64,000 nucleotides of DNA from Paraburkholderia sprentiae WSM5005 (GTDB taxonomy: Bacteria; Pseudomonadota; Gammaproteobacteria; Burkholderiales; Burkholderiaceae). Shown piece after piece: positions 1-64,000 of this stretch. The notes under the pieces were generated by a model that saw only the letters and a program-made list of their open reading frames with translations, made no database searches and was not told where the DNA came from. The position numbers were made by a program, and so were the translations under genes. Location of the stretch: contig NZ_CP017562.2 of the NCBI RefSeq assembly GCF_001865575.2, positions 2,294,001-2,358,000 on the forward strand. Reading direction: 5' to 3'. Every line of letters starts with the position of its first letter. Position 1 is the stretch's first letter.

Positions 1-1356
1 CAGCCGCCGCCACCTTGCCATCCGAATCCGAACGCTGCCGCTGACGGCGCGCTGGTGCGTCAGCGCGGCGACATCGCGCACCTGCCGGATTCGCTTCAGG
101 ATCTTCTCGAAAGGATGGCCGAGCGGCCCCATAGCTATTTGCCCATTCAGGCCTTTGCCGAGGCCGACAAACCGAGCCAGTTGTTCCAGTACTACCTGCT
201 GTCCACAGCAGGATTCGAACCCAATCCGTTCACGGCACGATTCCCCGGCATCAACGACAAGGCGATGCTGACGGCAAGTGGCGCCGACTGCGGCTTGCCA
301 ACCATCGGTGCCGTGCGCGTCGTGGTCGAACCGAAGCCTGGGCTGCCCACTGATCCGAACAACGTTCGCGCCTTCATCGATGTATTTACCGACCTCTCAT
401 ATCTGTTTGTGATTAACAACGAAAGCGGTTGGTATGAGGGCTGGATGATCCACGATTTACACGTGCCGGATATCGCACCACCCCGACCCGACGGGCACGC
501 CCAGTTCGGCACGATGACAACCGCGGACGCGGCCGCCTTACATGCGATGGGCACACACAACAACGTGCCAGACCGGCTATTCACAATGGATGGCAGGGCA
601 CCGCATTTCCCCGACGCTTCTGATCACTTTCCCGACCGCCAGACCAATGTCGTGCCGATCCAGCTAAGCATGGGGGCGATTAACTGCATGCAGCAGTCTG
701 ATTGTCACGGCTACTGGGAATTCAATTACACGACCAACTGGATCCATCCACTCTACGAGTTGCCTTTTACCGGCGGTATCCCCGGTACTTTTGAGGCGGG
801 CAAACTTGGCGCGCTCTCGTCACTGATTCCGGGCTCAGGACCGGCAGGCGTGAAGAACAGTCCGATCGACTATGGTGACGATCCGAACAATGCGGCTCCG
901 CTGGGTGGTGCGGGTCCGCGCGACCCCGACCGATTCGACGCGGACGTCGATAACCAGCGGGAATACCGTCAGCGCTTCATCCCGAGCGGACTGGCCCACG
1001 AAATTTACCTGGACACCTATGTACGCGTGGCATCGTTCGAGCCTGGCACGCCATTCCCGCAGCGCTTGTACGACGCCTATGTGGCCGAAGTCAGACGGGT
1101 CGATACCAATGGCGACGGCGTCATATCGGCACGCGAGGGAGACGTGGATACTGCCAGCGATGGGTTCCCGGACAATTCCCGCCTGTTCTTACCGGCGACT
1201 TCGTTCCGTCGCTTTGCCGTGACGCGCGAAATCAATGACGGTTTGCTGGCACCGCGGTTCGCACCCAGCCAGCGGGCCTGGGTACTGACTGGTGCCGCCA
1301 TGACCGTCAACCCGCCTCGGCCGGCGTCTGCAGGTCGCGACGCCGACGACCGTTGA
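1..1356 (+). CDS. Hypothetical protein, 5' end outside the window
   Basis: The reading frame is open from the first base, so the GTG at 55 is probably internal and the true start lies upstream; about 450 residues are visible. I do not recognise the family. The protein is rich in Pro, Asp and Asn. Near its C-terminus (about residues 350-365 counted from the GTG) it carries one EF-hand-like calcium loop reading DTNGDGVIS, followed by an acidic stretch. There is a short Cys/His-containing segment (MQQSDCHGYWEF). No membrane segment is seen in the visible part. A hairpin about 80 bases after the stop probably ends the transcript. A secreted or periplasmic calcium-binding protein is possible, but the N-terminus is needed to judge. 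Confidence 0.6.
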   Translation, partial: QPPPPCHPNPNAAADGALVRQRGDIAHLPDSLQDLLERMAERPHSYLPIQAFAEADKPSQLFQYYLLSTAGFEPNPFTARFPGINDKAMLTASGADCGLPTIGAVRVVVEPKPGLPTDPNNVRAFIDVFTDLSYLFVINNESGWYEGWMIHDLHVPDIAPPRPDGHAQFGTMTTADAAALHAMGTHNNVPDRLFTMDGRAPHFPDASDHFPDRQTNVVPIQLSMGAINCMQQSDCHGYWEFNYTTNWIHPLYELPFTGGIPGTFEAGKLGALSSLIPGSGPAGVKNSPIDYGDDPNNAAPLGGAGPRDPDRFDADVDNQREYRQRFIPSGLAHEIYLDTYVRVASFEPGTPFPQRLYDAYVAEVRRVDTNGDGVISAREGDVDTASDGFPDNSRLFLPATSFRRFAVTREINDGLLAPRFAPSQRAWVLTGAAMTVNPPRPASAGRDADDR

Positions 1357-1434
1357 AGCAACTCGTCGACCTGACGGGCTGTCTTCTGAGCTGCAAGAGG
1401 CGTTCAAACCGTATCGTGCGCTCTCCAGGTAGAG

Positions 1435-1468
1435 AATAGGGCTGCCCAAAAGGCGGCCCTATTGTTGT
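1435..1468 (+). terminator. Probable rho-independent terminator
   Basis: AATAGGGC at 1435-1442 pairs with GCCCTATT at 1456-1463. A second inner stem (TGCC/GGCG) closes on an A-rich loop, and GTTGT follows. It lies 79 bases after the stop of the first gene. Confidence 0.6.
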
Positions 1469-1624
1469 CCGCCTTCCGTTGATGCTCATCATTCAACGGA
1501 AAAGAGTCGGTCGCGGACAGTCTCGCTTTCCTGCTGGAGTGCTATGGCCACGATGCTGCTGTGGCCCACGAGGGCGAAACTGCGCTCAGGCTTCAACATG
1601 CCGAGCCTTCACCGCAGTACTGGA

Positions 1625-2181
1625 TCAAGCTGCTGCGAACTCCGTCTGCAGAACGTCGGCGAGGGGAAGCACCTTAACGCGTCTGCCGGACATCGACGAG
1701 TTCGCCCAGACGAAGTTCTGGTGTTCAACGATCTTGTCTGCGGCGAGATGGGGCTTGTTATGCGTCGTATGAAGGTCGGACACAACAATGGTGCGCAGGT
1801 CCAGCAGTTCGGCCCGACGTGCAGTCGCGTTCACGCAGAACTCCGTTGCATAGCCGCACAACAGCACGCTGTCGATGTCTTTTTGCCGGAGTTGCTCGGC
1901 AAGCGAGGTGTTATGGAACGAATCGCCGACGATTTTATAGATTGAGCCGTCACGCCGTTCGCGGACCAGCGCGGCAGGCAATTGCCACGCGTCGCTGCCG
2001 TGGGCCAGCGGCCCGTCCGCGTCGCTCTCGTGCTGCACGAAAAAGACCGGCGCATTCGCCCGGCGCGCTGCGTCCGTGACCGAGTTAATGCCATGATCAC
2101 TTCGCTCGCGCGATAGGCGGCCGCCGGGCCGCTAAAGAACATTTGCTGTACGTCGATGACGATGACGGCAATACCGGACAT
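1625..2181 (-). pseudogene. Isochorismatase-family cysteine hydrolase, frameshifted
   Basis: The N-terminal half (start ATG at 2181) reads MSGIAVIVIDVQQMFF, the standard first strand with the catalytic Asp of the cysteine hydrolase fold. The frame is lost near 2090-2100. It resumes in another frame with INSVTDAARRANAPVFFVQH and continues to a normal C-terminus containing the nucleophile region GYATEFCVNAT. Joined, the two parts give a protein of about 185 residues, usual for the family. A single-base indel, a real mutation or a sequencing error explains it. The family hydrolyses small amides and related compounds; the substrate is unknown. It stands alone, with no operon partner. Confidence 0.75.
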
Positions 2182-2366
2182 GCGAGCCTCGCAATGGGTT
2201 GGTCAACGGGGGAATCCGACGGCGGCAGTCGCGCAAGCCGTCGTCTCCGAGAGACTCGATAGCATAGCCGAGCAGGTGATAAGGTGGATCGCGAACATGA
2301 TCATTCGAACTTCTATAGCCGACACCAGCGACAGGCCGTGCCCGTCAGCCAATGCAACCTGGCTGT

Positions 2367-2813
2367 CTAGATTGGTGCGCTTGGCTGGCGCACGTAGTAG
2401 ACGTCCCATTCAGCTTCGTCGGTCTGTATGAAACCATACCGCCGGTAGAAGCGGTTCGAATCACTGCAGCGTAAAGCACTCAGGCGGATTGGCATGCGGT
2501 GCGCGTCGGCGTTCGCAAAGACATCCCGCAAGACCGCTGCGCCGATTCCTTTCCCTTGGTGCTCCGGCAGGATGTACAGGTGGTCCAGGAGCCAGTGGTC
2601 TGCCAGTGGGCGAATCAGGATAAAACCTGCCTGGACGCCATCGACCGCTATGAATCGACACAGCGCAGGGTCGAACGACGCGAGGAAGCGCTCGCGAGCT
2701 CGTCGCGGGTCGAACCGACCGATTCGCTCCAAACTCTCGCGCATCGCTGCGATACGAATAGCAACCAGTGTCTCGGCATCGGATTGGGTCGTAGTTGCGA
2801 AAGAGATGTTCAT
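2367..2813 (-). CDS. GNAT family N-acetyltransferase
   Basis: 148-residue protein of the GCN5-related acetyltransferase fold. Motif A is clear: LYILPEHQGKGIGAAVL carries the Q/GxGxG/A acetyl-CoA pyrophosphate loop, and the C-terminal FYRRYGF is the usual beta6-alpha segment. The ATG at 2813 was chosen because it overlaps the TGA of the upstream LysR gene by four bases (ATGA) and gives the family's normal length. The arrangement implies translational coupling with the regulator. The acceptor substrate cannot be told from sequence. Confidence 0.85.
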   Translation of the reverse strand: MNISFATTTQSDAETLVAIRIAAMRESLERIGRFDPRRARERFLASFDPALCRFIAVDGVQAGFILIRPLADHWLLDHLYILPEHQGKGIGAAVLRDVFANADAHRMPIRLSALRCSDSNRFYRRYGFIQTDEAEWDVYYVRQPSAPI

Positions 2814-3796
2814 TGGGAACGCGTGCTGAGCAAGGGAATGCGTCGGCGATCCTTGCCTCTTCGAGTGCTCACGCCAGAGCAGTGGCCCTGAGCCGCCCTC
2901 CGCGTTGATGAACACATGCCCTCCTGCTCCAGCCACGAACGGAACAGCACGACGAGTTCATCGCCAGCCTTGGCGTCGGCGACATAAGTGCAATAGCTGC
3001 GCGACGGCAGCCGAGGACCGTCGAACGGTGCCACAAGCCGGCCAGAGGCGAGATCGTCGGATACCAGCGCAGTAGGCCCCATCGCGATGCCGATTCCGTC
3101 GATGGCCGCCTGCAACGTGAGATAGAAGTGATCGAAGGTCAAGGTGGCGGCCGGCCGCAACGCGGGAATCTGCGCGCTCGCCAGCCAGTCGGGCCAGAGC
3201 CGCGGAAGGCTCGACGTATGCAGCAACGTGTGTTGCCGCAAATCTTCCGGCACTCGAAGCGGCAGGCGCTCCAACAGCGCGGGGCTACAGACTGGCAAGC
3301 GCTCCTCGGAGAGAAAGGGGCGCATCGAGTAGCCGTAGAACGTGTCCGGACCGCCACGGATCACGACGTCGTAGTCCTCCTTCAGACTCTCGAGTGGCTC
3401 GTTCGACGTCTGAACGTCGACCTCCACGTCCCGATGGGCGGCGCGGAACTTCGCGAGCCGTGGCACCAGCCAACGCAACATGAACGTGGCGGGCGCGTTT
3501 ATCGAGAGCGTCCGCGACACCGTTTCCGGCACACCGTAGCGCGCCGTCGCCTGCGAGAGCTGTTCGAACAACGGACCGACTTTCTCCAGATAGGCCTTCG
3601 CCGCCGGCGTCAGCTTCACGCACCGGTTGTGCCGTTCGAACAGCGAGGCACCCAGCCACGTTTCGAGCAGGCGCACGTGCTGGCTCACGGCGCCTTGCGT
3701 CACGTGCAACTCCGCGGCGGCTTCCTTAAAGCTGCCGAGGCGGCCCGCTGCCTCGAAGGCGCGCAGGGCATTGAGTGGAGGCAAGACCCTTTTCAT
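2810..3796 (-). CDS. LysR family transcriptional regulator (GcvA-like)
   Basis: 328 residues from the ATG at 3796. The N-terminal winged HTH (about residues 5-65, with AAAELHVTQGAVSQHVRLLE) and the effector domain (starting about 90 with SINAPATFMLRWLVPRL) match GcvA/AmpR-like LysR proteins. Similarity to the family seems to stop near FRSWLEQEG; the last 35 or so residues are Arg/Ser-rich and atypical. They could come from an old 3' frameshift, but the gene ends in an ATGA overlap with the GNAT gene, so the extension may be used. It is divergent from the EamA exporter at 3951, its likely target. Confidence 0.85.
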   Translation of the reverse strand: MKRVLPPLNALRAFEAAGRLGSFKEAAAELHVTQGAVSQHVRLLETWLGASLFERHNRCVKLTPAAKAYLEKVGPLFEQLSQATARYGVPETVSRTLSINAPATFMLRWLVPRLAKFRAAHRDVEVDVQTSNEPLESLKEDYDVVIRGGPDTFYGYSMRPFLSEERLPVCSPALLERLPLRVPEDLRQHTLLHTSSLPRLWPDWLASAQIPALRPAATLTFDHFYLTLQAAIDGIGIAMGPTALVSDDLASGRLVAPFDGPRLPSRSYCTYVADAKAGDELVVLFRSWLEQEGMCSSTRRAAQGHCSGVSTRRGKDRRRIPLLSTRSQ

Positions 3797-3950
3797 CGAC
3801 AAGACGTTGGCAAGACCGTGGCAAGAGTTTTTCTAACGCGAGTTCCCAATTTATCTGGTTTGTTAGGGCCCAACAAGAGAGATATTCTTCTCGGTGTAGT
3901 GCTGACTCCTCTCCCGCTCCGCTTGTCTGCCTTATCGGCCCGAAACCCAG

Positions 3951-4793
3951 ATGCTCAGTTACACCGGCGGTATCGTGCTCTTTGCGGCCGTGCTCCACGC
4001 CAGCTGGAACGCGATGCTGCACGGCAACCGCGACCGGTTCTGGTCCATGACCTGGATGAGCATCGCCATCGCGGCAGTGTCGGTGCTCGTCGTACTGTTC
4101 AATCCGCGGCCGGCCAGCGCCGCCTGGCCCTGCATCGTCGCGTCGGGGTTCGTGCACCTCTTCTACAACGTGAGCCTCGTGCGCTCGTATCGCCGCAGCG
4201 ACCTGGCGCTGGCCTATCCCATCGCGCGCGGCTCGTCGCCGCTGCTCGTCGCACTCGGCGCGGCGCTCTTCGCGCATGAGGCGATCGGCCCCTTGCACGC
4301 GCTCGGCATCGCGATGGTGTCGGGCGGCATCATCGCCATGGCGTTGCTGGGGCGTCAGGTATCGCGCGCGGGTGCGCTCGCCGCGCTGACGACCGGCGCG
4401 ACCATTGCGCTCTATACCGTGATCGACGGCATCGGCGTGAGGTTGTCCAACTCAGAGCCGCTCAGCTACACCGCCTGGATGTTCCTGTTCTACGCGCTGA
4501 TGCCCGTGCTGTTCATCGCAACGCGCGGGCTCGCCGCGCTTTGGACACCCGTGCGCGCCGAGCGGCTTTCGGTCGGCTTGTCGCTCGTGGGCGGCCTCGT
4601 CTCGCTTGCCGCGTATGGCATCGTGATCTGGGCGCTGCAGTCGGGCGCGATGGGCGCGGTCTCGGCATTGCGCGAGACCAGCGTGGTGTTCGCGCTGCTG
4701 ATCGGACGCGTGTTTCTGCGCGAAACGGTCAGCGGAACGCGCTGGCTCGCCTGCCTCGTTGTCGCGGCCGGCGCGGTTTGTCTGGGGCTTTGA
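3951..4793 (+). CDS. EamA/DMT superfamily membrane transporter
   Basis: 280 residues with about ten hydrophobic segments in two EamA repeats. The first is rich in small residues (GIVLFAAVLHASWNAML). The second ends with the usual SALRETSVVFALLIGRVFL helix and a final ACLVVAAGAVCLGL segment. The family exports amino acids or related metabolites through the inner membrane. The gene is divergent from the LysR regulator across about 150 bases, the standard layout of a LysR-controlled exporter. The substrate is unknown. Confidence 0.88.
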   Translation: MLSYTGGIVLFAAVLHASWNAMLHGNRDRFWSMTWMSIAIAAVSVLVVLFNPRPASAAWPCIVASGFVHLFYNVSLVRSYRRSDLALAYPIARGSSPLLVALGAALFAHEAIGPLHALGIAMVSGGIIAMALLGRQVSRAGALAALTTGATIALYTVIDGIGVRLSNSEPLSYTAWMFLFYALMPVLFIATRGLAALWTPVRAERLSVGLSLVGGLVSLAAYGIVIWALQSGAMGAVSALRETSVVFALLIGRVFLRETVSGTRWLACLVVAAGAVCLGL

Positions 4794-4840
4794 GGTCCCG
4801 GCCCCGAATCGTCTTTCCATTCCCCATGAAGGTTCGCTCG

Positions 4841-5602
4841 ATGAATACCGTCTCGCAGGCACCGCTCATTCTGATCACCGGAGGAAGCCGCGGCGTAGGC
4901 GCGGCAACGGCCCGTCTTGCTGCCGCACAAGGCTACGACGTGGCGATCAGCTACGTCTCCAACGAATCCGCTGCGCGTGCGGTGGCCGCCGATGTGGAAG
5001 CGCTGGGCCGTCGCGCTTTAGCGATGCGTGCGGATAGCGCGGACCCGGAGCAGGTCGCGCGCCTGTTCGCCGCAATCGATCGGGACTTCGGCCGCATCGA
5101 CGTGCTGGTCAACAACGCTGCAATCATCGCGCGGCAGTCCCGGCTGGAAGGCCTCGCGTTCGAGCGGATGCAGCGCATCTTCGCGGTCAACGCGATCGGC
5201 CCGATCCTGTGCGCCCAGCAAGCCGCCAAGCGGATGTCCCTGCGTCACAACGGAGGGGGCGGCGTCGTGATCAACGTATCGTCGACATCGGCCCGGCTCG
5301 GCAGTCCAAACGAATATGTCGACTACGCTGCGTCGAAGGGCGCCGTCGAGACATTCACGACCGGTTTTGCCAAAGAGGTCGCGCGAGACGGGATACGCGT
5401 GAACTGCGTTCGCCCCGGGCACATCTATACCGAAATGCACGCAAGCGGCGGCGAGCCGGAACGCGTGGATCGCGTCAAGGATTCGATCCCCTTGGGCCGA
5501 GGCGGGCAGCCCGACGAGGTAGCGCGGGCCATTTTGTGGCTAGCAAGCGCCGAGGCTTCGTTCGTCACCGGCGCGTTTCTCGATGTGACTGGCGGTAAGT
5601 GA
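4841..5602 (+). CDS. SDR family NAD(P)-dependent oxidoreductase
   Basis: 253 residues from the ATG at 4841; an in-frame ATG at 4826 would add five. It is a classical short-chain dehydrogenase: TGGSRGVGAATA is the nucleotide-binding TGxxxGxG motif, NNAA follows, and the Ser-Tyr-Lys site sits in VINVSSTSARLGSP and YVDYAASKG. The C-terminal VTGAFLDVTGG is typical. It lies 47 bases after the EamA gene on the same strand and may be cotranscribed. FabG-like proteins of this kind reduce varied carbonyls; the substrate is not evident. Confidence 0.9.
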   Translation: MNTVSQAPLILITGGSRGVGAATARLAAAQGYDVAISYVSNESAARAVAADVEALGRRALAMRADSADPEQVARLFAAIDRDFGRIDVLVNNAAIIARQSRLEGLAFERMQRIFAVNAIGPILCAQQAAKRMSLRHNGGGGVVINVSSTSARLGSPNEYVDYAASKGAVETFTTGFAKEVARDGIRVNCVRPGHIYTEMHASGGEPERVDRVKDSIPLGRGGQPDEVARAILWLASAEASFVTGAFLDVTGGK

Positions 5603-5632
5603 GCAGCAGGCGAAGGCCAGGCAAGCGGTGCT

Positions 5633-5670
5633 CTGCGGGAACGCGGCATAACCCGCAGCTTCGCGTTCCC
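5633..5670 (+). terminator. Hairpin between convergent genes
   Basis: GGGAACGCG at 5637-5645 pairs with CGCGTTCCC at 5662-5670. CTGCGGG at 5633-5639 can alternatively pair with CCCGCAG at 5652-5658, so two mutually exclusive stems are possible. No T-run follows. Its place between the convergent SDR and oxidoreductase genes fits a weak or bidirectional terminator. Confidence 0.4.
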
Positions 5671-5773
5671 TGCAGCATCGGAAGGGATGCGTACACGACC
5701 CGGGCCTAGCTGTGCCCGAAAGAACACGTTCCTTCGCGGGCCGCGAAAAAGCCTGGAAATCCGGCACGCGCTG

Positions 5774-6373
5774 CTATCTGAACTTGACGAGATCCTTGAA
5801 GATCAGTTGAGCCCAGCTATTGCCCTTGGCCTGGACCAGCAAGCCGCCATCCTTCAGCGGTCCTAGCGCAACCGGTGCGAAACCGAGTTGTTCGGCCAAC
5901 GCCGCGACCGGCGCCACCGCAGTTTCGTCATCGCTCGACAGAAACACGACGCGGCTGCCGCCGTTCACGTTCGGATCAGCGGCCAGAACGGCAGCGGGCA
6001 GATGGTTGAAGCCCTTGACGAACCTCGCGCCGGCAAACGCTTTGGCGACCACGGCGGACGACGGCAGACCATCCAGGTCCGCAACGGCAACACCGTAAGC
6101 ATTGGTCGTATCGATGATCGTCTTGCCCTGCCAGGTTGCGATCTGCTTCGCGACTTCGCGATGTTCCCAGAACGGAACCGCGAGGAAGATCGTGTCGGAC
6201 GCGATGGCCTCCTGCAGCGTCCTGGGGACAACGGTGGGGCCGATCGCTCGTGCCTGCTGAATCAACGTCTCGGGAGGGCGCCGGCTGGCGACGGTCACGT
6301 CAATGTTCTTTCGTGCAAACGCCCGGGCGAGCGCCTGGCCCACCGCGCCAAAGCCAATAATCGAATAACTCAT
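5774..6373 (-). CDS. NADP-binding oxidoreductase, F420-dependent NADP reductase-like
   Basis: 199 residues. The N-terminal Rossmann motif IIGFGAVGQALARAF is followed by a basic ASRRPPE stretch that favours NADP(H). The middle has LAVPFWEHREVAKQ and TNAYG, and the C-terminal half contains KGFNHLPAAVLA, as in the NPD family that includes archaeal F420:NADP reductase. In proteobacteria these proteins are mostly uncharacterised NAD(P) oxidoreductases. It is transcribed alone towards the hairpin at 5633. Confidence 0.82.
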   Translation of the reverse strand: MSYSIIGFGAVGQALARAFARKNIDVTVASRRPPETLIQQARAIGPTVVPRTLQEAIASDTIFLAVPFWEHREVAKQIATWQGKTIIDTTNAYGVAVADLDGLPSSAVVAKAFAGARFVKGFNHLPAAVLAADPNVNGGSRVVFLSSDDETAVAPVAALAEQLGFAPVALGPLKDGGLLVQAKGNSWAQLIFKDLVKFR

Positions 6374-6538
6374 GCGAACTCTCCATTCAAGGGGATCAAC
6401 TGCGGACCCATGTCACGAAACCGCTGGACAAGCACCGAAATCAATCCCGTCTATTGATACGGATTCCATATCGATCAGCAGATATCGAATCAACTCTGTC
6501 AAGCTGAAAGGCCCTTCTACCTGCGTTTCGGCGCGACG

Positions 6539-7273
6539 TCAGATAGCCGCGGTGCCGCCGTCGACATACAACTCCACCCCATTCACGAAGCTCGAATCGT
6601 CCGAAGCAAGAAACAGTGCGACCGTCGCGATTTCCTCGGGATTCCCCATTTTTCCGCGCGGGACCAGGGATTCGAAATACCGCTTCGTCTCCTCATCGAA
6701 AAGTTGCTCCTGAATCGGTGTGGCGATCTGTCCCGGGCTCAGCACGTTCACCCGAATCTTCCTGCCCTTCAGTTCGTTGAGCCACCCGCGTGCGAACGCG
6801 TGCAACGCCGCCTTGCTCGCCGAATACACGCTGAAACCAGGAAAGCCCTTCACCGAAGCAATTGACCCGGTCATGAAGATCGATCCGCCATCGTTGAACA
6901 GCGGCAGCGCCTTCTGAACCGTAAACAGCGTGCCGCGCGCATTCAGGTCGAAGGTCGCATCGAAGTGCTGCTCGGTAATCTCGCCCAGTAGGACGGCTTC
7001 GCCCGTGCCAGCGCTCGCGAACAGGATGTCGATCTTGCCCTTTTCCCGCTTGACCGTATCGAACAGGCGGTCGAGGTCGTCGAGATTGCCCGCGTCGCCG
7101 CGCACGCCGGTCACGTTCCGGCCAATCAGCTTGACGGCCTCGTCCAGCGCCTCCTGCCTGCGACCCGTGATGAAAACATAGGCGCCTTCTTCAACGAACA
7201 GCTTGGCGCTTGCCAGCGCCATGCCGCTCGATCCGCCCGTAATGACTGCAACCTTGCCCTCAAGCTTTCCCAT
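6539..7273 (-). CDS. SDR family oxidoreductase
   Basis: 244 residues from the ATG at 7273, chosen because a strong AGGAG lies just upstream. The cofactor motif is [10 protein letters not shown], with Met-Ala in place of the more usual Ile-Gly. ASAGTGEA stands where NNAG is normal. The catalytic region is [10 protein letters not shown] with [11 protein letters not shown]. The C-terminal [10 protein letters not shown] is standard. It is divergent from the TetR regulator, and two operators lie between them, so it is almost certainly the repressed gene. The substrate is unknown. Confidence 0.9.
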
Positions 7274-7337
7274 GACTTCTCCTTTCGCGGTGTCGGACAG
7301 CGGCTCTGTTCCCATTTGCACAAATCCGCTGTATCTT

Positions 7338-7388
7338 GTGGATCACTGATCCATATCCTGAACTGCAATATATGGATCAGTGATCCAC
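7338..7388. promoter_or_regulatory. Two-copy TetR operator in the SDR/TetR intergenic region
   Basis: TGGATCACTGATCCA at 7339-7353 and TGGATCAGTGATCCA at 7373-7387 are each perfect 7-1-7 palindromes, 34 bases apart centre to centre. Extended to 19 bases (7338-7356 and 7370-7388) they are exact reverse complements of each other. They fill the gap between the divergent SDR and TetR genes. Confidence 0.85.
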
Positions 7389-7403
7389 TTGTCAAGGAAA
7401 GCC

Positions 7404-8006
7404 ATGCGAGCCGACGCCAGAAAAAACTACAACCACCTGCTTGCCGTCGCGCGTGACGTCGTCAACGAGAATGGCGCCGATGCGTCCATGCGAGACATCG
7501 CCCGCCGGGCCGACGTGGGATTGGCCACCGTCTTGCGTCATTTCCCGACGCGAGAAGCTTTGTTCGAAGCGTTGCTGCGCGCGAATCTGGACGCACTGAC
7601 GCAAAAGGCAGGCGAACTCGAAACGTCGAGTCCGCCGGGCGAAGCGCTCGTGTCCTGGTTTCGCGAAGGGGTCGCATTCGTCCATAGCTATAGCGGCGTT
7701 GTCGCGCTGATGGCGAGCGCCCACGCGGACCCGGAGTCCGCGCTTTACGCTTCATGCGCAGCGGTGCATTCAGCGGGCGAGCGACTACTGCAACGCGCTC
7801 AGGCCGACGGAACGGCGCGCGCCGATATGGATGGGGTAGACCTGTTCGCCCTGATGTCGGCACTCGGCTGGGTCGTCGACCAGTCCTCATTCGAGTCACG
7901 GGCCGATCATCTTTTTGACATTATCGCGAGCGCCATCCTGACCAGGCGGCCGAGCAACGACGTCGAGGAGGCAACGGTTGAATCGCCCGGCGGTCCTGTC
8001 CGATGA
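7404..8006 (+). CDS. TetR/AcrR family transcriptional repressor
   Basis: 200 residues from the ATG at 7404, preceded by AAGGAAAG. The N-terminal HTH is clear (ASMRDIARRADVGLATVLRHFPTREALFEAL, about residues 30-60). The C-terminal ligand domain is helical and resembles the SbtR-like C-terminal domain often found in this group. It is divergent from the SDR gene, with paired palindromes in the gap, so it most likely represses both genes. The inducer is unknown. Confidence 0.9.
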   Translation: MRADARKNYNHLLAVARDVVNENGADASMRDIARRADVGLATVLRHFPTREALFEALLRANLDALTQKAGELETSSPPGEALVSWFREGVAFVHSYSGVVALMASAHADPESALYASCAAVHSAGERLLQRAQADGTARADMDGVDLFALMSALGWVVDQSSFESRADHLFDIIASAILTRRPSNDVEEATVESPGGPVR

Positions 8007-8022
8007 TTTTGTTGGCGAATCC

Positions 8023-9009
8023 CTACGCCTCCCGCTTGCTCCGCCCATACAGCAGCAGCATCGCCGCGATCACCACGCCGTAGATGATCTGACGCCCCGC
8101 CTCCGGCATCTGCGCGACCGAGAGGATCGACTGCAGCAGTGTGATGAGGATCGCGCCGGCCACCGTGCCGAGATATGAACCCCGTCCGCCCAGAATCGAC
8201 GTGCCGCCGAGCACGACCGCCGCGATCGCCGGCAACAGGTAGGCATCGCCCATCGACTGTGCCGCCTTCGACGCATAGCCCGCCAGCAGCACGCCGCCGA
8301 ATGCCGCGAACGCGCTGCACACGGCGAAGGCGGTCACCGTGACGAGCCGCGTATCGATCCCGGAAAGATACGCCGCGCGCTCGGTGTTGCCGATCGCATA
8401 CAGCGTGCGGCCGAAGGTCGTGCGCGTCAGCAGGAACACCGTGGCGCCGCCGATCACCAGCCACAGCGCGACGGCATTCGGCACGCCCGGTACGAGCCAG
8501 CCCGCCGCCAACCATCGCATCACCTGGGGCGCGGAATCCTGCGGCGACGATCCGCCGGTATAGACGATCATGATGCCCTGCGCGACCGCATTGGTCGCGA
8601 GCGTGGCGATCATCGACGGAATCCGCAGCAGCGCGACGAGGATGCCGTTGACGATGCCGATCAGCACGCCGCAACCGATCCCGACCGGAATCGCGAGGAT
8701 GCGCCCGAGTTCGCCGTGCCCCGCGACCGCGCACGCCATCATCGCGCCGACGGTGATCGTCCATGGTAGCGACAGGTCGATGTGGCCGAGCAGGATCACC
8801 ATCATCAGGCCCGTCGCAATGATGCCGAGGAATGCGCCGACCTTCAGTTGCAGCAGGATGTATTCCGGCGACGTGAAGTTCCGCGAATACATGCCGCCCA
8901 CCAACAGCAGCGCGACGATGCACGCGAATGCGATCACGATCGGTTTGTCGATTCTGCGCGTGAGCTTCGACACGAACGCGGTCCAGCCGGTTGCGGAAAG
9001 GTGGCTCAT
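8023..9009 (-). CDS. Sugar ABC transporter permease (RbsC/YjfF type)
   Basis: 328 residues from the ATG at 9009, which overlaps the TGA of the upstream permease (ATGA). Eight to ten membrane segments are present with the BPD_transp_2 loop: GHIDLSLPWTITVGAM near residue 78 and the cytoplasmic coupling motif TRTTFGRTLYAIGNTERAAYLSGI. The C-terminal LGGTSILGGRGSYLGT is characteristic of the ribose/galactose/xylose family. It pairs with the next gene as a heterodimeric channel in the inner membrane. Confidence 0.9.
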   Translation of the reverse strand: MSHLSATGWTAFVSKLTRRIDKPIVIAFACIVALLLVGGMYSRNFTSPEYILLQLKVGAFLGIIATGLMMVILLGHIDLSLPWTITVGAMMACAVAGHGELGRILAIPVGIGCGVLIGIVNGILVALLRIPSMIATLATNAVAQGIMIVYTGGSSPQDSAPQVMRWLAAGWLVPGVPNAVALWLVIGGATVFLLTRTTFGRTLYAIGNTERAAYLSGIDTRLVTVTAFAVCSAFAAFGGVLLAGYASKAAQSMGDAYLLPAIAAVVLGGTSILGGRGSYLGTVAGAILITLLQSILSVAQMPEAGRQIIYGVVIAAMLLLYGRSKREA

Positions 9010-9986
9010 TGAAACCACTCCAGACGATTACGCACCCTGAACAACCCGCAGGCGCCGATCGAAACCGCAAGCAGAAGAATCACGCCCTGGAATAGCGGCT
9101 GCCACAGCGCGTCGACGTTGAACACGAACAGCAGGTCGCCGATGGAACGGAACGCGAATGCGCCGAAGATCGCGCCGGTTGCGCTGCCCTTGCCGCCAAG
9201 CAGCGACACGCCGCCGATCACTACCGCAGCGATCGAAAACAGCGTGTACGAGTTGGCGCTGCCGAGGCTCGCTTCGCCGGTGTCGGTGAAGAACGTCAGA
9301 AACAGGCCGCCGATTGCCGCGAGCAGGCCGGCCAGCGTATAGCTCGCAAACTTCGCGCGGCGGATCGGCATGCCGGACAGGAAAGCCGCCGGTTCGGACG
9401 ACCCGGTCGCGTACGCCGCACGCCCGACCGCCGAGCGTTTGAAAGGAATCCAGACGATCACTATCGCTGCGAGCAGAATCAGCAGGCTCGCCGGCAGGAC
9501 GCCGGCGACCTTGCCGGTCAATGTGTCGGCGAGGTCCTCGTTGATCGATCCGCCGGGCACAGGGCGCAGCAGCAGCGCCAGTCCGTAGTAGACGGCGCCC
9601 GTCGCAATCGTGGTGACGATCGGCTGCAGCCGCCCAAAAATGATGATCACGCCGTTCAGCGCGCCGCACAGCGCGCCCGCCGCGAGCACACCGGCGATGC
9701 CGAGCGCGCTGTGCAGCGCGCCGCCGGTGACGATCCACGATCCAATGCAATTCGTCAGCACCAGCATCATGCCGATCGACAAGTCGATGCCGGCGGTCAG
9801 CACGACAAGCGCCTGCCCCATCGAGACGAGCGCGAGCAGGACCGCCTTGTTCGCTGCCGTCTGAAACACGTTGGCCGACAACGCCGACGGGTAGTTGAAG
9901 AGATAGATCGCGAACATCAGCACGAACAGGCCGAACGCGAACAGCGCTCCGCGATTCTCCACGTACCAGTAGCGCAGCCCGCTCAT
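9006..9986 (-). CDS. Sugar ABC transporter permease (RbsC/YtfT type)
   Basis: 326 residues; second BPD_transp_2 permease of the operon. It contains TAGIDLSIGMMLVLTN, the GRAAYATGSSEPAAFLSGM coupling segment and VVIGGVSLLGGKGSATG. Two different permeases with one fused ATPase and one binding protein match the YtfQRT-YjfF (galactofuranose) plan more than the single-permease ribose plan. Its ATG overlaps the stop of the ATPase gene by four bases. Confidence 0.9.
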   Translation of the reverse strand: MSGLRYWYVENRGALFAFGLFVLMFAIYLFNYPSALSANVFQTAANKAVLLALVSMGQALVVLTAGIDLSIGMMLVLTNCIGSWIVTGGALHSALGIAGVLAAGALCGALNGVIIIFGRLQPIVTTIATGAVYYGLALLLRPVPGGSINEDLADTLTGKVAGVLPASLLILLAAIVIVWIPFKRSAVGRAAYATGSSEPAAFLSGMPIRRAKFASYTLAGLLAAIGGLFLTFFTDTGEASLGSANSYTLFSIAAVVIGGVSLLGGKGSATGAIFGAFAFRSIGDLLFVFNVDALWQPLFQGVILLLAVSIGACGLFRVRNRLEWFQ

Positions 9987-11569
9987 AGCGCGACTCCCGT
10001 GGAAGGCGAAATCTGTCCGACAGACAGGTCGAGCGCACTGGCAATCAGGTTCTGCTCGGTGATCGCCGAGCCGACGAGTTCCTTCTTGATCCTGCCTTCG
10101 TACAGGACAAGCACGCGGTCGCAGCAGCCGATCAGCTCGTCATAGTCGGTCGAATAAAACACGATCGCCGCGCCTTCATCAGCGAGGCGCCTGAGCAGCT
10201 GATAGAGCTCCTGCTTGGTGCCGACGTCGATACCGCGCGTGGGATCGCTGAGCAGCAGAATCCTCGGCTGCCGGATCAGCCACTTCGCGATGACCACCTT
10301 CTGCTGGTTGCCGCCCGACAGCGAGCCCACCGGCGCGTCGACGCTGAATGCCTTGATCGCCAGCAGCTCCATCATCCGGTCGACGAGCGACTGCTGGCGC
10401 TCGCGATTGATCACGCCGGCGGTGGACATGCGATCGAGCGCGGCAAACGACAGGTTCTCGCGTACCGACATCGGCAGCATCAAGCCTTCGGTCTTGCGGT
10501 CCTCCGGTATCAGCGCCATACCGATGTCATTCGCGCGCGCGGCCGTCGGGCTCCCAATCGACACCGCTTTGCCGTCGATCTCGATCTTGCCCGCGCACCC
10601 GCGCAACACGCCGAACAGCGCGAGCAGCAGTTCACGCTGGCCTTGTCCGTCGAGCCCGCCTAGCCCGAGGATTTCACCGGCCCTCAACGAAAAGCTGATG
10701 CCCTGCAGCGTGTCGTTCCACGCGAGCTCACGACAGGCGAGAACCGGGGCGGTGGTGCGGTCGTCCGCGGGCTGGTTCGCCGGGTTGGCCGCGGGTTTGG
10801 CAGCGCGTTTGGCGGGAAACGCATGCTGGTACTTCCGGCCGATCATCATTTCGACGACCTCATTATCTGAGCGCATGCCTGCCTCGAAGCTCATCACATG
10901 ACGACCGTTGCGGTAGACCGTGCATTCGTCCGCGAGCGCCTTCACCTCGTGCATCCGGTGCGAGATGAACAGCAGCGCGAGCCCCTCTTCGCGCAGACGC
11001 TTGAGCACCTCGATCACGCGCGCGACGTCGGCCGCGGTCAGCGCAGAAGTGGCTTCGTCGAGGATCAGAATGCGCGGCGCGTGGGCCAGCCCCTTGGCGA
11101 GCTCGACGATCTGCTGGCGCGACAGCGGCAGGTCCCGGACTTTCGCCAGTGGATCGATGTCGGCAGCGCCCGCTCGGGCGAGCGCCTCCTCGGCCTGGCG
11201 GCGCTGGGTCCGCCGGTCGATCATCCCGAAACGTCGCGGCGGGTTCGAAGCGAAGATGTTGTCCGCCACGCTCAAGTCGGGGATCAGCGACAGCTCCTGA
11301 TACACGCAGACGATGCCGGCCGCATTCGCCTCCGCGGGCGACGCGAACGATACCTCCCGGCCATCGAGCTGCATCGTGCCTTCGTCCGGCTGCACGACGC
11401 CGGACATCACCTTTAGCAACGTGGACTTGCCCGCGCCGTTCTCGCCGAGGATCGCGTGAATGCGGCCCCGGCGCACCGTGAGCTCGGCGTGATCCAGTGC
11501 GACGGCGCCGCCGTAGCTTTTCGACACGCCAGACATCTGAAAGAACGGTTGCTCTGCACCTTGCAGCAT
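9983..11569 (-). CDS. Sugar ABC transporter ATP-binding protein (RbsA/MglA type)
   Basis: 528 residues with two fused ATPase domains. Domain 1 has Walker A GENGAGKST at 42-50, the degenerate signature LPLSRQQIVELAKGLA and Walker B ILILDEATSAL. Domain 2 has a degenerate P-loop (GLDGQGQREL) and a good signature SLSGGNQQKVVIAKWL. This asymmetric pattern is usual for carbohydrate importers of this class. A run of Pro/Ala/Asn (about residues 262-275) links the domains and looks unstructured. It energises the two permeases downstream. Confidence 0.92.
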   Translation of the reverse strand: MLQGAEQPFFQMSGVSKSYGGAVALDHAELTVRRGRIHAILGENGAGKSTLLKVMSGVVQPDEGTMQLDGREVSFASPAEANAAGIVCVYQELSLIPDLSVADNIFASNPPRRFGMIDRRTQRRQAEEALARAGAADIDPLAKVRDLPLSRQQIVELAKGLAHAPRILILDEATSALTAADVARVIEVLKRLREEGLALLFISHRMHEVKALADECTVYRNGRHVMSFEAGMRSDNEVVEMMIGRKYQHAFPAKRAAKPAANPANQPADDRTTAPVLACRELAWNDTLQGISFSLRAGEILGLGGLDGQGQRELLLALFGVLRGCAGKIEIDGKAVSIGSPTAARANDIGMALIPEDRKTEGLMLPMSVRENLSFAALDRMSTAGVINRERQQSLVDRMMELLAIKAFSVDAPVGSLSGGNQQKVVIAKWLIRQPRILLLSDPTRGIDVGTKQELYQLLRRLADEGAAIVFYSTDYDELIGCCDRVLVLYEGRIKKELVGSAITEQNLIASALDLSVGQISPSTGVAL

Positions 11570-11605
11570 GCTTCGTCTCCCGTCACAGCGCCGGTCATCG
11601 TCCGA

Positions 11606-12733
11606 TCACTGGTTGCCCTGGCTCTGCTTCATGATTTCCTGCGCAGAGAAATTGATGCCGCAACTCGGAAACGAGTTGCCGACGAAGAAGTTATCCGAGT
11701 CGTTCGGGAAATAGTTGACGTTCGCCTTCAGCTTCGAATCGTCGGTCACGTCGAGCGGCAGCTTGATCGCGACTGGGATCGTCTGGCCGTCCAGCGCAGC
11801 GAGCGCCGTCTTGATCGCCACGGCCACCTGCGCAGGACCGGTGCCCGCCGACGTGCACTTCAGGCCTTGGCTCCCATACTGCGCGCAGAACTTGCGAAAG
11901 CCGTTCTCCGTCTCGCCGCCGAAAGGCACGAACGGATGTTTCGCATCGAGCATCGCGCGCACGACGCCGGTGTCGCCGCCTTGCGCCGAAATGCCATCGA
12001 AATGACCCTGCACCGCAATCGCGTCGGCGACGGCCTTTTGCGCGACCCCGTCGTCCCACTTGCCGTAGACCTGGACGACATTCCACTTCTTGCCCGTGTC
12101 GTCCAACGTTTTCACGAAACCGTTGTGCCGGTCGGTGTCGACCGACGTGCCCGCCACCCCGCGAACCTCGAGCACCTTGCCGCCGTTCGACAGATGTGCC
12201 GCGAGCCACTTCGCCCACAGCACGCCGAGCCCATACTGGTCGACGTTGACGTTGATCGCGTCTTCGCTGTCGAGCGTGTTGTCGAAAGCGATCAGCACGA
12301 CGCCGGCTTTCTTCGCGCGGCGGATCGCGGGGCCGAACGAGGAAGGATTTTGCGCGTCCACGATGACCGCGTCATAGCCGGCATCGATGAAGTTGTTGAC
12401 GGCCGAGATCTGCGCCGGGACGTCCTCGCCGGTCGACACGACCTTGAATTCCTTGAGCTTGGCGGCGACGGTCGGTTGCGCCGTGTAGGCCTTGGCCGTC
12501 TTGATCATCTGGATACGCCAGGTGTTCGCGATATAGCCGTTCACGAGTGCGATCCGGTAGGGTCCGTTCTTCTTCGGATACTTGATGAACTTCGTGTCGC
12601 TCTTCCACGGGACCAGGCAGGTGGGATCGCTGGACGGCCCTGAAACGATCGAAGCCTGCGCGAATGCCGCGCTTGCGCACAGCGCCAATGCAGCGCTCGC
12701 CGCCGCTCGAAGCACGTGGATTCCTGAAAGCAT
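11606..12733 (-). CDS. Periplasmic sugar-binding protein of the ABC importer
   Basis: 375 residues from the ATG at 12733, preceded by AAAGGAGA. A Sec signal peptide ends near ASAAFAQA (about residue 25). The mature part is a Peripla_BP_4 type-I fold: RIALVNGYIANTWRIQM, DAVIVDAQNPSSF, VLIAFDNTLDS, VRGVAGTSVDTDRHNGF and GISAQGGDTG. Four Cys residues (in DPTCLVPW, RKFCAQYG, GLKCTSAG and PSCGINF) could form two disulfides. It is the first gene of the leftward operon and delivers substrate to the permease pair. The sugar is unknown. Confidence 0.9.
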   Translation of the reverse strand: MLSGIHVLRAAASAALALCASAAFAQASIVSGPSSDPTCLVPWKSDTKFIKYPKKNGPYRIALVNGYIANTWRIQMIKTAKAYTAQPTVAAKLKEFKVVSTGEDVPAQISAVNNFIDAGYDAVIVDAQNPSSFGPAIRRAKKAGVVLIAFDNTLDSEDAINVNVDQYGLGVLWAKWLAAHLSNGGKVLEVRGVAGTSVDTDRHNGFVKTLDDTGKKWNVVQVYGKWDDGVAQKAVADAIAVQGHFDGISAQGGDTGVVRAMLDAKHPFVPFGGETENGFRKFCAQYGSQGLKCTSAGTGPAQVAVAIKTALAALDGQTIPVAIKLPLDVTDDSKLKANVNYFPNDSDNFFVGNSFPSCGINFSAQEIMKQSQGNQ

Positions 12734-12935
12734 GATGTCTCCTTTTCGTTCGATTGGACGTACCGATTGCCGGCGCACATGGCTGGTCGTGGATGGCCGG
12801 CACGGTGTGCGTGACGCACGAAAACTTACGGAGTTGCTATAGCGGGACTGGATCGGACTTGCAGAAGGACTTTTTGAACGGCGCCTGCTCGAAGCGACAA
12901 GGACGGCATGCGCAAACGCGTTCCCGTTTGACAGT

Positions 12936-12974
12936 ACTGGCATACCAATCCGCGCGCGATAGTGGTTTACCAGT
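12936..12974 (-). promoter_or_regulatory. Candidate operator for the sugar ABC operon
   Basis: ACTGGCATACCA at 12936-12947 and TGGTTTACCAGT at 12963-12974 form an inverted repeat with two mismatches. Each arm contains TGGTnnnCCA, the core bound by several FadR-type GntR regulators (UxuR/ExuR-like sites are TTGGTATACCAA). It lies about 200 bases upstream of the binding-protein gene in the 341-base gap 12734-13074. I see no gene in that gap. Confidence 0.35.
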
Positions 12975-13074
12975 GAGTCCGGCGCGCGCGGCGACCGGAC
13001 CGAAACCCCTGGTGGATAAGGACCGGGCTACCGTGAACGGAGGCGGCGTTGCACGGTGATTCCGGAATCAAACC

Positions 13075-14181
13075 TCAATCGGCGTTTGTGCCGTCGAACT
13101 CAACGATTTCAACCCAGTTCGCGCCCTTGCCGACCGGATACTGTCCGATCGCGCTCAATTTGCCAGTCTGACGATCGATGTTGTAAACGCTAAGACTCGT
13201 CGACAATTGCCCGACACACAGCAAGTACTTGCCGGACGGATCGATATTGAATCCACGCGGTTGTTTTTCGGTCTGGTATGTACCGATACGCGTCAGCTTG
13301 CCCGAGGCAGCGTTGACCTTGTACGCCGCGAGCGTGCTCGATGTGCGCTCCGATGCAAACAGGAATCGCCCGTCCGGGGTCAGGTGGAGATCGGCCCCCC
13401 ATGGTTTGCCGCCGGAGAAATCGGGCGGCAGGATCGAGACAGTTTCGACCGGCTTGACGGCGTCGCGGGTGCTATCGAAGGCGAGTACGTGCAGCTTGCC
13501 GTCGAGTTCATCGATCAGGTACGTGAAGCGATGATCCGGCGAGAATACGAAGTGGCGCGGTCCCGATTTCGGCGGCAACGAATAGGCGGGCGCGGTGTCT
13601 TCGGTCAAGTGCCCATTCGAGGCGTCGAACTTGAGACGAAGCCAGGCATCCGCGCCCAGTACCGACGCGAATACGAAACGGTTGTCCGGAGCGTTGCGGA
13701 TCGCATGAGCCATCGGGCCGGTCTTGACAGTCTGCTGCACGTTGCCGACCACACCGTCCGCGCCGATCGGGTTCACCGCCAGAAGGTTGCCGCCATATGA
13801 CGCGGAAAAGAGGTAACGGCCGTTTGCGTCCGTCGAGATATACGCCATGCTATCCGCAAGCGGGGACCTGCCGAGTTCGATCAGCCGGCCATCGAGGGGA
13901 TTGACCGCAAAGCTCACCACGCTATAAGGCTTCGAGCGCAGTCCTGCGTAGAGCCGGAGATGATCCGGCGAAAACGACATCGGCATCACCGTTGCACCGA
14001 CCGGCACAGTCTCCACGGGCGCAAGCGAGCCGTTCGACTTGTCGAGACTGAAAACCGAGATATCCTGACTATCTGCATTCGATACATATGCGTACGTCGC
14101 GGCCTGTGAAATGCAGGAGAGGGAAGCACCGGCAATCAGCATTGCGGTGGCGCCCAGGACGCCTTTAACATTCATGTTCAT
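13075..14181 (-). CDS. Secreted lactonase family protein (YkgB/Pgl-type seven-bladed propeller)
   Basis: 368 residues. An N-terminal signal peptide (hydrophobic run, cleavage near ISQAATYA, about residue 28) predicts a periplasmic protein. The rest is a repeating beta-propeller with the lactonase-family phrases TYAYVSNADSQDISVFSLD, SFSPDHLRLYAGL, ISTDANGRYLFSASYGG, GPRHFVFSPDHRFTYL and LTPDGRFLFASERTSSTL. Cytosolic relatives hydrolyse 6-phosphogluconolactone. A periplasmic form next to a sugar ABC operon suggests an aldonolactone, but the gene is separated from that operon by 341 bases and may be independent. Confidence 0.85.
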   Translation of the reverse strand: MNMNVKGVLGATAMLIAGASLSCISQAATYAYVSNADSQDISVFSLDKSNGSLAPVETVPVGATVMPMSFSPDHLRLYAGLRSKPYSVVSFAVNPLDGRLIELGRSPLADSMAYISTDANGRYLFSASYGGNLLAVNPIGADGVVGNVQQTVKTGPMAHAIRNAPDNRFVFASVLGADAWLRLKFDASNGHLTEDTAPAYSLPPKSGPRHFVFSPDHRFTYLIDELDGKLHVLAFDSTRDAVKPVETVSILPPDFSGGKPWGADLHLTPDGRFLFASERTSSTLAAYKVNAASGKLTRIGTYQTEKQPRGFNIDPSGKYLLCVGQLSTSLSVYNIDRQTGKLSAIGQYPVGKGANWVEIVEFDGTNAD

Positions 14182-14247
14182 ACTCCAGTTAGAAATGATT
14201 TCAATTGTCTAGATCGACCAGCGCTGTGCCTCGGTCAGTCGGCGCTT

Positions 14248-15804
14248 TTATTGCGCGGCGAGGCGGAATGCCGAGACCGCATCCGTCATTGACTGCGCCT
14301 GCTGTTCGAGCGCGCTCGCGGCAGCGGCGGCCTGTTCGACGAGTGCGGCATTCTGTTGAGTCACCTGGTCCATCTGCGTTACCGCCTGGCCGACCTGTTC
14401 GATGCCCGTGCTCTGCTCGATCGTTGCTGCCTTGATTTCATTCATGATGGTGGCCACGCCGCGCACGGCGCTAACAATTTCCTTCATCGACTGACCCGTC
14501 TGCGCGACCAGGCTATTGCCGTTAGCCACGTCCTCGACCGAGGCGCCGATCAAGGCCTTGATCTCCCGGGCGGCGTCCGCGCTGCGCAGTGCGAGACTGC
14601 GAACTTCGCTTGCGACCACGGCGAAGCCGCGTCCCTGCTCACCCGCCCGCGCCGATTCGACCGCCGCGTTCAGCGCAAGGATATTCGTCTGAAATGCGAT
14701 GCTGTCGATCATCCCGGTGATTTCGGCGATCCTGCGCGAACTCTGGCTGATTGAATTCATTGTCTGGATGGCGCGCTCGACCACTTCGCCGCCATGCTCG
14801 GCGACATCGGCTGCGCTCGCAGCCTGGGTGCTTGCCTGCTGCGCGTTATCCGCGTTCTGTTTGACGGTGGACGTCAATTGCTCCATGCTGGCCGCGGTTT
14901 CTTCGAGTGCCGCTGATTGCTGCTCCGTGCGGCTCGACAAATCCAGATTACCCGCGGCAATCTCGCGCGCGCCGCCGTAAATGGCCTCGCAACTGTTGCG
15001 CACGTTCGCCACTGTCTGCGCCAAACCACGCTGCATCCGCTGCATCGCCGCGAATAGCTGACCGATCTCGTTGCCGCTCGCCTCGGGAATGCGCGCTGTC
15101 AGATCGTTCGCCGCGATTCGATCGAGCAGATTGGCGGCGTCCTTCAGCGGAGCCGTCACGATGCGCCGCAGCGCGAAATGCGAAGCGACGATCAGGGCTA
15201 GCGCCGCGCTCACGCCGAAGATGACCAGACTGACGACCCACGTATATTCGCGATCGACCTGCGCGATGGCGTCGTTCGACAACGTGTTAGCGATGCTCTG
15301 GAATTTCTCAACATTCACCGAATACGCGATACCGGTTGACGTAATGTCGTGGTCGTTGATAGCGGCGTAAGCGTTGGTATCGCCGGCACGCAACGCATCG
15401 AAGGCTTTCTTCAGAATCGCGGCGAGGTTGACTGACGATTCGATCAACTGCTGCTTCAAGCCGTCGTCCTGGCCACGAAATGCGGCGGCGCTTCGAAACG
15501 ACTCGGTTTCCGCCGCCGCCCGGTTCATCGTCGTTTCGGCGCTCTTCAATGCCGAGTCCCGCGTCGTCTCGTCGTTGCGCTCCTTGAGAGCCGAGTAGGC
15601 TCGCGTCAACGCGGCTCGAGTGCGTGTCGAGTCCTTATATGCGTCGTTGACGAGAATTTCCTGGGTCGCAATCTGGTGGATGCGGTTGAGATTGGCATTC
15701 GCGCGGCTGAGCGTGGCGACACCGATCACGCCGCCCAGCAAAATCATCGCCGCAAAGATCAGAAAAACAGCCAGGAGACTATTTCGAACCGATACGTTTC
15801 TCAT
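14248..15804 (-). CDS. Methyl-accepting chemotaxis protein
   Basis: 518 residues. TM1 spans about residues 10-31. A periplasmic four-helix-bundle sensor (about 32-188) rich in Ala, Asn and Asp follows, then TM2 at about 189-211, a HAMP domain (to about 266) and a long cytoplasmic coiled coil. The signalling hairpin has the conserved [26 protein letters not shown]. The C-terminus ends at AFRLAAQ without the CheR-docking NWETF pentapeptide. The ligand is unknown. No che genes are nearby, so it must feed the core chemotaxis array encoded elsewhere. Confidence 0.92.
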
Positions 15805-15942
15805 GCCGCTTTTTCAACCCGTTGTTGTACGATGACTTGTTATCGGCAAATTACGCAATCTCTTTAGGAAACAGCCATGCCGATGGGCTTGATGCGGGAC
15901 ATCAGACTTCTGGTGAGGCGCTTCATCGCGGAGCGGGCCGGC

Positions 15943-18339
15943 TCATCGCTCTCCCACTATCTGACCCGTAGCGACCGATCCGTGCATCGCCGCGATGAGC
16001 GCATGCAACTGCTCGATCGTGAATGGTTTGCGAAGCGACTTGCAATCGAAGCCGAGCTCTTGCGGCGTCGGTGCGTCGTGACCCGACGCAAAAATGATCC
16101 TGATGCCCGGATGGCGCTCGATAGCCGCCCTCGCCAGTTCAACGCCCGACTGCCCCGGCAGGACGATGTCGGTGAGAAGCACATCGGTTTTCCCGGTCAT
16201 CAAGGCACGCATTGCTGCTTGCGCATTCGCAGCCCGACGCACCTCATAGCCCATGCTGATCAGTAGTTCGCTGACCGCCTCCCGCGATTCGGTGTCATCG
16301 TCTACGACGAGGATCGCGAGGCTTGCTGGTACATACGACGGCTCGGACGACGACAACGCTGCCGACGACGGTGCGAGCTGCGGCTGCGCCTCAGCCGTGC
16401 CGGCCGGCCCCAGCATCCGGCGGATTTTCGATGCGAGCTGCTCCCGGCTGTAGGGCTTGCTCAGCAGATGCACACCCGCGTCCAGCCGGCCGCCATGCAC
16501 GATTGCATTCTGCGTATAGCCCGACGTGAACAGGACCTTCAGCTTCGGCAGCACCCTCGTCGCGAGTTTTGCGAGTTCGGTGCTGCGCATCGTACCGGGC
16601 ATCACCACGTCCGTGAACATCAGATCGATATGTATCCCGCTTTGCACGATCACGAGCGCACTCGGGGCGTCGTCCGCCTTCAGCACCGTATAACCCAGTT
16701 GTCCGAGCGTTTCGACGACGGTGGCCTGAACCCGTCTGTCATCCTCAACGACGAGAATCGTTTCGGCCCCGCCGGTGGGGGCGACCGGCTGCGCGGGGTC
16801 AAGATCGACAGCCTTCTCCATCGAACGGGGCAAGTAGATCTTCACGGTTGTGCCGTGCCCAGGCTCGCTGTAGATCCTGATGTGGCCTTCGCTTTGCTTG
16901 ATGAAACCGTACGCCATGCTCAGGCCCAGCCCCGTGCCCTGGCCTTCCGGCTTGGTCGTGAAAAACGGCTCGAAGGCGCGCTCGAGGACATCGCGGTTCA
17001 TGCCCGTTCCGGTATCGGTGATGGCGAGCAGCACGTATTGCCCCTCGCGAACGTCGGCGGCGAGCGCGCTGTAATGCTCGTCGAGCATGGCGTTCGACAG
17101 CTCGAGAGTCAGCTTGCCGCCCTCGGGCATCGCATCGCGCGCGTTGATGGCCAGATTCAACACCACGTTTTCGAGATGGTTCGGATCGACCAGCGTGTTC
17201 CACAGGCCGCCGCCAATGACAGTTTCGATATCGATCACTTCGCCTAGCACCCGTCTGAGCAGATCGTCCATGCCCCGCAGCATGACAGCCAGGTTCACGA
17301 CGATCGGCTGCAGCGCCTGGCGGCGTCCGAACGCGAGCAGCTGCGAGGCGAGATTGGCGCCTTGCTCGACGGCTTCAATCGCCTTGTTTAGACGCTCACG
17401 TGTCCAGGCATCGCGGCCATGACGGCCTTCCAGCAGTTCGAGGTTGCCGCGTAACACCTGAAGTACGTTGTTGAAATCGTGCGCGACGCCGCCCGTCAGC
17501 TTGCCGAGCGCTTCCATCTTCTGGGACTGGAGCAATGCCGCCCGTGACTTTTCCAGTTGTGCCTGCGCGGTCCTGCGTTCCGTGACGTCCCGGGTGATCT
17601 TGGCGAAGCCGATCGGTTCCCCGTCTTCGTCGCGGATCGCGTCAATGACGACGTTGGCCCAGAACCGGCTACCGTCCTTTCTGACCCGCCAGCCTTGGGT
17701 CTCGAACCGCCCTTCGGTTGCAGCTATACGCAGGCCGTGTTCCGGCAGGCCCTGAGCCGCGTCTTCGGCCGAATAGAACCGCCTGAAGTGCGTTCCGACC
17801 ACTTCACTGGCCTGATAGCCCTTGATGCGTGCCGCTCCCAGATTCCAGTTCGTCACGTATCCCTCGGGGGACAGCATGTATATCGCGTAATCGGTTACCC
17901 CTTGCACCAGCAGCCGGAACCGTCGCTCGCTTTCGATCTTGGCTTCATGGGCCATGCGTTTGTCGGTTGTGTCGCGCACGATCTTGCCAAAGCCGACGAA
18001 GCTTCCGTCGGCCGCGTAAAGGGGCGTGACGAGCACGCTGGCCCAGAACTTGGTGCCGTCCTTGCGTACCCGCCACCCTTCGGCATCGTATTGGCCGTGC
18101 TCCCGCGCCGCGCGTAGTGCCGCGTCCGGAACGCCGTTGCGCCGGTCCTCGTCCGCGTAAAAGACGGAGAAGTGTCGGCCAATGATTTCATCGGCTTCGT
18201 AACCCTTGATGCGCCTCGCGCCAAGGTTCCAGCTGGCAACATGACCGTTTCCGGTCAGTCTGAAGATTGCATACTCCGATACGGCCGCGATCAGCAGCGG
18301 CGGCCACCTTGCTTCAATATCGTCCTCGTTGCCGTGCAT
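15943..18339 (-). CDS. PAS-containing hybrid histidine kinase with two receiver domains
   Basis: 798 residues, no membrane segment, so cytoplasmic. There are two PAS/PAC repeats (about 15-125 and 140-255) with nearly the same core (SWNLGARRIKGY and NWNLGAARIKGY). A HisKA domain follows with phospho-acceptor H287 in GGVAHDFNNVL. The HATPase has N-box NLAINARDAM and G-boxes DTGTGM and GQGTGLGLS. Receiver 1 (about 525-640) has acceptor D577 and receiver 2 (about 673-785) has D724; both keep the paired acidic residues and the KP Lys. No output domain or cognate regulator is adjacent. The twin PAS resemble heme/flavin redox or aromatic sensors, but no ligand residue can be assigned. Confidence 0.92.
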   Translation of the reverse strand: MHGNEDDIEARWPPLLIAAVSEYAIFRLTGNGHVASWNLGARRIKGYEADEIIGRHFSVFYADEDRRNGVPDAALRAAREHGQYDAEGWRVRKDGTKFWASVLVTPLYAADGSFVGFGKIVRDTTDKRMAHEAKIESERRFRLLVQGVTDYAIYMLSPEGYVTNWNLGAARIKGYQASEVVGTHFRRFYSAEDAAQGLPEHGLRIAATEGRFETQGWRVRKDGSRFWANVVIDAIRDEDGEPIGFAKITRDVTERRTAQAQLEKSRAALLQSQKMEALGKLTGGVAHDFNNVLQVLRGNLELLEGRHGRDAWTRERLNKAIEAVEQGANLASQLLAFGRRQALQPIVVNLAVMLRGMDDLLRRVLGEVIDIETVIGGGLWNTLVDPNHLENVVLNLAINARDAMPEGGKLTLELSNAMLDEHYSALAADVREGQYVLLAITDTGTGMNRDVLERAFEPFFTTKPEGQGTGLGLSMAYGFIKQSEGHIRIYSEPGHGTTVKIYLPRSMEKAVDLDPAQPVAPTGGAETILVVEDDRRVQATVVETLGQLGYTVLKADDAPSALVIVQSGIHIDLMFTDVVMPGTMRSTELAKLATRVLPKLKVLFTSGYTQNAIVHGGRLDAGVHLLSKPYSREQLASKIRRMLGPAGTAEAQPQLAPSSAALSSSEPSYVPASLAILVVDDDTESREAVSELLISMGYEVRRAANAQAAMRALMTGKTDVLLTDIVLPGQSGVELARAAIERHPGIRIIFASGHDAPTPQELGFDCKSLRKPFTIEQLHALIAAMHGSVATGQIVGER

Positions 18340-18486
18340 GAGACTCCCGTTGTGTATAGCGGTCCGATCCGGGTCAACCCCTTCCAGTTAGTTTGACCAA
18401 GCCCCAGCAGCCGGTACGTTCCCACCCTTGCGTGAATGCTCACCGGAAAGCAGATACACATCCATGGACGCGGATCGGTACTGGCC

Positions 18487-18588
18487 CTAGCCGAGCAGAT
18501 CGGGGCTGGCGTGCGCAGACTCATAGCTGGCGACATCCAATGTGCCGATGAAGCCATGAATGAAGACGACTGGCAAGGGATTGCTCAT
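18487..18588 (-). pseudogene. 5' fragment of an alpha/beta hydrolase gene
   Basis: From the ATG at 18588 the frame reads MSNPLPVVFIHGFIGTLD, the oxyanion-hole start of an alpha/beta hydrolase, and stops after 33 residues (SPDLLG then TAG). The next 150 bases on that strand do not continue the fold. The rest of 18340-18772 shows nothing else that I can support. This looks like a decayed gene, upstream of and divergent from merR. Confidence 0.5.
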
Positions 18589-18772
18589 GCGTGGTGGATG
18601 AGAGCTGTTATCCATCGTCAGTTCAGCATCCGCGAACGGACACGAGGTAAAACCGTTGCCGAAATTGTCACCAATTTTGGCCGCGGTGTCGACTCGCGGC
18701 AAAGCTCGATCGGCGCGTGCCGCACCGACCGCGTATCGCCGTGGGTTCGAACGGGCTGACATGGCGATGCGC

Positions 18773-18803
18773 TTGACTTAGAGTGCACTCGAAGTCCTAA
18801 CCT
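18773..18803 (+). promoter_or_regulatory. MerR-type promoter with 19-base spacer and operator palindrome
   Basis: TTGACT at 18773-18778 (-35) and TAACCT at 18798-18803 (-10) are 19 bases apart, the overlong spacing that MerR activators correct by twisting DNA. The spacer holds the palindrome CTTnGAGTGCACTCnAAG at 18777-18794. It lies just upstream of the merR start, so the regulator very probably controls its own operon. Confidence 0.8.
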
Positions 18804-18813
18804 GAGATCCGTC

Positions 18814-19248
18814 ATGTCGAAATCGCTAACTATCGGTCAGGTGGCGGCAGCCACCGGCATCACCGCCCATACGCTGCGTTACTACGAGCAAGCGGGGTTG
18901 CTACGCCCGGTTGGGCGCACCGCGGCGGGACACCGGCTGTTTTCGCCTGCCGATCTGGACTGGCTGCAATTCGTCATGCGCCTGAAGGCGACGGGGATGC
19001 CGATAGCCGCCATACAGGCGTTCGCGGAACTACGCGCGCAGGGCGATTCGACGTACGATGCGCGGCGCGAGATGCTCGCCGCCCATCGGGACAGAGTCCT
19101 CGTACGTATGGCCGAACTGCAGGCCAATCTTGCTGCCATCACTGACAAGATCGCCTGGTACGAGACGGCAGAGCGGGACGCGGAGCGATATGACGATAGT
19201 TCCCAACCACATCGACAGAAAGAGGACTCGCCATGGATACCGGATTAG
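18814..19248 (+). CDS. MerR family transcriptional regulator
   Basis: 144 residues. The N-terminal wHTH is classical (TIGQVAAATGITAHTLRYYEQAGLL then GHRLFSPADLDWLQFVMRLK), followed by the long dimerisation helix (about 80-120). No Cys cluster of the metal-sensing MerR branch is present, so it resembles the AdhR/YfmP-like group that often controls dehydrogenases or CMD-family genes. The gene overlaps the next by 16 bases. A MerR-type promoter with palindrome precedes it. Confidence 0.9.
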   Translation: MSKSLTIGQVAAATGITAHTLRYYEQAGLLRPVGRTAAGHRLFSPADLDWLQFVMRLKATGMPIAAIQAFAELRAQGDSTYDARREMLAAHRDRVLVRMAELQANLAAITDKIAWYETAERDAERYDDSSQPHRQKEDSPWIPD

Positions 19249-19640
19249 ATGCAGCGCACGCGAATCACGACCGCTACGCGCGGGGCTGGCAAAAGCTAAA
19301 GCAGATCGATGGAGAGGTCGGCGAGAAGGTTGTCGCGGCGCTCGCGCCAATCGCGCCGGACTTCGGCCGCATGCTGATCGAATTCGGTTTCGGCGACATC
19401 TATAGCCGACCACAACTCGATCTGCGCGCTCGCGAGATCGCGACGATAGCGGCCCTGGCCGCGCTCGGCAACGCGCAACCGCAATTGAAGATTCATATCG
19501 AGGCGGCTCTGAATGTCGGCTGCACGCGCGACGAGATTGTCGAGGTGTTCATGCAGATGGCGCTCTATGCGGGCTTTCCTGCTGCGCTGAATGCGCTATT
19601 CGCCGCACAGGAAGTGTTTGCCGCGACAAGCGCGACATAG
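19233..19640 (+). CDS. Carboxymuconolactone decarboxylase family protein
   Basis: 135 residues from the ATG at 19233, inside the 3' end of merR. The all-helical CMD fold is recognisable: DLRAREIATIAALAALGNAQPQLKIHIEAALNVG followed by EIVEVFMQMALYAGFPAALNAL. The AhpD CxxC redox pair is absent; a lone Cys lies in NVGCTRDE. That argues against peroxidase activity and for a gamma-CMD-like or uncharacterised decarboxylase. The MerR-CMD pair is common in proteobacteria; its physiological role is not settled. Confidence 0.87.
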   Translation: MDTGLDAAHANHDRYARGWQKLKQIDGEVGEKVVAALAPIAPDFGRMLIEFGFGDIYSRPQLDLRAREIATIAALAALGNAQPQLKIHIEAALNVGCTRDEIVEVFMQMALYAGFPAALNALFAAQEVFAATSAT

Positions 19641-19731
19641 TGCCAGCCGGCGCTGCGCGCGCCGGGCAGTTCAGCCGCGAATATCGCAGACATGTTGGCC
19701 CGTCTCCGGAAACGTGCAGATGACCGGCTAT

Positions 19732-20103
19732 TTATCGGGCTTGCTTTCTGTCGTAGGTCTCTCTTGCCTGCTCGATCTCGTCCAAATGCCTGATCGACCA
19801 GTCATAGACGGCGCGGAACGGCACCTGCAGCGTGCGCCCTAATTCGGTGATCGAATATTCGACGGCAACCGGCGAAGAGTTGATCACTTCCCGCGCGATC
19901 AGACCGTTGCGCTCGAGACGCCGCAGGGCCTGTGTGAGCGCCTTGTGTGTGATGCCCTCCAGCCGCCGCCTCATTTCATTGAAGCGTGCAGGCTCCTCTG
20001 AGAGCAGCGTGAGAATCATCACCGACCATTTATTGGCTACTTGATCAAAAAAGGAGCGCGCGGCGCAGTCCGCGAAGAACACTGCGTCAACCTCACATGC
20101 CAT
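19732..20103 (-). CDS. HxlR family transcriptional regulator
   Basis: 123 residues. It has the family's winged helix: FFDQVANKWSVMILTLL, RFNEMRRRLEGITHKALTQALRRLERNGLIAREV and the wing VAVEYSITELGR. The usual near-N-terminal Cys is kept (DCAARSF); in some members this Cys senses electrophiles. It is divergent from the alpha/beta hydrolase-OYE pair. Because OYEs act on electrophilic enones, a redox or electrophile-responsive unit is a reasonable guess. Confidence 0.9.
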   Translation of the reverse strand: MACEVDAVFFADCAARSFFDQVANKWSVMILTLLSEEPARFNEMRRRLEGITHKALTQALRRLERNGLIAREVINSSPVAVEYSITELGRTLQVPFRAVYDWSIRHLDEIEQARETYDRKQAR

Positions 20104-20120
20104 GCCGATATCCTCGTGTA

Positions 20121-20158
20121 TATCTACGCACTTCGTGGTGCGTAATTGACCGTAGATA
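20121..20158. promoter_or_regulatory. Nested inverted repeats, probable HxlR operator
   Basis: ACGCAC (20126-20131) and GTGCGT (20138-20143) form a perfect inner repeat around TTCGTG. An outer pair, TATCTACG (20121-20128) and CGTAGATA (20151-20158), encloses it. The site lies 18 bases upstream of the hxlR start in the divergent gap. Confidence 0.6.
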
Positions 20159-20261
20159 GCTAACGTATAGCATAGGTATCACGTCAATCGATTCGAGCCT
20201 GAAATCGCAAACGCCCTCCGGCGTGCAGATCCAGACAGGCCCGATCACCGCGGAGAACAGA

Positions 20262-21104
20262 ATGGCAACAGACCAGAGCAGTTCATCGTTACGCGAGATA
20301 GCCGATTGCAACGGCGCAGCAGCGAGATCCACCGCACGCCTCTTTTCCACTGATGTGGGCACAGGCCGAAATGTGATGTTCCTGCACGGCTGGACCTGTG
20401 ACTCCGGCGATTGGAGCGGCCAATTGCCCTTCTTCGAAAGCAGGTACCGTACGGTAGCCGTCGACCTGCGGGGGCACGGCAAGTCGGAAGTGATGCCGTC
20501 CGGTGCTTATTCGCCCGAGGACTATGTGGCCGACGTCGAGTCGTTGATCACGACGCGCTACCGAGGAGAAGCATTCGTCCTCATTGGCCATTCGATGGGC
20601 GGCCAGATTGCGGCCCGTCTCGCTGCGCGTCGACCCGACCTGGTCGATGCCGTCGTCTCGGTCGACGGCGCGCTAGGATTTTCCGAGGATACCGGTAAGG
20701 CCTTCGAAAAAACCGCACATGATTTGCAGGCGGACGATCCTCGCGCCGTGGTCGCCGCGCTGTTCGAACGGGTCTACGGGATCGCGACCGATCCGGCTCA
20801 TAAACGCTTACACGCGAGCCGCCTTCAGCAAGTGCCGTTGCACGTCATTCGCGAGTCGTTCGCGCCTTTGTTCTTCGGCGCCGGTCAAGTGGGTATCGGC
20901 GACGCGAGCGCAAAGTTCTGCGCACGCCTCACCGTACCGTTCTATCACCTGTGTCTCGATCCGTCGCAGGCCGATCGCATGGGGCCGTGGTTTTCCCATT
21001 CGAAGTCGAAAGTACAGGCATGGTCCAATGCGGGACACTGGATCATGCAAGACCGCAATGTGGATGTGAACGCTGCCGTGGCCACGTGGATCGATTCACT
21101 GTAG
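20262..21104 (+). CDS. Alpha/beta fold hydrolase
   Basis: 280 residues from the ATG at 20262, preceded by GGAGAAC; an upstream in-frame ATG at 20223 lacks a good ribosome site. The fold markers are MFLHGWTCDSGDW (oxyanion hole), VDLRGHGKSE, the nucleophile elbow LIGHSMGGQ, and the C-terminal NAGHWIMQD with the catalytic His. Substrates of such hydrolases range from esters to lactones. It is divergent from hxlR and 38 bases upstream of the OYE gene, probably in one operon. Confidence 0.88.
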   Translation: MATDQSSSSLREIADCNGAAARSTARLFSTDVGTGRNVMFLHGWTCDSGDWSGQLPFFESRYRTVAVDLRGHGKSEVMPSGAYSPEDYVADVESLITTRYRGEAFVLIGHSMGGQIAARLAARRPDLVDAVVSVDGALGFSEDTGKAFEKTAHDLQADDPRAVVAALFERVYGIATDPAHKRLHASRLQQVPLHVIRESFAPLFFGAGQVGIGDASAKFCARLTVPFYHLCLDPSQADRMGPWFSHSKSKVQAWSNAGHWIMQDRNVDVNAAVATWIDSL

Positions 21105-21142
21105 CCGATTGCCGATTACCTCTTCTGAGCTCGAGAATTGCT

Positions 21143-22255
21143 ATGTCGAACCTTGACGTTCTATTTCGTCCGTACCGTCTGAATGCACTCGATTTGCCGA
21201 ACCGCGTGGTGATGGCACCAATGACACGATCCTCATCGCCGGCGGGTGTGCCAACGGCCGAAATGGCCTCGTATTACCGCCGCCGCGCCGAGCATGGCGT
21301 TGGCCTCATCATCACGGAGGCCACGGGAATCAGCCGTCCCGCCGCACTCAATGAGCCCAACATTCCGCAGTTTCACGGCGACGCGGCGCTAACGAACTGG
21401 AAGATAGTCGCAGACGAAGTGCACGCTGCGGGGGGACGTATCGTGCCGCAGCTCATCCACGTGGGACAGAAACGCTCGAATGCCGCGTCCGACTGGACGC
21501 CGTCCTCGCCTTATGAAAGCCCGTCGGGTCTTTCGTTGACCGGTCAGCCCGTGGGCCAGCCAATGACTGACGCTGACATCGCGCAAACCATCGATGCGTT
21601 CGCGCGTGCCGCCGCCGATGCCGAAAGGATCGGATTTGACGGCGTCGAGCTGCACGCTGCGCATAACTACCTGATCAACCAGTTTTTCGCAGCGGACCTG
21701 AATCTGCGTAGCGACCAGTATGGCGGTTCCACGCTACTCGAACGCTCGCGCTTTGCGATCGAGATCCTGCAAGCGATCCGCGCGGTCGTGAGTCATGACT
21801 TTCCGGTCATTCTGCGCCTGTCGCAATGGAAGCCGAAGGATATCAATGCACGGCTCGCTCCGACGCCGCAAGTGCTCGAACAATGGCTCGGTGCGCTCGT
21901 CGACGCCGGTACGGACGCGTTCCATCTATCCCAACAGAGGTACTGGCAGGCGGCCTTCCCGGAGTTCGATTCGGAGTTGAACCTGGCAGGCTGGGCCAAG
22001 AAGCTGACGGGCGTCACCGCGATCACAGTCGGCGCCGTCGGTCTGACCGGTGACGTGTATGAGTCGTTCGCAGGCAAAAGCGCGCAAAAGACGTCGATCG
22101 ATGACTTGCTAGCACGGCTGGAGCGCGACGAGTTCGACCTAGTCGCCGTCGGCCGCCCATTGCTGCAGGACGCCGCGTGGCTGGAGAAGGTTCGTCAAAA
22201 TCGTTTCGACGCAATTGCCGATTTCACGCCTGAAGCGTTCGCTACGCTGCGTTGA
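21143..22255 (+). CDS. Old Yellow Enzyme-like NADH:flavin oxidoreductase
   Basis: 370 residues, an FMN-dependent TIM barrel. Seen are the N-terminal LFRPYRLNALDLPNRVVMAPMTRS, the FMN loop IITEATGIS, QLIHVGQ (usually QLWHVGR, so the substrate pocket differs), the pair of substrate-binding residues in HAAHNYLINQF (H174 and N175 region), and SDQYGGS. The C-terminal FMN-phosphate binding GRPLLQDAAW is present. The family reduces activated C=C bonds such as enones. Position after an alpha/beta hydrolase and HxlR suggests one detoxification or catabolic unit. Confidence 0.9.
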   Translation: MSNLDVLFRPYRLNALDLPNRVVMAPMTRSSSPAGVPTAEMASYYRRRAEHGVGLIITEATGISRPAALNEPNIPQFHGDAALTNWKIVADEVHAAGGRIVPQLIHVGQKRSNAASDWTPSSPYESPSGLSLTGQPVGQPMTDADIAQTIDAFARAAADAERIGFDGVELHAAHNYLINQFFAADLNLRSDQYGGSTLLERSRFAIEILQAIRAVVSHDFPVILRLSQWKPKDINARLAPTPQVLEQWLGALVDAGTDAFHLSQQRYWQAAFPEFDSELNLAGWAKKLTGVTAITVGAVGLTGDVYESFAGKSAQKTSIDDLLARLERDEFDLVAVGRPLLQDAAWLEKVRQNRFDAIADFTPEAFATLR

Positions 22256-23684
22256 CCAGTCCTCTCACGGCAACCACGATCTTTCACCGACTTGAAAAAG
22301 CGTACTGGAATCAGCAGGCCCGTCGCTACCACGAACCGCTTTGAAATCAGCGACCTCAGGATGTCTGCGGAAGATATCGGATGCCCCGAAAGGCTTGTTT
22401 GGCGGAAGGCAGCCAACTCCAACAGTTGCCCGCAAAGCGCCGCCAGGTTTGACTCCCACTCTGCCCGACTACGACATACCCATCATCCTACCCATACTTC
22501 GCGGCGACATGCCCAGAGCGGCATCTAAGCTGGTCTCCACCGCATCAGCCGGCACCACCCACTCTCATGAGTGCGTCGGTCGACCACGCGACGCGCGACC
22601 GGCCCGTGCCAGCGACAAGGTCACCGGGCCGCCCACCTTGAAATCCATTCTCCGCTCGACTTCTTCGCGTTTCGTGTTTCGTGTTTCGTTATGCTGATAG
22701 CATTCGCCATCAATCGCCTGAATGAAAATATCCCCACTCGATCGTCAATCAATGGCCGGAACCCTTATGGGACAATGGTTCCGCCAGTTCGCGTGACGAT
22801 GATACCGCCAGTGATACCGAAAAATCCTGCCAGCACTTCGCGACTTTCTGTGGATCGCAATGGAAAACCAATGTCCCCTTTTGTTTAAATTGCTATGAGG
22901 ACGGGATACCCCAAGGCGATTTGTGAAGCTGATACCGTTATCGATACCCTCAGGCTCTTTCCAGCACGGTACGATCAAAGCCAACCGGTACCGCGATCTT
23001 CAACTCTGTCCAAAATATCCGACACGTCGTATCCCTAATTCCAGATCGGACTCCTGCACTCGATCGCGACGGCCAACTACACCACACGAACGGGCCACCG
23101 TAGACTGCGCTTCCTTGAAATGATGCAACCAGCGCCTATCCGCTGTCAGATACGCCGTCGAAACGCAGCGTTGTGAAAAGAGATTTAAGCTCGCTATCCG
23201 ATACATCGGCATCCTTGCTCGCCGGCGTAGCTGGCCTGTAGGCCTTAGCATCCTGCTCGTCTTCCATTTCTGTGAGCTCTATGCGCCGCCGGTCTAGGCG
23301 CGCTTCTTCAACTGGGGAAAGGACGACATCGGATATGGCTATCGGTCAGTCGCTCATCGGTGCAGGTATCTACCGGAGCCTTTATATACAGGCCCGCGGC
23401 GCGCTAAAGTAGGAACTGCTGGAGCATCTGCGACGCCGTATCGAAAAGTGAACGCCCCGCGACAGCGGAAGACCGTGCGATACCCGGTCAACATGCGGTG
23501 CACTCATTTCCGGGTGAGGACGAAGTGACAGCCTATGTCGAACGGCACTTCGTGCTGCTGGGTGTCTCGGCCGCACGGCTTGCGCAGGCGAAGCGTCGCT
23601 TGTCGGTGGCGGACCTCGACGCCGCGGAGCTGGTGCCGGCTAAACCCATCCGTGCGGAGCGCAGACCTGTGCCCGCCGCCGCCT
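22256..23684. other. Gene-poor stretch
   Basis: About 1.4 kb without a convincing gene. Short frames on both strands look random. A small run of TTTCGTG units occurs near 22669-22692. A plus-strand stretch at about 23522-23640 reads like protein (YVERHFVLLGVSAARLAQAKRRLSV, shown here only as position marks) but matches nothing I recognise and lacks a clear start. The stretch probably consists of decayed accessory DNA between the OYE gene and the ISNCY remnant. Confidence 0.5.
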
Positions 23685-23860
23685 GCCGTCGGCGACGTCC
23701 TGAACTACCTCGAACCTGTCCAGTTCGCGCATCGTCATCGTTATTCGTTCGGTCGCAGCCATGGAAGCCTCCCGCGCCGAAACGCAGGCGGCCGGTCAGC
23801 TTGCGCTGCGAAAAAGCGGACATTTGAACTTGGCTAAAAGCGGACATTACAACTTAGCCT
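23685..23860 (-). mobile_element. Remnant of an ISNCY-type insertion sequence (5' end of transposase plus end repeats)
   Basis: From an ATG at 23762 on the minus strand the frame reads MTMRELDRFEVVQDVADG after eight leading residues, which matches the start of ISNCY-type transposases, then leaves the family and stops. Just upstream are two direct repeats containing AAAAGCGGACATT (from 23812 and 23836, 24-base period), typical of the multiple transposase-binding sites at these ends. Only this end survives. The 140 bases from 23861 to 24002 hold nothing that I recognise. Confidence 0.6.
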
Positions 23861-24002
23861 CTACAGCCTTAATGTTGGATCAATTTCTTCTATGTCAAAT
23901 TAGTGCTCGCGACGTGAATATCAGTCACGACCCGTCCCACATCCAACAGTAGGACCACAGTAGCAAAAGCCGAAAAGCCTCTTGCCGGCTCCCGGTCCTA
24001 CC

Positions 24003-24842
24003 TCAACTCACAAACGGCAACTTGCTGTCCCGCGCCTGCGCGAGCATCGAAACAGTGATCTTGCGGACTTCGAGCTTGCTCTGCGTGACATGCGCGCGCA
24101 GCATAATGCCCGCTTCGGCGAGCTTTCCGCGTTCGATCAGCGTGAGCATCGTGGCGTGCTCGTCGTAGGTCGCGTCGGTGCGATGCGGCTTGAGGAAATC
24201 GAGTCGTCGCACGATGCGAATGCGCTCGGTCACTTCGTCGTGCACGCGTAGCATTTCGGCGTTGCCCGTCGCTTCCACAAGCCCGCGATGAAAGCCTTCG
24301 TCGAGCCGGAACATGCGCGCCGGATCGGTCTCGCGTGCGTCGCGCGGCACGCACCAGATCGCCTTGAGCGCGTCGATCGCGCGATTGTTCGAGCCGCTCG
24401 TCACACGCTCTATAGCAGCCAGTTCGAGCACGATGCGCAGGTCGTACAGCTGATCGAGCCGCTCGAAGTCGATGTTGCACACTTTCCAGCCGCGCCGGAA
24501 GCCGACTTCCAGATAGCCTTCGCGTAGCAGACGGAACAGCGCGTCGCGCATCGGTGTGCGCGACACGCCGTAATACTGCGCGATGTCAGTCTCCGAGAAG
24601 CGATCGCCCGGAAACAGCCGGAAGTCGAAAATGTCCTGCTTGAGTTGCAGATACACCTGCTCGGCAAGCGGATTCGCGCCATAGACGACTTTCGACGCAT
24701 CAGGCGCCACGTCGTGGGGTTCGTCGATCGGGTCTTTAGCTTCGGTCAGCCGTTTGGGTTCGATGACCAGTCTCCTGCGAATCGTCCCGACATTATCCGC
24801 GTTTCCCGTGAGCGGCTTGCACGTCGGGCACATCGGGCGCAT
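24003..24842 (-). CDS. GntR family regulator (FCD domain)
   Basis: Up to 279 residues from the ATG at 24842. That start overlaps the preceding gene by 50 bases, so the first 50 or so residues may not be translated. No better ATG exists; a non-ATG start is possible. The wHTH is SETDIAQYYGVSRTPMRDALFRLLREGYLEV. The C-terminal FCD helices carry the metal-binding pattern DEGFHRGLVEATGN, YDEHATMLTLIERG and LRAHV. It is the last gene of the leftward allophanate operon and probably controls that operon or a related one. Confidence 0.87.
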   Translation of the reverse strand: MRPMCPTCKPLTGNADNVGTIRRRLVIEPKRLTEAKDPIDEPHDVAPDASKVVYGANPLAEQVYLQLKQDIFDFRLFPGDRFSETDIAQYYGVSRTPMRDALFRLLREGYLEVGFRRGWKVCNIDFERLDQLYDLRIVLELAAIERVTSGSNNRAIDALKAIWCVPRDARETDPARMFRLDEGFHRGLVEATGNAEMLRVHDEVTERIRIVRRLDFLKPHRTDATYDEHATMLTLIERGKLAEAGIMLRAHVTQSKLEVRKITVSMLAQARDSKLPFVS

Positions 24843-25242
24843 CGATCAGGCTCACGTGCGCAGCAACGACGATCCAGCCGCCGAACGGCGCATCGTGCGC
24901 GCCAAGCCGCGCCCACGACTGCATCTGACGGCCGACGAGCGGCGTGGCGTCGCTGGTGAACGTGGTGCTGACCGTCGCATAGTCGCGGCCGAACGTCGTC
25001 ACGACCGTGCGATGCCGTCTGCGCGAAGCCGGCACCGGCACGCACGATTCCCGCCACGCGCGAATCTCCTCGCCGCCGTGCTGGATTTCGGCAATTCCAT
25101 AACGTACCGTTTCCGGTGCCTCCCAGAACAACACGTTCATCGTGTCGATGTCGTTATCGACCAGCGCGCGTTCGTAGGCTTCGAATACGGCGGTCACTTC
25201 GGCGACGATCGCCGGGTCGTTGATGACAGGCGATGTGGTCAA
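24793..25242 (-). CDS. AtzH/HpxZ-like protein (DUF3225, NTF2 fold)
   Basis: 149 residues. The NTF2-like start ([24 protein letters not shown]) and [15 protein letters not shown] with a C-terminal [12 protein letters not shown] match the DUF3225 family. Members are HpxZ, in oxalurate catabolism clusters, and AtzH, known in cyanuric acid degradation to convert 1,3-dicarboxyurea to allophanate. The ATG overlaps the stop of the upstream cysteine hydrolase (ATGA). Being in one operon with AtzF-like and BiuH-like enzymes favours an AtzH-like role, but AtzE and AtzG, its usual partners, are not seen here. Confidence 0.82.
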
Positions 25243-25904
25243 GCGTCGGCCTCCAGCAATTGTTCGAGCGTCGCAGTCCAGCCGACGATGCCGCCTTGCG
25301 AACGGATCATCGCCAGCGTTGCTTCCTTGAACGCGGGAATGTAGCTCGCGGTCGCGCCTTCGATCACCAGACAGTCGTAACCGCGATCATTCGCTTCGCG
25401 CATCGAGGTCTGCACGCACACTTCAGTCGTTACGCCCGCAAACACGAGATGCGTGACGCCGCGCATCGCAAGCTCTTCGCCGAGCCGGGTCGCGTAGAAC
25501 GCACCCTTGCCCGGCTTGTCGATCACGAGTTCACCTTCAATCGGCGCAAGCGCGTCGATGATTGCATTACCCGGTTCGCCTCGCACGAGTATGCGTCCCA
25601 TCGGCCCTTTGTCGCCGATGCGCGCGCTCGGCTGCCCACGCAGACGTTTCGCCGGCGGACAATCGGACAGATCAGGCACGTGCGATTCGCGCGTGTGCAC
25701 GACGTGCCAGCCGTGCGTGCGCGCATGCGCGATCAGCCGCGCGACATCCGGCACGATGTCCGCGAGCAGCGACACGTCGTTGCCGAGCGCCGCGCCGAAT
25801 CCGCCCGCCTCGATGAAATCGCGTTGCATGTCGATCACGACGAGCGCCGTCTTCGACGGCTCGAACGCGAACGGCGACGGTAACGCCAGGTTGACGGTCG
25901 GCAT
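25239..25904 (-). CDS. Isochorismatase-family amidohydrolase (cysteine hydrolase), second copy in the operon
   Basis: 221 residues from the ATG at 25904. The Asp-Lys-Cys triad is complete: D25 in [10 protein letters not shown]130 in [10 protein letters not shown] and C163 in [17 protein letters not shown]. It shares with the BiuH-like protein of the same operon the long insert [17 protein letters not shown] and ILVRGEPG, so the two are paralogues, but the N-terminus and the substrate-loop residues differ. A related ureide or guanylurea-like amide is a plausible substrate. It starts five bases after the formamidase stop. Confidence 0.87.
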
Positions 25905-25909
25905 GGCAG

Positions 25910-26908
25910 TCACCCCTTGTAAGTGCGTTCCGGCGGTGCGAAGCCGCAAGGAGTGCCATCGGTCACGCGCACCTCGGCCTCCCAAGGCAAACGATATTCG
26001 CCGCGCACCATGTCATGCATGAACGTATAGGGGCAATCCTGCGCGCCGCCCTTCACCGCAACGTAGCCGCGGTGTCCGAACTGATAGATGTTGTTTTCGA
26101 CGCCCCAATGGATACGCGCCTCGCGCACGAGATCGGGCCGCATCTCGCAGACGATGACCTCGTCCGGGCGATGACTGCCCTCCACCAGCACCGTTCCGTC
26201 GAAATCGCAGAACATGCCCTCGCCCATCGAATCGAACGTGCCGTCGCTGCCGCACAGACAGACGCTCGCCGTCTGCGCGAGATTCTGGAACGCGTTCGAC
26301 TGATTGGTGATGCGCCACGCGTGGCGGATCGGCGCGGTGTATCCCGCCGTGCGCAGAATCACTTCTGCGCCCTTGTAGGCGGCTTCGCGCGCCATCTCCG
26401 GAAACATGCCGTCGTGGCAGATGATCAGGCCGAGCTTCACGCCGCGCGGCCCGGTGCAGACCGGCACACCGAGATTGCCCGGCTCCCACGGCTCGACCGG
26501 CACCCACGGATGCAGCTTGCGGTAGTAGAGCTGGATCACGCCTTGGTCGTCGATGATCAGTCCGCTGTTGTATGGATTGCCGCCTGGATTGCGCTCCATG
26601 ATCGAAAAGCAGCCCCAGACGCGGTGCTCGACGCACGCCGCCTTGAACGCGGCCACTTCGGGGCCGTCGAGGCTGCACATGATGGCGTCGTCGGTGCGCA
26701 TGGAAAGGCCATGCAACGCGTATTCTGGAAACACGACGAGATCCATCGCCGCGTTGTTGCGCCGCGCCTTGCCGACCAGTTCGACCACGCGCTGCGTCTG
26801 CGCCGCGAGTTGCGCGGGCGTTTCTACATTGGGATTCTGCAATTGCACTAGGCCGATTACGACGCCTGCGGGCGAGCGGTTCAATCCGCCGAGTCCACTC
26901 GAACTCAT
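25910..26908 (-). CDS. Formamidase-like / aliphatic amidase (nitrilase superfamily)
   Basis: 332 residues. The nitrilase-fold triad is visible: E62 in [12 protein letters not shown]131 in YYRKLHPW and C164 in [11 protein letters not shown]. The long conserved phrases [48 protein letters not shown] and the [15 protein letters not shown] tail are those of formamidase AmiF and amidase AmiE. These cytosolic enzymes release ammonia from short-chain amides. In an operon that ends at allophanate it may remove a formamide or formyl-type fragment. It lies between the ABC ATPase and a cysteine hydrolase with three- to five-base gaps. Confidence 0.88.
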
Positions 26909-26911
26909 CTG

Positions 26912-28546
26912 TCATGCTCCATGAAAGGCGGCGGCAGTGTCCGCCGCTGCGGGTTGCCAATCGTCGCCGTGGCCGGCCATGTGGCGCCCGAGCACCACGC
27001 GGTCCGCGTTTTCCACGGCGGTTTGGAAAACGAGCCGCCCTTCCGCGATTACTGCGATGCGGTCGGCCAGTTCCAGCAATTCGTCGAGGTCTTCGCTCAC
27101 CAGCAGCACCGCCGCGCCCGCGTCGCGCGCCGCGAGAATGCGCGCGTGTATATCGGCCACCGACGCGAAGTCGAGGCCGAACACCGGATTGGCGACGATC
27201 AGCACATCGACCGGCTGGCCGAGTTCGCGAGCCAGTACCGCGCGCTGCACGTTACCGCCCGACAGCGTGCCGATCGCGCGCTCCGGCACCGGCGGCCGCA
27301 CGTTGAACTCGGCAACGCGCTTTTCGGCGCGTTCGCGTAACGCGCGACGGTTGAGCCGCCAGCCGCCCGCGCGCAACGGCGCGCGATCGAAGTCGCGCAA
27401 CGCGAGATTTTCCGCGACGCTCAGATTCGCGACACACGCATTACGCAGCGGCTCCTCGGGCAACGCGAAGACTTTCAGGCGCGTCATCGCTTCGCGCGTC
27501 GCGCGGTACGCTTCTCCCTTCACGCGCATGTCGCCCGATCGCACGCTCCGCTGGCCGACCAGCGCCTCGATCAGCTCCTTCTGGCCATTGCCCGACACGC
27601 CCGCCAGGCCGAGAATCTCGCCCGCGCGCACCGCAAGCGACGCGTCGCGCACCGCCACGTGTCCGCGATCGTCCACCACCGTCAGCGCCGACAGTTCGAG
27701 CGCCACCGGCGCATCGGCGACAAGCGGCCGGCGCGCAGGCCGCACGTCGTCGATGCCGGCTGTCGCGCGCGCGTCGAAACCGGCGTCGCTGCCCATCATC
27801 CACGATGCGAGGCGGTCGCGGTCGGTGTCGCGCACCGCGCAACTGCCGACTAAGCGGCCCTTGCGCAGGACCGTGACGTCGTCCGCGTAGGCCATCACTT
27901 CGCGGAATTTGTGCGTGATCATCAGCACGGTGAGTTCGCTGCGCGTCGTGAGATCGCGCATGAGGCCGAGCACTTCGTCCGCTTCCTGCGGTGTCAGCAC
28001 CGAAGTCGGTTCGTCGAGAATCAGGAAGCGCTGACGCAGATACAGTTGCTTCAATATTTCGAGCTTCTGCTTTTCGCCGGCCGCGAGACTCGACACCGGC
28101 GTGTCGAGTGCGAGCCGGAACGGCATGCCGCGCATGAACGCGCCGAGCGCCTTGCGCTCGGCTTGCCAGTCGATTTTCCACGGCATCCGGCCACGCGCGA
28201 GAAGCAGGTTCTCTTCCACCGACAAACCCGCTGCCAGCGTGAAATGCTGGTACACCATGCCGATGCCGAGCGCCTGCGCATCGCGGGGCGAAGCAATGCG
28301 CACTTCGCGGCCGTCCGCGGCGATCTGGCCGCTGTCGAGCACGCCATAACCGACGAGACCTTTCACGAGCGTGCTCTTGCCCGCGCCATTCTCGCCGAGC
28401 AGCGCGTGCAGCGTGCCTGCGCGCACCTTGAGCGTCACGTCGTCGACCGCGCGGAAAGCACCAAAGCGCTTGCTCGCGCCGAGCACCTCGATGCCGAGCG
28501 CGCCGGTGTGTGACGGCAGCGGTTTCATGCTGGCGAGCGTCGACAT
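26912..28546 (-). CDS. Nucleoside-type ABC importer, ATP-binding protein
   Basis: 544 residues from the ATG at 28546 (an in-frame ATG at 28528 is the alternative), two ATPase domains. Domain 1: Walker A GENGAGKS at 51-58, signature LAAGEKQKLEILK, Walker B LILDEPTSVL. Domain 2: degenerate P-loop (GVSGNGQKEL) and signature LSGGNVQRAVLARELG. This is the BMP/NupA-type ATPase that serves permeases like those at 29288 and 30207. The biuH gene sits between the ATPase and its permeases, which ties transporter and enzyme to one substrate set. Confidence 0.9.
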   Translation of the reverse strand: MSTLASMKPLPSHTGALGIEVLGASKRFGAFRAVDDVTLKVRAGTLHALLGENGAGKSTLVKGLVGYGVLDSGQIAADGREVRIASPRDAQALGIGMVYQHFTLAAGLSVEENLLLARGRMPWKIDWQAERKALGAFMRGMPFRLALDTPVSSLAAGEKQKLEILKQLYLRQRFLILDEPTSVLTPQEADEVLGLMRDLTTRSELTVLMITHKFREVMAYADDVTVLRKGRLVGSCAVRDTDRDRLASWMMGSDAGFDARATAGIDDVRPARRPLVADAPVALELSALTVVDDRGHVAVRDASLAVRAGEILGLAGVSGNGQKELIEALVGQRSVRSGDMRVKGEAYRATREAMTRLKVFALPEEPLRNACVANLSVAENLALRDFDRAPLRAGGWRLNRRALRERAEKRVAEFNVRPPVPERAIGTLSGGNVQRAVLARELGQPVDVLIVANPVFGLDFASVADIHARILAARDAGAAVLLVSEDLDELLELADRIAVIAEGRLVFQTAVENADRVVLGRHMAGHGDDWQPAAADTAAAFHGA

Positions 28547-28548
28547 GA

Positions 28549-29241
28549 TCAGCGTCCGAGCGCCGCAATCAGCGCGCTGGAATCCGACACCGTGCCGAAC
28601 ACGCCGCCCTGCATCAGCACCATGTTCAGTGCCGCGTCGTGATTGCCCTTGTCGGTCGCGCCGCAGCAGTCGGCGAGAACCGTGCATTCGAAGCCGCGGT
28701 CGTTCGCTTCGCGCATCGTCGTATGCACGCACACGTCGGTCGTGATGCCGGTCAGCACCAGATTGACGATGCCGCGCGTGCGCAGAATGAGTTCGAGATC
28801 GGTGGCGCAGAACGAGCCCTTGCCCGGCTTGTCGATGACGATCTCGCCCGGCAACGGCGTGAGCTCGTCGATGATGTCCCAGCCGGGTTCGCCGCGCACG
28901 AGGATCTTGCCGCACGGACCGTCGTCGCCGATGCCGATGCCCTCCGTGCCCGCGCGGCGGCTGCGCCAGCGCTTGTTGGCGGGAAGATCCGACAGATCGG
29001 GCCGGTGTCCTTCGCGGGTATGAATGATGGTGAAATCCTGCTCGCGCATCGTTGCCAGCACGCGGCTGATCGGTTCGATCGGCGCGCGCGTCAGCGACAG
29101 GTCGTAGCCCATCTTGTCGACATAGCCGCCGATGCCGCAGAAGTCCGTCTGCATGTCGATGATGATGAGCGCCGTATTGTCGGCGCGCAGCGCGCCGTCG
29201 TAGGGCCACGGATACGGTCGGGCTTCGATGAAACGGGTCAT
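28549..29241 (-). CDS. biuH: Biuret amidohydrolase-like cysteine hydrolase (BiuH)
   Basis: 230 residues. It closely resembles, as I remember it, the rhizobial biuret hydrolase BiuH: the N-terminal [51 protein letters not shown] and [15 protein letters not shown] all follow that pattern. The triad is D29, K138 and C171. BiuH cleaves biuret to allophanate and ammonia, and the allophanate hydrolase needed next is encoded in the same operon at 32546. I am confident of the subfamily; exact substrate specificity needs an assay. Confidence 0.83.
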
Positions 29242-29287
29242 GTCGGACTCCGGTGAGACGAAAAGTAGGTGGATCGCTACGGCGTTC

Positions 29288-30214
29288 TTAGCGCGTGAGA
29301 CTCAGTTCACCGGGCGTACCTGCGAGCGTGCGATCCGGCCGGCAGTTGACGATCATGATTGCGAGCGTGAGCACGTACGGCGCGGCGTTGAACAGGTAGT
29401 AGCCGCTCGTTACGCCGATCGCCTGCAGCGCGGGGCCGAGTGCGCCGGCCGCGCCGAACAGCAGCGCCGCCCACAGACAGCGCAGCGGCTGCCAGCGCGC
29501 GAAGATCACGAGCGCGACGGCCATCAACCCCTGACCGCTCGACAGGCCTTCGTTCCAGCTGCCCGGATAGACGAGCGACAGATACGCGCCGCCGACGCCC
29601 GCGAAAAATCCGCCGAGCGCCGTCGCCGCGATGCGTACGCGCGTGATCGGATAGCCCATCGCCCGCGCGCTCTCCGCGTTTTCGCCGACGAGCCGCAGCG
29701 TCATGCCCCAGCGTGTGGAGCGCAAACCCCATTGCAGAACGAACGCAAGCACGACGCCGATCAGGAAGAGTGGATTCACATGCAGCGCGTTATGCAATTG
29801 CGGCGATGCGCTCCACGCGCCGAAGTCGAACGAGCGCAGCATCGCCGCCTGGGGCTCGATGAACGGCTTGCCGAGATAGAACGCGAGGCCGGTGCCGAAC
29901 AGCATCAACGCGATACCGAACGCGATGTCGGACACGCGCGGCAGCGAGCAGGCGAGTCCGTGCAGGCAGCCGAGCAGCAGGCCCGCGCATCCGGCAATCA
30001 GCACGCCCAGCCACGGCGAACCGGTCAGGTACGAGCCTGCGTAACCGCTCATCGCGCCCGACACGAGAATGCCTTCGAGCCCGAGATTCACGCGACCGCC
30101 CTTCTCGGTCAGGCATTCACCGAGGCTCACGAAAAGATACGGCGTGCTGACGCGAATCGCGCCCGCAAACAGCGAGAGCAGCAACACGGCAACGGGCGAG
30201 TGCAGATCAGGCAT
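29288..30214 (-). CDS. Nucleoside-type ABC importer permease
   Basis: 308 residues with about eight to nine hydrophobic segments and the BPD_transp_2 pattern of the BMP/Nup group: [20 protein letters not shown] near the N-terminus and [23 protein letters not shown] as the coupling loop. It overlaps the stop of the upstream permease gene by eight bases. With the next permease it forms a heterodimeric channel. Relatives import nucleosides, purines or ureides. Confidence 0.9.
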
Positions 30215-31340
30215 GAGTTTGCTCCAACGGATGCGGCAGTCCGGATTGCGCGACCGCCTGCAACTTCACGCGCCACGCGGCGAGCCGGCCGCCGAGCGCC
30301 TCCCACGCGAGCAGGTTTGCGAACAGCAGTCCTTGCAAGACGAGCGTCGTTGCGTCGGGCAGATCGAGGCGGCGTTGCAGCAGACTGCCGCTCGCCTCGA
30401 TGCCGCCGATCATCAGCGCGCACGCGATGATCGCGAGCGGATTCTGCCGTGCAGCGAATGCGACGAGGATGCCCGCGTAGCCGTAGCCCGCGAGCAGCGA
30501 CGCGTTCGCGCTGTCCTGCACCGCCGAGACTTCGAACATGCCGGCGAGTCCCGCGGCGGCGCCGCCGAGCACGCATGCGGTCAACGCGAGCGAGTTGACT
30601 GGCAGGCCGACGAGGCGCGCGGCGCGCGCGTTGCCGCCCGTCACGCGCATCGCGAAACCCTTGGTGCTGTGACGCACGAAGATCCACGCGCCGACGCACG
30701 CGAGCGCGCCCCAGAAGAGTCCCCAATGCACATCGAGTCCCGGCAGCGAGCCGATCGTGAACGCATCGGGCAGCGGCAGCGTCGACGGCTTGTTCAGGCT
30801 CGCCGGATCGCGCAACGGCCCTTCGACCAGATGCTTGAACAACGCAATCGCGATATACGACATCAGCAGCGAGCTGATGGTCTCGTTCACGCCGCGCCAC
30901 TGCCGCAGCGCGCCGACCGTGCCGATCCACGCACCGCCGACGATCATGCCCGCCAGCGCCATCGCGGGCGTCGCGACGAACCACGGCGTGCCGTGCGGCA
31001 GCAGTTGCGGCGTGACGGCCGCAGCGAGTCCGCCGAGCGCGAGCGCGCCCTCGCCGCCGATCACGATCAGGCCGACCTGCGCAGGCAGCGCCACGCACAG
31101 CGCGGTGAGCATCAACGGCGCGGCGCGCAGCAGCGTGCTCTGCCACGCGAACGCCGAGCCGAATGCGCCTTGCGCGATCAGCACGATCGCGTCGCCCGCG
31201 GGCTGGCCCTGCACGAGCAGAAAGATCGCGAACAGCAGCAGCGTGCCGGCGAGCGCCGCGAGCGTCGGCAGTGCGGGCAGCACGCCGAGCAGCGCGCGGG
31301 CAATGCCGGACGACGTCACCGTGGAAGCATGAGCACGCAT
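30207..31340 (-). CDS. Nucleoside-type ABC importer permease
   Basis: 377 residues, the longer permease partner, with an extra N-terminal segment (LPALPTLAALAGTLLLFAIFLLVQ) before the family core. Seen are GLIVIGGEGALALGGL, RGVNETISSLLMSYIAIALF, the coupling loop TKGFAMRVTGGNARAARLVGLP and YGYAGILVAFAARQNPLA. It lies 44 bases downstream of the binding-protein gene. All parts of a BMP-type importer are present in this operon. Confidence 0.9.
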   Translation of the reverse strand: MRAHASTVTSSGIARALLGVLPALPTLAALAGTLLLFAIFLLVQGQPAGDAIVLIAQGAFGSAFAWQSTLLRAAPLMLTALCVALPAQVGLIVIGGEGALALGGLAAAVTPQLLPHGTPWFVATPAMALAGMIVGGAWIGTVGALRQWRGVNETISSLLMSYIAIALFKHLVEGPLRDPASLNKPSTLPLPDAFTIGSLPGLDVHWGLFWGALACVGAWIFVRHSTKGFAMRVTGGNARAARLVGLPVNSLALTACVLGGAAAGLAGMFEVSAVQDSANASLLAGYGYAGILVAFAARQNPLAIIACALMIGGIEASGSLLQRRLDLPDATTLVLQGLLFANLLAWEALGGRLAAWRVKLQAVAQSGLPHPLEQTHA

Positions 31341-31384
31341 GGTCTCTCCTTCAGTTGCGCGAATTGCGCTGTCAGCACGCTGGA

Positions 31385-32482
31385 TCAGATCTGGCCCACC
31401 ACACCCGCGACGAGATAATTCATGCTTTCGAGCGTGATGTCGGTCTGAGCGTAGGCCGTGCCGGACGCGATCGCGGTGCCGTCCTTGTTGTCCTTCAGCG
31501 GGCCCTTGAAGATGACGAACTGGCCGGCCATCATCTGCGCCTTGACGGCGTCGGCTTTGGTCTTCGCGGCGGCCGTCACCCTGGCGCCATAGGGCGACAT
31601 CTTCACGAAGCCTTCCTTGAGGCCGCCGCGCAGAATATTGGGCTGCGGCGTGCCGGTCTGCGCGTCACTGACGAGCGTTTTGTACGGCGTTGCCCAGTCC
31701 CACTCGGCGCCTGTCAGATAGCCCTTCGGCGCGAGCGCCGCCTGGCTCGCGTGGTAGCCGCAGCTCATCGCGCCGCGCTTCTCCGCCGTTTCGATCACGA
31801 CCTTCGGACCGTCGACGTGGCAGGTCAGCACGTCGCAACCCTGATCGACGAGACTGTTGGTCGCTTCGGCTTCCTTGACCGGCATCGACCAGTCGCCCGT
31901 GAAAATGACGTGTGCCGTGATGGACGGATCGACCGACTGCGCGCCGAGCGTGAACGCATTGATGTTGCGCAGCACCTGCGGAATCGGCTTGGCCGCGACG
32001 AAGCCGAGCTTTTTGCTCTTGCTCATGTGGCCCGCGACGACGCCGTTCAGGTACTGGCATTCGTCGATGTAACCGAAGTAGCTCGCGATGTTCGACGGGT
32101 TGCCCTGCTTCCAGAGTCCGCCGCAATGCGCGAAACGCACCTTCGGATACCTGGCCGCCATCTTCAGCACGTGCGGATCGAAGTAGCCGAACGAGGTGGC
32201 GAACACGAGCGTCGCGCCGTCCTGTTCGATCATTGCTTCCATCGACTTCTGCGCGGCCACCGTTTCCGGCACATTCTCTTCTTCGACCACCTTCACGTTC
32301 GGCATCTTCTTGATGACCGCGGCGGCCTGGGCCTGCGCCTGGTTGTAGCCATAGTCGCCCTTCGAGCCGACGTAGATCACGCCGACGGTGAGCTTTTCGG
32401 CAGCGAACACGCTTTCGAGCGGCAGCAGGCTGCCGAGCGCGAACGCGCCCGCCTGCTTGATGAAGTCGCGACGTTGAGTCAT
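31385..32482 (-). CDS. BMP family ABC substrate-binding protein
   Basis: 365 residues. The N-terminus MTQRRDFIKQAGAFALGSLLP has a twin-arginine motif, so Tat export is likely, with cleavage near VFAAEK. The BMP (PnrA-like) fold shows in VGVIYVGSKGDYGYNQAQ, GATLVFATSFGYFDPHVL, FAHCGGLWKQGN, YFGYIDECQYLNGVVAGHM and VIFTGDW. Homologues bind nucleosides, autoinducers or ureides in the periplasm. It follows atzF by 63 bases, so the imported compound probably becomes allophanate. Confidence 0.9.
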   Translation of the reverse strand: MTQRRDFIKQAGAFALGSLLPLESVFAAEKLTVGVIYVGSKGDYGYNQAQAQAAAVIKKMPNVKVVEEENVPETVAAQKSMEAMIEQDGATLVFATSFGYFDPHVLKMAARYPKVRFAHCGGLWKQGNPSNIASYFGYIDECQYLNGVVAGHMSKSKKLGFVAAKPIPQVLRNINAFTLGAQSVDPSITAHVIFTGDWSMPVKEAEATNSLVDQGCDVLTCHVDGPKVVIETAEKRGAMSCGYHASQAALAPKGYLTGAEWDWATPYKTLVSDAQTGTPQPNILRGGLKEGFVKMSPYGARVTAAAKTKADAVKAQMMAGQFVIFKGPLKDNKDGTAIASGTAYAQTDITLESMNYLVAGVVGQI

Positions 32483-32545
32483 GGTGTGGTTTCCTTGAGT
32501 TGGTCGATCACTGCGTTCTGAATGCTCGATTTCCGATAACGGGCA

Positions 32546-34387
32546 TCAGGCGTTCGGCTGTGGCGCGCGGTGCGCGAGATACGCGCGCCAGCCGCCGTAA
32601 GCGGTAATGTCGAGAGCGCCCCCGTCGTGCGCGATCGCCGCGGGCTCACAGACGAAGCCCTTCACGCTGCGTCCGTCGATGGTCTCGAGCGTGCCGATGG
32701 CGAGCGGCGCGGGCACGGCGGCGACGAACGCGCCGAAGGTGCGCAGCGGCACTTCCCACAGTTCGATAGCGATGGCTTCGCCTCCTGCCGTGTCGTCCGT
32801 CCGGCGCACGAGGCCGGGTTTCGGCGGCAATGTGCCGGCGAGTGCATAGAGCCGGTAGTAAGGCGCAGTCGTCGTGGCTTCGACGAAGCGCGCGCCGGCT
32901 TGCCTCAGTTGCCAGTTCAACGGCTCGCCCCGCAGATGCGCACCGACCACGGCGAGCATGACGACCGGTTCCTGGATCGGCAGCGGCTGGCTCGCGATCG
33001 CGTCGGCATCGCGTTGCTCGACGGCTTCGCTGAACAGCGCCTGAATGCGCGCGCCGAGCACCGCGAGCTGCTGGTCCGCGCCCGATGGTCCGATCAGCGT
33101 CACGCCCGCAGGCAGACCGTCGGCGCGCGGCACGCCGGGCACGGCGAGCGCACACAGGTCGAGCAGATTGACGAAGTTCGTATAGACGCCCAGACGGCTG
33201 TTCACCTCCACCGGATTGGCCTGCACGTCGGCGATGGTCGGATGCGTCGGCGTGGTCGGCACGATCAGCACGTCGGCATGCTCGAAAAGCGCTGCGGCTT
33301 GGCGCCCCAGCCTCGCAAGCGCGTACTGCCCGTCGAACGCGGCGGCCGCATCGAAACGCTCCGCCTGGCCGATCACCTTCGCGACGGTTGTGTCGATATC
33401 GTGGTGATGCGTGATAAAAAACGTGCCGAGGGCGGCGCGACGCTCGGCCACCCACGGGCCGTCGTAAAGAAGCGCGGCGACCTGCTGCAACGGCGCGAAC
33501 GCGAATGTCGACGGCGTCAACGTGAGATGCCTGGCGATGCCATCCATGGTCGCGGCGAAGGCCGCCGATGCCTGATGGTCGTCGAAGAACGTGAGCGTGT
33601 CGGGAATCGCGATGCGCAATGGCGCGTGTTGCAAACCGCGCGAGGGCAGCGGCCTGGAGTAACCGTCGTGCGGGTCGTAGAACGCGAGCCGGTCGAGCAC
33701 TTGCCACGCATCGGCGACGTCGTGCGCGAACACCGACAGCGTATCGAGCGTGCGGCACGCCGGCACGACGCCGCGCTTGCTGACGAGCCCGAGCGACGGC
33801 TTGAGCCCCACCAGCCCGTTGAAGCCCGCAGGCACGCGTCCGGAACCCGCGGTATCGGTGCCGAGCGAGAACGCGGCAATGCCCGTCGCGACCGCAATCG
33901 CCGAACCGGAGCTCGATCCGCCCGACACGTATTCATCGCGCGTGATCTGACGCACCGCGCCGTACGGCGAACGCGTGCCGACGAGACCCGTCGCGAACTG
34001 ATCGAGATTGGTCTTGCCGACGAGAATCGCGCCCGCGTCCAGCAGACGCGCTACCGCGAACGCCGTTTCGTCCGGCGTGTAGGCGAAGGCATCGCATGCG
34101 GCGGTGGTCGGCAGGCCGGCGACGTCGACGTTGTCCTTCACCGCGAACGGCACGCCGAAGAGCGGCATGCGGGCGAAGAGCGCCGGGCCTTCGTCGGCGA
34201 GTAGACGTTCGAGTTCGGTGGCGCGCGCGACGAGCGAGGCTTCGGACACGCGAAGGATCCACGCTTCCGGACGATGCGTGGTGGCAAGACGTTGCAGCAC
34301 TGTGGCGACCGTGTCGCATGGCGATGTTTCGCCTTGACGATAAGCGTCCAGCAGCGCGCGAACCTTGAAGGGAGCAATGCGTTCCAT
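32546..34387 (-). CDS. atzF: Allophanate hydrolase (AtzF-type)
   Basis: 613 residues from the ATG at 34387. The N-terminal amidase-signature domain has the Ser-cisSer-Lys triad K84 (FAVKDNVDVAG), S158 (SGGSSSGSA) and S182 (TDTAGSGRVPAG). These are each seven lower than the K91/S165/S189 that I recall for the Pseudomonas ADP enzyme. A C-terminal domain (about 455-605) is of the AtzF type seen in bacterial allophanate hydrolases (PVVMLAVVGAHLRGEPLN, ITAYGGWRAYLA). The enzyme turns allophanate into ammonia and carbon dioxide. It heads the leftward operon behind a sigma-54-like promoter. Confidence 0.9.
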   Translation of the reverse strand: MERIAPFKVRALLDAYRQGETSPCDTVATVLQRLATTHRPEAWILRVSEASLVARATELERLLADEGPALFARMPLFGVPFAVKDNVDVAGLPTTAACDAFAYTPDETAFAVARLLDAGAILVGKTNLDQFATGLVGTRSPYGAVRQITRDEYVSGGSSSGSAIAVATGIAAFSLGTDTAGSGRVPAGFNGLVGLKPSLGLVSKRGVVPACRTLDTLSVFAHDVADAWQVLDRLAFYDPHDGYSRPLPSRGLQHAPLRIAIPDTLTFFDDHQASAAFAATMDGIARHLTLTPSTFAFAPLQQVAALLYDGPWVAERRAALGTFFITHHHDIDTTVAKVIGQAERFDAAAAFDGQYALARLGRQAAALFEHADVLIVPTTPTHPTIADVQANPVEVNSRLGVYTNFVNLLDLCALAVPGVPRADGLPAGVTLIGPSGADQQLAVLGARIQALFSEAVEQRDADAIASQPLPIQEPVVMLAVVGAHLRGEPLNWQLRQAGARFVEATTTAPYYRLYALAGTLPPKPGLVRRTDDTAGGEAIAIELWEVPLRTFGAFVAAVPAPLAIGTLETIDGRSVKGFVCEPAAIAHDGGALDITAYGGWRAYLAHRAPQPNA

Positions 34388-34397
34388 GAGTTCAATC

Positions 34398-34407
34398 TTG
34401 AATACAA
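34398..34407. promoter_or_regulatory. GntR-type operator copy at atzF
   Basis: TTGAATACAA differs by one base from TTGCATACAA at 35701. It lies between the predicted transcription start (about 34411) and the atzF ATG at 34387, a suitable place for a blocking repressor. Confidence 0.5.
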
Positions 34408-34422
34408 GTCGAGCGATGGAAC

Positions 34423-34438
34423 GCAGACTTTGTGCCAG
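34423..34438 (-). promoter_or_regulatory. Sigma-54 promoter of the atzF operon
   Basis: On the minus strand CTGGCACAAAGTCTGC has the invariant GG and GC exactly ten bases apart and matches TGGCAC-N5-TTGC with one mismatch. Predicted start is near 34411, 24 bases before the ATG. It matches the sigma-54 site at 35747 at 14 of 17 positions. The remaining gap 34439-34631 shows no gene. Confidence 0.7.
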
Positions 34439-34631
34439 ATTTGCCGGCACAGACCGCAATGCTTACCCGGAAAGGCTTTGCGACTATCGACGACTATTTC
34501 CCGACGGCGCAGGTCGGGCGGCGCAGAACCCGGCGCGCTTCATCGTGGGCCGTTTCGCGGTGTGCTTCGGTGCACTGATTCACGGAGGCCGTGCACGGCG
34601 CAGCCGCTTGCTTCACGGAAGCCAGGCTATC

Positions 34632-35327
34632 TCAGGAGAAGATCGCTTCAATATCCGGCGACGCGTCTTTCACCTCGTCGAAGTTCAGTGTCGCTTCGAT
34701 ATGCTGCAGGTGTTCCAGCATGCTCGCCGCAGCCTTTGCTTCGTCATGCGCTTCGATCGCATCGATCAGATCACTATGCTCGTGATGCGGGCACGCCGGG
34801 GCGTTGGGCTTGTCGTAAAGCGTGATCACGAGGCACGTCAAAGGCGCGAGTTCTCGCATCATCCGCAACAGGATTTCGTTGCCGATCATCTCCGCGATCA
34901 GCACATGAAACTCTCCTGAAAGCCGGATGATGGCAGGCCGGTCATTCTGCTTGCGCGCGTCGCCTTCCTGCCGCACGTGCTTGCGTAACGCACGCACTTG
35001 CGCCGACGTCGCGGTGCGGCTCAACAGCCTGGCCATTTCCGGCTCGATCATGCGCCGCGTGACAAATACGTCGCGCGCCTGCTGGACGCTCGGGCTGGCG
35101 ATAAAGGCTCCGCGATTCGGCACCAGCTCGACCAGCCCCTCATGCGCAAGCTTGTTGAGCACTTCGCGAATCTTGGTCCGGCTCACGCCCGAGACTTCCG
35201 CGAGCCGCTCCTCAATCAATTTTGTCCCGGGTGCAAGGCGATGTTCAAGCACCGCCTTCTGGATGCGGCCATAGATTTCCTCGTTCGTAAACGGCGCCTT
35301 GGGCGCGGCAACTTTACTGGCAGGCAT
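34632..35327 (-). CDS. GntR family regulator (FCD domain)
   Basis: 231 residues from the ATG at 35327; the longer frame upstream runs through AT-rich promoter DNA and was rejected. The wHTH is EERLAEVSGVSRTKIREVLNKLAHEGLVELVPNRGAF. The FCD ligand domain keeps metal-binding His residues (GEFHVLIAEMIGN, HHEHSDLIDAI, MLEHLQHIE). It lies between the divergent atzF and hydantoinase operons, and copies of one palindrome flank it on both sides. It is the best candidate for the shared ligand-responsive regulator. Ligands of this group are usually small carboxylates or pathway intermediates. Confidence 0.9.
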   Translation of the reverse strand: MPASKVAAPKAPFTNEEIYGRIQKAVLEHRLAPGTKLIEERLAEVSGVSRTKIREVLNKLAHEGLVELVPNRGAFIASPSVQQARDVFVTRRMIEPEMARLLSRTATSAQVRALRKHVRQEGDARKQNDRPAIIRLSGEFHVLIAEMIGNEILLRMMRELAPLTCLVITLYDKPNAPACPHHEHSDLIDAIEAHDEAKAAASMLEHLQHIEATLNFDEVKDASPDIEAIFS

Positions 35328-35397
35328 GGCGGAGGCTCGGCTCAAAGGTTTCTCGCAACTGGGAAATGGATCGATGATAGAGCAATCACGAGCGATT

Positions 35398-35475
35398 TTG
35401 TACACAAAAATTCCGTGGAGCATTCGCATCGAAACCATGTTCATACGGAGGAAACCGCAAATTTGTTGTATGCAA
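35398..35475. promoter_or_regulatory. Two GntR-type operator copies upstream of the GntR gene
   Basis: TTGTACACAA at 35398-35407 (inside the longer palindrome TTTTGTACACAAAA at 35396-35409) and TTGTATGCAA at 35466-35475. The latter is the exact reverse complement of the copy at 35701. The first lies 70 bases upstream of the GntR start, fitting autoregulation. Confidence 0.6.
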
Positions 35476-35552
35476 ACATTCATTGGCGCTTGTCGGGTCT
35501 GACAACCTGCACCTCTTTCGCAGGCGCATTTTGGCCCGTGCGACAACCCTCG

Positions 35553-35591
35553 TTTGGTGCCAATGATTCAACTTTGGTGCGCATATGCACC
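35553..35591. promoter_or_regulatory. Candidate enhancer sites for a sigma-54 activator
   Basis: Two TTTGGTGC repeats (35553-35560, 35573-35580) are spaced 20 bases, two helical turns. The second is part of GGTGC-N6-GCACC (35576-35591). The distance to the predicted start near 35773 is about 190-220 bases, usual for an upstream activating sequence. GCACC/GGTGC half-sites resemble NtrC sites, although the order is inverted here. Confidence 0.35.
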
Positions 35592-35700
35592 GGCTTCCCC
35601 CATGCGCTTTTATCGTAGTTTCCGCCATGATCCATTGCCGTTCGTTCCAGCGAAGGTGCTCAGGAAGCAGCCGTTTCCGCTGTCGAACGCACGTCCGGCG

Positions 35701-35731
35701 TTGCATACAATCTCATTGTTATTGCGTACAA
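35701..35731. promoter_or_regulatory. Two GntR-type operator copies upstream of the racemase-hydantoinase operon
   Basis: TTGCATACAA at 35701-35710 and TTGCGTACAA at 35722-35731 are 21 bases apart, two helical turns on the same face, and end 16 bases upstream of the sigma-54 site. They belong to the TTGnnnnCAA family seen at 35398, 35466 and 34398. Confidence 0.6.
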
Positions 35732-35746
35732 ATTCGCAGATTTATG

Positions 35747-35763
35747 TTGGCACAAAGCTTGCG
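35747..35763 (+). promoter_or_regulatory. Sigma-54 promoter of the hydantoinase operon
   Basis: TTGGCACAAAGCTTGCG matches the TGGCAC-N5-TTGC consensus, with GG and GC ten bases apart. Predicted start is near 35773, about 50 bases before the ATG at 35822. Sigma-54 use fits a nitrogen-scavenging operon. Confidence 0.72.
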
Positions 35764-35821
35764 TCAAAAGATCCAGCAAGCATCTTTCTCTGGCGCGGTC
35801 CGCCAGAAGCAACCCCTTGAT

Positions 35822-36559
35822 ATGGAAATCATGACGCAACGCACTCTGATTGGCATGTTGACCCCGTCTTCCAACACGGTTCTCGAGCCGGTCACTTCGG
35901 CGATGCTCGTGGGACTGCCCGACGTCAGTGCGCATTTCGGACGCTTTCGGGTGACCCAGATCGCACTGTCCGAACAGGCGCTGGCCCAGTTCGACGACGA
36001 GGAAATTCTCGGCGCGGCAGGGTTGCTCGCCGATGCCAAGCTAGACGTAATCGGCTGGAACGGGACATCGTCGGGCTGGCTCGGGTTTGAGGCAGACGAG
36101 CGTCTGTGCCGCAGCATCACAGAACGCACCGGCATTGCCGCCTGCACCTCCGTGCTCGCGCTCAACGAGGTTTTCGCCATGACGGGCGTGCGTCGCTTCG
36201 GTCTGGTCACACCATATCGCGACGACGTGCAGGCAAAGGTCATGTCGACGTATGCCGGCGCGGGCTTTGAATGTGTCGGTGAACGTCATCTAAACAAGCA
36301 GGACAATTTTTCGTTTTCGGAAGTCAGTGCCGACACGTTGCGTGAGATGGCACGTGAAGTCGCAAAGAGCAAACCCGACGCGATTACGATTTTCTGCACC
36401 AATCTGCGCGGCGCGCCGCTCGCTGAAGAGCTCGAAGCCGAACTCGGCATTCCGGTGTACGACACCATCTCGACGGTGGTCTGGAAAGCACTGCGGACGA
36501 GCGGCATCGATACGTCGCGCGTCACCGGCTGGGGCAGCCTGTTCCGGGAGGTCGCATGA
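35822..36559 (+). CDS. Asp/Glu racemase superfamily protein (maleate isomerase/AMDase-like)
   Basis: 245 residues from the ATG at 35822 (a second in-frame ATG at 35831). The family start IGMLTPSSNTVLEPVT carries the first-lobe SSN substrate loop. The first-lobe Cys region is not the standard racemase form (IGWNGTSSGWLG), while a second-lobe Cys is present (ITIFCTNLRGAPL). This one-Cys pattern recalls arylmalonate decarboxylase or maleate isomerase relatives more than two-Cys hydantoin racemase. The stop overlaps the hydantoinase ATG (ATGA), so the two products probably act in sequence. Confidence 0.83.
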   Translation: MEIMTQRTLIGMLTPSSNTVLEPVTSAMLVGLPDVSAHFGRFRVTQIALSEQALAQFDDEEILGAAGLLADAKLDVIGWNGTSSGWLGFEADERLCRSITERTGIAACTSVLALNEVFAMTGVRRFGLVTPYRDDVQAKVMSTYAGAGFECVGERHLNKQDNFSFSEVSADTLREMAREVAKSKPDAITIFCTNLRGAPLAEELEAELGIPVYDTISTVVWKALRTSGIDTSRVTGWGSLFREVA

Positions 36560-38046
36560 GCGACGCGGCGGCCTTCGACCTCGTGATCCGCGACGCGGAT
36601 ATCGCCACGGCGGCCGACCGCTTCACCGCCGACATCGGCGTGCGCGACGGGCGCATCGTCGCGCTGGGCAGCGGACTGGCTCAGGGCGCCAACGAGATCG
36701 ATGCAGGCGGCCGCCTCGTCACTCCAGGCGGCGTGGATAGCCACTGCCACCTCGATCAGGACACCGGCGACGACAGCGTGATGGCCGACGACTTCCTGAG
36801 CGGCACGGTTTCCGCTGCCTGCGGCGGCACCACCACGGTGATTCCTTTTGCGTGCCAGCAGAAGGGAAATACGCTGCGTGCGGCGATCGATACGTACCAC
36901 CGACGCGCCGACGCCCGCGCGGTGATCGACTACGCCTTCCATCTAATCGTCACCGATCCCACGCCGCATGTGCTCGAACAGGAGCTGCCGCAACTGATCG
37001 AAGAGGGTTATACGTCGTTCAAGATCTACATGACGTATGACGCGCTCAAGCTGAACGACCGTCAGTTAATCGAACTGCTCGCATTGGCCCGCGTCCACGG
37101 CGCCATGGTGATGATTCATGCCGAAAACGCCGATTGCATTGCGTGGCTCACCGAAGCGCTGCTGGAGCAAGGCATTACCGCGCCGATCGGGCATGCGCTG
37201 TCCCGCCCGATGCTGGTTGAGCGCGAAGCGACGCATCGCGCCATCAGTCTCGCGCAGCTGGTCGACACGCCCGTGCTGATCGTGCACGTCTCCGGCCGCG
37301 AGGCGATCGAGCAGATTCGCTGGGCGCAAGGACAAGGCCTCGCCGTCTACGCCGAGACATGTCCGCACTATCTGCTGCTGACCGAAGACATGCTCGAAGA
37401 TGGCCCTCGCGGCTATCAATGTATCTGCAGTCCGCCGCCGCGCGACGAAGGCAACCGCCAGGCTGTCTGGGACGGTCTCATGAACGGTACGTTTCAGGTG
37501 CTCTCCTCCGACCATGCGCCGTTCCGCTTCGACGGTCCGCACGGCAAGCAGGTGGCCGGCGAAAACCCGCGCTTCGACCAGGTGCCCAACGGCATACCGG
37601 GTCTCGAGACGCGCATGGCCTTGCTGATGTCCGAAGGCGTCATGAACGGACGCATCGACATTCACGCCTTCGTCGCATTGACCGCAACCAATGCGGCGAA
37701 GCTCTACGGCCTTTATCCGCGCAAGGGTTCAATCGCTATCGGCGGCGACGCCGATCTGGTGATCTGGGACACGGATCGTGCCTTCACGCTCACCAACGAT
37801 GCGCTGCACCACAACGTCGACTACACGCCGTACGAGGGTTGGCAGATGAAAGCGTGGCCAGCGCTGACGCTCTCGCGTGGTGACGTAGTGTGGGACGGCG
37901 TGCAGCCCAGCGGCACGCGCGGCCGCGGCCAGTTTCTGCCGGCCTTGCGCCCGCAACAGGCGCAACCGCATCGGCCGTTGAACCCACGCCTTGACGCGCA
38001 CCGGGTGCTACCGCGCTTTGACTTTCCCGCCGTCTATCGCAAGTAG
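36556..38046 (+). CDS. hydA: Dihydropyrimidinase / D-hydantoinase
   Basis: 496 residues of the cyclic amidohydrolase family, with the full binuclear metal site: H63 and H65 in DSHCHLDQD, the lysine to be carboxylated K156 in SFKIYMTYD, H188 in MIHAENAD, H244 in VHVSG and D319 in SSDHAPF. It opens six- or five-membered cyclic ureides (dihydropyrimidines, hydantoins) to N-carbamoyl acids in the cytosol. The Gln in HLDQD (often HLQ or HFQ) is kept. It is coupled to the racemase-family gene. The next step, a carbamoylase, is not in this operon; an M20 carbamoylase-type gene occurs at 56656. Confidence 0.9.
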   Translation: MSDAAAFDLVIRDADIATAADRFTADIGVRDGRIVALGSGLAQGANEIDAGGRLVTPGGVDSHCHLDQDTGDDSVMADDFLSGTVSAACGGTTTVIPFACQQKGNTLRAAIDTYHRRADARAVIDYAFHLIVTDPTPHVLEQELPQLIEEGYTSFKIYMTYDALKLNDRQLIELLALARVHGAMVMIHAENADCIAWLTEALLEQGITAPIGHALSRPMLVEREATHRAISLAQLVDTPVLIVHVSGREAIEQIRWAQGQGLAVYAETCPHYLLLTEDMLEDGPRGYQCICSPPPRDEGNRQAVWDGLMNGTFQVLSSDHAPFRFDGPHGKQVAGENPRFDQVPNGIPGLETRMALLMSEGVMNGRIDIHAFVALTATNAAKLYGLYPRKGSIAIGGDADLVIWDTDRAFTLTNDALHHNVDYTPYEGWQMKAWPALTLSRGDVVWDGVQPSGTRGRGQFLPALRPQQAQPHRPLNPRLDAHRVLPRFDFPAVYRK

Positions 38047-38155
38047 GAATGGCTCTGCGGGCTCGCGCGAAACGTGCAGTGCATTCGGCACCTTCCGCGC
38101 CGCCTTACACGCTGTCTTTGTAACGTACGTACTGTTATTTTCTCTGGAGAGCCTG

Positions 38156-39013
38156 ATGTCCGAACGATTTTCGCGTCGCCAATTCCTCCATCGTGCCGGC
38201 GCGGCTGCAGCCATGGTGTCGATTGGCCTGCCCCGCTTTGCGATGGCCGCCGGGCTCACGCTTGACGACATCAAGAAGGCCGGCGTGCTGCGCATCGGCT
38301 GCGAAGCGACCTATCCGCCGCTGACGTATCGCGACGCGAGCGGCGCCATGATCGGCTACGACGTGGATCTCGCCAACGCGTTTTGCCGCAATCTCGGCGT
38401 CAAGGCGCAGTTTATCGACACGGTCTGGTCGGGTGTGATTCCGTCGCTTTACACGAAGAAGTTCGATCTGGTGATGAGCAGCCTGAGCTACACGGCCGAG
38501 CGCGAGAAACACGTGGACTTCTCCGTGCCTTACGTCGAGGCCTCGCAGGCGCTGCTGATTCGCGCGGCGGATCTGAAGAGCGTCGCCAGCCTCAGCGGCA
38601 TGAACGGCAAGGTGCTCGGACTCAAGCTCGGCTCGCCGGGGCAGATACTCCAACCGAAGCTCGATGCGCAACTGAAAGCAGCGGGCGGGGCGGGTTTCAA
38701 GGAAGTAAAGACCTTTGACGACCATCCGGCCGCCTATATCGCGCTGGCAGAAGGCAAAGTGGACGGCGTGCTCAACACATTGCCGACGCTTTCGCTCGTT
38801 CTGAAGAATGCGCCGGGCAAATACGCTATCGTCAAGGGCATTGGCGCGGATAACTGGGCAGGCATCGCGGCACGTACGGATGACACCGCGCTGATCGGCT
38901 TCATTGACCAGCAGCTGCGCAAGTTCAGAACAGACGGCACGCTGCATACTTTGCAGCAGAAGTGGTTTGGTTTCGACATGAACTTGCCGGATGCGATTCC
39001 GGTGCTGTCCTGA
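38156..39013 (+). CDS. Amino-acid-type ABC substrate-binding protein
   Basis: 285 residues from the ATG at 38156. The twin-arginine leader SRRQFLHRAGAAAAM and AMAAG cleavage region suggest Tat export. It is a type-II SBP_bac_3 fold: KKAGVLRIGCEATYPPLTYRDASG, MIGYDVDLANAFCRNLGV, DLVMSSLSYTAEREKHVDFS and WFGFD at the end. It captures a polar amino acid or N-carbamoyl amino acid for the permease and ATPase that follow. Confidence 0.9.
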   Translation: MSERFSRRQFLHRAGAAAAMVSIGLPRFAMAAGLTLDDIKKAGVLRIGCEATYPPLTYRDASGAMIGYDVDLANAFCRNLGVKAQFIDTVWSGVIPSLYTKKFDLVMSSLSYTAEREKHVDFSVPYVEASQALLIRAADLKSVASLSGMNGKVLGLKLGSPGQILQPKLDAQLKAAGGAGFKEVKTFDDHPAAYIALAEGKVDGVLNTLPTLSLVLKNAPGKYAIVKGIGADNWAGIAARTDDTALIGFIDQQLRKFRTDGTLHTLQQKWFGFDMNLPDAIPVLS

Positions 39014-39026
39014 GAGCGCGGCGTCC

Positions 39027-39674
39027 ATGGACTGGAGCATTATCGTCATGGCGTTGCCGATCCTCGCGGTCGGCCTGCTCGCCACGCTGAAGGTTTGCCT
39101 CGCGGCCATCGCGATTGGCATCGTGCTCGGCTTCGCGCTGGGTTTCGGTGCGCTCAGCCGCTTCAGGGCGGTTCGCATCGCCATACTGGCGTATGTAGAT
39201 TTCGTGCGCGGCACACCGCTGCTCGTGCAGATCTTTCTCGTCTATTTTGCGCTGCCCGTCATCGGCATCAACTTCAACGAGTACTGGGCCGGCGTCATTG
39301 CGCTCAGTCTGAACGCGGGAGGTTTCATCTGCGAGATCGTGCGCGCCAGCATGCAGTCGGTCGATCGCGGCCAGACTGAAGCCGCGCAATCGATCGGCAT
39401 GCGTCACGGCCAGATCGCTCTGCACGTGCTCTTTCCGCAAGCGTGGCGGCGCATCCTGCCCCCGCTCACCAACGAACTAATCTCGCTAATCAAGGGCTCG
39501 GCGCTGCTGTCCGCGATCTCCGTGTATGAACTCACGCACGCCGGTCAGGAAATCATCGCAACGTATTTTTCGCCGTTCGAGATTTTCCTGCTGATCGCCC
39601 TCTACTACTACGCATTGATCTCGGCGCTGGCGTGGCTGTCGCGCTACCTCGAACGGCGACTGCCGCAATACTGA
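39027..39674 (+). CDS. Amino-acid-type ABC permease
   Basis: 215 residues from the ATG at 39027, with about five membrane segments and the HisM/GlnP-type pattern: [35 protein letters not shown] and the EAA coupling loop [24 protein letters not shown]. There is a single permease gene, so a homodimer is expected. It starts 13 bases after the binding protein stop. Confidence 0.9.
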
Positions 39675-39678
39675 CTTC

Positions 39679-40530
39679 ATGAGCTCGGGTTCCCGCATGT
39701 CTTCCACAGTTACCGTCTCTGACCTGTCCGCGGCGTCCGCTAAGGACGCCGCCGCGCGCGTGCATGAAGGGGGGGCTGCAACGCTGCTGTCCATAGAAGG
39801 GCTGCACAAGCGCTTCGGCGACAAGGTCATCCTGCCCTCCGTCACACTGGACGTCGGGCACGGCGAGACCGTGGTGCTGATCGGGCCGTCGGGTTCGGGC
39901 AAGACCACGCTGCTGCGCTGTCTCAACTTCCTGGAAAGACCGGATGGCGGCACGATCCGCCTTGGCGGCCAGCGTATCGGGTTGTCGGAGCAAGGCCGCG
40001 CGCTGCCCGAAGCCGAACTGGCGCGGCAGCGCAGCCGCTTCGGCTTCGTGTTTCAGCGCTTCAACCTGTTCGCGCATTTAAGCGCGCTGGATAACGTCGC
40101 CGCCGGCCCGCAGCGCGTGCTGGGACTCTCGCGCGACGCGGCCCGCGCTCGCGCACAAGTTGCCCTGGAAAAAGTCCACCTCGCGCAGCATGTCAACAAG
40201 CGGCCAGCGCAACTCTCGGGCGGCCAGCAGCAACGCGTGGCGATTGCCCGCGCACTCGCGATGGAGCCGCAGATGATCCTGTTCGACGAGCCGACGTCGG
40301 CGCTCGACCCGGAACTCGTCAACGAAGTGCTCGACGTGATGCGCGATCTCGCCGCGGCCCGTATGACGATGATGGTGGTGACACACGAAATGAGCTTCGC
40401 GCGCAACGTGGCGCATCGGGTGGTGTTCATGGACGCCGGCGCCATCATCGAACAAGGCACGCCCGGCGACGTCTTCGGCCGTCCGCGCGAAGAGCGCACG
40501 CGGCGCTTCCTGCAGCACCTGCACACCTGA
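39679..40530 (+). CDS. Amino-acid-type ABC ATP-binding protein
   Basis: 283 residues; an alternative ATG lies six codons in. The first 35 residues form a Ser/Ala-rich extension not usual for GlnQ/HisP relatives. Walker A is GPSGSGKT at 69-76, the signature is [15 protein letters not shown], Walker B is [16 protein letters not shown] and the switch His lies in [22 protein letters not shown]. It completes the importer with the two genes before it. Confidence 0.9.
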
Positions 40531-40551
40531 ACCGAACCGGACCACTGGCTG

Positions 40552-41910
40552 ATGACTGCCCCGCCTATCGAGCTTGACCTTGACCTGTTGCTACTGGGCG
40601 CCACCGTCGTGACGATGGACCCGGCTCAACCGCTGTTGCACGATGCGGCCATCGGCATTCGCGGCAACCGGCTCGCCTTTGTCGGCCGCGCGCGGGATCT
40701 GCCGGTGCGCACACGCGCGCGGACCACGCGCCGGCTCGCCGGACGCGTCATCGTGCCCGGCTACGTGAACGTCCATACCCACGCCATTCTGACAATGGTG
40801 CGCGGCGTCGCCGAAGACCTGGGCTTCGCGCCCGCCTACACGCCGGGGATTCCCCACGGCCATGACGTGCGCCCAGACGAGGCTATCGCGCTGGCGCGTC
40901 TTGGCGCGCTCGAAGCGATGCTGTTCGGCTCGACGCTGATCAACGACAGCTACGTCCACGCCGATCTGACCATGGATGCCATGGCTGACCTCGGCCTGCG
41001 GGTGTATTCATGCGGTCGCCTGCACGACGTCGATTTCTCCGGCGTCGCGGACGGACGCTGGGAATACCATGTCGCGACCGGCGAGCGCACGCTCAACGAA
41101 GCACTGGCGCTGGCCGGGCGCTGGCATCGCAAGCGCAACGGGCGCACGGGCGTCCAACTCGCCGTTCATGCGCCCGACACCTGCTCCGACGACTTTCTGC
41201 GTCTGATCGCCGAGGCGGCACGTACGCATGAGCTCGGCGTGACGACTCACCTTGCGCAAAGCCGCACCGAAGTCAACGTGGTGAAGAAGCGTTCGGGCAA
41301 GAGTCCCGCGCAGTTGCTAGACGAGGTCGGGCTGCTCGACGAAAGGCTCGTGGCAGCGCACTGTCTGTATCTGGACGACGACGACATCGCACGCGTCGGA
41401 CGGGCCGGCATCACGGTGGCGCACATCCCCAAGGGCAACGCGACGGGCGGCACCATGGCGCCCACGCCGCGTCTGCGCGCCGCCGGCGCGCGCATTGCAT
41501 TAGGCACCGACAACATGCACGCGGATATGACCGAGGTCATGCGCTGGGCGCTGGCCATCGCGCGCATCCAGTTGGGCGAAGTCGGCGCGGACTGGCAACC
41601 CGCCGATGCGCTCGCCATGGCGACGCACAACGGCGCGCACGCTATGGGGCTTGGCGACGAACTCGGCTGCCTCAAGACAGGCTGGCTCGCCGACCTCGCC
41701 ATATTCGATTTCCAGCGCGCCCATCTGACTCCGCACCCCAATCCGTTGGGCACGCTGGTGCACACGGGACTTGGGCGCGATGTCGAGATGGTCATCGTGG
41801 ACGGGGAGATCGTGGTGGACGGCGGCGCCCCCACCCGTTGCGATGCCGATGCCGTCATCGCGGCTGGAAAGCACGCCGCCACGCAACTATGGAAAAGGGC
41901 CAGCGCATGA
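40552..41910 (+). CDS. ATZ/TRZ-type amidohydrolase (subtype III)
   Basis: 452 residues. The mononuclear metal site of the AtzA/TrzN/guanine deaminase group is complete: H75 and H77 in NVHTHAIL, H233 in TTHLAQS, H270 in AAHCLYL and D320 in GTDN. Such enzymes hydrolytically deaminate or dechlorinate N-heterocycles, or act on related C-N bonds. Family substrate motifs are not diagnostic. It lies between two ABC importers in the hydantoinase operon, and its stop overlaps the next ATG (ATGA). Confidence 0.87.
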   Translation: MTAPPIELDLDLLLLGATVVTMDPAQPLLHDAAIGIRGNRLAFVGRARDLPVRTRARTTRRLAGRVIVPGYVNVHTHAILTMVRGVAEDLGFAPAYTPGIPHGHDVRPDEAIALARLGALEAMLFGSTLINDSYVHADLTMDAMADLGLRVYSCGRLHDVDFSGVADGRWEYHVATGERTLNEALALAGRWHRKRNGRTGVQLAVHAPDTCSDDFLRLIAEAARTHELGVTTHLAQSRTEVNVVKKRSGKSPAQLLDEVGLLDERLVAAHCLYLDDDDIARVGRAGITVAHIPKGNATGGTMAPTPRLRAAGARIALGTDNMHADMTEVMRWALAIARIQLGEVGADWQPADALAMATHNGAHAMGLGDELGCLKTGWLADLAIFDFQRAHLTPHPNPLGTLVHTGLGRDVEMVIVDGEIVVDGGAPTRCDADAVIAAGKHAATQLWKRASA

Positions 41911-43094
41911 GCACCCCGCAGACTGTCGTTTCACAGTCGAAGCGCGCCGCAGCGGGCGCCCACCTTGCAGCTTCGCAAGCACGCACCTTGCAAACCGGTG
42001 CCGCCGTGCAGATGCGCGGCATCCGGCATCGTTTCGCCGCCGTGCCGGTGATCGAAGACGTCACGCTTGAAATTGCCGCAGGCGAACTGGTTGCGTTGCT
42101 CGGCCCATCGGGCTGCGGCAAGAGCACCCTGTTGCGCATCCTTGCCGGTCTGCAGGTTCAGTCCGAGGGTGAAGTGCATATCGGCGGGCAACGCGTGGAC
42201 GGCCTCGCGCCACGCCAGCGCGGCGTGGGCATCGTCTTCCAGAACTACGCGCTGTTTCCGCACATGACGGTCGCCGCCAACGTCGCCTACGGTCTCGAAG
42301 CCAACGGCGTCGCGCGTCGGGATGCTGCTCAGAAGGCCATGCAGATGCTGGAGATGGTGCGTATGGAGGCATTTGCGAAACGCTATCCGCGCGAGTTGTC
42401 GGGTGGTCAACAGCAACGCGTCGCACTGGCCCGCACGCTTGCCGTCGAGCCGCGCATCCTGCTGCTCGACGAGCCGTTTGCGGCGCTGGACAAAAACCTG
42501 CGGCTCGATATGCAGATCGAAGTCCGCCGTCTGCAGCGCGAACTGAACATCACGACAGTGATGGTGACGCACGATCAGGAGGAGGCCATGAGCATGGCCG
42601 ACCGGGTCGCGGTGCTCAATCGCGGGCGGCTCGAACAATATGACCCGGCGGTCGCGATCTACGATCAGCCCGCAACCCCCTTCGTCGCCACCTTCGTCGG
42701 CACGGCGAATCTGCTGCCGGTCACCTTGCGCGTGCACGGCAACCAGTGCCTGGCGACCTTCGACGATGGCACGGTGCTGACCGTTGCCCAGCCCGGCCCG
42801 TGGCGCGACGCCGGCGCGGCGCTGCTGGCGGTTCGCCCCGAGCAATGGGCGTGGCAGTTGCCGCAGCCCGGCGACAGCGTGCGTCAGCTGCTGGCTACAG
42901 TGCAATTGGCGATGCCTATCGGTCCCACGCTGGTGGTCGATCTGCAGACCGATGCCGGACAAACCGTGAAGATTTCCGTGTCACGCGCAGAGGGTGCCGA
43001 CTTGCGCCCTGGCATGCGCGTCGCGCTCGATTTCAAGCCGGGTGCGCGAGTGCGCACGTTCAAGGCAGCGCAATCCAGTACCGCAGGTGTTTAG
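41907..43094 (+). CDS. Polyamine-type ABC importer ATP-binding protein (PotA-like)
   Basis: 395 residues from the ATG at 41907. There is a 35-residue N-terminal extension, then Walker A GPSGCGKS at 66-73, signature [15 protein letters not shown], Walker B ILLLDEPFAALDKNLR and switch VMVTHDQEEAMSMADR. A C-terminal TOBE_2 domain (about 310-390, with LAVRPEQWAW) is usual for spermidine/putrescine and 2-aminoethylphosphonate importers. It is translationally coupled to the amidohydrolase. Confidence 0.9.
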   Translation: MSTPQTVVSQSKRAAAGAHLAASQARTLQTGAAVQMRGIRHRFAAVPVIEDVTLEIAAGELVALLGPSGCGKSTLLRILAGLQVQSEGEVHIGGQRVDGLAPRQRGVGIVFQNYALFPHMTVAANVAYGLEANGVARRDAAQKAMQMLEMVRMEAFAKRYPRELSGGQQQRVALARTLAVEPRILLLDEPFAALDKNLRLDMQIEVRRLQRELNITTVMVTHDQEEAMSMADRVAVLNRGRLEQYDPAVAIYDQPATPFVATFVGTANLLPVTLRVHGNQCLATFDDGTVLTVAQPGPWRDAGAALLAVRPEQWAWQLPQPGDSVRQLLATVQLAMPIGPTLVVDLQTDAGQTVKISVSRAEGADLRPGMRVALDFKPGARVRTFKAAQSSTAGV

Positions 43095-43180
43095 CGCATG
43101 GTCACGATCGTCCTGGTCCAACCTGCCGCCCGCTTCGTTATCGCCGGTTCATCCTCTTTAACTATCCATCCAGAGGTTCT

Positions 43181-44239
43181 ATGTCGCTGATCGACCACCA
43201 ACGTCGCAAGCTCCTGCAACTGATGGGAGCCGCGGGGGCTGTCGGCCTGTCGCTAGGCAGCCCGCTTGCCATGGCCGCGTCCCAATCCCTCGCCGCCACC
43301 ACGTTTCCCGGTGCGTGGGAAGAGTCGCAACGCAAGATCCTGTTGCCCGCGTTTCGCAAGGCTGCGGGCGTGAGCGCCGTGCTCACCGCATCGCAAGCGG
43401 TCGATACGCTGACCAAGCTGGTGGCCGCGCGCAACAACCCGCCGTTCGACGTGGTCATGATGGACGAGGGTCCCTACCTGCAGGGCATCGCGCAGGGCGT
43501 GTTCGAACCCATTCCGGCAGCCCGGGTGCCGAACCTGGCGAATCTGCCCGCGCGCTTCGTCGACCCGAAGGGTCTGGGCGTCTATGTGTCCGCGCAGGTC
43601 TATGGCATCGCGTACAACACGGAGCGCGTGAAGAGCGCGCCGAAAACCTGGAATGATCTGCTCAAGCCGGAATTCAAGGGCCGCGTCGGCCTCGTGAGTC
43701 TCGACTCCACCTTGGGCACGGTATGGATGGTGGCGCTCGCCAAGATGCTCGGCGGCGACGAGGATCATATGGACCCGGCCTTCGATTACATCAAGCGGCT
43801 AATGCCGAACGTCGGCGCGGTTGCCGCCAATCCGGGCGCACTCGGCACGCTGTTCCAGCAAGCTCAGGTGGATATTGCCTGCCACTACATCAACAATGTG
43901 GAATCGCTGAAGGCCAAGGGCGTGCCGGTGGCGCTCGCGCGCCCCGAAAGCAACTGGGGCATGGTGCGCAGCACGATGAATATCGTGAAGAACACCCAGG
44001 TGGCAGATCTCGCCGCGGCGTATATCAACACCGCGTTGAGCGTCGAAGTGCAGCAGCAGATGACGAGCGCGCCCTACTACGTCGCGCCGACCAACACGAA
44101 GGTGCCGTTTGGTGCGGCGCTCGCCGCTGTCGCTCATAACGCCAATGACATGACGTCGTTCGTGCAGGTCGACTGGGCACGCATCAATCCGCGCCGCGCT
44201 GAATATATCGACCGGTTCAACCGTCTGGTCAAGGCCTGA
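43181..44239 (+). CDS. Polyamine-type ABC substrate-binding protein (PotD-like)
   Basis: 352 residues from the ATG at 43181. The leader QRRKLLQLMGAAGAVGLSLG has paired arginines and may be Tat-dependent; cleavage is near AMAAS. The mature part is a SBP_bac_6/8-type fold: TTFPGAWEESQRKILLPAFRKAAG, DVVMMDEGPYLQGIAQGVF, VSAQVYGIAYNTERV and TWNDLLKPEFKGRVGLVSL. These bind polyamines, iron or aminophosphonates. An amine released in this pathway is plausible here. Confidence 0.88.
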   Translation: MSLIDHQRRKLLQLMGAAGAVGLSLGSPLAMAASQSLAATTFPGAWEESQRKILLPAFRKAAGVSAVLTASQAVDTLTKLVAARNNPPFDVVMMDEGPYLQGIAQGVFEPIPAARVPNLANLPARFVDPKGLGVYVSAQVYGIAYNTERVKSAPKTWNDLLKPEFKGRVGLVSLDSTLGTVWMVALAKMLGGDEDHMDPAFDYIKRLMPNVGAVAANPGALGTLFQQAQVDIACHYINNVESLKAKGVPVALARPESNWGMVRSTMNIVKNTQVADLAAAYINTALSVEVQQQMTSAPYYVAPTNTKVPFGAALAAVAHNANDMTSFVQVDWARINPRRAEYIDRFNRLVKA

Positions 44240-44245
44240 CGCATC

Positions 44246-45097
44246 ATGAACGCGAATCACCGGATGCCGCGCGACTGGCTGCTCGTGCTGCCACTGGGCT
44301 TGTTCTTCATCGCGTTTGTGGGCGTGCCGCTGTTGCTCGTCGCGCTGATCAGCCTGCACAACGACACTGCCATGACGCATTTCGGCTTTCGCCAATACAT
44401 GGTCTTCTTTGGCGACAGCTATAACCGCGGCATCCTCTGGCAAACACTCTGGCTTGGGGTTGCGACCACGCTGGTGACGATCGTGCTCGGCTATCCGGTC
44501 GCGCATCTGTACGTCGTGAGCCCGCCGCACTGGCGGCGTGTGCTGATCGTGCTGATCCTGCTGCCGCTTCTGACCAGTTCGGTGGTGCGCACGTTTGCGT
44601 GGGTCGTCATTCTCGGCAATGAGGGGCTGGTCAACGCGCTGCTGATGGCGCTCGGGCATACGGGCCAGCCGATCAAGCTCCTGTACACGCCGCTGGCGGT
44701 GATCCTCTCGCTTGCGCAGATCGAATTGCCGTTGATGGTGTTGCCGCTCGTCACCACGCTCACTTCGCTCGACACGCGCTTGCCCGAGGCGTCGCATGCG
44801 CTGGGCGCCAGCAGCTGGCGCACCTGGTGGAAGATCACCGTGCCACTTGCGATGCCGGGTCTGCTCAGCGGAACCTTGCTGGTGTTTACCGGCGCAGTCA
44901 GTGCGTTCGTGGTTCAAACCCTGGTGGGCGGCGGCCAGCTGATGTACATGCCGTTCTACATCTACGAACAGGCCATCCAGACGCAGAACTATCCGTTTGC
45001 GGCGACGCTTGCCGTGATTCTGCTGGTGAGCGTGCTGCTCGTGGTGACCTTGCTCAACTATTTCGGCCGCAAGACCAGAGGGTTTGTCCATGGCTAA
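44246..45097 (+). CDS. Polyamine-type ABC permease (PotB-like)
   Basis: 283 residues with six hydrophobic segments. Family marks are LPLGLFFIAFVGVPLLLVALISL at the N-terminus, LTSSVVRTFAWVVILGNEGLVN and the EAA loop PEASHALGASSWRTWWKITVPLAMPGLLSG. It starts six bases after the binding-protein stop and overlaps the next permease by eight bases. Confidence 0.9.
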   Translation: MNANHRMPRDWLLVLPLGLFFIAFVGVPLLLVALISLHNDTAMTHFGFRQYMVFFGDSYNRGILWQTLWLGVATTLVTIVLGYPVAHLYVVSPPHWRRVLIVLILLPLLTSSVVRTFAWVVILGNEGLVNALLMALGHTGQPIKLLYTPLAVILSLAQIELPLMVLPLVTTLTSLDTRLPEASHALGASSWRTWWKITVPLAMPGLLSGTLLVFTGAVSAFVVQTLVGGGQLMYMPFYIYEQAIQTQNYPFAATLAVILLVSVLLVVTLLNYFGRKTRGFVHG

Positions 45098-45938
45098 TTC
45101 CACGCTTGCCGCGCCGGGCGTCATGCCGGCGCGCCGCAGCCAGCCCGGTCGCCTGTCTTTCAATGCAGCGATGGCCCTGATGGGCGGCATCGGGCTGTTG
45201 ATGCTGATCGGGCCCACGCTGATCGTCCTGGTGACGTCGCTCACGTCGGGCTACTCGTTGAAGTTTCCGCCGCCGGGACTGTCATTTCGCTGGTATCAGG
45301 CGCTGATCTTCGATTCGCCGGAGATCATTGACGACATGCTGTTGAGCCTAAGGCTCGCTGCCGCCGCGACCGCCTGCGCGACCGTGCTGGCGGTCGCCGC
45401 CGCGGTGACGCTCGCGCGCCGCCGCACGTTATCTGCGCGACTGCTCGATTCGTTTTTCATGGCGCCGCTGACCATTCCGTCGCTGGCGTTGGGGTTGGGT
45501 ATCCTGATCCTGTTCAACCTCGAAAGCGCGGGGCTCTCGTTCTACAGTCTGCTCGCCGGACATATCGTGCTGTGCGCACCGTATGTGCTATACACGACGT
45601 CGGCCAGTTACGCGCAGCTCGATCCCGCGCTGCTCGACAGCTCGACATGCCTCGGCGCGGGCGGCTGGTTCACGTTCCGCCGCGTCGTACTGCCGGCGTT
45701 GGTGCCAGGCATTGCGTCGGGGGCGTTCATTGCGTTCATGAATTCATTCGATAACGTCGCGCTGTCGCTGTTCCTGTCGGACGCGCGATCTGAAGTATTG
45801 CCCATCCACCTGTGGCATATCATCGAGGACAGCCTCGACGTGCGGGCGGCCGCGGCCTCGGGTGTGCTGATTATCGCCACCTTGATTTCCATGCTGCTGA
45901 TGGAGCGGCTCGCCGGCTTGTCGCGGCAGTTTCGCTAG
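45090..45938 (+). CDS. Polyamine-type ABC permease (PotC-like)
   Basis: 282 residues from the ATG at 45090; a TTG two codons upstream is possible but less likely. Six hydrophobic segments. Seen are LIGPTLIVLVTSLTSGYSLKFPP, the FMAPLTIPSLALGLGIL helix and the EAA loop DSSTCLGAGGWFTFRRVVLPALVPGIASG. It is the second half of the inner-membrane channel. Confidence 0.9.
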   Translation: MANSTLAAPGVMPARRSQPGRLSFNAAMALMGGIGLLMLIGPTLIVLVTSLTSGYSLKFPPPGLSFRWYQALIFDSPEIIDDMLLSLRLAAAATACATVLAVAAAVTLARRRTLSARLLDSFFMAPLTIPSLALGLGILILFNLESAGLSFYSLLAGHIVLCAPYVLYTTSASYAQLDPALLDSSTCLGAGGWFTFRRVVLPALVPGIASGAFIAFMNSFDNVALSLFLSDARSEVLPIHLWHIIEDSLDVRAAAASGVLIIATLISMLLMERLAGLSRQFR

Positions 45939-45977
45939 CCGCTGCAGTCAACCCCTTCCTTCGATCAGTCAGAAACC

Positions 45978-47477
45978 GTGCGCAAGATACTCTCTAACGT
46001 CAGGGCACTACACGGCACCGAACAGCGTTATGAGCCGCGACGCGTCGACGTCGTGATCGAAGGCGAACGCATCGCCGCTATCGTGCCGGGCGGCAGCGCG
46101 ACCGACGGCGAATGCATACCGCTCGACGACTGCCTGCTGGTGCCGGGGCTCATTAACGGCCATCAACATTCGCACGAGCATTTTCACAAGGGACGGCTCG
46201 AAAACCTGCCGCTCGAGTTGTGGATGCACTACGTGCGCGCGCCGCGCCCCGTGAAGCTGACGCCGCGCCAGGTCTACTTGCGAACGTTGATTGGGGCGCT
46301 CGAATCGCTGCGCAGCGGCGCAACCACGCTCGTCGATGACGTGAGCCTCGGTCAGGCCATTGACCCCGCCGCCGTCGACGCCATCTTCCAGGCATACGAG
46401 GACGCGGGGATTCGCGCGCTCGTGGGGTTCTCGATGATGGATCGAGCGATCGTCGATAACTTCCCGGAGGTCGACAGCATTTTCCCGCCCGCGCTGCTTG
46501 CGCAACTACGTGCGCAGCCGCGGCCCTCTCCCGATGCGTTCTTCGCGCTGCTGGAACGCGAGTTGGCGCATCGCCATCCCCAGCATGATCGGGTGGGCAT
46601 GCTGATCGCCCCTTCCGCACCGCAGCGCTGCACGCCAGAATTTCTGGCGCGTTGCCGCGCATTCGCCGATACGCATGATCTGCCGGTCATCATCCACGTT
46701 CAGGAAACGCGCTTGCAGGTGGTAACGGCGCAAGCCTTCTACGGCAAGTCCATGGTGATGCGCCTTGCCGAACTGAAATTTCTGCGGCCAGGTACGTCAC
46801 TGATCCACGCGGTCTGGTTGTCGGATGCTGAGATCGCGAGTCTGGCTCAATCGGGTGCGAGCGTTCAGCACAACCCATGGAGCAATCTAATGCTCGGCTC
46901 CGGCATTCAACCAGTGCGAGCGCTGCTCGATGCGGGTGTCAACGTGAGTCTCGGCTCCGACGGCTGCGCGTCGACGGTCACCGCCAATATGCTCAACGTG
47001 CTTGGCAGCGCCGCAGCGGTGTCGAAGATACGCGGCGACGATTATTCGCGCTGGTTGTCCGCGGCTGAAGCGCTGCATGCGGGGACAATTGGCGGCGCGA
47101 CGGCGCTCGGACTAGGCAGCAAGCTCGGTGCAATCAAGCCGGGTTATAGCGCCGACCTGGTCGCTTACCGGGCTGACGCGATCAGCTTCACGCCGTTAAC
47201 CGATCCGGTGCGGCAACTGGTGTATGCCGAGCGCGGCGCCGCTATCGACAGCGTGTTTGTTGCGGGCGAGGCAGTCATGCGCAACGGACGACTCACGTGT
47301 GTCGATGAAGGCGCGCTGCTGAGGGAGATCAACGTCGCTTACCATGCACTGGGCGCGGAGTTCGACCTCGCGGATGAATCCGTCGCGCCGCTGCGCGCGG
47401 AGATGGAGAAGGTCTACGCGCGCGCCCAGCTACTGCAGGCCGACTGGCAACCTCATACGGCGAAGCTGCCCGGTTGA
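45978..47477 (+). CDS. ATZ/TRZ-type amidohydrolase (subtype III), second copy
   Basis: 499 residues from a GTG at 45978. The metal site is in GLINGHQHSHEHF (H62, H64), VIIHVQETRL, SLIHAVWLSD and LGSDGCAS. The extra His/Glu residues after HxH (HSHEHFHKG) differ from the paralogue at 40552 and hint at another substrate. The C-terminal region is 40-50 residues longer than in that paralogue. It closes the rightward operon 39 bases after the last permease. Convergent LysR follows, with no clear terminator between them. Confidence 0.86.
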   Translation: MRKILSNVRALHGTEQRYEPRRVDVVIEGERIAAIVPGGSATDGECIPLDDCLLVPGLINGHQHSHEHFHKGRLENLPLELWMHYVRAPRPVKLTPRQVYLRTLIGALESLRSGATTLVDDVSLGQAIDPAAVDAIFQAYEDAGIRALVGFSMMDRAIVDNFPEVDSIFPPALLAQLRAQPRPSPDAFFALLERELAHRHPQHDRVGMLIAPSAPQRCTPEFLARCRAFADTHDLPVIIHVQETRLQVVTAQAFYGKSMVMRLAELKFLRPGTSLIHAVWLSDAEIASLAQSGASVQHNPWSNLMLGSGIQPVRALLDAGVNVSLGSDGCASTVTANMLNVLGSAAAVSKIRGDDYSRWLSAAEALHAGTIGGATALGLGSKLGAIKPGYSADLVAYRADAISFTPLTDPVRQLVYAERGAAIDSVFVAGEAVMRNGRLTCVDEGALLREINVAYHALGAEFDLADESVAPLRAEMEKVYARAQLLQADWQPHTAKLPG

Positions 47478-47549
47478 CGGTGCGCCTGCGGGCTTGATGG
47501 ATATGGAGCGCGACGAGTGCGCGACGGCGTCGGCATATGAACGCTCGCG

Positions 47550-48455
47550 TCACTCACTGCCATGAAATTGCTGCAGCAGATCGAGAAATAGATCGAGCGC
47601 ACGCGTTCGCGGCCGCGATATCTCGGTGATCGCGCTAATCCTGTTCTCGAAGAGCGGACCTTCGGGCACCTTGACGAGCGCCTGCCGCTTTGCGAATGCG
47701 GCTGCATAGAATTGCGGCAACAAACCGACATAGTGCCCGGACAGCGTCAGCATCGCGACCGCTTCAAGACCCGACGCCGTCGGCCCGCGCCGCATACCGA
47801 GCGTGTTGAGGGCCTCGTGCACGAATGGTTGCGAGCGATAGACGAGCGGCAGCGTCGCCGCATCCCGCAAACGGCGGCGCGCCACGTACAGCTGCTGACG
47901 CTCGATGAACAGCGGCAGATAGTGAAAGCCCGCTTCGCGCCGATACATCCCGCGAATCGCCACCTGCACGCGCCGCTCGCGTATCGCGAGATCGAGTTCG
48001 TTGAAGGTCATCACGCGCAATTCGACGCTCACGTCCGGCGCGTGCTCCTTCAGCGCGGCGAGCGCCTCGGGCAGATGACAGCCCTCGTCGCTGACGATGT
48101 GCTCGACCATGCCGATCGATAGCGTACCGGACAACACGCCGCGTACCGCGTCGATCTCCGGACGAATGCGCTCTAGCGACTTCAGCGCCTCACGCGCGAG
48201 ATCGAGTGCGACCTTGCCAGCATGCGTGAGCACGAAGCCGGACGGCCCTCGCTCGCACAGCCGCGCGCCGAGCGTTTCCTCGACGTCGCGGATATGGCGG
48301 CTGATCGATGCCTTCGACATGTTCAGCTGTTTCTCGGCGGCGGCGAAACCGTTCGCCTGCGCGACCGCGCAGAAGATCCGCAGCGAGCGCAAATCGCGTT
48401 CGCTGAAGTCGGGACGGGTCCCGGCTGCGGCTCGTTGAGTCCGTTGATCGGTCAA
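47550..48455 (-). CDS. LysR family transcriptional regulator
   Basis: 301 residues if translation starts at the TTG at 48455, which has TAAGG eight bases upstream and leaves the LysR box outside the gene. An ATG at 48503 would add 16 residues but has no ribosome site and would place that box inside the gene. The wHTH is ERDLRSLRIFCAVAQANGFAAAEKQLNMSKASISRHIRDVE. The effector domain begins near LSGTLSIGMVEH. It is divergent from the ABC-ureohydrolase operon that it probably controls. Confidence 0.86.
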   Translation of the reverse strand: MTDQRTQRAAAGTRPDFSERDLRSLRIFCAVAQANGFAAAEKQLNMSKASISRHIRDVEETLGARLCERGPSGFVLTHAGKVALDLAREALKSLERIRPEIDAVRGVLSGTLSIGMVEHIVSDEGCHLPEALAALKEHAPDVSVELRVMTFNELDLAIRERRVQVAIRGMYRREAGFHYLPLFIERQQLYVARRRLRDAATLPLVYRSQPFVHEALNTLGMRRGPTASGLEAVAMLTLSGHYVGLLPQFYAAAFAKRQALVKVPEGPLFENRISAITEISRPRTRALDLFLDLLQQFHGSE

Positions 48456-48482
48456 GTTGAGGACCTTAAGAAAAATCGGAGA

Positions 48483-48501
48483 GGTTTCATTTTTCGAAAC
48501 C
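48483..48501. promoter_or_regulatory. LysR-type box
   Basis: GGTTTC at 48483-48488 and GAAACC at 48496-48501 form a perfect dyad with TTTC-N7-GAAA (T-N11-A) at its centre. It lies in the AT-rich gap between the LysR gene and the ABC binding-protein gene at 48633. Confidence 0.6.
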
Positions 48502-48632
48502 ATACCGATAAAAAAATCATTTTTCACCATCCTTATGACGTCGTACATTCGGTCGCCAGGTCCAAAGCGCGAAGTCGCGGCGACCACGCGGTACCCGGCC
48601 GGCACCCACACGTTTATTACGCGGAGAAAGCA

Positions 48633-49484
48633 ATGAAAAACTGGTCCAGACGATCTTTTGTGAGAGCGGCCCTCGCGTCGGGCGCCGCTCTGGCGCTGCC
48701 GCGGATCGCGCTCGCCGAAGGCGGCACGCTCTCCGACATCAAGAAGCGCGGCAAGCTGACGGTCGGCACCGAAGCCGCGTACGAGCCGTTCGAATTTGTC
48801 GAGAACGGGCAGATTGTCGGCTACGGCCACGACGTGCTGGAGCTGATGGCGGCGAAGCTCGGTGTCAAGCTCGAACAGATGAACCTGCCATTTCAAGGCC
48901 TGCTGCCAGGCCTGATGTCGCACAAATTCGACTTCGTCGCGACCAGCGTCGGCATTACGCCGGAGCGCGCCAGGCGTTTCGCGTTCAGCGAGCCGGTCGG
49001 TGTCGTGCGTTCAGTGCTTCTGGTGCGCGCCGACGACGCGTCGATCAAACGCGACCTCGACATCGGCGGCAAGACGATCGGCACCCAGATGGGCTCGTCT
49101 TCGCAGCCGGTTGCCGACGAGTTCGAAAAAGATCTGAAGCAAAAGACCGGTAAGGGCTACGCGGGCACCAAGCTGTTCCAGGCATATCCGGACGTATCGA
49201 ACGCGCTCGCGAACAAGACCATCGACGTCGCGCTGATGCCGTCGAACATCGCCGCAGTGCAGATGAAACGCCAGCCCAACGTGTTCCGTATCGCCGGCAC
49301 GATCGGCCAGCCGAAGCTGCTTGCGTGGGTCGCCAATCCGGGCGACCTCGAGATCCGCAAGTTCATCAACGATTCGCTCGACGAATTCCGCACGAACGGC
49401 AAGCTCGCCGCGTTGCAGACGAAGTGGTTCGGCGCGCCGATGGACACGCCGCGCAGCAACTATCTGCCGACCGGCGCTATCTGA
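48633..49484 (+). CDS. Amino-acid-type ABC substrate-binding protein
   Basis: 283 residues from the ATG at 48633, preceded by GGAGAAAG. The leader has WSRRSFVRAALASG, a twin-arginine-like motif, with cleavage near IALAEG. The SBP_bac_3 fold shows in IKKRGKLTVGTEAAYEPFEFVENG, IVGYGHDVLELMAAKLGV and DFVATSVGITPERARRFAFSEP, ending in KWFGAP. It is first in an operon with two permeases, a ureohydrolase, an ATPase and a RidA protein, so a guanidino or ureido amino acid is a reasonable ligand. Confidence 0.9.
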   Translation: MKNWSRRSFVRAALASGAALALPRIALAEGGTLSDIKKRGKLTVGTEAAYEPFEFVENGQIVGYGHDVLELMAAKLGVKLEQMNLPFQGLLPGLMSHKFDFVATSVGITPERARRFAFSEPVGVVRSVLLVRADDASIKRDLDIGGKTIGTQMGSSSQPVADEFEKDLKQKTGKGYAGTKLFQAYPDVSNALANKTIDVALMPSNIAAVQMKRQPNVFRIAGTIGQPKLLAWVANPGDLEIRKFINDSLDEFRTNGKLAALQTKWFGAPMDTPRSNYLPTGAI

Positions 49485-49491
49485 CGCCACC

Positions 49492-50172
49492 ATGTTCGAC
49501 TGGATCGCTAAAGGCGGCGTGATGATGCCGTTCCTCGACGGCGTCGTCGCCGGCACGGCGCTCACGCTGGCCGCATCGGCCTGCGCGTTCGTGATCGGCC
49601 TTGCGCTCGGCATCGTGCTTCTGTTCGCGCGCATCTCGCCGATTGCGCCGCTGCGCTCGCTGGTCGTGCTGTGGGTTAGCCTGATCCGCGGCACGCCGGC
49701 GCTGATACACATGTTGATCGCGTATTACTTGGTGCCGGCGCTGCTCAATATTTCGATCTCGCCGATCGCCGCCGGCATCGCCGCGCTCGCGTGTAACACC
49801 AGTGCGTACACCGCCGAGATTCTGCGCGCCGCGCTCGGCACAATCTCATGGGGACAGCGGGCCGCCGGCTACGCTATGGGCATGCGCACCGCGCAGGTCT
49901 GGCGTCACGTGCTGCTGCCGCAGATGATCTACCGGTCGATTCCACCGCTCACCAGCGAATTTACGATCCTGCTGAAAGCGTCGTCGCTGATGTCGATCAT
50001 CGCGGTGCCCGAACTCGCTACGGTCGCGCGCAACGCGACGCTACAAACAGATCTGCCGCTGCAGGTGTTTACGATCACCGCCGCCGTCTACTTCGTGATC
50101 CTGTTTTTGATCTCGGCCGCTTCGCGCGTGTGCGAGCGCCGCGTTTCGAGGATGTTGCCCCATGGCCATTGA
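49492..50172 (+). CDS. Amino-acid-type ABC permease
   Basis: 226 residues from the ATG at 49492, five hydrophobic segments. Marks are LVVLWVSLIRGTPALIHMLIAYYLVP, ALACNTSAYTAEILRAAL and the EAA loop QRAAGYAMGMRTAQVWRHVLLPQMI. It overlaps the next permease by 11 bases, and the two should form a heterodimer. Confidence 0.9.
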   Translation: MFDWIAKGGVMMPFLDGVVAGTALTLAASACAFVIGLALGIVLLFARISPIAPLRSLVVLWVSLIRGTPALIHMLIAYYLVPALLNISISPIAAGIAALACNTSAYTAEILRAALGTISWGQRAAGYAMGMRTAQVWRHVLLPQMIYRSIPPLTSEFTILLKASSLMSIIAVPELATVARNATLQTDLPLQVFTITAAVYFVILFLISAASRVCERRVSRMLPHGH

Positions 50173-50824
50173 TTTTTCGATCGTCCGCGAAGCGATTCCT
50201 CCGCTGCTCGAAGGTTTGCGCGTCACCGTGCTCGTCAGCGCGATCGGCATACCGCTCGGCGTCGTGGCGGGTATCGTCGCGGCGTATGCGGCGCAGTCGC
50301 GCACGTGGCTGCGGCCCGTCGCGCTGTCGTACGTTGAGTTGGTGCGCAACATTCCGTATCTGATCCTCGTCTACCTGTCGTTCTTCGGCTTGCCGAAGCT
50401 TGGCGTAGGCGCATCGGCGATGACGGTCGCGATCGGCTGCACGGCGTTCTACACCGGCGGCTACTTTTGCGAGATCCTGCGCGCCGCGCTGCGCAACGTG
50501 CAGCGCGGCCAGACGTATGCGGCCTTCTCGCTCGGCATGACGTTCTGGCAGGCGCAGCGTCATGTGATCGCGCCGCAGATGTTCGGGTTCATTACACCGC
50601 CGACCACGAGCCTCGTGATAATGATGTTCAAGGACTCGGCGATCTTCTCCGTGATGGCCCTGCCGGAGATGACATACCAGAGCAATCTGCTCACCGCAAA
50701 CACGTTTGCGTATGTCGAAGTGCTCGGCACGACGGCATTGATCTACTGGATCTGCAGCGTGCTTCTCGCTGGCGTCGGTCGCCGACTGGAGACCGTAATC
50801 GGACGCCGCACGCGCCACGTTTGA
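50162..50824 (+). CDS. Amino-acid-type ABC permease
   Basis: 220 residues, five hydrophobic segments. Marks are LSYVELVRNIPYLILVYLSFFGLP, IGCTAFYTGGYFCEILRAALR and the EAA loop TYAAFSLGMTFWQAQRHVIAPQMF. It is the second channel subunit of the LysR-controlled importer. Confidence 0.9.
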   Translation: MAIDFSIVREAIPPLLEGLRVTVLVSAIGIPLGVVAGIVAAYAAQSRTWLRPVALSYVELVRNIPYLILVYLSFFGLPKLGVGASAMTVAIGCTAFYTGGYFCEILRAALRNVQRGQTYAAFSLGMTFWQAQRHVIAPQMFGFITPPTTSLVIMMFKDSAIFSVMALPEMTYQSNLLTANTFAYVEVLGTTALIYWICSVLLAGVGRRLETVIGRRTRHV

Positions 50825-50857
50825 CGCGCATCCCGCCTTTCATCTGGAGACACACGC

Positions 50858-51817
50858 ATGAGCCACTACACCGTTGCGCCACGCATCGGCCACCCGACGC
50901 TGCTGTATTCGGAACTCGATCTCGATATCGATAACCTCCAGGCCGATATCGCCGTGCTCGGCATGCCGTACGGCGCGCCGTATGCGCCGTCCGATTACAG
51001 CAACGATCAAACTAACGCGCCGTCGGCGATCCGTCAGGCGACCGATCGGGTCGTGCGCAAGCCCGAGCACTACGACTTCGACATCGACGGCCCGCTTTTG
51101 CAAGGCCGCACCAATATCCGTTTCGTCGATTGCGGCGACGTGATTCCCGACTTGACGAGGCCCGGCGAGCACTACGCGCGCGCCGAAGCGGCCGTGCGCC
51201 GCATCGTCGCTGGCGGCGCGATGCCGATAGTGCTCGGCGGCGATCACGGCGTCACGACGCCGGTGCTGCGCGGCCTCGATGCGAAAGGCCCAATCACGCT
51301 CGTGCATATCGACGCCCACCTCGACTGGCGCGACGAAGTGAACGGCGTGCGCGAAGGCCTGTCGAGTCCGATCCGCCGCGCGTCGGAGATGACCCACGTC
51401 GATCGCATCTTCCAGATCGGCCTGCGTGCACAGGGCAGCGGCCGTGCCGCGGAACTCGTCGCCGCGCGTGCGTACGGCGCGGAACTCGTTACCGCGTACG
51501 AGCTTCACGACATCGGCATGGATGCGGTGCTCGCGCGCATTCCGGACGGCGGCAACTACTACCTGACGATCGACGCCGACGGTCTCGATCCGTCGGTGAT
51601 GCCGGCCGTCGCGGGTCCGGCGCCGGGCGGCGTCACCTTCGTGCAGGCGCGCAAGCTGATCCACGGTCTGGTGAAGAAGGGACGCGTGGTCGGCATGGAC
51701 ATCGTCGAAATCCAGCCGGAGAAAGACGACGCGAATCTGATTTCGTGCGTGACGGCGGGCCGTTTGATTCTCAATCTGATTGGCGCGTCGATCCGCGCGG
51801 GGTACTTTGATAAATGA
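50858..51817 (+). CDS. Agmatinase-family ureohydrolase
   Basis: 319 residues. The binuclear manganese-type site is complete: H130 in LGGDHGVTTP, D152, H154 and D156 in HIDAHLDWRD, and D239 and D241 in TIDADGLDPSVMP. This arginase/agmatinase fold releases urea from guanidino compounds. Specificity residues do not point clearly to agmatine; guanidinobutyrate, guanidinopropionate or guanidine hydrolases are the main alternatives. Its stop overlaps the ATPase ATG, tying it to the importer. Confidence 0.88.
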   Translation: MSHYTVAPRIGHPTLLYSELDLDIDNLQADIAVLGMPYGAPYAPSDYSNDQTNAPSAIRQATDRVVRKPEHYDFDIDGPLLQGRTNIRFVDCGDVIPDLTRPGEHYARAEAAVRRIVAGGAMPIVLGGDHGVTTPVLRGLDAKGPITLVHIDAHLDWRDEVNGVREGLSSPIRRASEMTHVDRIFQIGLRAQGSGRAAELVAARAYGAELVTAYELHDIGMDAVLARIPDGGNYYLTIDADGLDPSVMPAVAGPAPGGVTFVQARKLIHGLVKKGRVVGMDIVEIQPEKDDANLISCVTAGRLILNLIGASIRAGYFDK

Positions 51818-52567
51818 GTCGACAAATGACGACGCCGATCATCGACATTCGCGGCATCGACAAGTGGTACGGCACGCACCACGTGCTCAAGCAATGTTCG
51901 ACGCACGTGAACAAAGGTGAGATCGTCGTGGTGTGCGGGCCCTCGGGCTCAGGTAAATCAACACTGATTAAAACGGTCAATGCGTTGGAGCCGTTTCAAA
52001 AAAGGCGACATTCTTGTCGACGGCACATCGCTCACCGCGAAGTCGACGGATCTGCCGAGGCTACGCAACCGCGTCGGCATGGTGTTCCAGCATTTCGAGC
52101 TGTTCCCTCACCTCGATCTGACGCGCAACCTGACGCTCGCGCAACGCATCGTGCTGGGTCGTGCCGAAGTCAAGGCGCGCACGAAAGCGCGCGAGCTGCT
52201 CGATCGCGTCGGTTTGTCGGCGCATGCGCACAAGTATCCGGGGCAACTGTCGGGCGGCCAGCAGCAGCGCGTCGCAATCACGCGCGCGTTGTCGATGGAT
52301 CCGACGGCGATGCTGTTCGACGAGCCGACGTCGGCGCTCGATCCGGAGATGGTCAACGAAGTGCTCGACGTGATGGTCGAGCTCGCGCGCGAAGGCATGA
52401 CGATGATGGTCGTCACGCACGAGATGGGCTTCGCGCGCCGCGTCGCGCACCGCGTCGTGTTCATGGAGGACGGCGCGATCATCGAAGACAGTCCGACCGA
52501 CGTGTTCTTCCAGGACGCCGCCAGCGCCGCCGCCAAGCGCTTCCTTTCAAAGATTCTTCACCACTGA
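51814..52567 (+). pseudogene. Amino-acid-type ABC ATP-binding protein with a frameshift in an A-run
   Basis: The first 62 residues (Walker A CGPSGSGKS near 41-49) end at ALEPFQ. The frame then breaks at six A residues (51998-52003), where the expected LEPFQKGDILVDG needs five. The remaining frame to 52567 is intact with [30 protein letters not shown] and VVTHEMGFARR. Joined, the protein has about 250 residues, normal for GlnQ-like ATPases. A homopolymer sequencing error, true mutation or slippage at the A-run are all possible. The operon's importer needs this subunit unless another ATPase substitutes. Confidence 0.85.
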
Positions 52568-52585
52568 CAGCACGTTCATAACGAC

Positions 52586-52999
52586 ATGACCACCCATACC
52601 CGCATCCGTAAATTCAACACGCGCGAAACCTATCCAGAACAGAAGCTCGACAACGATTTGTGCCAGGCCGTGATCGCCGGCAAAACGATCTATTTGCGCG
52701 GCCAGATCGGCCAGGATCTCGACACGCGCGAGTCGGTCGGCATCGGCGACGTCACCGCGCAAACCGAGAAGGCGATGGCGAACGTCAAGATGCTGCTCGA
52801 CGAGTGCGGCAGCAAGCTCGAAGACATCTGCAAGGTGACGGTGTACATCATCGATCCGCGTTATCGCGAGGCCGTCTACAACGTAATGGGCCGCTGGCTC
52901 AAAGGCGTGTTCCCGGTGTCGACTGGCATCGTCGTGCAGGCGCTAGCGCGCCCGGAATGGCTCGTCGAAATCGACGTGGTCGCGGTGAAGCCGGAATGA
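52586..52999 (+). CDS. RidA family protein
   Basis: 137 residues of the YjgF/YER057c/UK114 fold: AVIAGKTIYLRGQIGQDLD, QTEKAMANVKMLLDECGSKLEDICKVTVYIID, GVFPVSTGIVVQALARPEWLVEIDVVAV. The Arg of RidA that binds the imine carboxylate aligns with the Arg in ALARPEW, so imine/enamine deaminase activity is plausible. Its stop overlaps the start of the truncated M20 gene. Presence in the operon suggests that the pathway makes a reactive imine. Confidence 0.88.
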   Translation: MTTHTRIRKFNTRETYPEQKLDNDLCQAVIAGKTIYLRGQIGQDLDTRESVGIGDVTAQTEKAMANVKMLLDECGSKLEDICKVTVYIIDPRYREAVYNVMGRWLKGVFPVSTGIVVQALARPEWLVEIDVVAVKPE

Positions 53000-53092
53000 C
53001 GCTGAGCCGCAGTGCCGAACTGCTGAAGGCGTTGATCGCCTTTCCGACGATTTCGCGCACGCCGAATCTTGCGCTGATAGAGCACGTGGCTC
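52996..53092 (+). pseudogene. 5' fragment of an M20 peptidase (ArgE/acetylornithine deacetylase-like), cut by an IS
   Basis: The ATG at 52996 overlaps the RidA stop (ATGA). About 33 residues of a normal M20 start remain (SAELLKALIAFPTISR, then NLALIEHVAR). At 53093 the inverted repeat of an IS6-type element begins. The rest of the gene is not found beyond the IS debris, so a deletion went with the insertion. Confidence 0.75.
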
Positions 53093-53925
53093 GGCTCTGT
53101 CAGGTTGCTGCGGAAGACGCCGGTACAATGAAGTGATGAGGAAAACCAAATCGCTTTATCACGGTTACCGCTTCCCTGCCGTCGTCATCAGCTGCGCGGT
53201 TCGCTGGTATTTCCGGTTCAGCCTGAGCCTGCGCGACATTGAAGAGTTGTTGCTCGAGCGTGGTGTCGTGGTCACGTACGAAACGATCCGTTGCTGGTGC
53301 GACAAATTCGGCGCTGATTCGCCCGTTGCGCCAAAGCGGCGCAGCGCAAGCCGGGCAGCACATGAAATCTGGACGAGATGTTCGTGACGCTGCGCGGCGA
53401 GCCGTACCTGTTGTGGGCGAGCGGTAGACGAGCATGGTGTCGAACTCGACGTGCTGGTGCAAAAGCGGCGCGACAAGGCCGCGGCCAAGCGCTTCTTTCG
53501 GCGGGTGCTGCGATCCAATCCGGTGCCGCGCAAGATCGTTACCGACCAGTTGCGCAGTTATCCGGCGGCGAAGGCCGATATTCCTGAGCTCGCCCAAGTG
53601 AAGCACATCTTCGTCAAATCGGCTGCGCGCGTGAACAACCGCGCCGAGAATAGTCACCAGCCAACCCGCAGGCGCGAACGCCAGATGTGCGGCTTTCGCG
53701 ATGCCCGTCGCACGCAGACGTTTCTCTCATGCTTCGGCCCGATCCGGCAGCACTTCGCGTTGCCCAGACATCGGATGAACGCGGCATGTCACCGCGCCAT
53801 GTTGCAAGAACGGCTCGCTACATGGCATGACTGGACCGCCTCACTCGCAGCCAACCGGGCTATCTGATAAGGATAACTATTCTTGAGGCCGGCACGTAGC
53901 CTGTGCTTCTCAACTTGACAGTGCC
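53093..53925 (+). mobile_element. IS6-family insertion sequence with degenerate transposase
   Basis: The ends are GGCTCTGTCAGGTTG (53093-53107) and, inverted, GGCACTGTCAAGTTG (53911-53925), giving 833 bases, the usual IS6 size. The transposase (from 53136) starts with SLSLRDIEELLLERGVVVTYETIRCW and shows LDEMFVTLRGEPYLLW and VQKRRDKAAAKRFFRRVL, ending near 53867. The frame breaks about 53355 and again near 53418 (one extra G after LLW). No eight-base target duplication flanks it. The element is inactive. Confidence 0.85.
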
Positions 53926-53927
53926 CT

Positions 53928-54095
53928 TTTGTGTTGCCGATGCTCGACTTTCAGACCCAGTTCGTTGTTCGCCGCCGCGTAGCTGCGCAGCTTGTCCGTG
54001 ACGATCACGCGTGGGCAGCCGTAGCGCCTGAGCAGCTTGCGCATTAGCCGTTTGGCCGCCGCCTTGTCGCGGCGGCTCTGCACCAGAAAGCGCTT
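53928..54095 (-). mobile_element. Fragment of a second IS6-family transposase
   Basis: On the minus strand the frame reads VQSRRDKAAAKRLMRKLL, then RYGCPRVIVTDKLRSYAAA and LKVEHRQHK, the central DDE region of an IS6-type transposase different from the element next to it. It is cut precisely at the inverted repeat ending at 53925, so the 833-base IS inserted into, or recombined with, an older copy. Confidence 0.75.
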
Positions 54096-54114
54096 GATTA
54101 GAGTGGATGGTGGA

Positions 54115-54150
54115 ACCCAACATATCCAACAAATCCAACAAAACCAATAA
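54115..54150. repeat. Four 9-base direct repeats
   Basis: Four imperfect copies of ATCCAACAA with an exact 9-base period; CCAAC/T cores start at 54117, 54126, 54135 and 54144. Further CCAAC cores lie at 54175 and 54191 around the promoter. They could be regulator-binding repeats, or slippage DNA at the IS junction. Confidence 0.55.
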
Positions 54151-54157
54151 AACGCGC

Positions 54158-54186
54158 TTGACACCAGTTTTTGTCCAACCTGTAAT
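54158..54186 (+). promoter_or_regulatory. Sigma-70 promoter of the amidase operon
   Basis: TTGACA (54158-54163) and TGTAAT (54181-54186) are 17 bases apart. The predicted start is about 35 bases before the amidase ATG at 54228. Confidence 0.6.
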
Positions 54187-54227
54187 GCATCCAACCAGCC
54201 AATGCGCTGTCCCATTCAGGATTTAGG

Positions 54228-55661
54228 ATGACATACGGGTCAAAATGCGTCTCTGCGCCGACGGTTCTTGATGCCGCTGATCGGATCAGGAACGGCAGCC
54301 TGACGCCGGGTGAGTTGATAGCGCACAGTCTGAAGGCGATAGAAACCCACAATCCCACATTGAACGCATTCGGCGACATCTACACCGAAACGGCGGCGGC
54401 TGAGGCCGAAACGTTGACGCGCGAAGCCTCCCGCGGCTGTTTTAGAGGGCCACTGCATGGCATTCCGTTCGGCGTCAAGGACCTGTTTTCGACCGCTGGA
54501 CTGCGGACGACGCGGGGTTCGCTGACCGCGCTCGACTATGTACCGTCGGATGATGCGCCGATTATCCGACGCCTGAAGGATGCAGGGGCGATCATCGTCG
54601 GCAAGACCGCGACGACCGAGTTCGGTTGGAGCGGCGCGAGCCTGTCGCGCGTATTCGGCAACGGCCGCAATCCCTGGAACCCACAACTCACGAGCGGCGG
54701 CTCCAGTTCGGGTTCGGCGATCGCGGTCGCCGCACGGATGGTGCCCGCGTCGCTCGGTTCGGACGGTGGCGGTTCGGTAAGGATTCCCAGTGCGTTTTGT
54801 GGCACGTTTGCGCTCAAGGGCTCGCTCGGCCGGATTCCGACGTGGCCTTGGTCGGCGACCGAAATGCTCAGCCATGCCGGCCCGATCACACGGACCGTGC
54901 GCGACAGCGCGCTGCTGTTCGACGTGCTATCCGGTCCCGACCCACGCGATCACCAAGCTTTGCCAGCACCGACTGAAACGTTCCTCGCGCGTTGCGATTC
55001 GCCGCTGCGGCCGCTGCGCGTCGCGTTTTGTCCGACGCTGTTCAACGTTGACGTCGATCCGGCTGTTGCGGCAGCAGTTGAAGCGGCGGTCAATCAGATT
55101 GCGCGGACGCTGCCAGTCACGATTGATATGCCCGCGCTCGAATGGCATGACCCGTTGCCGACGTTCGAGGCCCTATGGGTCGGCGGCCGCGGAATCGTGT
55201 ACGGCAAGTCGCTTGCCAATCGCAAGGAGGAGCTCGAACCGGGCTTCGCGACGCTAATCGAACGTTCTGCGGACTACGATCTGGCCGGCTATCTGACCGC
55301 GGTCCAGCAGCGCGCGGCATTCGCTTGCAAGGTCCACAAGCTGTTCGAGCGCTTCGATCTGCTGCTGACGCCAACGCTGCCAATTCTTCCGTTCGACGCG
55401 GACCGGATTGCGCCATCTGACCTCGATGGCGTCGACGACACCGCGGTGCCGTGGGCGCGCTGGACACCGTTCACGTACCCATTCAATCTGTCCGGCAACC
55501 CAGCGGCGAGCGTGCCGTGCGGCTGGAGTCCGTCAGGTTTGCCAATCGGCTTGCAGGTCATCGGGCCGCGCTTCGCAGATGGCGACGTGCTGCAGTTCTG
55601 CGCGGCGTTCGAGGCAATTGCGCCGTGGGAACATCGGCTGCCGCCGTTGCTCGTCGGCTAG
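54228..55661 (+). CDS. Amidase (amidase-signature family)
   Basis: 477 residues. The Ser-cisSer-Lys triad is visible: K84 in FGVKDLF, S159 in TSGGSSSGSA and S183 in SDGGGSVRIP. The rest fits the GatA/AtzE/6-aminohexanoate hydrolase group; residues that choose the amide are not informative. The start has a good upstream sigma-70 promoter. It precedes a DeoR regulator, an M20 carbamoylase-type hydrolase, kinases and ethanolamine ammonia-lyase, all rightward. I infer cleavage of an N-acyl or ureido amino alcohol or a related amide. Confidence 0.87.
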   Translation: MTYGSKCVSAPTVLDAADRIRNGSLTPGELIAHSLKAIETHNPTLNAFGDIYTETAAAEAETLTREASRGCFRGPLHGIPFGVKDLFSTAGLRTTRGSLTALDYVPSDDAPIIRRLKDAGAIIVGKTATTEFGWSGASLSRVFGNGRNPWNPQLTSGGSSSGSAIAVAARMVPASLGSDGGGSVRIPSAFCGTFALKGSLGRIPTWPWSATEMLSHAGPITRTVRDSALLFDVLSGPDPRDHQALPAPTETFLARCDSPLRPLRVAFCPTLFNVDVDPAVAAAVEAAVNQIARTLPVTIDMPALEWHDPLPTFEALWVGGRGIVYGKSLANRKEELEPGFATLIERSADYDLAGYLTAVQQRAAFACKVHKLFERFDLLLTPTLPILPFDADRIAPSDLDGVDDTAVPWARWTPFTYPFNLSGNPAASVPCGWSPSGLPIGLQVIGPRFADGDVLQFCAAFEAIAPWEHRLPPLLVG

Positions 55662-55919
55662 GAGCGCACCGTGACGATCTGCCATTTCGACGCACATCAA
55701 GTCGGTGCCTGGCCAGAACGGCGCGCGCTGATGGCACCGCCGACACCTGTGCTCCAGCAACAGACGAAGTTGCAAGCGGCGCAACGTCTCGACGCGGACG
55801 AGGCCACGCCGACGCACCACCGCCTGTTGGCACAATCCGGGCGCTGCCACCGCGTGATCCGAACGCGCGGCAAACCTCGTTACACTGGTTGCTTCCCTGT
55901 ACGCCGGACTCATCTACCT

Positions 55920-56678
55920 ATGCTGAATCAGCCTCGCCTCGAAGAAATCATGCGTTTTCTGAGCCAGCAGAAACGCGTGAAGGCCGCCGACCTCGCTACG
56001 CAGCTGGTCGTCTCCGAAGAAACGATTCGCCGCGACTTCAAATATCTCGAAGAACTCGGCAAATTGCGTCGCGTTCACGGCGGCGCGATCCTGCCGCGGC
56101 TTAACGAGGAGCAACCGCTGCAGGTCCGCAACCGGATCAGGACACAGGCGAAAGCGAAGATTGCCGAATGCGCAAGCGGCCTCGTGCAGGAGGGAATGGC
56201 GCTGTTCCTCGACACCGGCACGACAACCCTCGCACTCGCGCATCAGCTGACAAGCTTCAGCCAGTTGCGAGTCGTCACGAACTCGCTCGACATTGCGCAA
56301 CTGCTGACGCAGCAGAGCGACAACCACGTGCTCGTCACACCAGGCGACGTCCGTCGCAACGACAACGCATTGATCGGCCCGCACACGCTCGAATTCGCCC
56401 GTCAGTTCCATTACGACATCGCCTTTATGGGCATTGGCGCGGTCGATCTGAAGCTCGGGCTGATGGATTACGAAGAATCCGAAGCCATGCTGCGCAGAAC
56501 GCTTGTTGTGCATTGCGTGCGTAGCGTCGTGCTCGCCGACGATGGCAAGTTTGGCCATCGCACGTTCATCAACACACTACCGTTCGACGCGATCGCGACG
56601 CTCGTCACAAACCGCCCGCTGTCGGCCGACTACATGGACCGCCTGGAACAAGCTCATGTCGATATCGTCCATCCCTGA
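55920..56678 (+). CDS. DeoR family transcriptional regulator
   Basis: 252 residues from the ATG at 55920. The N-terminal HTH is KAADLATQLVVSEETIRRDFKYLEELGKLRRVHGGA. The DeoR C-terminal sensor has FLDTGTTTLALAHQL (phosphate-binding loop of the ribose-5-phosphate isomerase-like fold), VVTNSLDIA and VVLADDGKFG. Members usually sense phosphorylated sugars or related phosphates. That suits an operon with two kinase-like genes and a phosphatase. The 258 bases before it (55662-55919) hold no gene that I can support. Confidence 0.9.
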   Translation: MLNQPRLEEIMRFLSQQKRVKAADLATQLVVSEETIRRDFKYLEELGKLRRVHGGAILPRLNEEQPLQVRNRIRTQAKAKIAECASGLVQEGMALFLDTGTTTLALAHQLTSFSQLRVVTNSLDIAQLLTQQSDNHVLVTPGDVRRNDNALIGPHTLEFARQFHYDIAFMGIGAVDLKLGLMDYEESEAMLRRTLVVHCVRSVVLADDGKFGHRTFINTLPFDAIATLVTNRPLSADYMDRLEQAHVDIVHP

Positions 56679-57936
56679 ACTGGTTCAACCCAACGCCGAT
56701 GAGTTGCGCGCGTTCGACGCGCTGTTCAGCGCAAGCTCCGCGATTGGCGCGACGCCGGCCGGCGGTCTGCATCGGCTCGCGGCGTCGGCCCAGGACGGAC
56801 AGGTTCGTGATCTGTTCCGCATCTGGCTCGACGAGCACGGTTTCGATGTGCACATCGATGCAATCGGCAACGTCTTCGGGCTTATGACTTTGACGCCGGG
56901 CGCGCCGTACGTGTTGTGCGGGTCGCATCTCGACAGCCAGCCGAGCGCTGGCCGCTTTGACGGTGTATACGGCGTGCTTGCCGGCGCGACCGCGATCGTC
57001 GGCATCGCGCAGAGGCTTCGCGCGAGTGGTCACCGTGCGCCATGCAATCTGGCGGTCGTTGACTGGACCAACGAAGAAGGCGCGCGTTTCCAGCCGAGCC
57101 TGACGGGTAGCAGTGTGTTCACCCGCGCGATGTCGCTGGACGACGCGTGGGCATGCGAGGACCGGCAAGGCGTCACGCTGAAGAGTGCGTTGGAGCAGAT
57201 TGGCTATCTCGGCGATGCGATGCTCGATCTGCCTATTGCCGCATATGTCGAGATGCACGTCGAGCAGGCGTCGAATCTCGAGCGCGAGGGGCTCGCAATT
57301 GGCGTGGTCCGCGAGACGTGGGCCGCATTGAAATGGCGAGTGCGCTTCGACGGCGAGCAGAATCACACCGGCCCTACACCGATGGCCGACCGGCGCGATG
57401 CATTGCTGGCGGCAGCGCACACGATCGCCGCGGTCCATGCGGAAGCCGTGCGGCACGGCGCGCAAATGCACAGTTCGGTTGGCCGCCTCGACGTATATCC
57501 GAATTCGCCGAACGTCGTGCCGTCGAGGACGATACTACACATTGAATTCCGTTCGCCGTCCACTGCGCTGCTGGACGGCACTGCAACACGCTTCGAGGCG
57601 ACCTTGCGGAATATCGCTGAACAGACCGGCACGCGCATCGAGATCGAAAGCCGCCAGCTTCGCGCCCCGCTGAAGCTGCATGATGGCTTGTCGCGACTTG
57701 CCCACGACGTTAGCCTCCAACTCGACCTGCCAGCGGGCGATAGCGTCACCGTCGCCGGCCACGATGCGATTAGCATGAGTCGCGTCACGCCGACGTGCCT
57801 GCTGTTCGTACCTAGCCGCGGTGGCGTCTCGCACAACGAAGCCGAGTACACCGCTGATGCCGATCTGCACAATGGCCTGCGTCTGTTGAGCGCGTTGCTG
57901 GAGCGCATCTGCACTGAACCGTCGAGCTACCTTTGA
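56656..57936 (+). CDS. M20 family hydrolase (N-carbamoyl-amino-acid hydrolase/allantoate amidohydrolase type)
   Basis: 426 residues from the ATG at 56656, overlapping the DeoR gene by 23 bases. The binuclear zinc ligands are H91 and D102 in GSHLDSQPSAGRFDGVYGV, E141 in TNEEGARF, H201 in YVEMHVEQ and a C-terminal His in GGVSHNEAEYT. The lid domain has GEQNHTGPTPMADRRDAL. The group removes carbamoyl from ureido acids or opens allantoate. It could finish hydantoinase products from the operon at 36556, or act on an amide freed in this cluster. Confidence 0.9.
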   Translation: MSISSIPELVQPNADELRAFDALFSASSAIGATPAGGLHRLAASAQDGQVRDLFRIWLDEHGFDVHIDAIGNVFGLMTLTPGAPYVLCGSHLDSQPSAGRFDGVYGVLAGATAIVGIAQRLRASGHRAPCNLAVVDWTNEEGARFQPSLTGSSVFTRAMSLDDAWACEDRQGVTLKSALEQIGYLGDAMLDLPIAAYVEMHVEQASNLEREGLAIGVVRETWAALKWRVRFDGEQNHTGPTPMADRRDALLAAAHTIAAVHAEAVRHGAQMHSSVGRLDVYPNSPNVVPSRTILHIEFRSPSTALLDGTATRFEATLRNIAEQTGTRIEIESRQLRAPLKLHDGLSRLAHDVSLQLDLPAGDSVTVAGHDAISMSRVTPTCLLFVPSRGGVSHNEAEYTADADLHNGLRLLSALLERICTEPSSYL

Positions 57937-57941
57937 GGGCG

Positions 57942-58892
57942 ATGATGCTGACGGAATCGCCTGAGTCCCTTCGATTGCTCGACGCGCTGCATGCAGTAGG
58001 GCTAGGCAACGACGCGCAGGTTGGGCACGGTACCGGAGCAGTCGCGTCGCCAACGCGGCTCGCGACCGAATGGGCCGGCTTCGTCGTCGCGGTGGGCGCT
58101 CAATCGTGGTATGCGAAAGTGCTGCACGACGATATGAAAGAATTGATCGACGTTGCGCGGACCGTCGACGCGAGCCGCTGTGCGGCACAAGCGGAAGCAA
58201 CGGTCGCGCTGCGCATCGTTGATATGCAGCGCGGCGTGCTGCTGTTCGATCGATTGGAGGCCTCCGAATGGCGCTGGGCGCGCGTTGACGATCTGGCGTC
58301 ACCCGAGCGTCTCGACGCGCTGTGGGCGGCGAAGCGGCAAGTGCATGACGGTCCAGCACCCATGTTTGTCTCGTCTCCGATGGACGACATCGCCCGACTT
58401 CGGGCGCTGTGTCGACGTGATGCGGTGGAATTGCCGATCGACGGGTTGCGGACCGACGACTGCATAGACCGTGCATGGAATGCGTTGCAGGCATCGGACG
58501 TAGAGGTCGTGCCACTGCACGGTGACGGCCTTGCGAGCAACGTGATGGTTGGCCCGCAAGGCGAACTCAAGCTGATCGATTTCGATTACGGCGGCTGCGG
58601 CGACCCCTGGTACGACGTGGCTATCACGCTGAACGAGTTGTATCAGTTCGAGCCGCAATGGCGGGAGGGCATCGTGCGCTGGGCTGGCCGTTGCGACGAA
58701 GTCGACTACGCGCGTTGCCGTCTGTATGCGCTTGTCAACGACTGGTACTGGACACTGTGGGGATTGTGGCTAGGCACGACGTCACCGCGCCGTCTCGAAT
58801 TCACGAAACTCGCTCAATGGACATCGTTGCGCTGCCGACAAGGCATTCAGGACGCGCGCTTCGAAGGCTGGCTTCATCTGCTGAAGGGATGA
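57942..58892 (+). CDS. Phosphotransferase, APH/choline kinase family
   Basis: 316 residues from the ATG at 57942. The kinase core has LHGDGLASNVMV (Brenner HGDxxxxN catalytic loop) and LIDFDYGGCGDPWYDVA (the DFD metal site), typical of aminoglycoside/choline/ethanolamine kinases. The N-lobe Lys is probably in WYAKVLHDD. It is followed four bases later by a second member of the same family. A small hydroxylated amine is the likely substrate; sequence does not tell which. Confidence 0.85.
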   Translation: MMLTESPESLRLLDALHAVGLGNDAQVGHGTGAVASPTRLATEWAGFVVAVGAQSWYAKVLHDDMKELIDVARTVDASRCAAQAEATVALRIVDMQRGVLLFDRLEASEWRWARVDDLASPERLDALWAAKRQVHDGPAPMFVSSPMDDIARLRALCRRDAVELPIDGLRTDDCIDRAWNALQASDVEVVPLHGDGLASNVMVGPQGELKLIDFDYGGCGDPWYDVAITLNELYQFEPQWREGIVRWAGRCDEVDYARCRLYALVNDWYWTLWGLWLGTTSPRRLEFTKLAQWTSLRCRQGIQDARFEGWLHLLKG

Positions 58893-58896
58893 TTCG

Positions 58897-59832
58897 ATGA
58901 AAGCACTCGGTCAGGCTCAGACCCATCATGAACACGAGATTGAAGCAGCGATTCGTGCAATGCCTGCATGGAAAGGGTACGACATTCGCTACGCACCGGT
59001 AGGTGGCGGCATCTCGAACACGAACTGGCGCGTCGAAGTCGACGGCGCGCAGACTGCGTATTTTTTCAAAGTGCCGGGCCAGGGCACAGAGATGTTTATC
59101 GACCGCCGCACTGCACACGAAGCGAGCGTGAAGGCCGCGATAACAGGCTACGGCGCGCCGGTGTTCGCGTTCCTCGAGGATCTGGGCGTCGAGGTGTTCG
59201 AGTTCATGGAAGGCTGGCGCGCGTCGTCAAACCTCGACTTCCTCGAGCGTGAGGTCCGGCACAACGCATTGCGTGCCCTGAAGGCGTTCAATGATCAGCC
59301 GGTGCTCGCTCAGACGAAGACCATGTTTGACATGATCGACGAACATCAGCAGCAGGTCGAAGCATTGCACGCGGTTAAACCCCCGGATCACGACTGGCTG
59401 TGCCAGCAATACCGTCGTGCCCGTGCGGCGCTCGAAGCGTCGGGCCTGGATCTCGCGCCCTGCATGAACGATACCCTCGCCGGCAACTTCATGCTGAACG
59501 ATGCGCGCGAGATTCGCCTGGTCGATTTCGAGTACGCGTCGAACAACGACCGGCATTACGAGCTCGCCCTGTGGTTTGGCGAGATGTTCTTCGCGCCTGG
59601 GATGGAACTTGCGCTGCTCGAGGACTATTTCGGTCGCGTGACGCCCCAGGTCGTCGCGCGTGTGCAGTTGAACAAGGCGCTCGCCGATCTGAAATGGTCG
59701 ACGTGGGCGATGGTGCAGCGTGCGGTGTCGCGGCTCGATTTCGATTTCTATAAGTACGGGTTCTGGAAACAGATGCGCGCTCGCATCGTCTTTCAGGATC
59801 CGCAGTGGGAGACATGGCTGAGGCAGGCGTGA
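58897..59832 (+). CDS. Phosphotransferase, choline/ethanolamine kinase-like, with altered catalytic loop
   Basis: 311 residues. The N-lobe has YAPVGGGISNTNWRVEVDG and FFKVPGQGTEMFIDR, close to LicA-type choline kinases. The catalytic loop is CMNDTLAGNFML where HNDxxxxNF is usual, so the His is replaced by Met while Asp and Asn remain. The metal site VDFEYASNNDRHYELA is intact. It may be active with altered efficiency or act as a partner of the preceding kinase. The two lie in one operon with a phosphatase and ethanolamine ammonia-lyase. Confidence 0.86.
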   Translation: MKALGQAQTHHEHEIEAAIRAMPAWKGYDIRYAPVGGGISNTNWRVEVDGAQTAYFFKVPGQGTEMFIDRRTAHEASVKAAITGYGAPVFAFLEDLGVEVFEFMEGWRASSNLDFLEREVRHNALRALKAFNDQPVLAQTKTMFDMIDEHQQQVEALHAVKPPDHDWLCQQYRRARAALEASGLDLAPCMNDTLAGNFMLNDAREIRLVDFEYASNNDRHYELALWFGEMFFAPGMELALLEDYFGRVTPQVVARVQLNKALADLKWSTWAMVQRAVSRLDFDFYKYGFWKQMRARIVFQDPQWETWLRQA

Positions 59833-59941
59833 AGAAGCCAGGCGCTTGAAAACAGCTCCGTGCATAAACTCGTTGTGCGCCGACGCTTGAGCTTGACGAC
59901 CTATTGAGAACCCGATTTCATTTTCAGGATGGAAAGGCATT

Positions 59942-60097
59942 ATGGTTATTAAGGAATCCAGAGCGAAATTAAAAGCGATTGACCGCGTCCGGGCGGATCT
60001 GACGCCACCTTCGGCCCGGCACCCCGAAGGCGGTGCCTATCGGCTGGGCGCGCGAGATGACAGCGCGTTCCATTCGTGTCCTTCAACCCGCCGCTAG
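59942..60097 (+). CDS. Possible small protein of 51 residues
   Basis: The ATG at 59942 follows GGAAAGG and opens a Lys/Ile-rich start (MVIKESRAKLKAIDRVRADL) before a random-looking Arg/Ser-rich tail that stops at TAG. The first 60 bases are less GC-rich than the surroundings. It sits in the 278-base gap 59833-60110 before the symporter genes. It could instead be leader DNA; nothing else is seen in the gap. Confidence 0.2.
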   Translation: MVIKESRAKLKAIDRVRADLTPPSARHPEGGAYRLGARDDSAFHSCPSTRR

Positions 60098-60110
60098 CGA
60101 GGAGCCGATC

Positions 60111-60368
60111 ATGGCTGAATCGATCCAAAGCTCGATGCCGAATTCGAAGAAGATTGTATTCGGCATCTATTTCTTCCTGCTTCTTCTGATGGCGCTGTGT
60201 CCGCCGTTCTATCTAGGCGTCAGCGGCAGTAAGCAACTCGTGCTCGGCGTACCGCTGCCGATCTTCTACTGGATCGCGAACGCGGTCCTGGTCGGGCTCG
60301 GCATATGGGCGCTGTACGTGGCTGAAGGCGTGTCCGGCGAACTCGACAACGAAGGAGAACCGACATGA
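60111..60368 (+). CDS. Small membrane protein partner of a sodium:solute symporter (DUF3311-like)
   Basis: 85 residues from the ATG at 60111, preceded by GAGGAG. Two hydrophobic segments (about 15-35 and 47-70, the latter with VLGVPLPIFYWIANAVLVGLG) match the small proteins encoded directly before many SSS-family symporters. The stop overlaps the symporter ATG (ATGA), implying equal expression and probably a complex in the inner membrane. Confidence 0.8.
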   Translation: MAESIQSSMPNSKKIVFGIYFFLLLLMALCPPFYLGVSGSKQLVLGVPLPIFYWIANAVLVGLGIWALYVAEGVSGELDNEGEPT

Positions 60369-61897
60369 CCCACTTCACGAATCCCGGCAACCCGGTCGTC
60401 ACGTTCGGCATGATCGTCGTGTTCCTCGTTGCGATGATCGCGGTGCTGTATGCGACCAACCGCCGGAGCACAAGCTTCTCCGACTATGCCGTCGGCGGCC
60501 GCTCGTACGGCCCGTGGTTCGTCGCGATGAGCTACACGAACTCCTGGTGGCCCGGCTCGACGTTCACCGCGTTCTTCGCACTGTCGGTCGGCGGCGTGCT
60601 CGGTTTCTACGGGATGGTCTACGCGACGCTCGGCGTGACTGCGATGTATCTGATGGCAAACCGGGCGTGGTCGTGGGGCCGGCAGTTCAACCTGACGACG
60701 CAGCCGGACCTCCTCGGCATGCGCTACAACAGCCCGGTCGTCAAGCGAATCGCGTCGATCATCGGGATCATCTCGGTGTTTCCGTGGGTCGTGATGGGCA
60801 TCCAGGCGCTCGCGACGTTATTCCAGTTCGCAACGTTCGGCCAGTGGACCGTGACGGCCTGCCTGACTGCTGGTGTTGTGATTGTACTGATCCGCCAGTA
60901 CTGGACCGTCAGCATGGGGATGCGGGGGCTGATCATGACCGACATGTTCCAGGGGCTGATTGCGTACGTGCTGTGCGCGGTGCTGTGCATCCTGCTGCTA
61001 TTCGGCAACCACGCGTCATTCTCCAACCTGTCGCAACTGCCTGCGAAGATGCTGCTGATTCCCGGCGACTCACGTACCGGTTACGGTCCTTGGTACATGT
61101 TCAGCCTGATCTTCACCGGTGTGATCGGCTCAATGTGCTGGCCAATGAGCTTCCAGCGGATCTATACGGCGAGCGGCGTAAGGGCCGTCAAGAAGGGCAC
61201 GCTGCTGACGATGCTGCTGGTCGGCGGCTTCTATTGCATCCTGATGCTGTTCGCGGCTGCCGCGAGTCAGGACCCGAACGTAGCCGCACAGCCGCAGCAC
61301 GGTTGGTTCGTCGCACTCGCCGATATCGGCGGCCCGTGGCTTCTCGCGGTGGCAATCGTGATTGTGCTTGCGGCGAGCATCGGCCATGTCGACGGTTGTG
61401 TGCAGGTCTGCGGCACGCAGTTCGCCAACGACCTCGCGACGTGGAATACGCCGCGCACCGATCGCCAGTTGATGGTGTTGTCCAAGGCGGGCATGGTCGT
61501 GTTCATCGTCGCAGCGGCGATCCTTGCATATCTGACTTTCGACTACAGCCGACTGCAATTACTCGCGCAGATTTCATATCAAGGGATCATCCAGCTTGCG
61601 GTCCCGCTGTTCTTCGGCATCTTCACGCGGCGTGGCAACAAGCAGGGCGCGATTGCGGGAATGCTGGTGGGCATTGCAATCGCGATCGTGCTGACTTCCG
61701 TCTATCCGGACGACATCCGCGCGCTCGGTTCGCTGACCAGCGGGATTGTCGGGCTCGCAGCGAACTTCGTCGTGTTCGTCGTGTTTGCGTTAGCGATCAA
61801 ACCGTCGACCGACGAGATCGCCCGGCTCGACCGGCTGTTCGCGAAGCCTGTGCGCGGCCGCGCACCTTCGACGGTCGCCGTACCGGTAACACATTAA
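60365..61897 (+). CDS. Sodium:solute symporter (SSS family)
   Basis: 510 residues with about 13 membrane segments. Family marks are RRSTSFSDYAVGGRSYGPW, SYTNSWWPGSTFTAFFALSVGG and QPDLLGMRYNSPVVKRIASI, then IGSMCWPMSFQRIYTASG and VLAASIGHVDGCVQVCGTQFAND. It imports a small organic compound with sodium across the inner membrane. The position before a phosphatase and ethanolamine ammonia-lyase suggests an amino alcohol or choline-like substrate. Confidence 0.9.
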   Translation: MTHFTNPGNPVVTFGMIVVFLVAMIAVLYATNRRSTSFSDYAVGGRSYGPWFVAMSYTNSWWPGSTFTAFFALSVGGVLGFYGMVYATLGVTAMYLMANRAWSWGRQFNLTTQPDLLGMRYNSPVVKRIASIIGIISVFPWVVMGIQALATLFQFATFGQWTVTACLTAGVVIVLIRQYWTVSMGMRGLIMTDMFQGLIAYVLCAVLCILLLFGNHASFSNLSQLPAKMLLIPGDSRTGYGPWYMFSLIFTGVIGSMCWPMSFQRIYTASGVRAVKKGTLLTMLLVGGFYCILMLFAAAASQDPNVAAQPQHGWFVALADIGGPWLLAVAIVIVLAASIGHVDGCVQVCGTQFANDLATWNTPRTDRQLMVLSKAGMVVFIVAAAILAYLTFDYSRLQLLAQISYQGIIQLAVPLFFGIFTRRGNKQGAIAGMLVGIAIAIVLTSVYPDDIRALGSLTSGIVGLAANFVVFVVFALAIKPSTDEIARLDRLFAKPVRGRAPSTVAVPVTH

Positions 61898-61979
61898 GGA
61901 AAAGCGGCCGCGGTGGCTGGCATGGATCTCGCGTTTTGATGCTGCCGCGGCATCGAGAATTTGACTCAACGGAGGCCGG

Positions 61980-62636
61980 ATGACTTTAGCGATTTTCGAT
62001 CTTGACGACACGATTATCAATGGAGATTGCGCGAATTTGTGGAGCAGCGAGATGGCACGCCTGGGATGGGTCGGCGACGCCGATGCATTTGTACGGCAAA
62101 ACGACGAGATGATGCGTGCCTACGGCGAAGGGTTGCTTACGATGGACGATTACATGAAAGCAACACTCGCACCGCTCGCCCGTCGCCGCGTCGTTGATGT
62201 GCGCCATCAGATCGATGCGTTTGTTGAACAGGTGATCGAGCCGAGAATTCGGCCCGACGCGCGGAATGTGATCGACGCCCATCGCCAGCGTGGCGACACC
62301 CTGCTGGTGATCTCGGCGTCGAGCGCGCATCTGGTCGAGCCAATTGCGGCGCGAGTCAGTATCAATCATGTTCTGGCGATTGATATCCAGACGGAGGACG
62401 GTGTCTATACGGGACGCACCTCCGGCGTACTGACGTATCGGGAAGGCAAGGTAGTTCGGCTGCGCGCATGGCTAAAGGCGCACGACGAAAGCCTGGCCGG
62501 TGCCAGCTTCTATTCCGACTCGCGAAACGATTTACCTCTACTGTGCGAGGTCGACAGGCCGCATGTGGTCAATCCGGACCCGGCGCTGGCAGCGCATGCG
62601 AACGAGTGTGGGTGGCCTGTGTTGACATGGCGCTAA
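61980..62636 (+). CDS. HAD superfamily phosphatase, subfamily IB (SerB-like)
   Basis: 218 residues. Motif I is FDLDDTIINGD with D7 (nucleophile) and D9; motif II is VISASS, motif III REGKVVRL and motif IV YSDSRNDLPLL. The cap (about 20-95) is the helical type of the HAD-IB group, which includes phosphoserine, phosphoethanolamine/phosphocholine and histidinol-phosphate phosphatases. Between a symporter and eutB, and with two kinases upstream, it may dephosphorylate a phospho-amino alcohol. Confidence 0.87.
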   Translation: MTLAIFDLDDTIINGDCANLWSSEMARLGWVGDADAFVRQNDEMMRAYGEGLLTMDDYMKATLAPLARRRVVDVRHQIDAFVEQVIEPRIRPDARNVIDAHRQRGDTLLVISASSAHLVEPIAARVSINHVLAIDIQTEDGVYTGRTSGVLTYREGKVVRLRAWLKAHDESLAGASFYSDSRNDLPLLCEVDRPHVVNPDPALAAHANECGWPVLTWR

Positions 62637-62664
62637 CGTGCGCGGCACTCTGGAGCAACGCGAG

Positions 62665-64000
62665 ATGAGCTATACCGAAGCGATCGGCACACGCACCTAC
62701 CGGTTCGACGATCTCAAAACGTTGCTGGCGAAGGCGAGCCCGCTGCGCTCGGGCGATCAGCTCGCTGGCACCGCGGCGGCCAGTGAGGAAGAACGCGTCG
62801 CAGCCAGGATGGCACTCGCGCAGGTGCCGTTGCGCACCTTCCTCAACGAGGCATTGATTCCGTACGAAAGCGATGAAGTCACGCGCCTTGTCATAGACGA
62901 TCACTCGCCCGAAGCTTTCGCCGAGATATCCCATCTGACGGTCGGCGATTTCCGCAACTGGCTACTCAGCAGCGGGACGGATGCCGATGCACTCACGCGT
63001 ATCTCCGCCGGCCTCACACCGGAGATGGTCGCCGCGGTGTCGAAGCTGATGCGTAACCAGGACCTGATCGCGGCGGCGCGCAAGCGTCCGGTGATCACAC
63101 GCTTTCGCACCACCGTGGGATTGTCTGGCCACATGTCAGTACGCTTGCAACCGAATCATCCGACCGACGATGTCAAGGGCATCGCCGCCTCGATGCTCGA
63201 CGGCCTGATGTACGGTTGCGGTGACGCGATGATCGGCATCAATCCGGCTACCGACAGCCTGGCCGCGATCACCACGCTGCTGCTGATGGTCGACGATTTC
63301 CGGCAACGCTATCAGGTGCCGACGCAATCATGCGTACTGACGCACGTCACCAACACGATTGCCGCAATCGGCAAGGACGCGCCGGTCGATCTGGTGTTTC
63401 AGTCGATTGCCGGTACGGAAAAAGCGAATGCCGGCTTCGGCATTTCGCTTGCTTTGCTGCAGGAAGCCTATGAAGCGGCGCTCTCGCTCAATCGCGGCAC
63501 AGTCGGCAACAACGTGATGTATTTCGAAACGGGGCAGGGCAGCGCGTTGTCGGCGAATGCGCATCATGGCGTCGACCAGCAGACCTGCGAAGTGCGCGCC
63601 TATGCGGTGGCACGAAAGTTCAATCCGTTTCTCGTCAATACGGTGGTCGGTTTCATCGGCCCGGAATACCTCTATGACGGCAAGCAGATCACGCGCGCGG
63701 GTCTCGAAGATCACTTCTGCGGCAAGCTGCTCGGCGTGCCGATGGGTTGCGACATTTGCTACACGAACCACGCGGAAGCCGATCAGGACGATATGGACAA
63801 CCTGTTGACGCTGCTCGGCGTCGCGGGAATCAACTTCATCATGGGCGTCCCCGGCGCGGACGATGTGATGCTGAACTACCAGAGCACCTCATTCCACGAT
63901 GCGCTTTATGTGCGCGACGTATTGGGCCTAAGGCGTGCGCCGGAATTCGAAGAGTGGCTGGAGTCGATGCGGGTCGCCGACGCGCTCGGCGTGTTGCTCA
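62665..64000 (+). CDS. eutB: Ethanolamine ammonia-lyase large subunit, 3' end outside the window
   Basis: 445 codons are visible from the ATG at 62665 without interruption; the family is about 455-465 residues, so only the last few are missing. Recognised are LANxxxR-region phrases such as RFRTTVGLSGHMSVRLQPNHPTDD, DGLMYGCGDAMIGINPATDS, VFQSIAGTEKANAGFG, YFETGQGSALSANAHHGVDQQT, GFIGPEYLYDGKQI and LGVPMGCDICYTNHAEADQDDMD. The enzyme is coenzyme-B12 dependent and, with EutC, turns ethanolamine into acetaldehyde and ammonia. eutC should follow just outside. No microcompartment genes are visible. Confidence 0.95.
   Translation, partial: MSYTEAIGTRTYRFDDLKTLLAKASPLRSGDQLAGTAAASEEERVAARMALAQVPLRTFLNEALIPYESDEVTRLVIDDHSPEAFAEISHLTVGDFRNWLLSSGTDADALTRISAGLTPEMVAAVSKLMRNQDLIAAARKRPVITRFRTTVGLSGHMSVRLQPNHPTDDVKGIAASMLDGLMYGCGDAMIGINPATDSLAAITTLLLMVDDFRQRYQVPTQSCVLTHVTNTIAAIGKDAPVDLVFQSIAGTEKANAGFGISLALLQEAYEAALSLNRGTVGNNVMYFETGQGSALSANAHHGVDQQTCEVRAYAVARKFNPFLVNTVVGFIGPEYLYDGKQITRAGLEDHFCGKLLGVPMGCDICYTNHAEADQDDMDNLLTLLGVAGINFIMGVPGADDVMLNYQSTSFHDALYVRDVLGLRRAPEFEEWLESMRVADALGVLL

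Follow-up and report, generated by a model that had tools for sequence, protein, structure and literature searches.

Probable triuret and biuret scavenging operon of Paraburkholderia sprentiae WSM5005, with an optional AmiF-type gene tied to biuH

Bacterial triuret degradation was published in 2020 as a pathway through TrtA, TrtB, BiuH and AtzF (PMC7948467); as outlined there, TrtA, BiuH and AtzF go together and AtzD is not required, which is also the case in the locus analyzed here. The main text of that paper mentions no formamidase, and a transporter just once, in a reference; our locus encodes a formamidase relative and an importer. According to the same source, triuret and biuret enter soil together with urea fertiliser and can arise in the oxidation of uric acid (PMC7948467). 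In floodplain ammonia oxidisers, trtA-biuH-atzF-trtB was predicted in 2025, from metagenome-derived genomes, along with bmpA-nupABC (PMC12625717), i.e., one contig combines the same enzymes with a BMP-type ABC importer, as in our locus; a formamidase, to which our locus encodes a relative, is not named in the main text of that study. Rhizobium leguminosarum WSM1325 (plasmid NC_012854, locus L001) also shares with our locus a substrate-binding protein (SBP), two permeases, a formamidase, BiuH, the ATPase and TrtA. However, on the plasmid AtzD is inserted between BiuH and the ATPase, and TrtA is followed by a cupin gene, neither of which is the arrangement found here; its formamidase precedes BiuH instead of following the ATPase, and its stretch lacks the AtzH-like gene and AtzF. 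Most of the operon is already known, the same enzymes and BMP importer being in print for ammonia oxidisers; new here are a conserved σ54-like site, a His/Asp pocket in the SBP and the status of AmiF as an optional, BiuH-linked module.

The window, i.e., the whole stretch of 64,000 nucleotides analyzed, contains all genes named in a preliminary description of this DNA as one run on the minus strand (24003-34387; Table 1), and profile matches agree with the AtzF, BiuH, second cysteine hydrolase, AmiF-like, AtzH-like and BMP importer genes reported there on one strand. AtzF (613 aa, starting at the ATG at 34387) scored 822 bits with NF006043 (cut-off 487) and 749 bits with TIGR02713 (cut-off 511). 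The ATPase and TrtA start at the ATGs at 28546 and 25904, respectively, and the TrtA stop overlaps the AtzH start in TTGA. For comparison, 112 loci were used, comprising 84 found with TrtA (the best 80 of 584 matches and 4 plasmid matches), 27 found with AmiF, and the window. The SBP, both permeases, BiuH and the ATPase were found together in 90 of these 112 loci, some of the fetched stretches stopping early at contig ends. Records do not appear to have been counted twice, as no pair among these 90 operons had more than one core protein of identical sequence in common.

Table 1. Features of the operon and the matches on which their names rest
Feature	Position	Strand	Basis
AtzF, allophanate hydrolase (amidase + AH_C domain)	32546..34387	-	NF006043, TIGR02713, PF01425 + PF21986
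BMP-type substrate-binding protein (SBP), AtzT-like	31385..32482	-	PF02608; 6PI5, 3S99
ABC importer permease 1	30207..31340	-	PF02653
ABC importer permease 2	29288..30214	-	PF02653
BiuH, biuret amidohydrolase	28549..29241	-	NF050097; 6AZO
ABC importer ATPase, two cassettes	26912..28546	-	PF00005, two stretches
AmiF-type formamidase relative	25910..26908	-	NF009803; 5G3O
TrtA, triuret hydrolase	25239..25904	-	6XIX; 15/15 checked TrtA residues
AtzH-like protein	24793..25242	-	PF11533; 2OWP; AtzH 6BJT
GntR/FCD transcriptional regulator, final gene of run	24003..24842	-	PF00392 + PF07729
σ54-like -24/-12 promoter element	34422..34437	-	2 mismatches; 34 bp before atzF ATG

Judged by its sequence, the operon very probably serves nitrogen scavenging from triuret and biuret, and the known triuret pathway is the best reading because the TrtA residues are present and AtzD was not found. 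In this route, the BMP importer would take up a planar ureide, TrtA would convert triuret to carboxybiuret and ammonia, carboxybiuret would be decarboxylated to biuret, probably sped by the AtzH-like protein, BiuH would convert biuret to allophanate, and AtzF would release ammonia and CO2. The AmiF-like enzyme would be an optional extra on which the main route does not depend.

The second cysteine hydrolase, previously taken for an extra BiuH paralogue, scores 253 bits with NF050097, below the BiuH cut-off of 370. Among solved structures it is closest to 6XIX (317 bits), the TrtA of Herbaspirillum sp. BH-1 (PMC7948467), compared with 214 and 200 bits for the BiuH chains 6XJM and 6AZO. It is identical to that TrtA at 15/15 positions checked, i.e., those that the paper names as catalytic, binding or discriminating for TrtA, including the six that discriminate TrtA from BiuH, where BiuH letters are absent. 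The catalytic Asp24-Lys129-Cys162 and the second-shell residues of the TrtA type are kept. By these residues, the protein is a TrtA triuret hydrolase, and therefore a new main substrate is unnecessary, as triuret suffices. The BiuH of the window passes the curated cut-off (404 vs. 370 bits with NF050097; 394 bits with 6AZO) and is unlike TrtA at all six discriminating positions; it carries the BiuH letter at F35Y, N41Y, A134S, E160D and Y187T, as these letters are given in PMC7948467, and Val at the sixth, I205. BiuH and AtzF are thus clustered with TrtA in one run.

The absence of AtzD and AtzE from the preliminary description was borne out across the genome. A PF09663 family search of the whole genome gave no match to AtzD (the control search matched 22 of 300 genomes of the same order), nor did the AtzD of plasmid NC_012854 as query, and none of 12 AtzE family matches in the genome reached the cut-off of 425.75 bits (highest score, 285). 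The AtzG model matched none of the genomes tried, controls included, and the second control genome proved a poor one, as its operon has no AtzE. With BiuH and AtzF above their cut-offs and AtzD not found, the earlier proposal of an imported compound broken down to ammonia via biuret and allophanate, with no AtzD involved, is probably right.

The AtzH-like protein, encoded next to TrtA, is a possible carboxybiuret decarboxylase, i.e., a candidate for the TrtB role. It scored 155 bits with PF11533, 139 bits with HpxZ (cut-off 135), 200 bits with 2OWP and 97 bits with AtzH (6BJT), and Tyr and Arg at its residues 23 and 47 align with AtzH Tyr22 and Arg46. For AtzH, the characterised member of this family, 1,3-dicarboxyurea is the presumed substrate (PMC6219798, consulted in part). 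Among the 90 operons, AtzH was found without AtzE in 33; moreover, 54 had AtzH only, 11 a cupin gene only, 25 neither and none both, as expected if either protein performs the same step. The Fisher p of 1.4e-5 for this mutual exclusion overstates independence, because the cupin loci are mostly alphaproteobacterial; early ends of some fetched stretches at contig ends also bear on these counts.

The closest solved structures to the SBP are 6PI5 (198 bits) and then 3S99 (196 bits). The former is AtzT, a binding protein for guanine and 2-hydroxyatrazine from the Pseudomonas sp. ADP atrazine plasmid (PMC6834077). Tyr45, Trp194, Ser97 and Phe98 of AtzT are kept in the window SBP, leaving the aromatic sandwich intact, whereas Glu165, Asn218 and Asn220 are replaced by Gln, His and Asp. 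All 90 SBPs keep the sandwich and have His/Asp in place of Asn218/Asn220. The predicted ligand pattern is thus different from that of AtzT, and triuret and biuret are the putative substrates of the importer.

Upstream of atzF, support for the σ54-like element comes from conservation across operons only, as the window scan was at chance level (27 matches seen vs. 31.7 expected), so that the lone site in the window is not above chance. Sites with at most two mismatches were found upstream in 60 of 84 operons compared with 4.9% of shuffled regions. A σ54-type promoter, together with the GntR regulator, would probably tie the operon to nitrogen limitation and to the presence of its substrate. A similar promoter-like site was seen at the neighbouring dihydropyrimidinase operon and is the sole hint of a link between that operon and the triuret/biuret pathway.

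The triuret route does not account for the AmiF-like gene, which the preliminary description had counted as part of the operon and which proved real and recurrent in such operons. Among 399 sampled genomes, 17 carried AmiF and 35 BiuH, and all 17 AmiF-bearing genomes also carried BiuH (hypergeometric 1.4e-20, not corrected for kinship). BiuH was in the same stretch at 26 of 28 distinct AmiF loci; the other two are L146, where AmiF has an internal stop codon, and L222. The gene occupies three positions among operons, including TrtA's place in genome G176, and five loci, all from one genus, have it upstream of the SBP gene (gap of approximately 0.4 to 5.3 kb). These five loci, L146 and L222 rule out confinement of AmiF to the operon core. 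Since the TrtA residue set is full and AmiF was missing from the stretch in 35 of 66 TrtA-selected operons, the operon apparently does not depend on it. The AmiF-like gene is thus an optional module tied to BiuH, whose product, beyond the needs of the main route, probably supplies BiuH with substrate or acts on a compound that enters through the same importer.

It is quite possible, at somewhat less than even chance, that this protein simply hydrolyses free formamide, like any common formamidase, as an extra nitrogen scavenger, a reading that covers the AmiF part only and is compatible with triuret use by the rest of the operon. The protein passes the formamidase cut-off (550 bits with NF009803, cut-off 406; 371 bits with 5G3O). 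A search of 5.8 billion proteins gave 4430 matches to it at E <= 1e-60. The catalytic Glu, Lys and Cys of AmiF 5G3O and 2DYU are kept in the window protein, and the residues aligned with Glu60, Lys132 and Cys165 are invariant in 61/61 AmiF-type proteins compared, 60 of which also have the Glu of the PWVPVEPW motif. However, in the sampled genomes AmiF stands almost only beside BiuH, and the AmiF-type proteins show fixed differences from the Bacillus enzyme beside Tyr191 and at 227-233. Their consensus is 51% identical to 5G3O, with 62 positions that are at least 95% conserved for another residue. We tentatively consider, as a rather doubtful extension, that AmiF-type proteins may form a new group of formylated-ureide hydrolases and offer a third way into biuret catabolism, interchangeable with TrtA and AtzD. 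Such hydrolysis would turn N-formylbiuret or formylurea into formate and biuret or urea, respectively, and the compounds so reached would include ring-opened 5-azauracil and oxidised pyrimidines. Limited literature searches found nothing linking triuret with formamidase, no pairing among formylbiuret, azauracil and biuret or among oxonate, allantoxaidin and biuret, nothing apparently related by title or abstract on biuret and formamidase, and, on formylurea, hydrolase and bacteria, the TrtA paper alone (PMC7948467).

The original proposal, in which the AmiF-like enzyme makes the first cut in the main substrate, a biuret or urea bearing a formyl or amidino group, appears improbable. The link of AmiF to BiuH across the sampled genomes, the presence of AmiF in TrtA's place in G176 and the finding that, among its side substrates, TrtA acts best on formylurea, at 0.3% (PMC7948467, as far as consulted), are in its favor, but TrtA with its full residue set lies in the operon and more than half of the operons selected by TrtA lack AmiF in the stretch. 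The N-formylated part of the proposal thus survives as a possible side entry through the AmiF-like enzyme and not as the main substrate; the amidino part was not upheld, as nothing in the run points there and no guanidine-type enzyme was seen in it. It is very improbable that the second cysteine hydrolase instead acts on guanylurea or arose as a duplicate of BiuH. All these enzymes belong to the isochorismatase-like family, and guanylurea hydrolases reach up to 65% identity with enzymes of this family, triuret hydrolase being among those named (PMC9800807, in the part consulted), but every TrtA discriminator is present, in a comparison with TrtA and BiuH, and the protein misses the BiuH cut-off. 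A cyanuric acid operon that has decayed or been split, with AtzD elsewhere, as could be suspected from the WSM1325 operon and from AtzD within 9 of 90 fetched operon stretches, is close to refuted by a genome without an AtzD family match under a working control and without AtzE above the cut-off.

An apparently odd operon of a soil-type bacterium hence gains a likely substrate in triuret and biuret. This isolates the question of why operons repeatedly retain a formamidase relative next to BiuH, once where TrtA would be. If the AmiF-like enzyme does cut a formylated ureide, bacteria would be drawing on natural nitrogen compounds of a group not yet recognised.

Judged by its sequence, the second cysteine hydrolase of the operon is the triuret hydrolase TrtA rather than the extra paralogue of BiuH (biuret amidohydrolase) claimed in the preliminary description. 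It scores 253 bits, below the BiuH cut-off of 370, and its best match is 6XIX (317 bits; BiuH chains, 214 and 200 bits), the structure of TrtA from Herbaspirillum sp. BH-1 (PMC7948467). At positions drawn from the available text of PMC7948467, the protein agrees with TrtA at 15 of 15 (D24, F29, F35, N41, E72, K129, K132, A134, V157, T158, E160, C162, Y187, Q202 and I205). The window BiuH, identical to it at 102 of 221 aligned residues, carries Y35, Y41, S134, D160, T187 and V205, the first five being the BiuH letters in mutants of that study. Therefore, by sequence, the operon has one of each enzyme. The other genes previously named are present on the minus strand as described.

Features of the window
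Feature	Position	Strand	Remarks
Probable triuret operon	34387-24003	-	atzF, SBP, permease, permease, biuH, ATPase, amiF, trtA, atzH-like, gntR
BMP-type ABC importer	within 24003-34387	-	binding protein (SBP), two permeases, two-cassette ATPase
Second isochorismatase-like cysteine hydrolase (assigned to TrtA)	within 24003-34387	-	after amiF
GntR-FCD regulator	within 24003-34387	-	last gene of the run
AmiF-type gene	25910-26908	-	formamidase relative
Second GntR-FCD regulator	34632-35546	-	between triuret operon and plus-strand operon
Diverging operon	35585-41910	+	AMDase/Asp-Glu-racemase-like protein; amino-acid-type ABC importer; dihydropyrimidinase (TIGR02033, 528 bits, cut-off 393); TRZ/ATZ-like amidohydrolase below every cut-off
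Sigma-54-like site TGGCACAAAGCTTGCG	35748-35763		1 mismatch; near start of plus-strand operon
AtzE/GatA superfamily amidase	54228-55661	+	247 bits, below AtzE cut-off of 425.75

In the proposed pathway, TrtA would convert triuret to carboxybiuret, which would yield biuret; BiuH would then form allophanate, from which AtzF (allophanate hydrolase) would release ammonia. Carboxybiuret decays spontaneously to biuret and CO2 with a half-life of about 20 minutes, and in organisms possessing the decarboxylase TrtB this enzyme carries out the step (PMC7948467). Directly 3' of trtA, and overlapping it in TTGA, is the AtzH-like gene. In Pseudomonas sp. ADP, AtzH is thought to decarboxylate 1,3-dicarboxyurea formed by AtzEG (PMC6219798); unlike that setting, the window genome had no AtzE match above the cut-off. 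We compared 112 loci (84 found with TrtA, comprising the best 80 of 584 and 4 from plasmids, 27 found with AmiF, and the window), and among the 90 with a complete operon AtzH occurred without AtzE in the stretch in 33. AtzH only was found in 54 of the 90, a cupin only in 11, neither in 25 and both in none. We infer that the AtzH-like protein or the cupin could each act as carboxybiuret decarboxylase, with lineage accounting for part of the pattern. A Paroceanicella profunda plasmid combines a TrtA-like gene (61%) with genes for an AtzE family amidohydrolase, a DUF4089 protein and an AtzH-like protein; BiuH was not found in the stretch examined, and the set looks as if AtzEG handled carboxybiuret.

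The absence of AtzD (cyanuric acid hydrolase) noted previously seems to extend to the whole genome (7.84 Mb, 5 contigs, 99.99% complete), in which neither the AtzD family profile nor AtzD of the WSM1325 plasmid had a match; the same profile gave matches in 22 of 300 genomes belonging to the order. AtzD is an optional module, since it lies between biuH and the ATPase gene of the corresponding operon in WSM1325 and occurs in the stretch of 9 of the 90 operons.

The SBP is closest to AtzT (198 bits) and 3S99, a solved relative (196 bits). AtzT was found with guanine bound, and 2-hydroxyatrazine is also a ligand (PMC6834077). Across the 90 operon SBPs the aromatic sandwich is retained, with Tyr (76), Trp (12) or a gap (2) at position 45 and Trp194 in all, and Ser97 is kept in 88 (2 gaps). 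By comparison with AtzT, Asn218 is His and Asn220 is Asp in all 90, and Glu165 is replaced by Gln (75), Ser (9) or Thr (4), with 2 gaps. These residues suggest a planar ligand other than guanine, possibly triuret or biuret. The operon of a Herbaspirillum frisingense MAG carries an additional ABC importer, of the SsuA/NMT1 kind by eye, which separates atzF from the BMP genes (L054, 1316-4417).

Upstream of atzF there is a sigma-54-like site, TGGCACAAAGTCTGCG, separated from the ATG by 34 bp. By itself it is unremarkable (27 matches in the window, 31.7 expected). Upstream of the 84 operons with sufficient DNA, sites with 0, up to 1 and up to 2 mismatches occurred in 13, 35 and 60, compared with 0, 0.9 and 4.9% of shuffled regions (20 approximate dinucleotide-keeping shuffles each; GG and GC required ten bases apart), which shows conservation and is not a p value, as related operons are not independent. 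The site near the start of the diverging operon is similar.

The AmiF-type gene was found in 17 of 399 genomes of the order, all 17 among the 35 with BiuH (hypergeometric 1.4e-20, uncorrected for kinship), and lay inside the operon in 16; in the exception, AmiF has an internal stop and BiuH is on a separate contig. In the phylum it was found in 15 of 396 genomes, 4 of them already in the order sample, and BiuH lay within the 19 kb stretch at 10 of the 11 new loci (26 of 28 for both samples). Among 66 complete TrtA-found operons, 31 had AmiF and 35 did not. Its place across the 90 operons was before biuH (47), after the ATPase gene (4) or before the SBP gene (4), and it was absent from 35. A FastTree tree built from importer and BiuH implies at least 16 changes in whether AmiF is present; the four copies placed after the ATPase gene, from the window and its Burkholderiaceae kin, form a single clade in the AmiF tree but on the core tree would require two changes. 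In seven AmiF operons whose available sequence continues for 5 kb or more 3' of the ATPase gene, that stretch has no trtA. Genome-wide TrtA searches covered four of these: in G176, where AmiF occupies the place of trtA, the sole match at E <= 1e-65 has 54% identity, G214 and G175 have TrtA of 69 and 68% on another contig, and G442 has one of 56%. Thus, the occurrence of AmiF tracks BiuH rather than TrtA. An Enterobacter kobei plasmid operon (NZ_CP043515) with atzF and formamidase is perhaps mobile, since the plasmid is typed conjugative (IncFIB) and an IS1 transposase gene flanks each side.

The AmiF-type protein is probably an active amidase of its family, because the equivalents of catalytic Glu60, Lys132 and Cys165 are the same in all 61 proteins examined (the AmiF loci compared, minus L146). 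Compared with the Bacillus formamidase, fixed changes lie beside Tyr191 (I188T, S189A, S192T and T193A) and elsewhere (W208F, Y227D, Y228S, F229M and Q233M), positions that presumably line or shape the pocket, as in related amidases. The two leading readings of its substrate are plain formamide, plausible if short of an even chance, and a formylated ureide, somewhat less likely. A literature search, which left out most subscription papers, returned nothing relevant pairing triuret or biuret with formamidase; public records already annotate a formamidase beside biuH. Among named organisms, Paraburkholderia fynbosensis has the operon nearest to that of the window, its importer and BiuH being 98% identical. 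The core gene set, BMP importer included, is already in print in the available text of PMC12625717, and we rate the operon as a variation on the known triuret/biuret theme.
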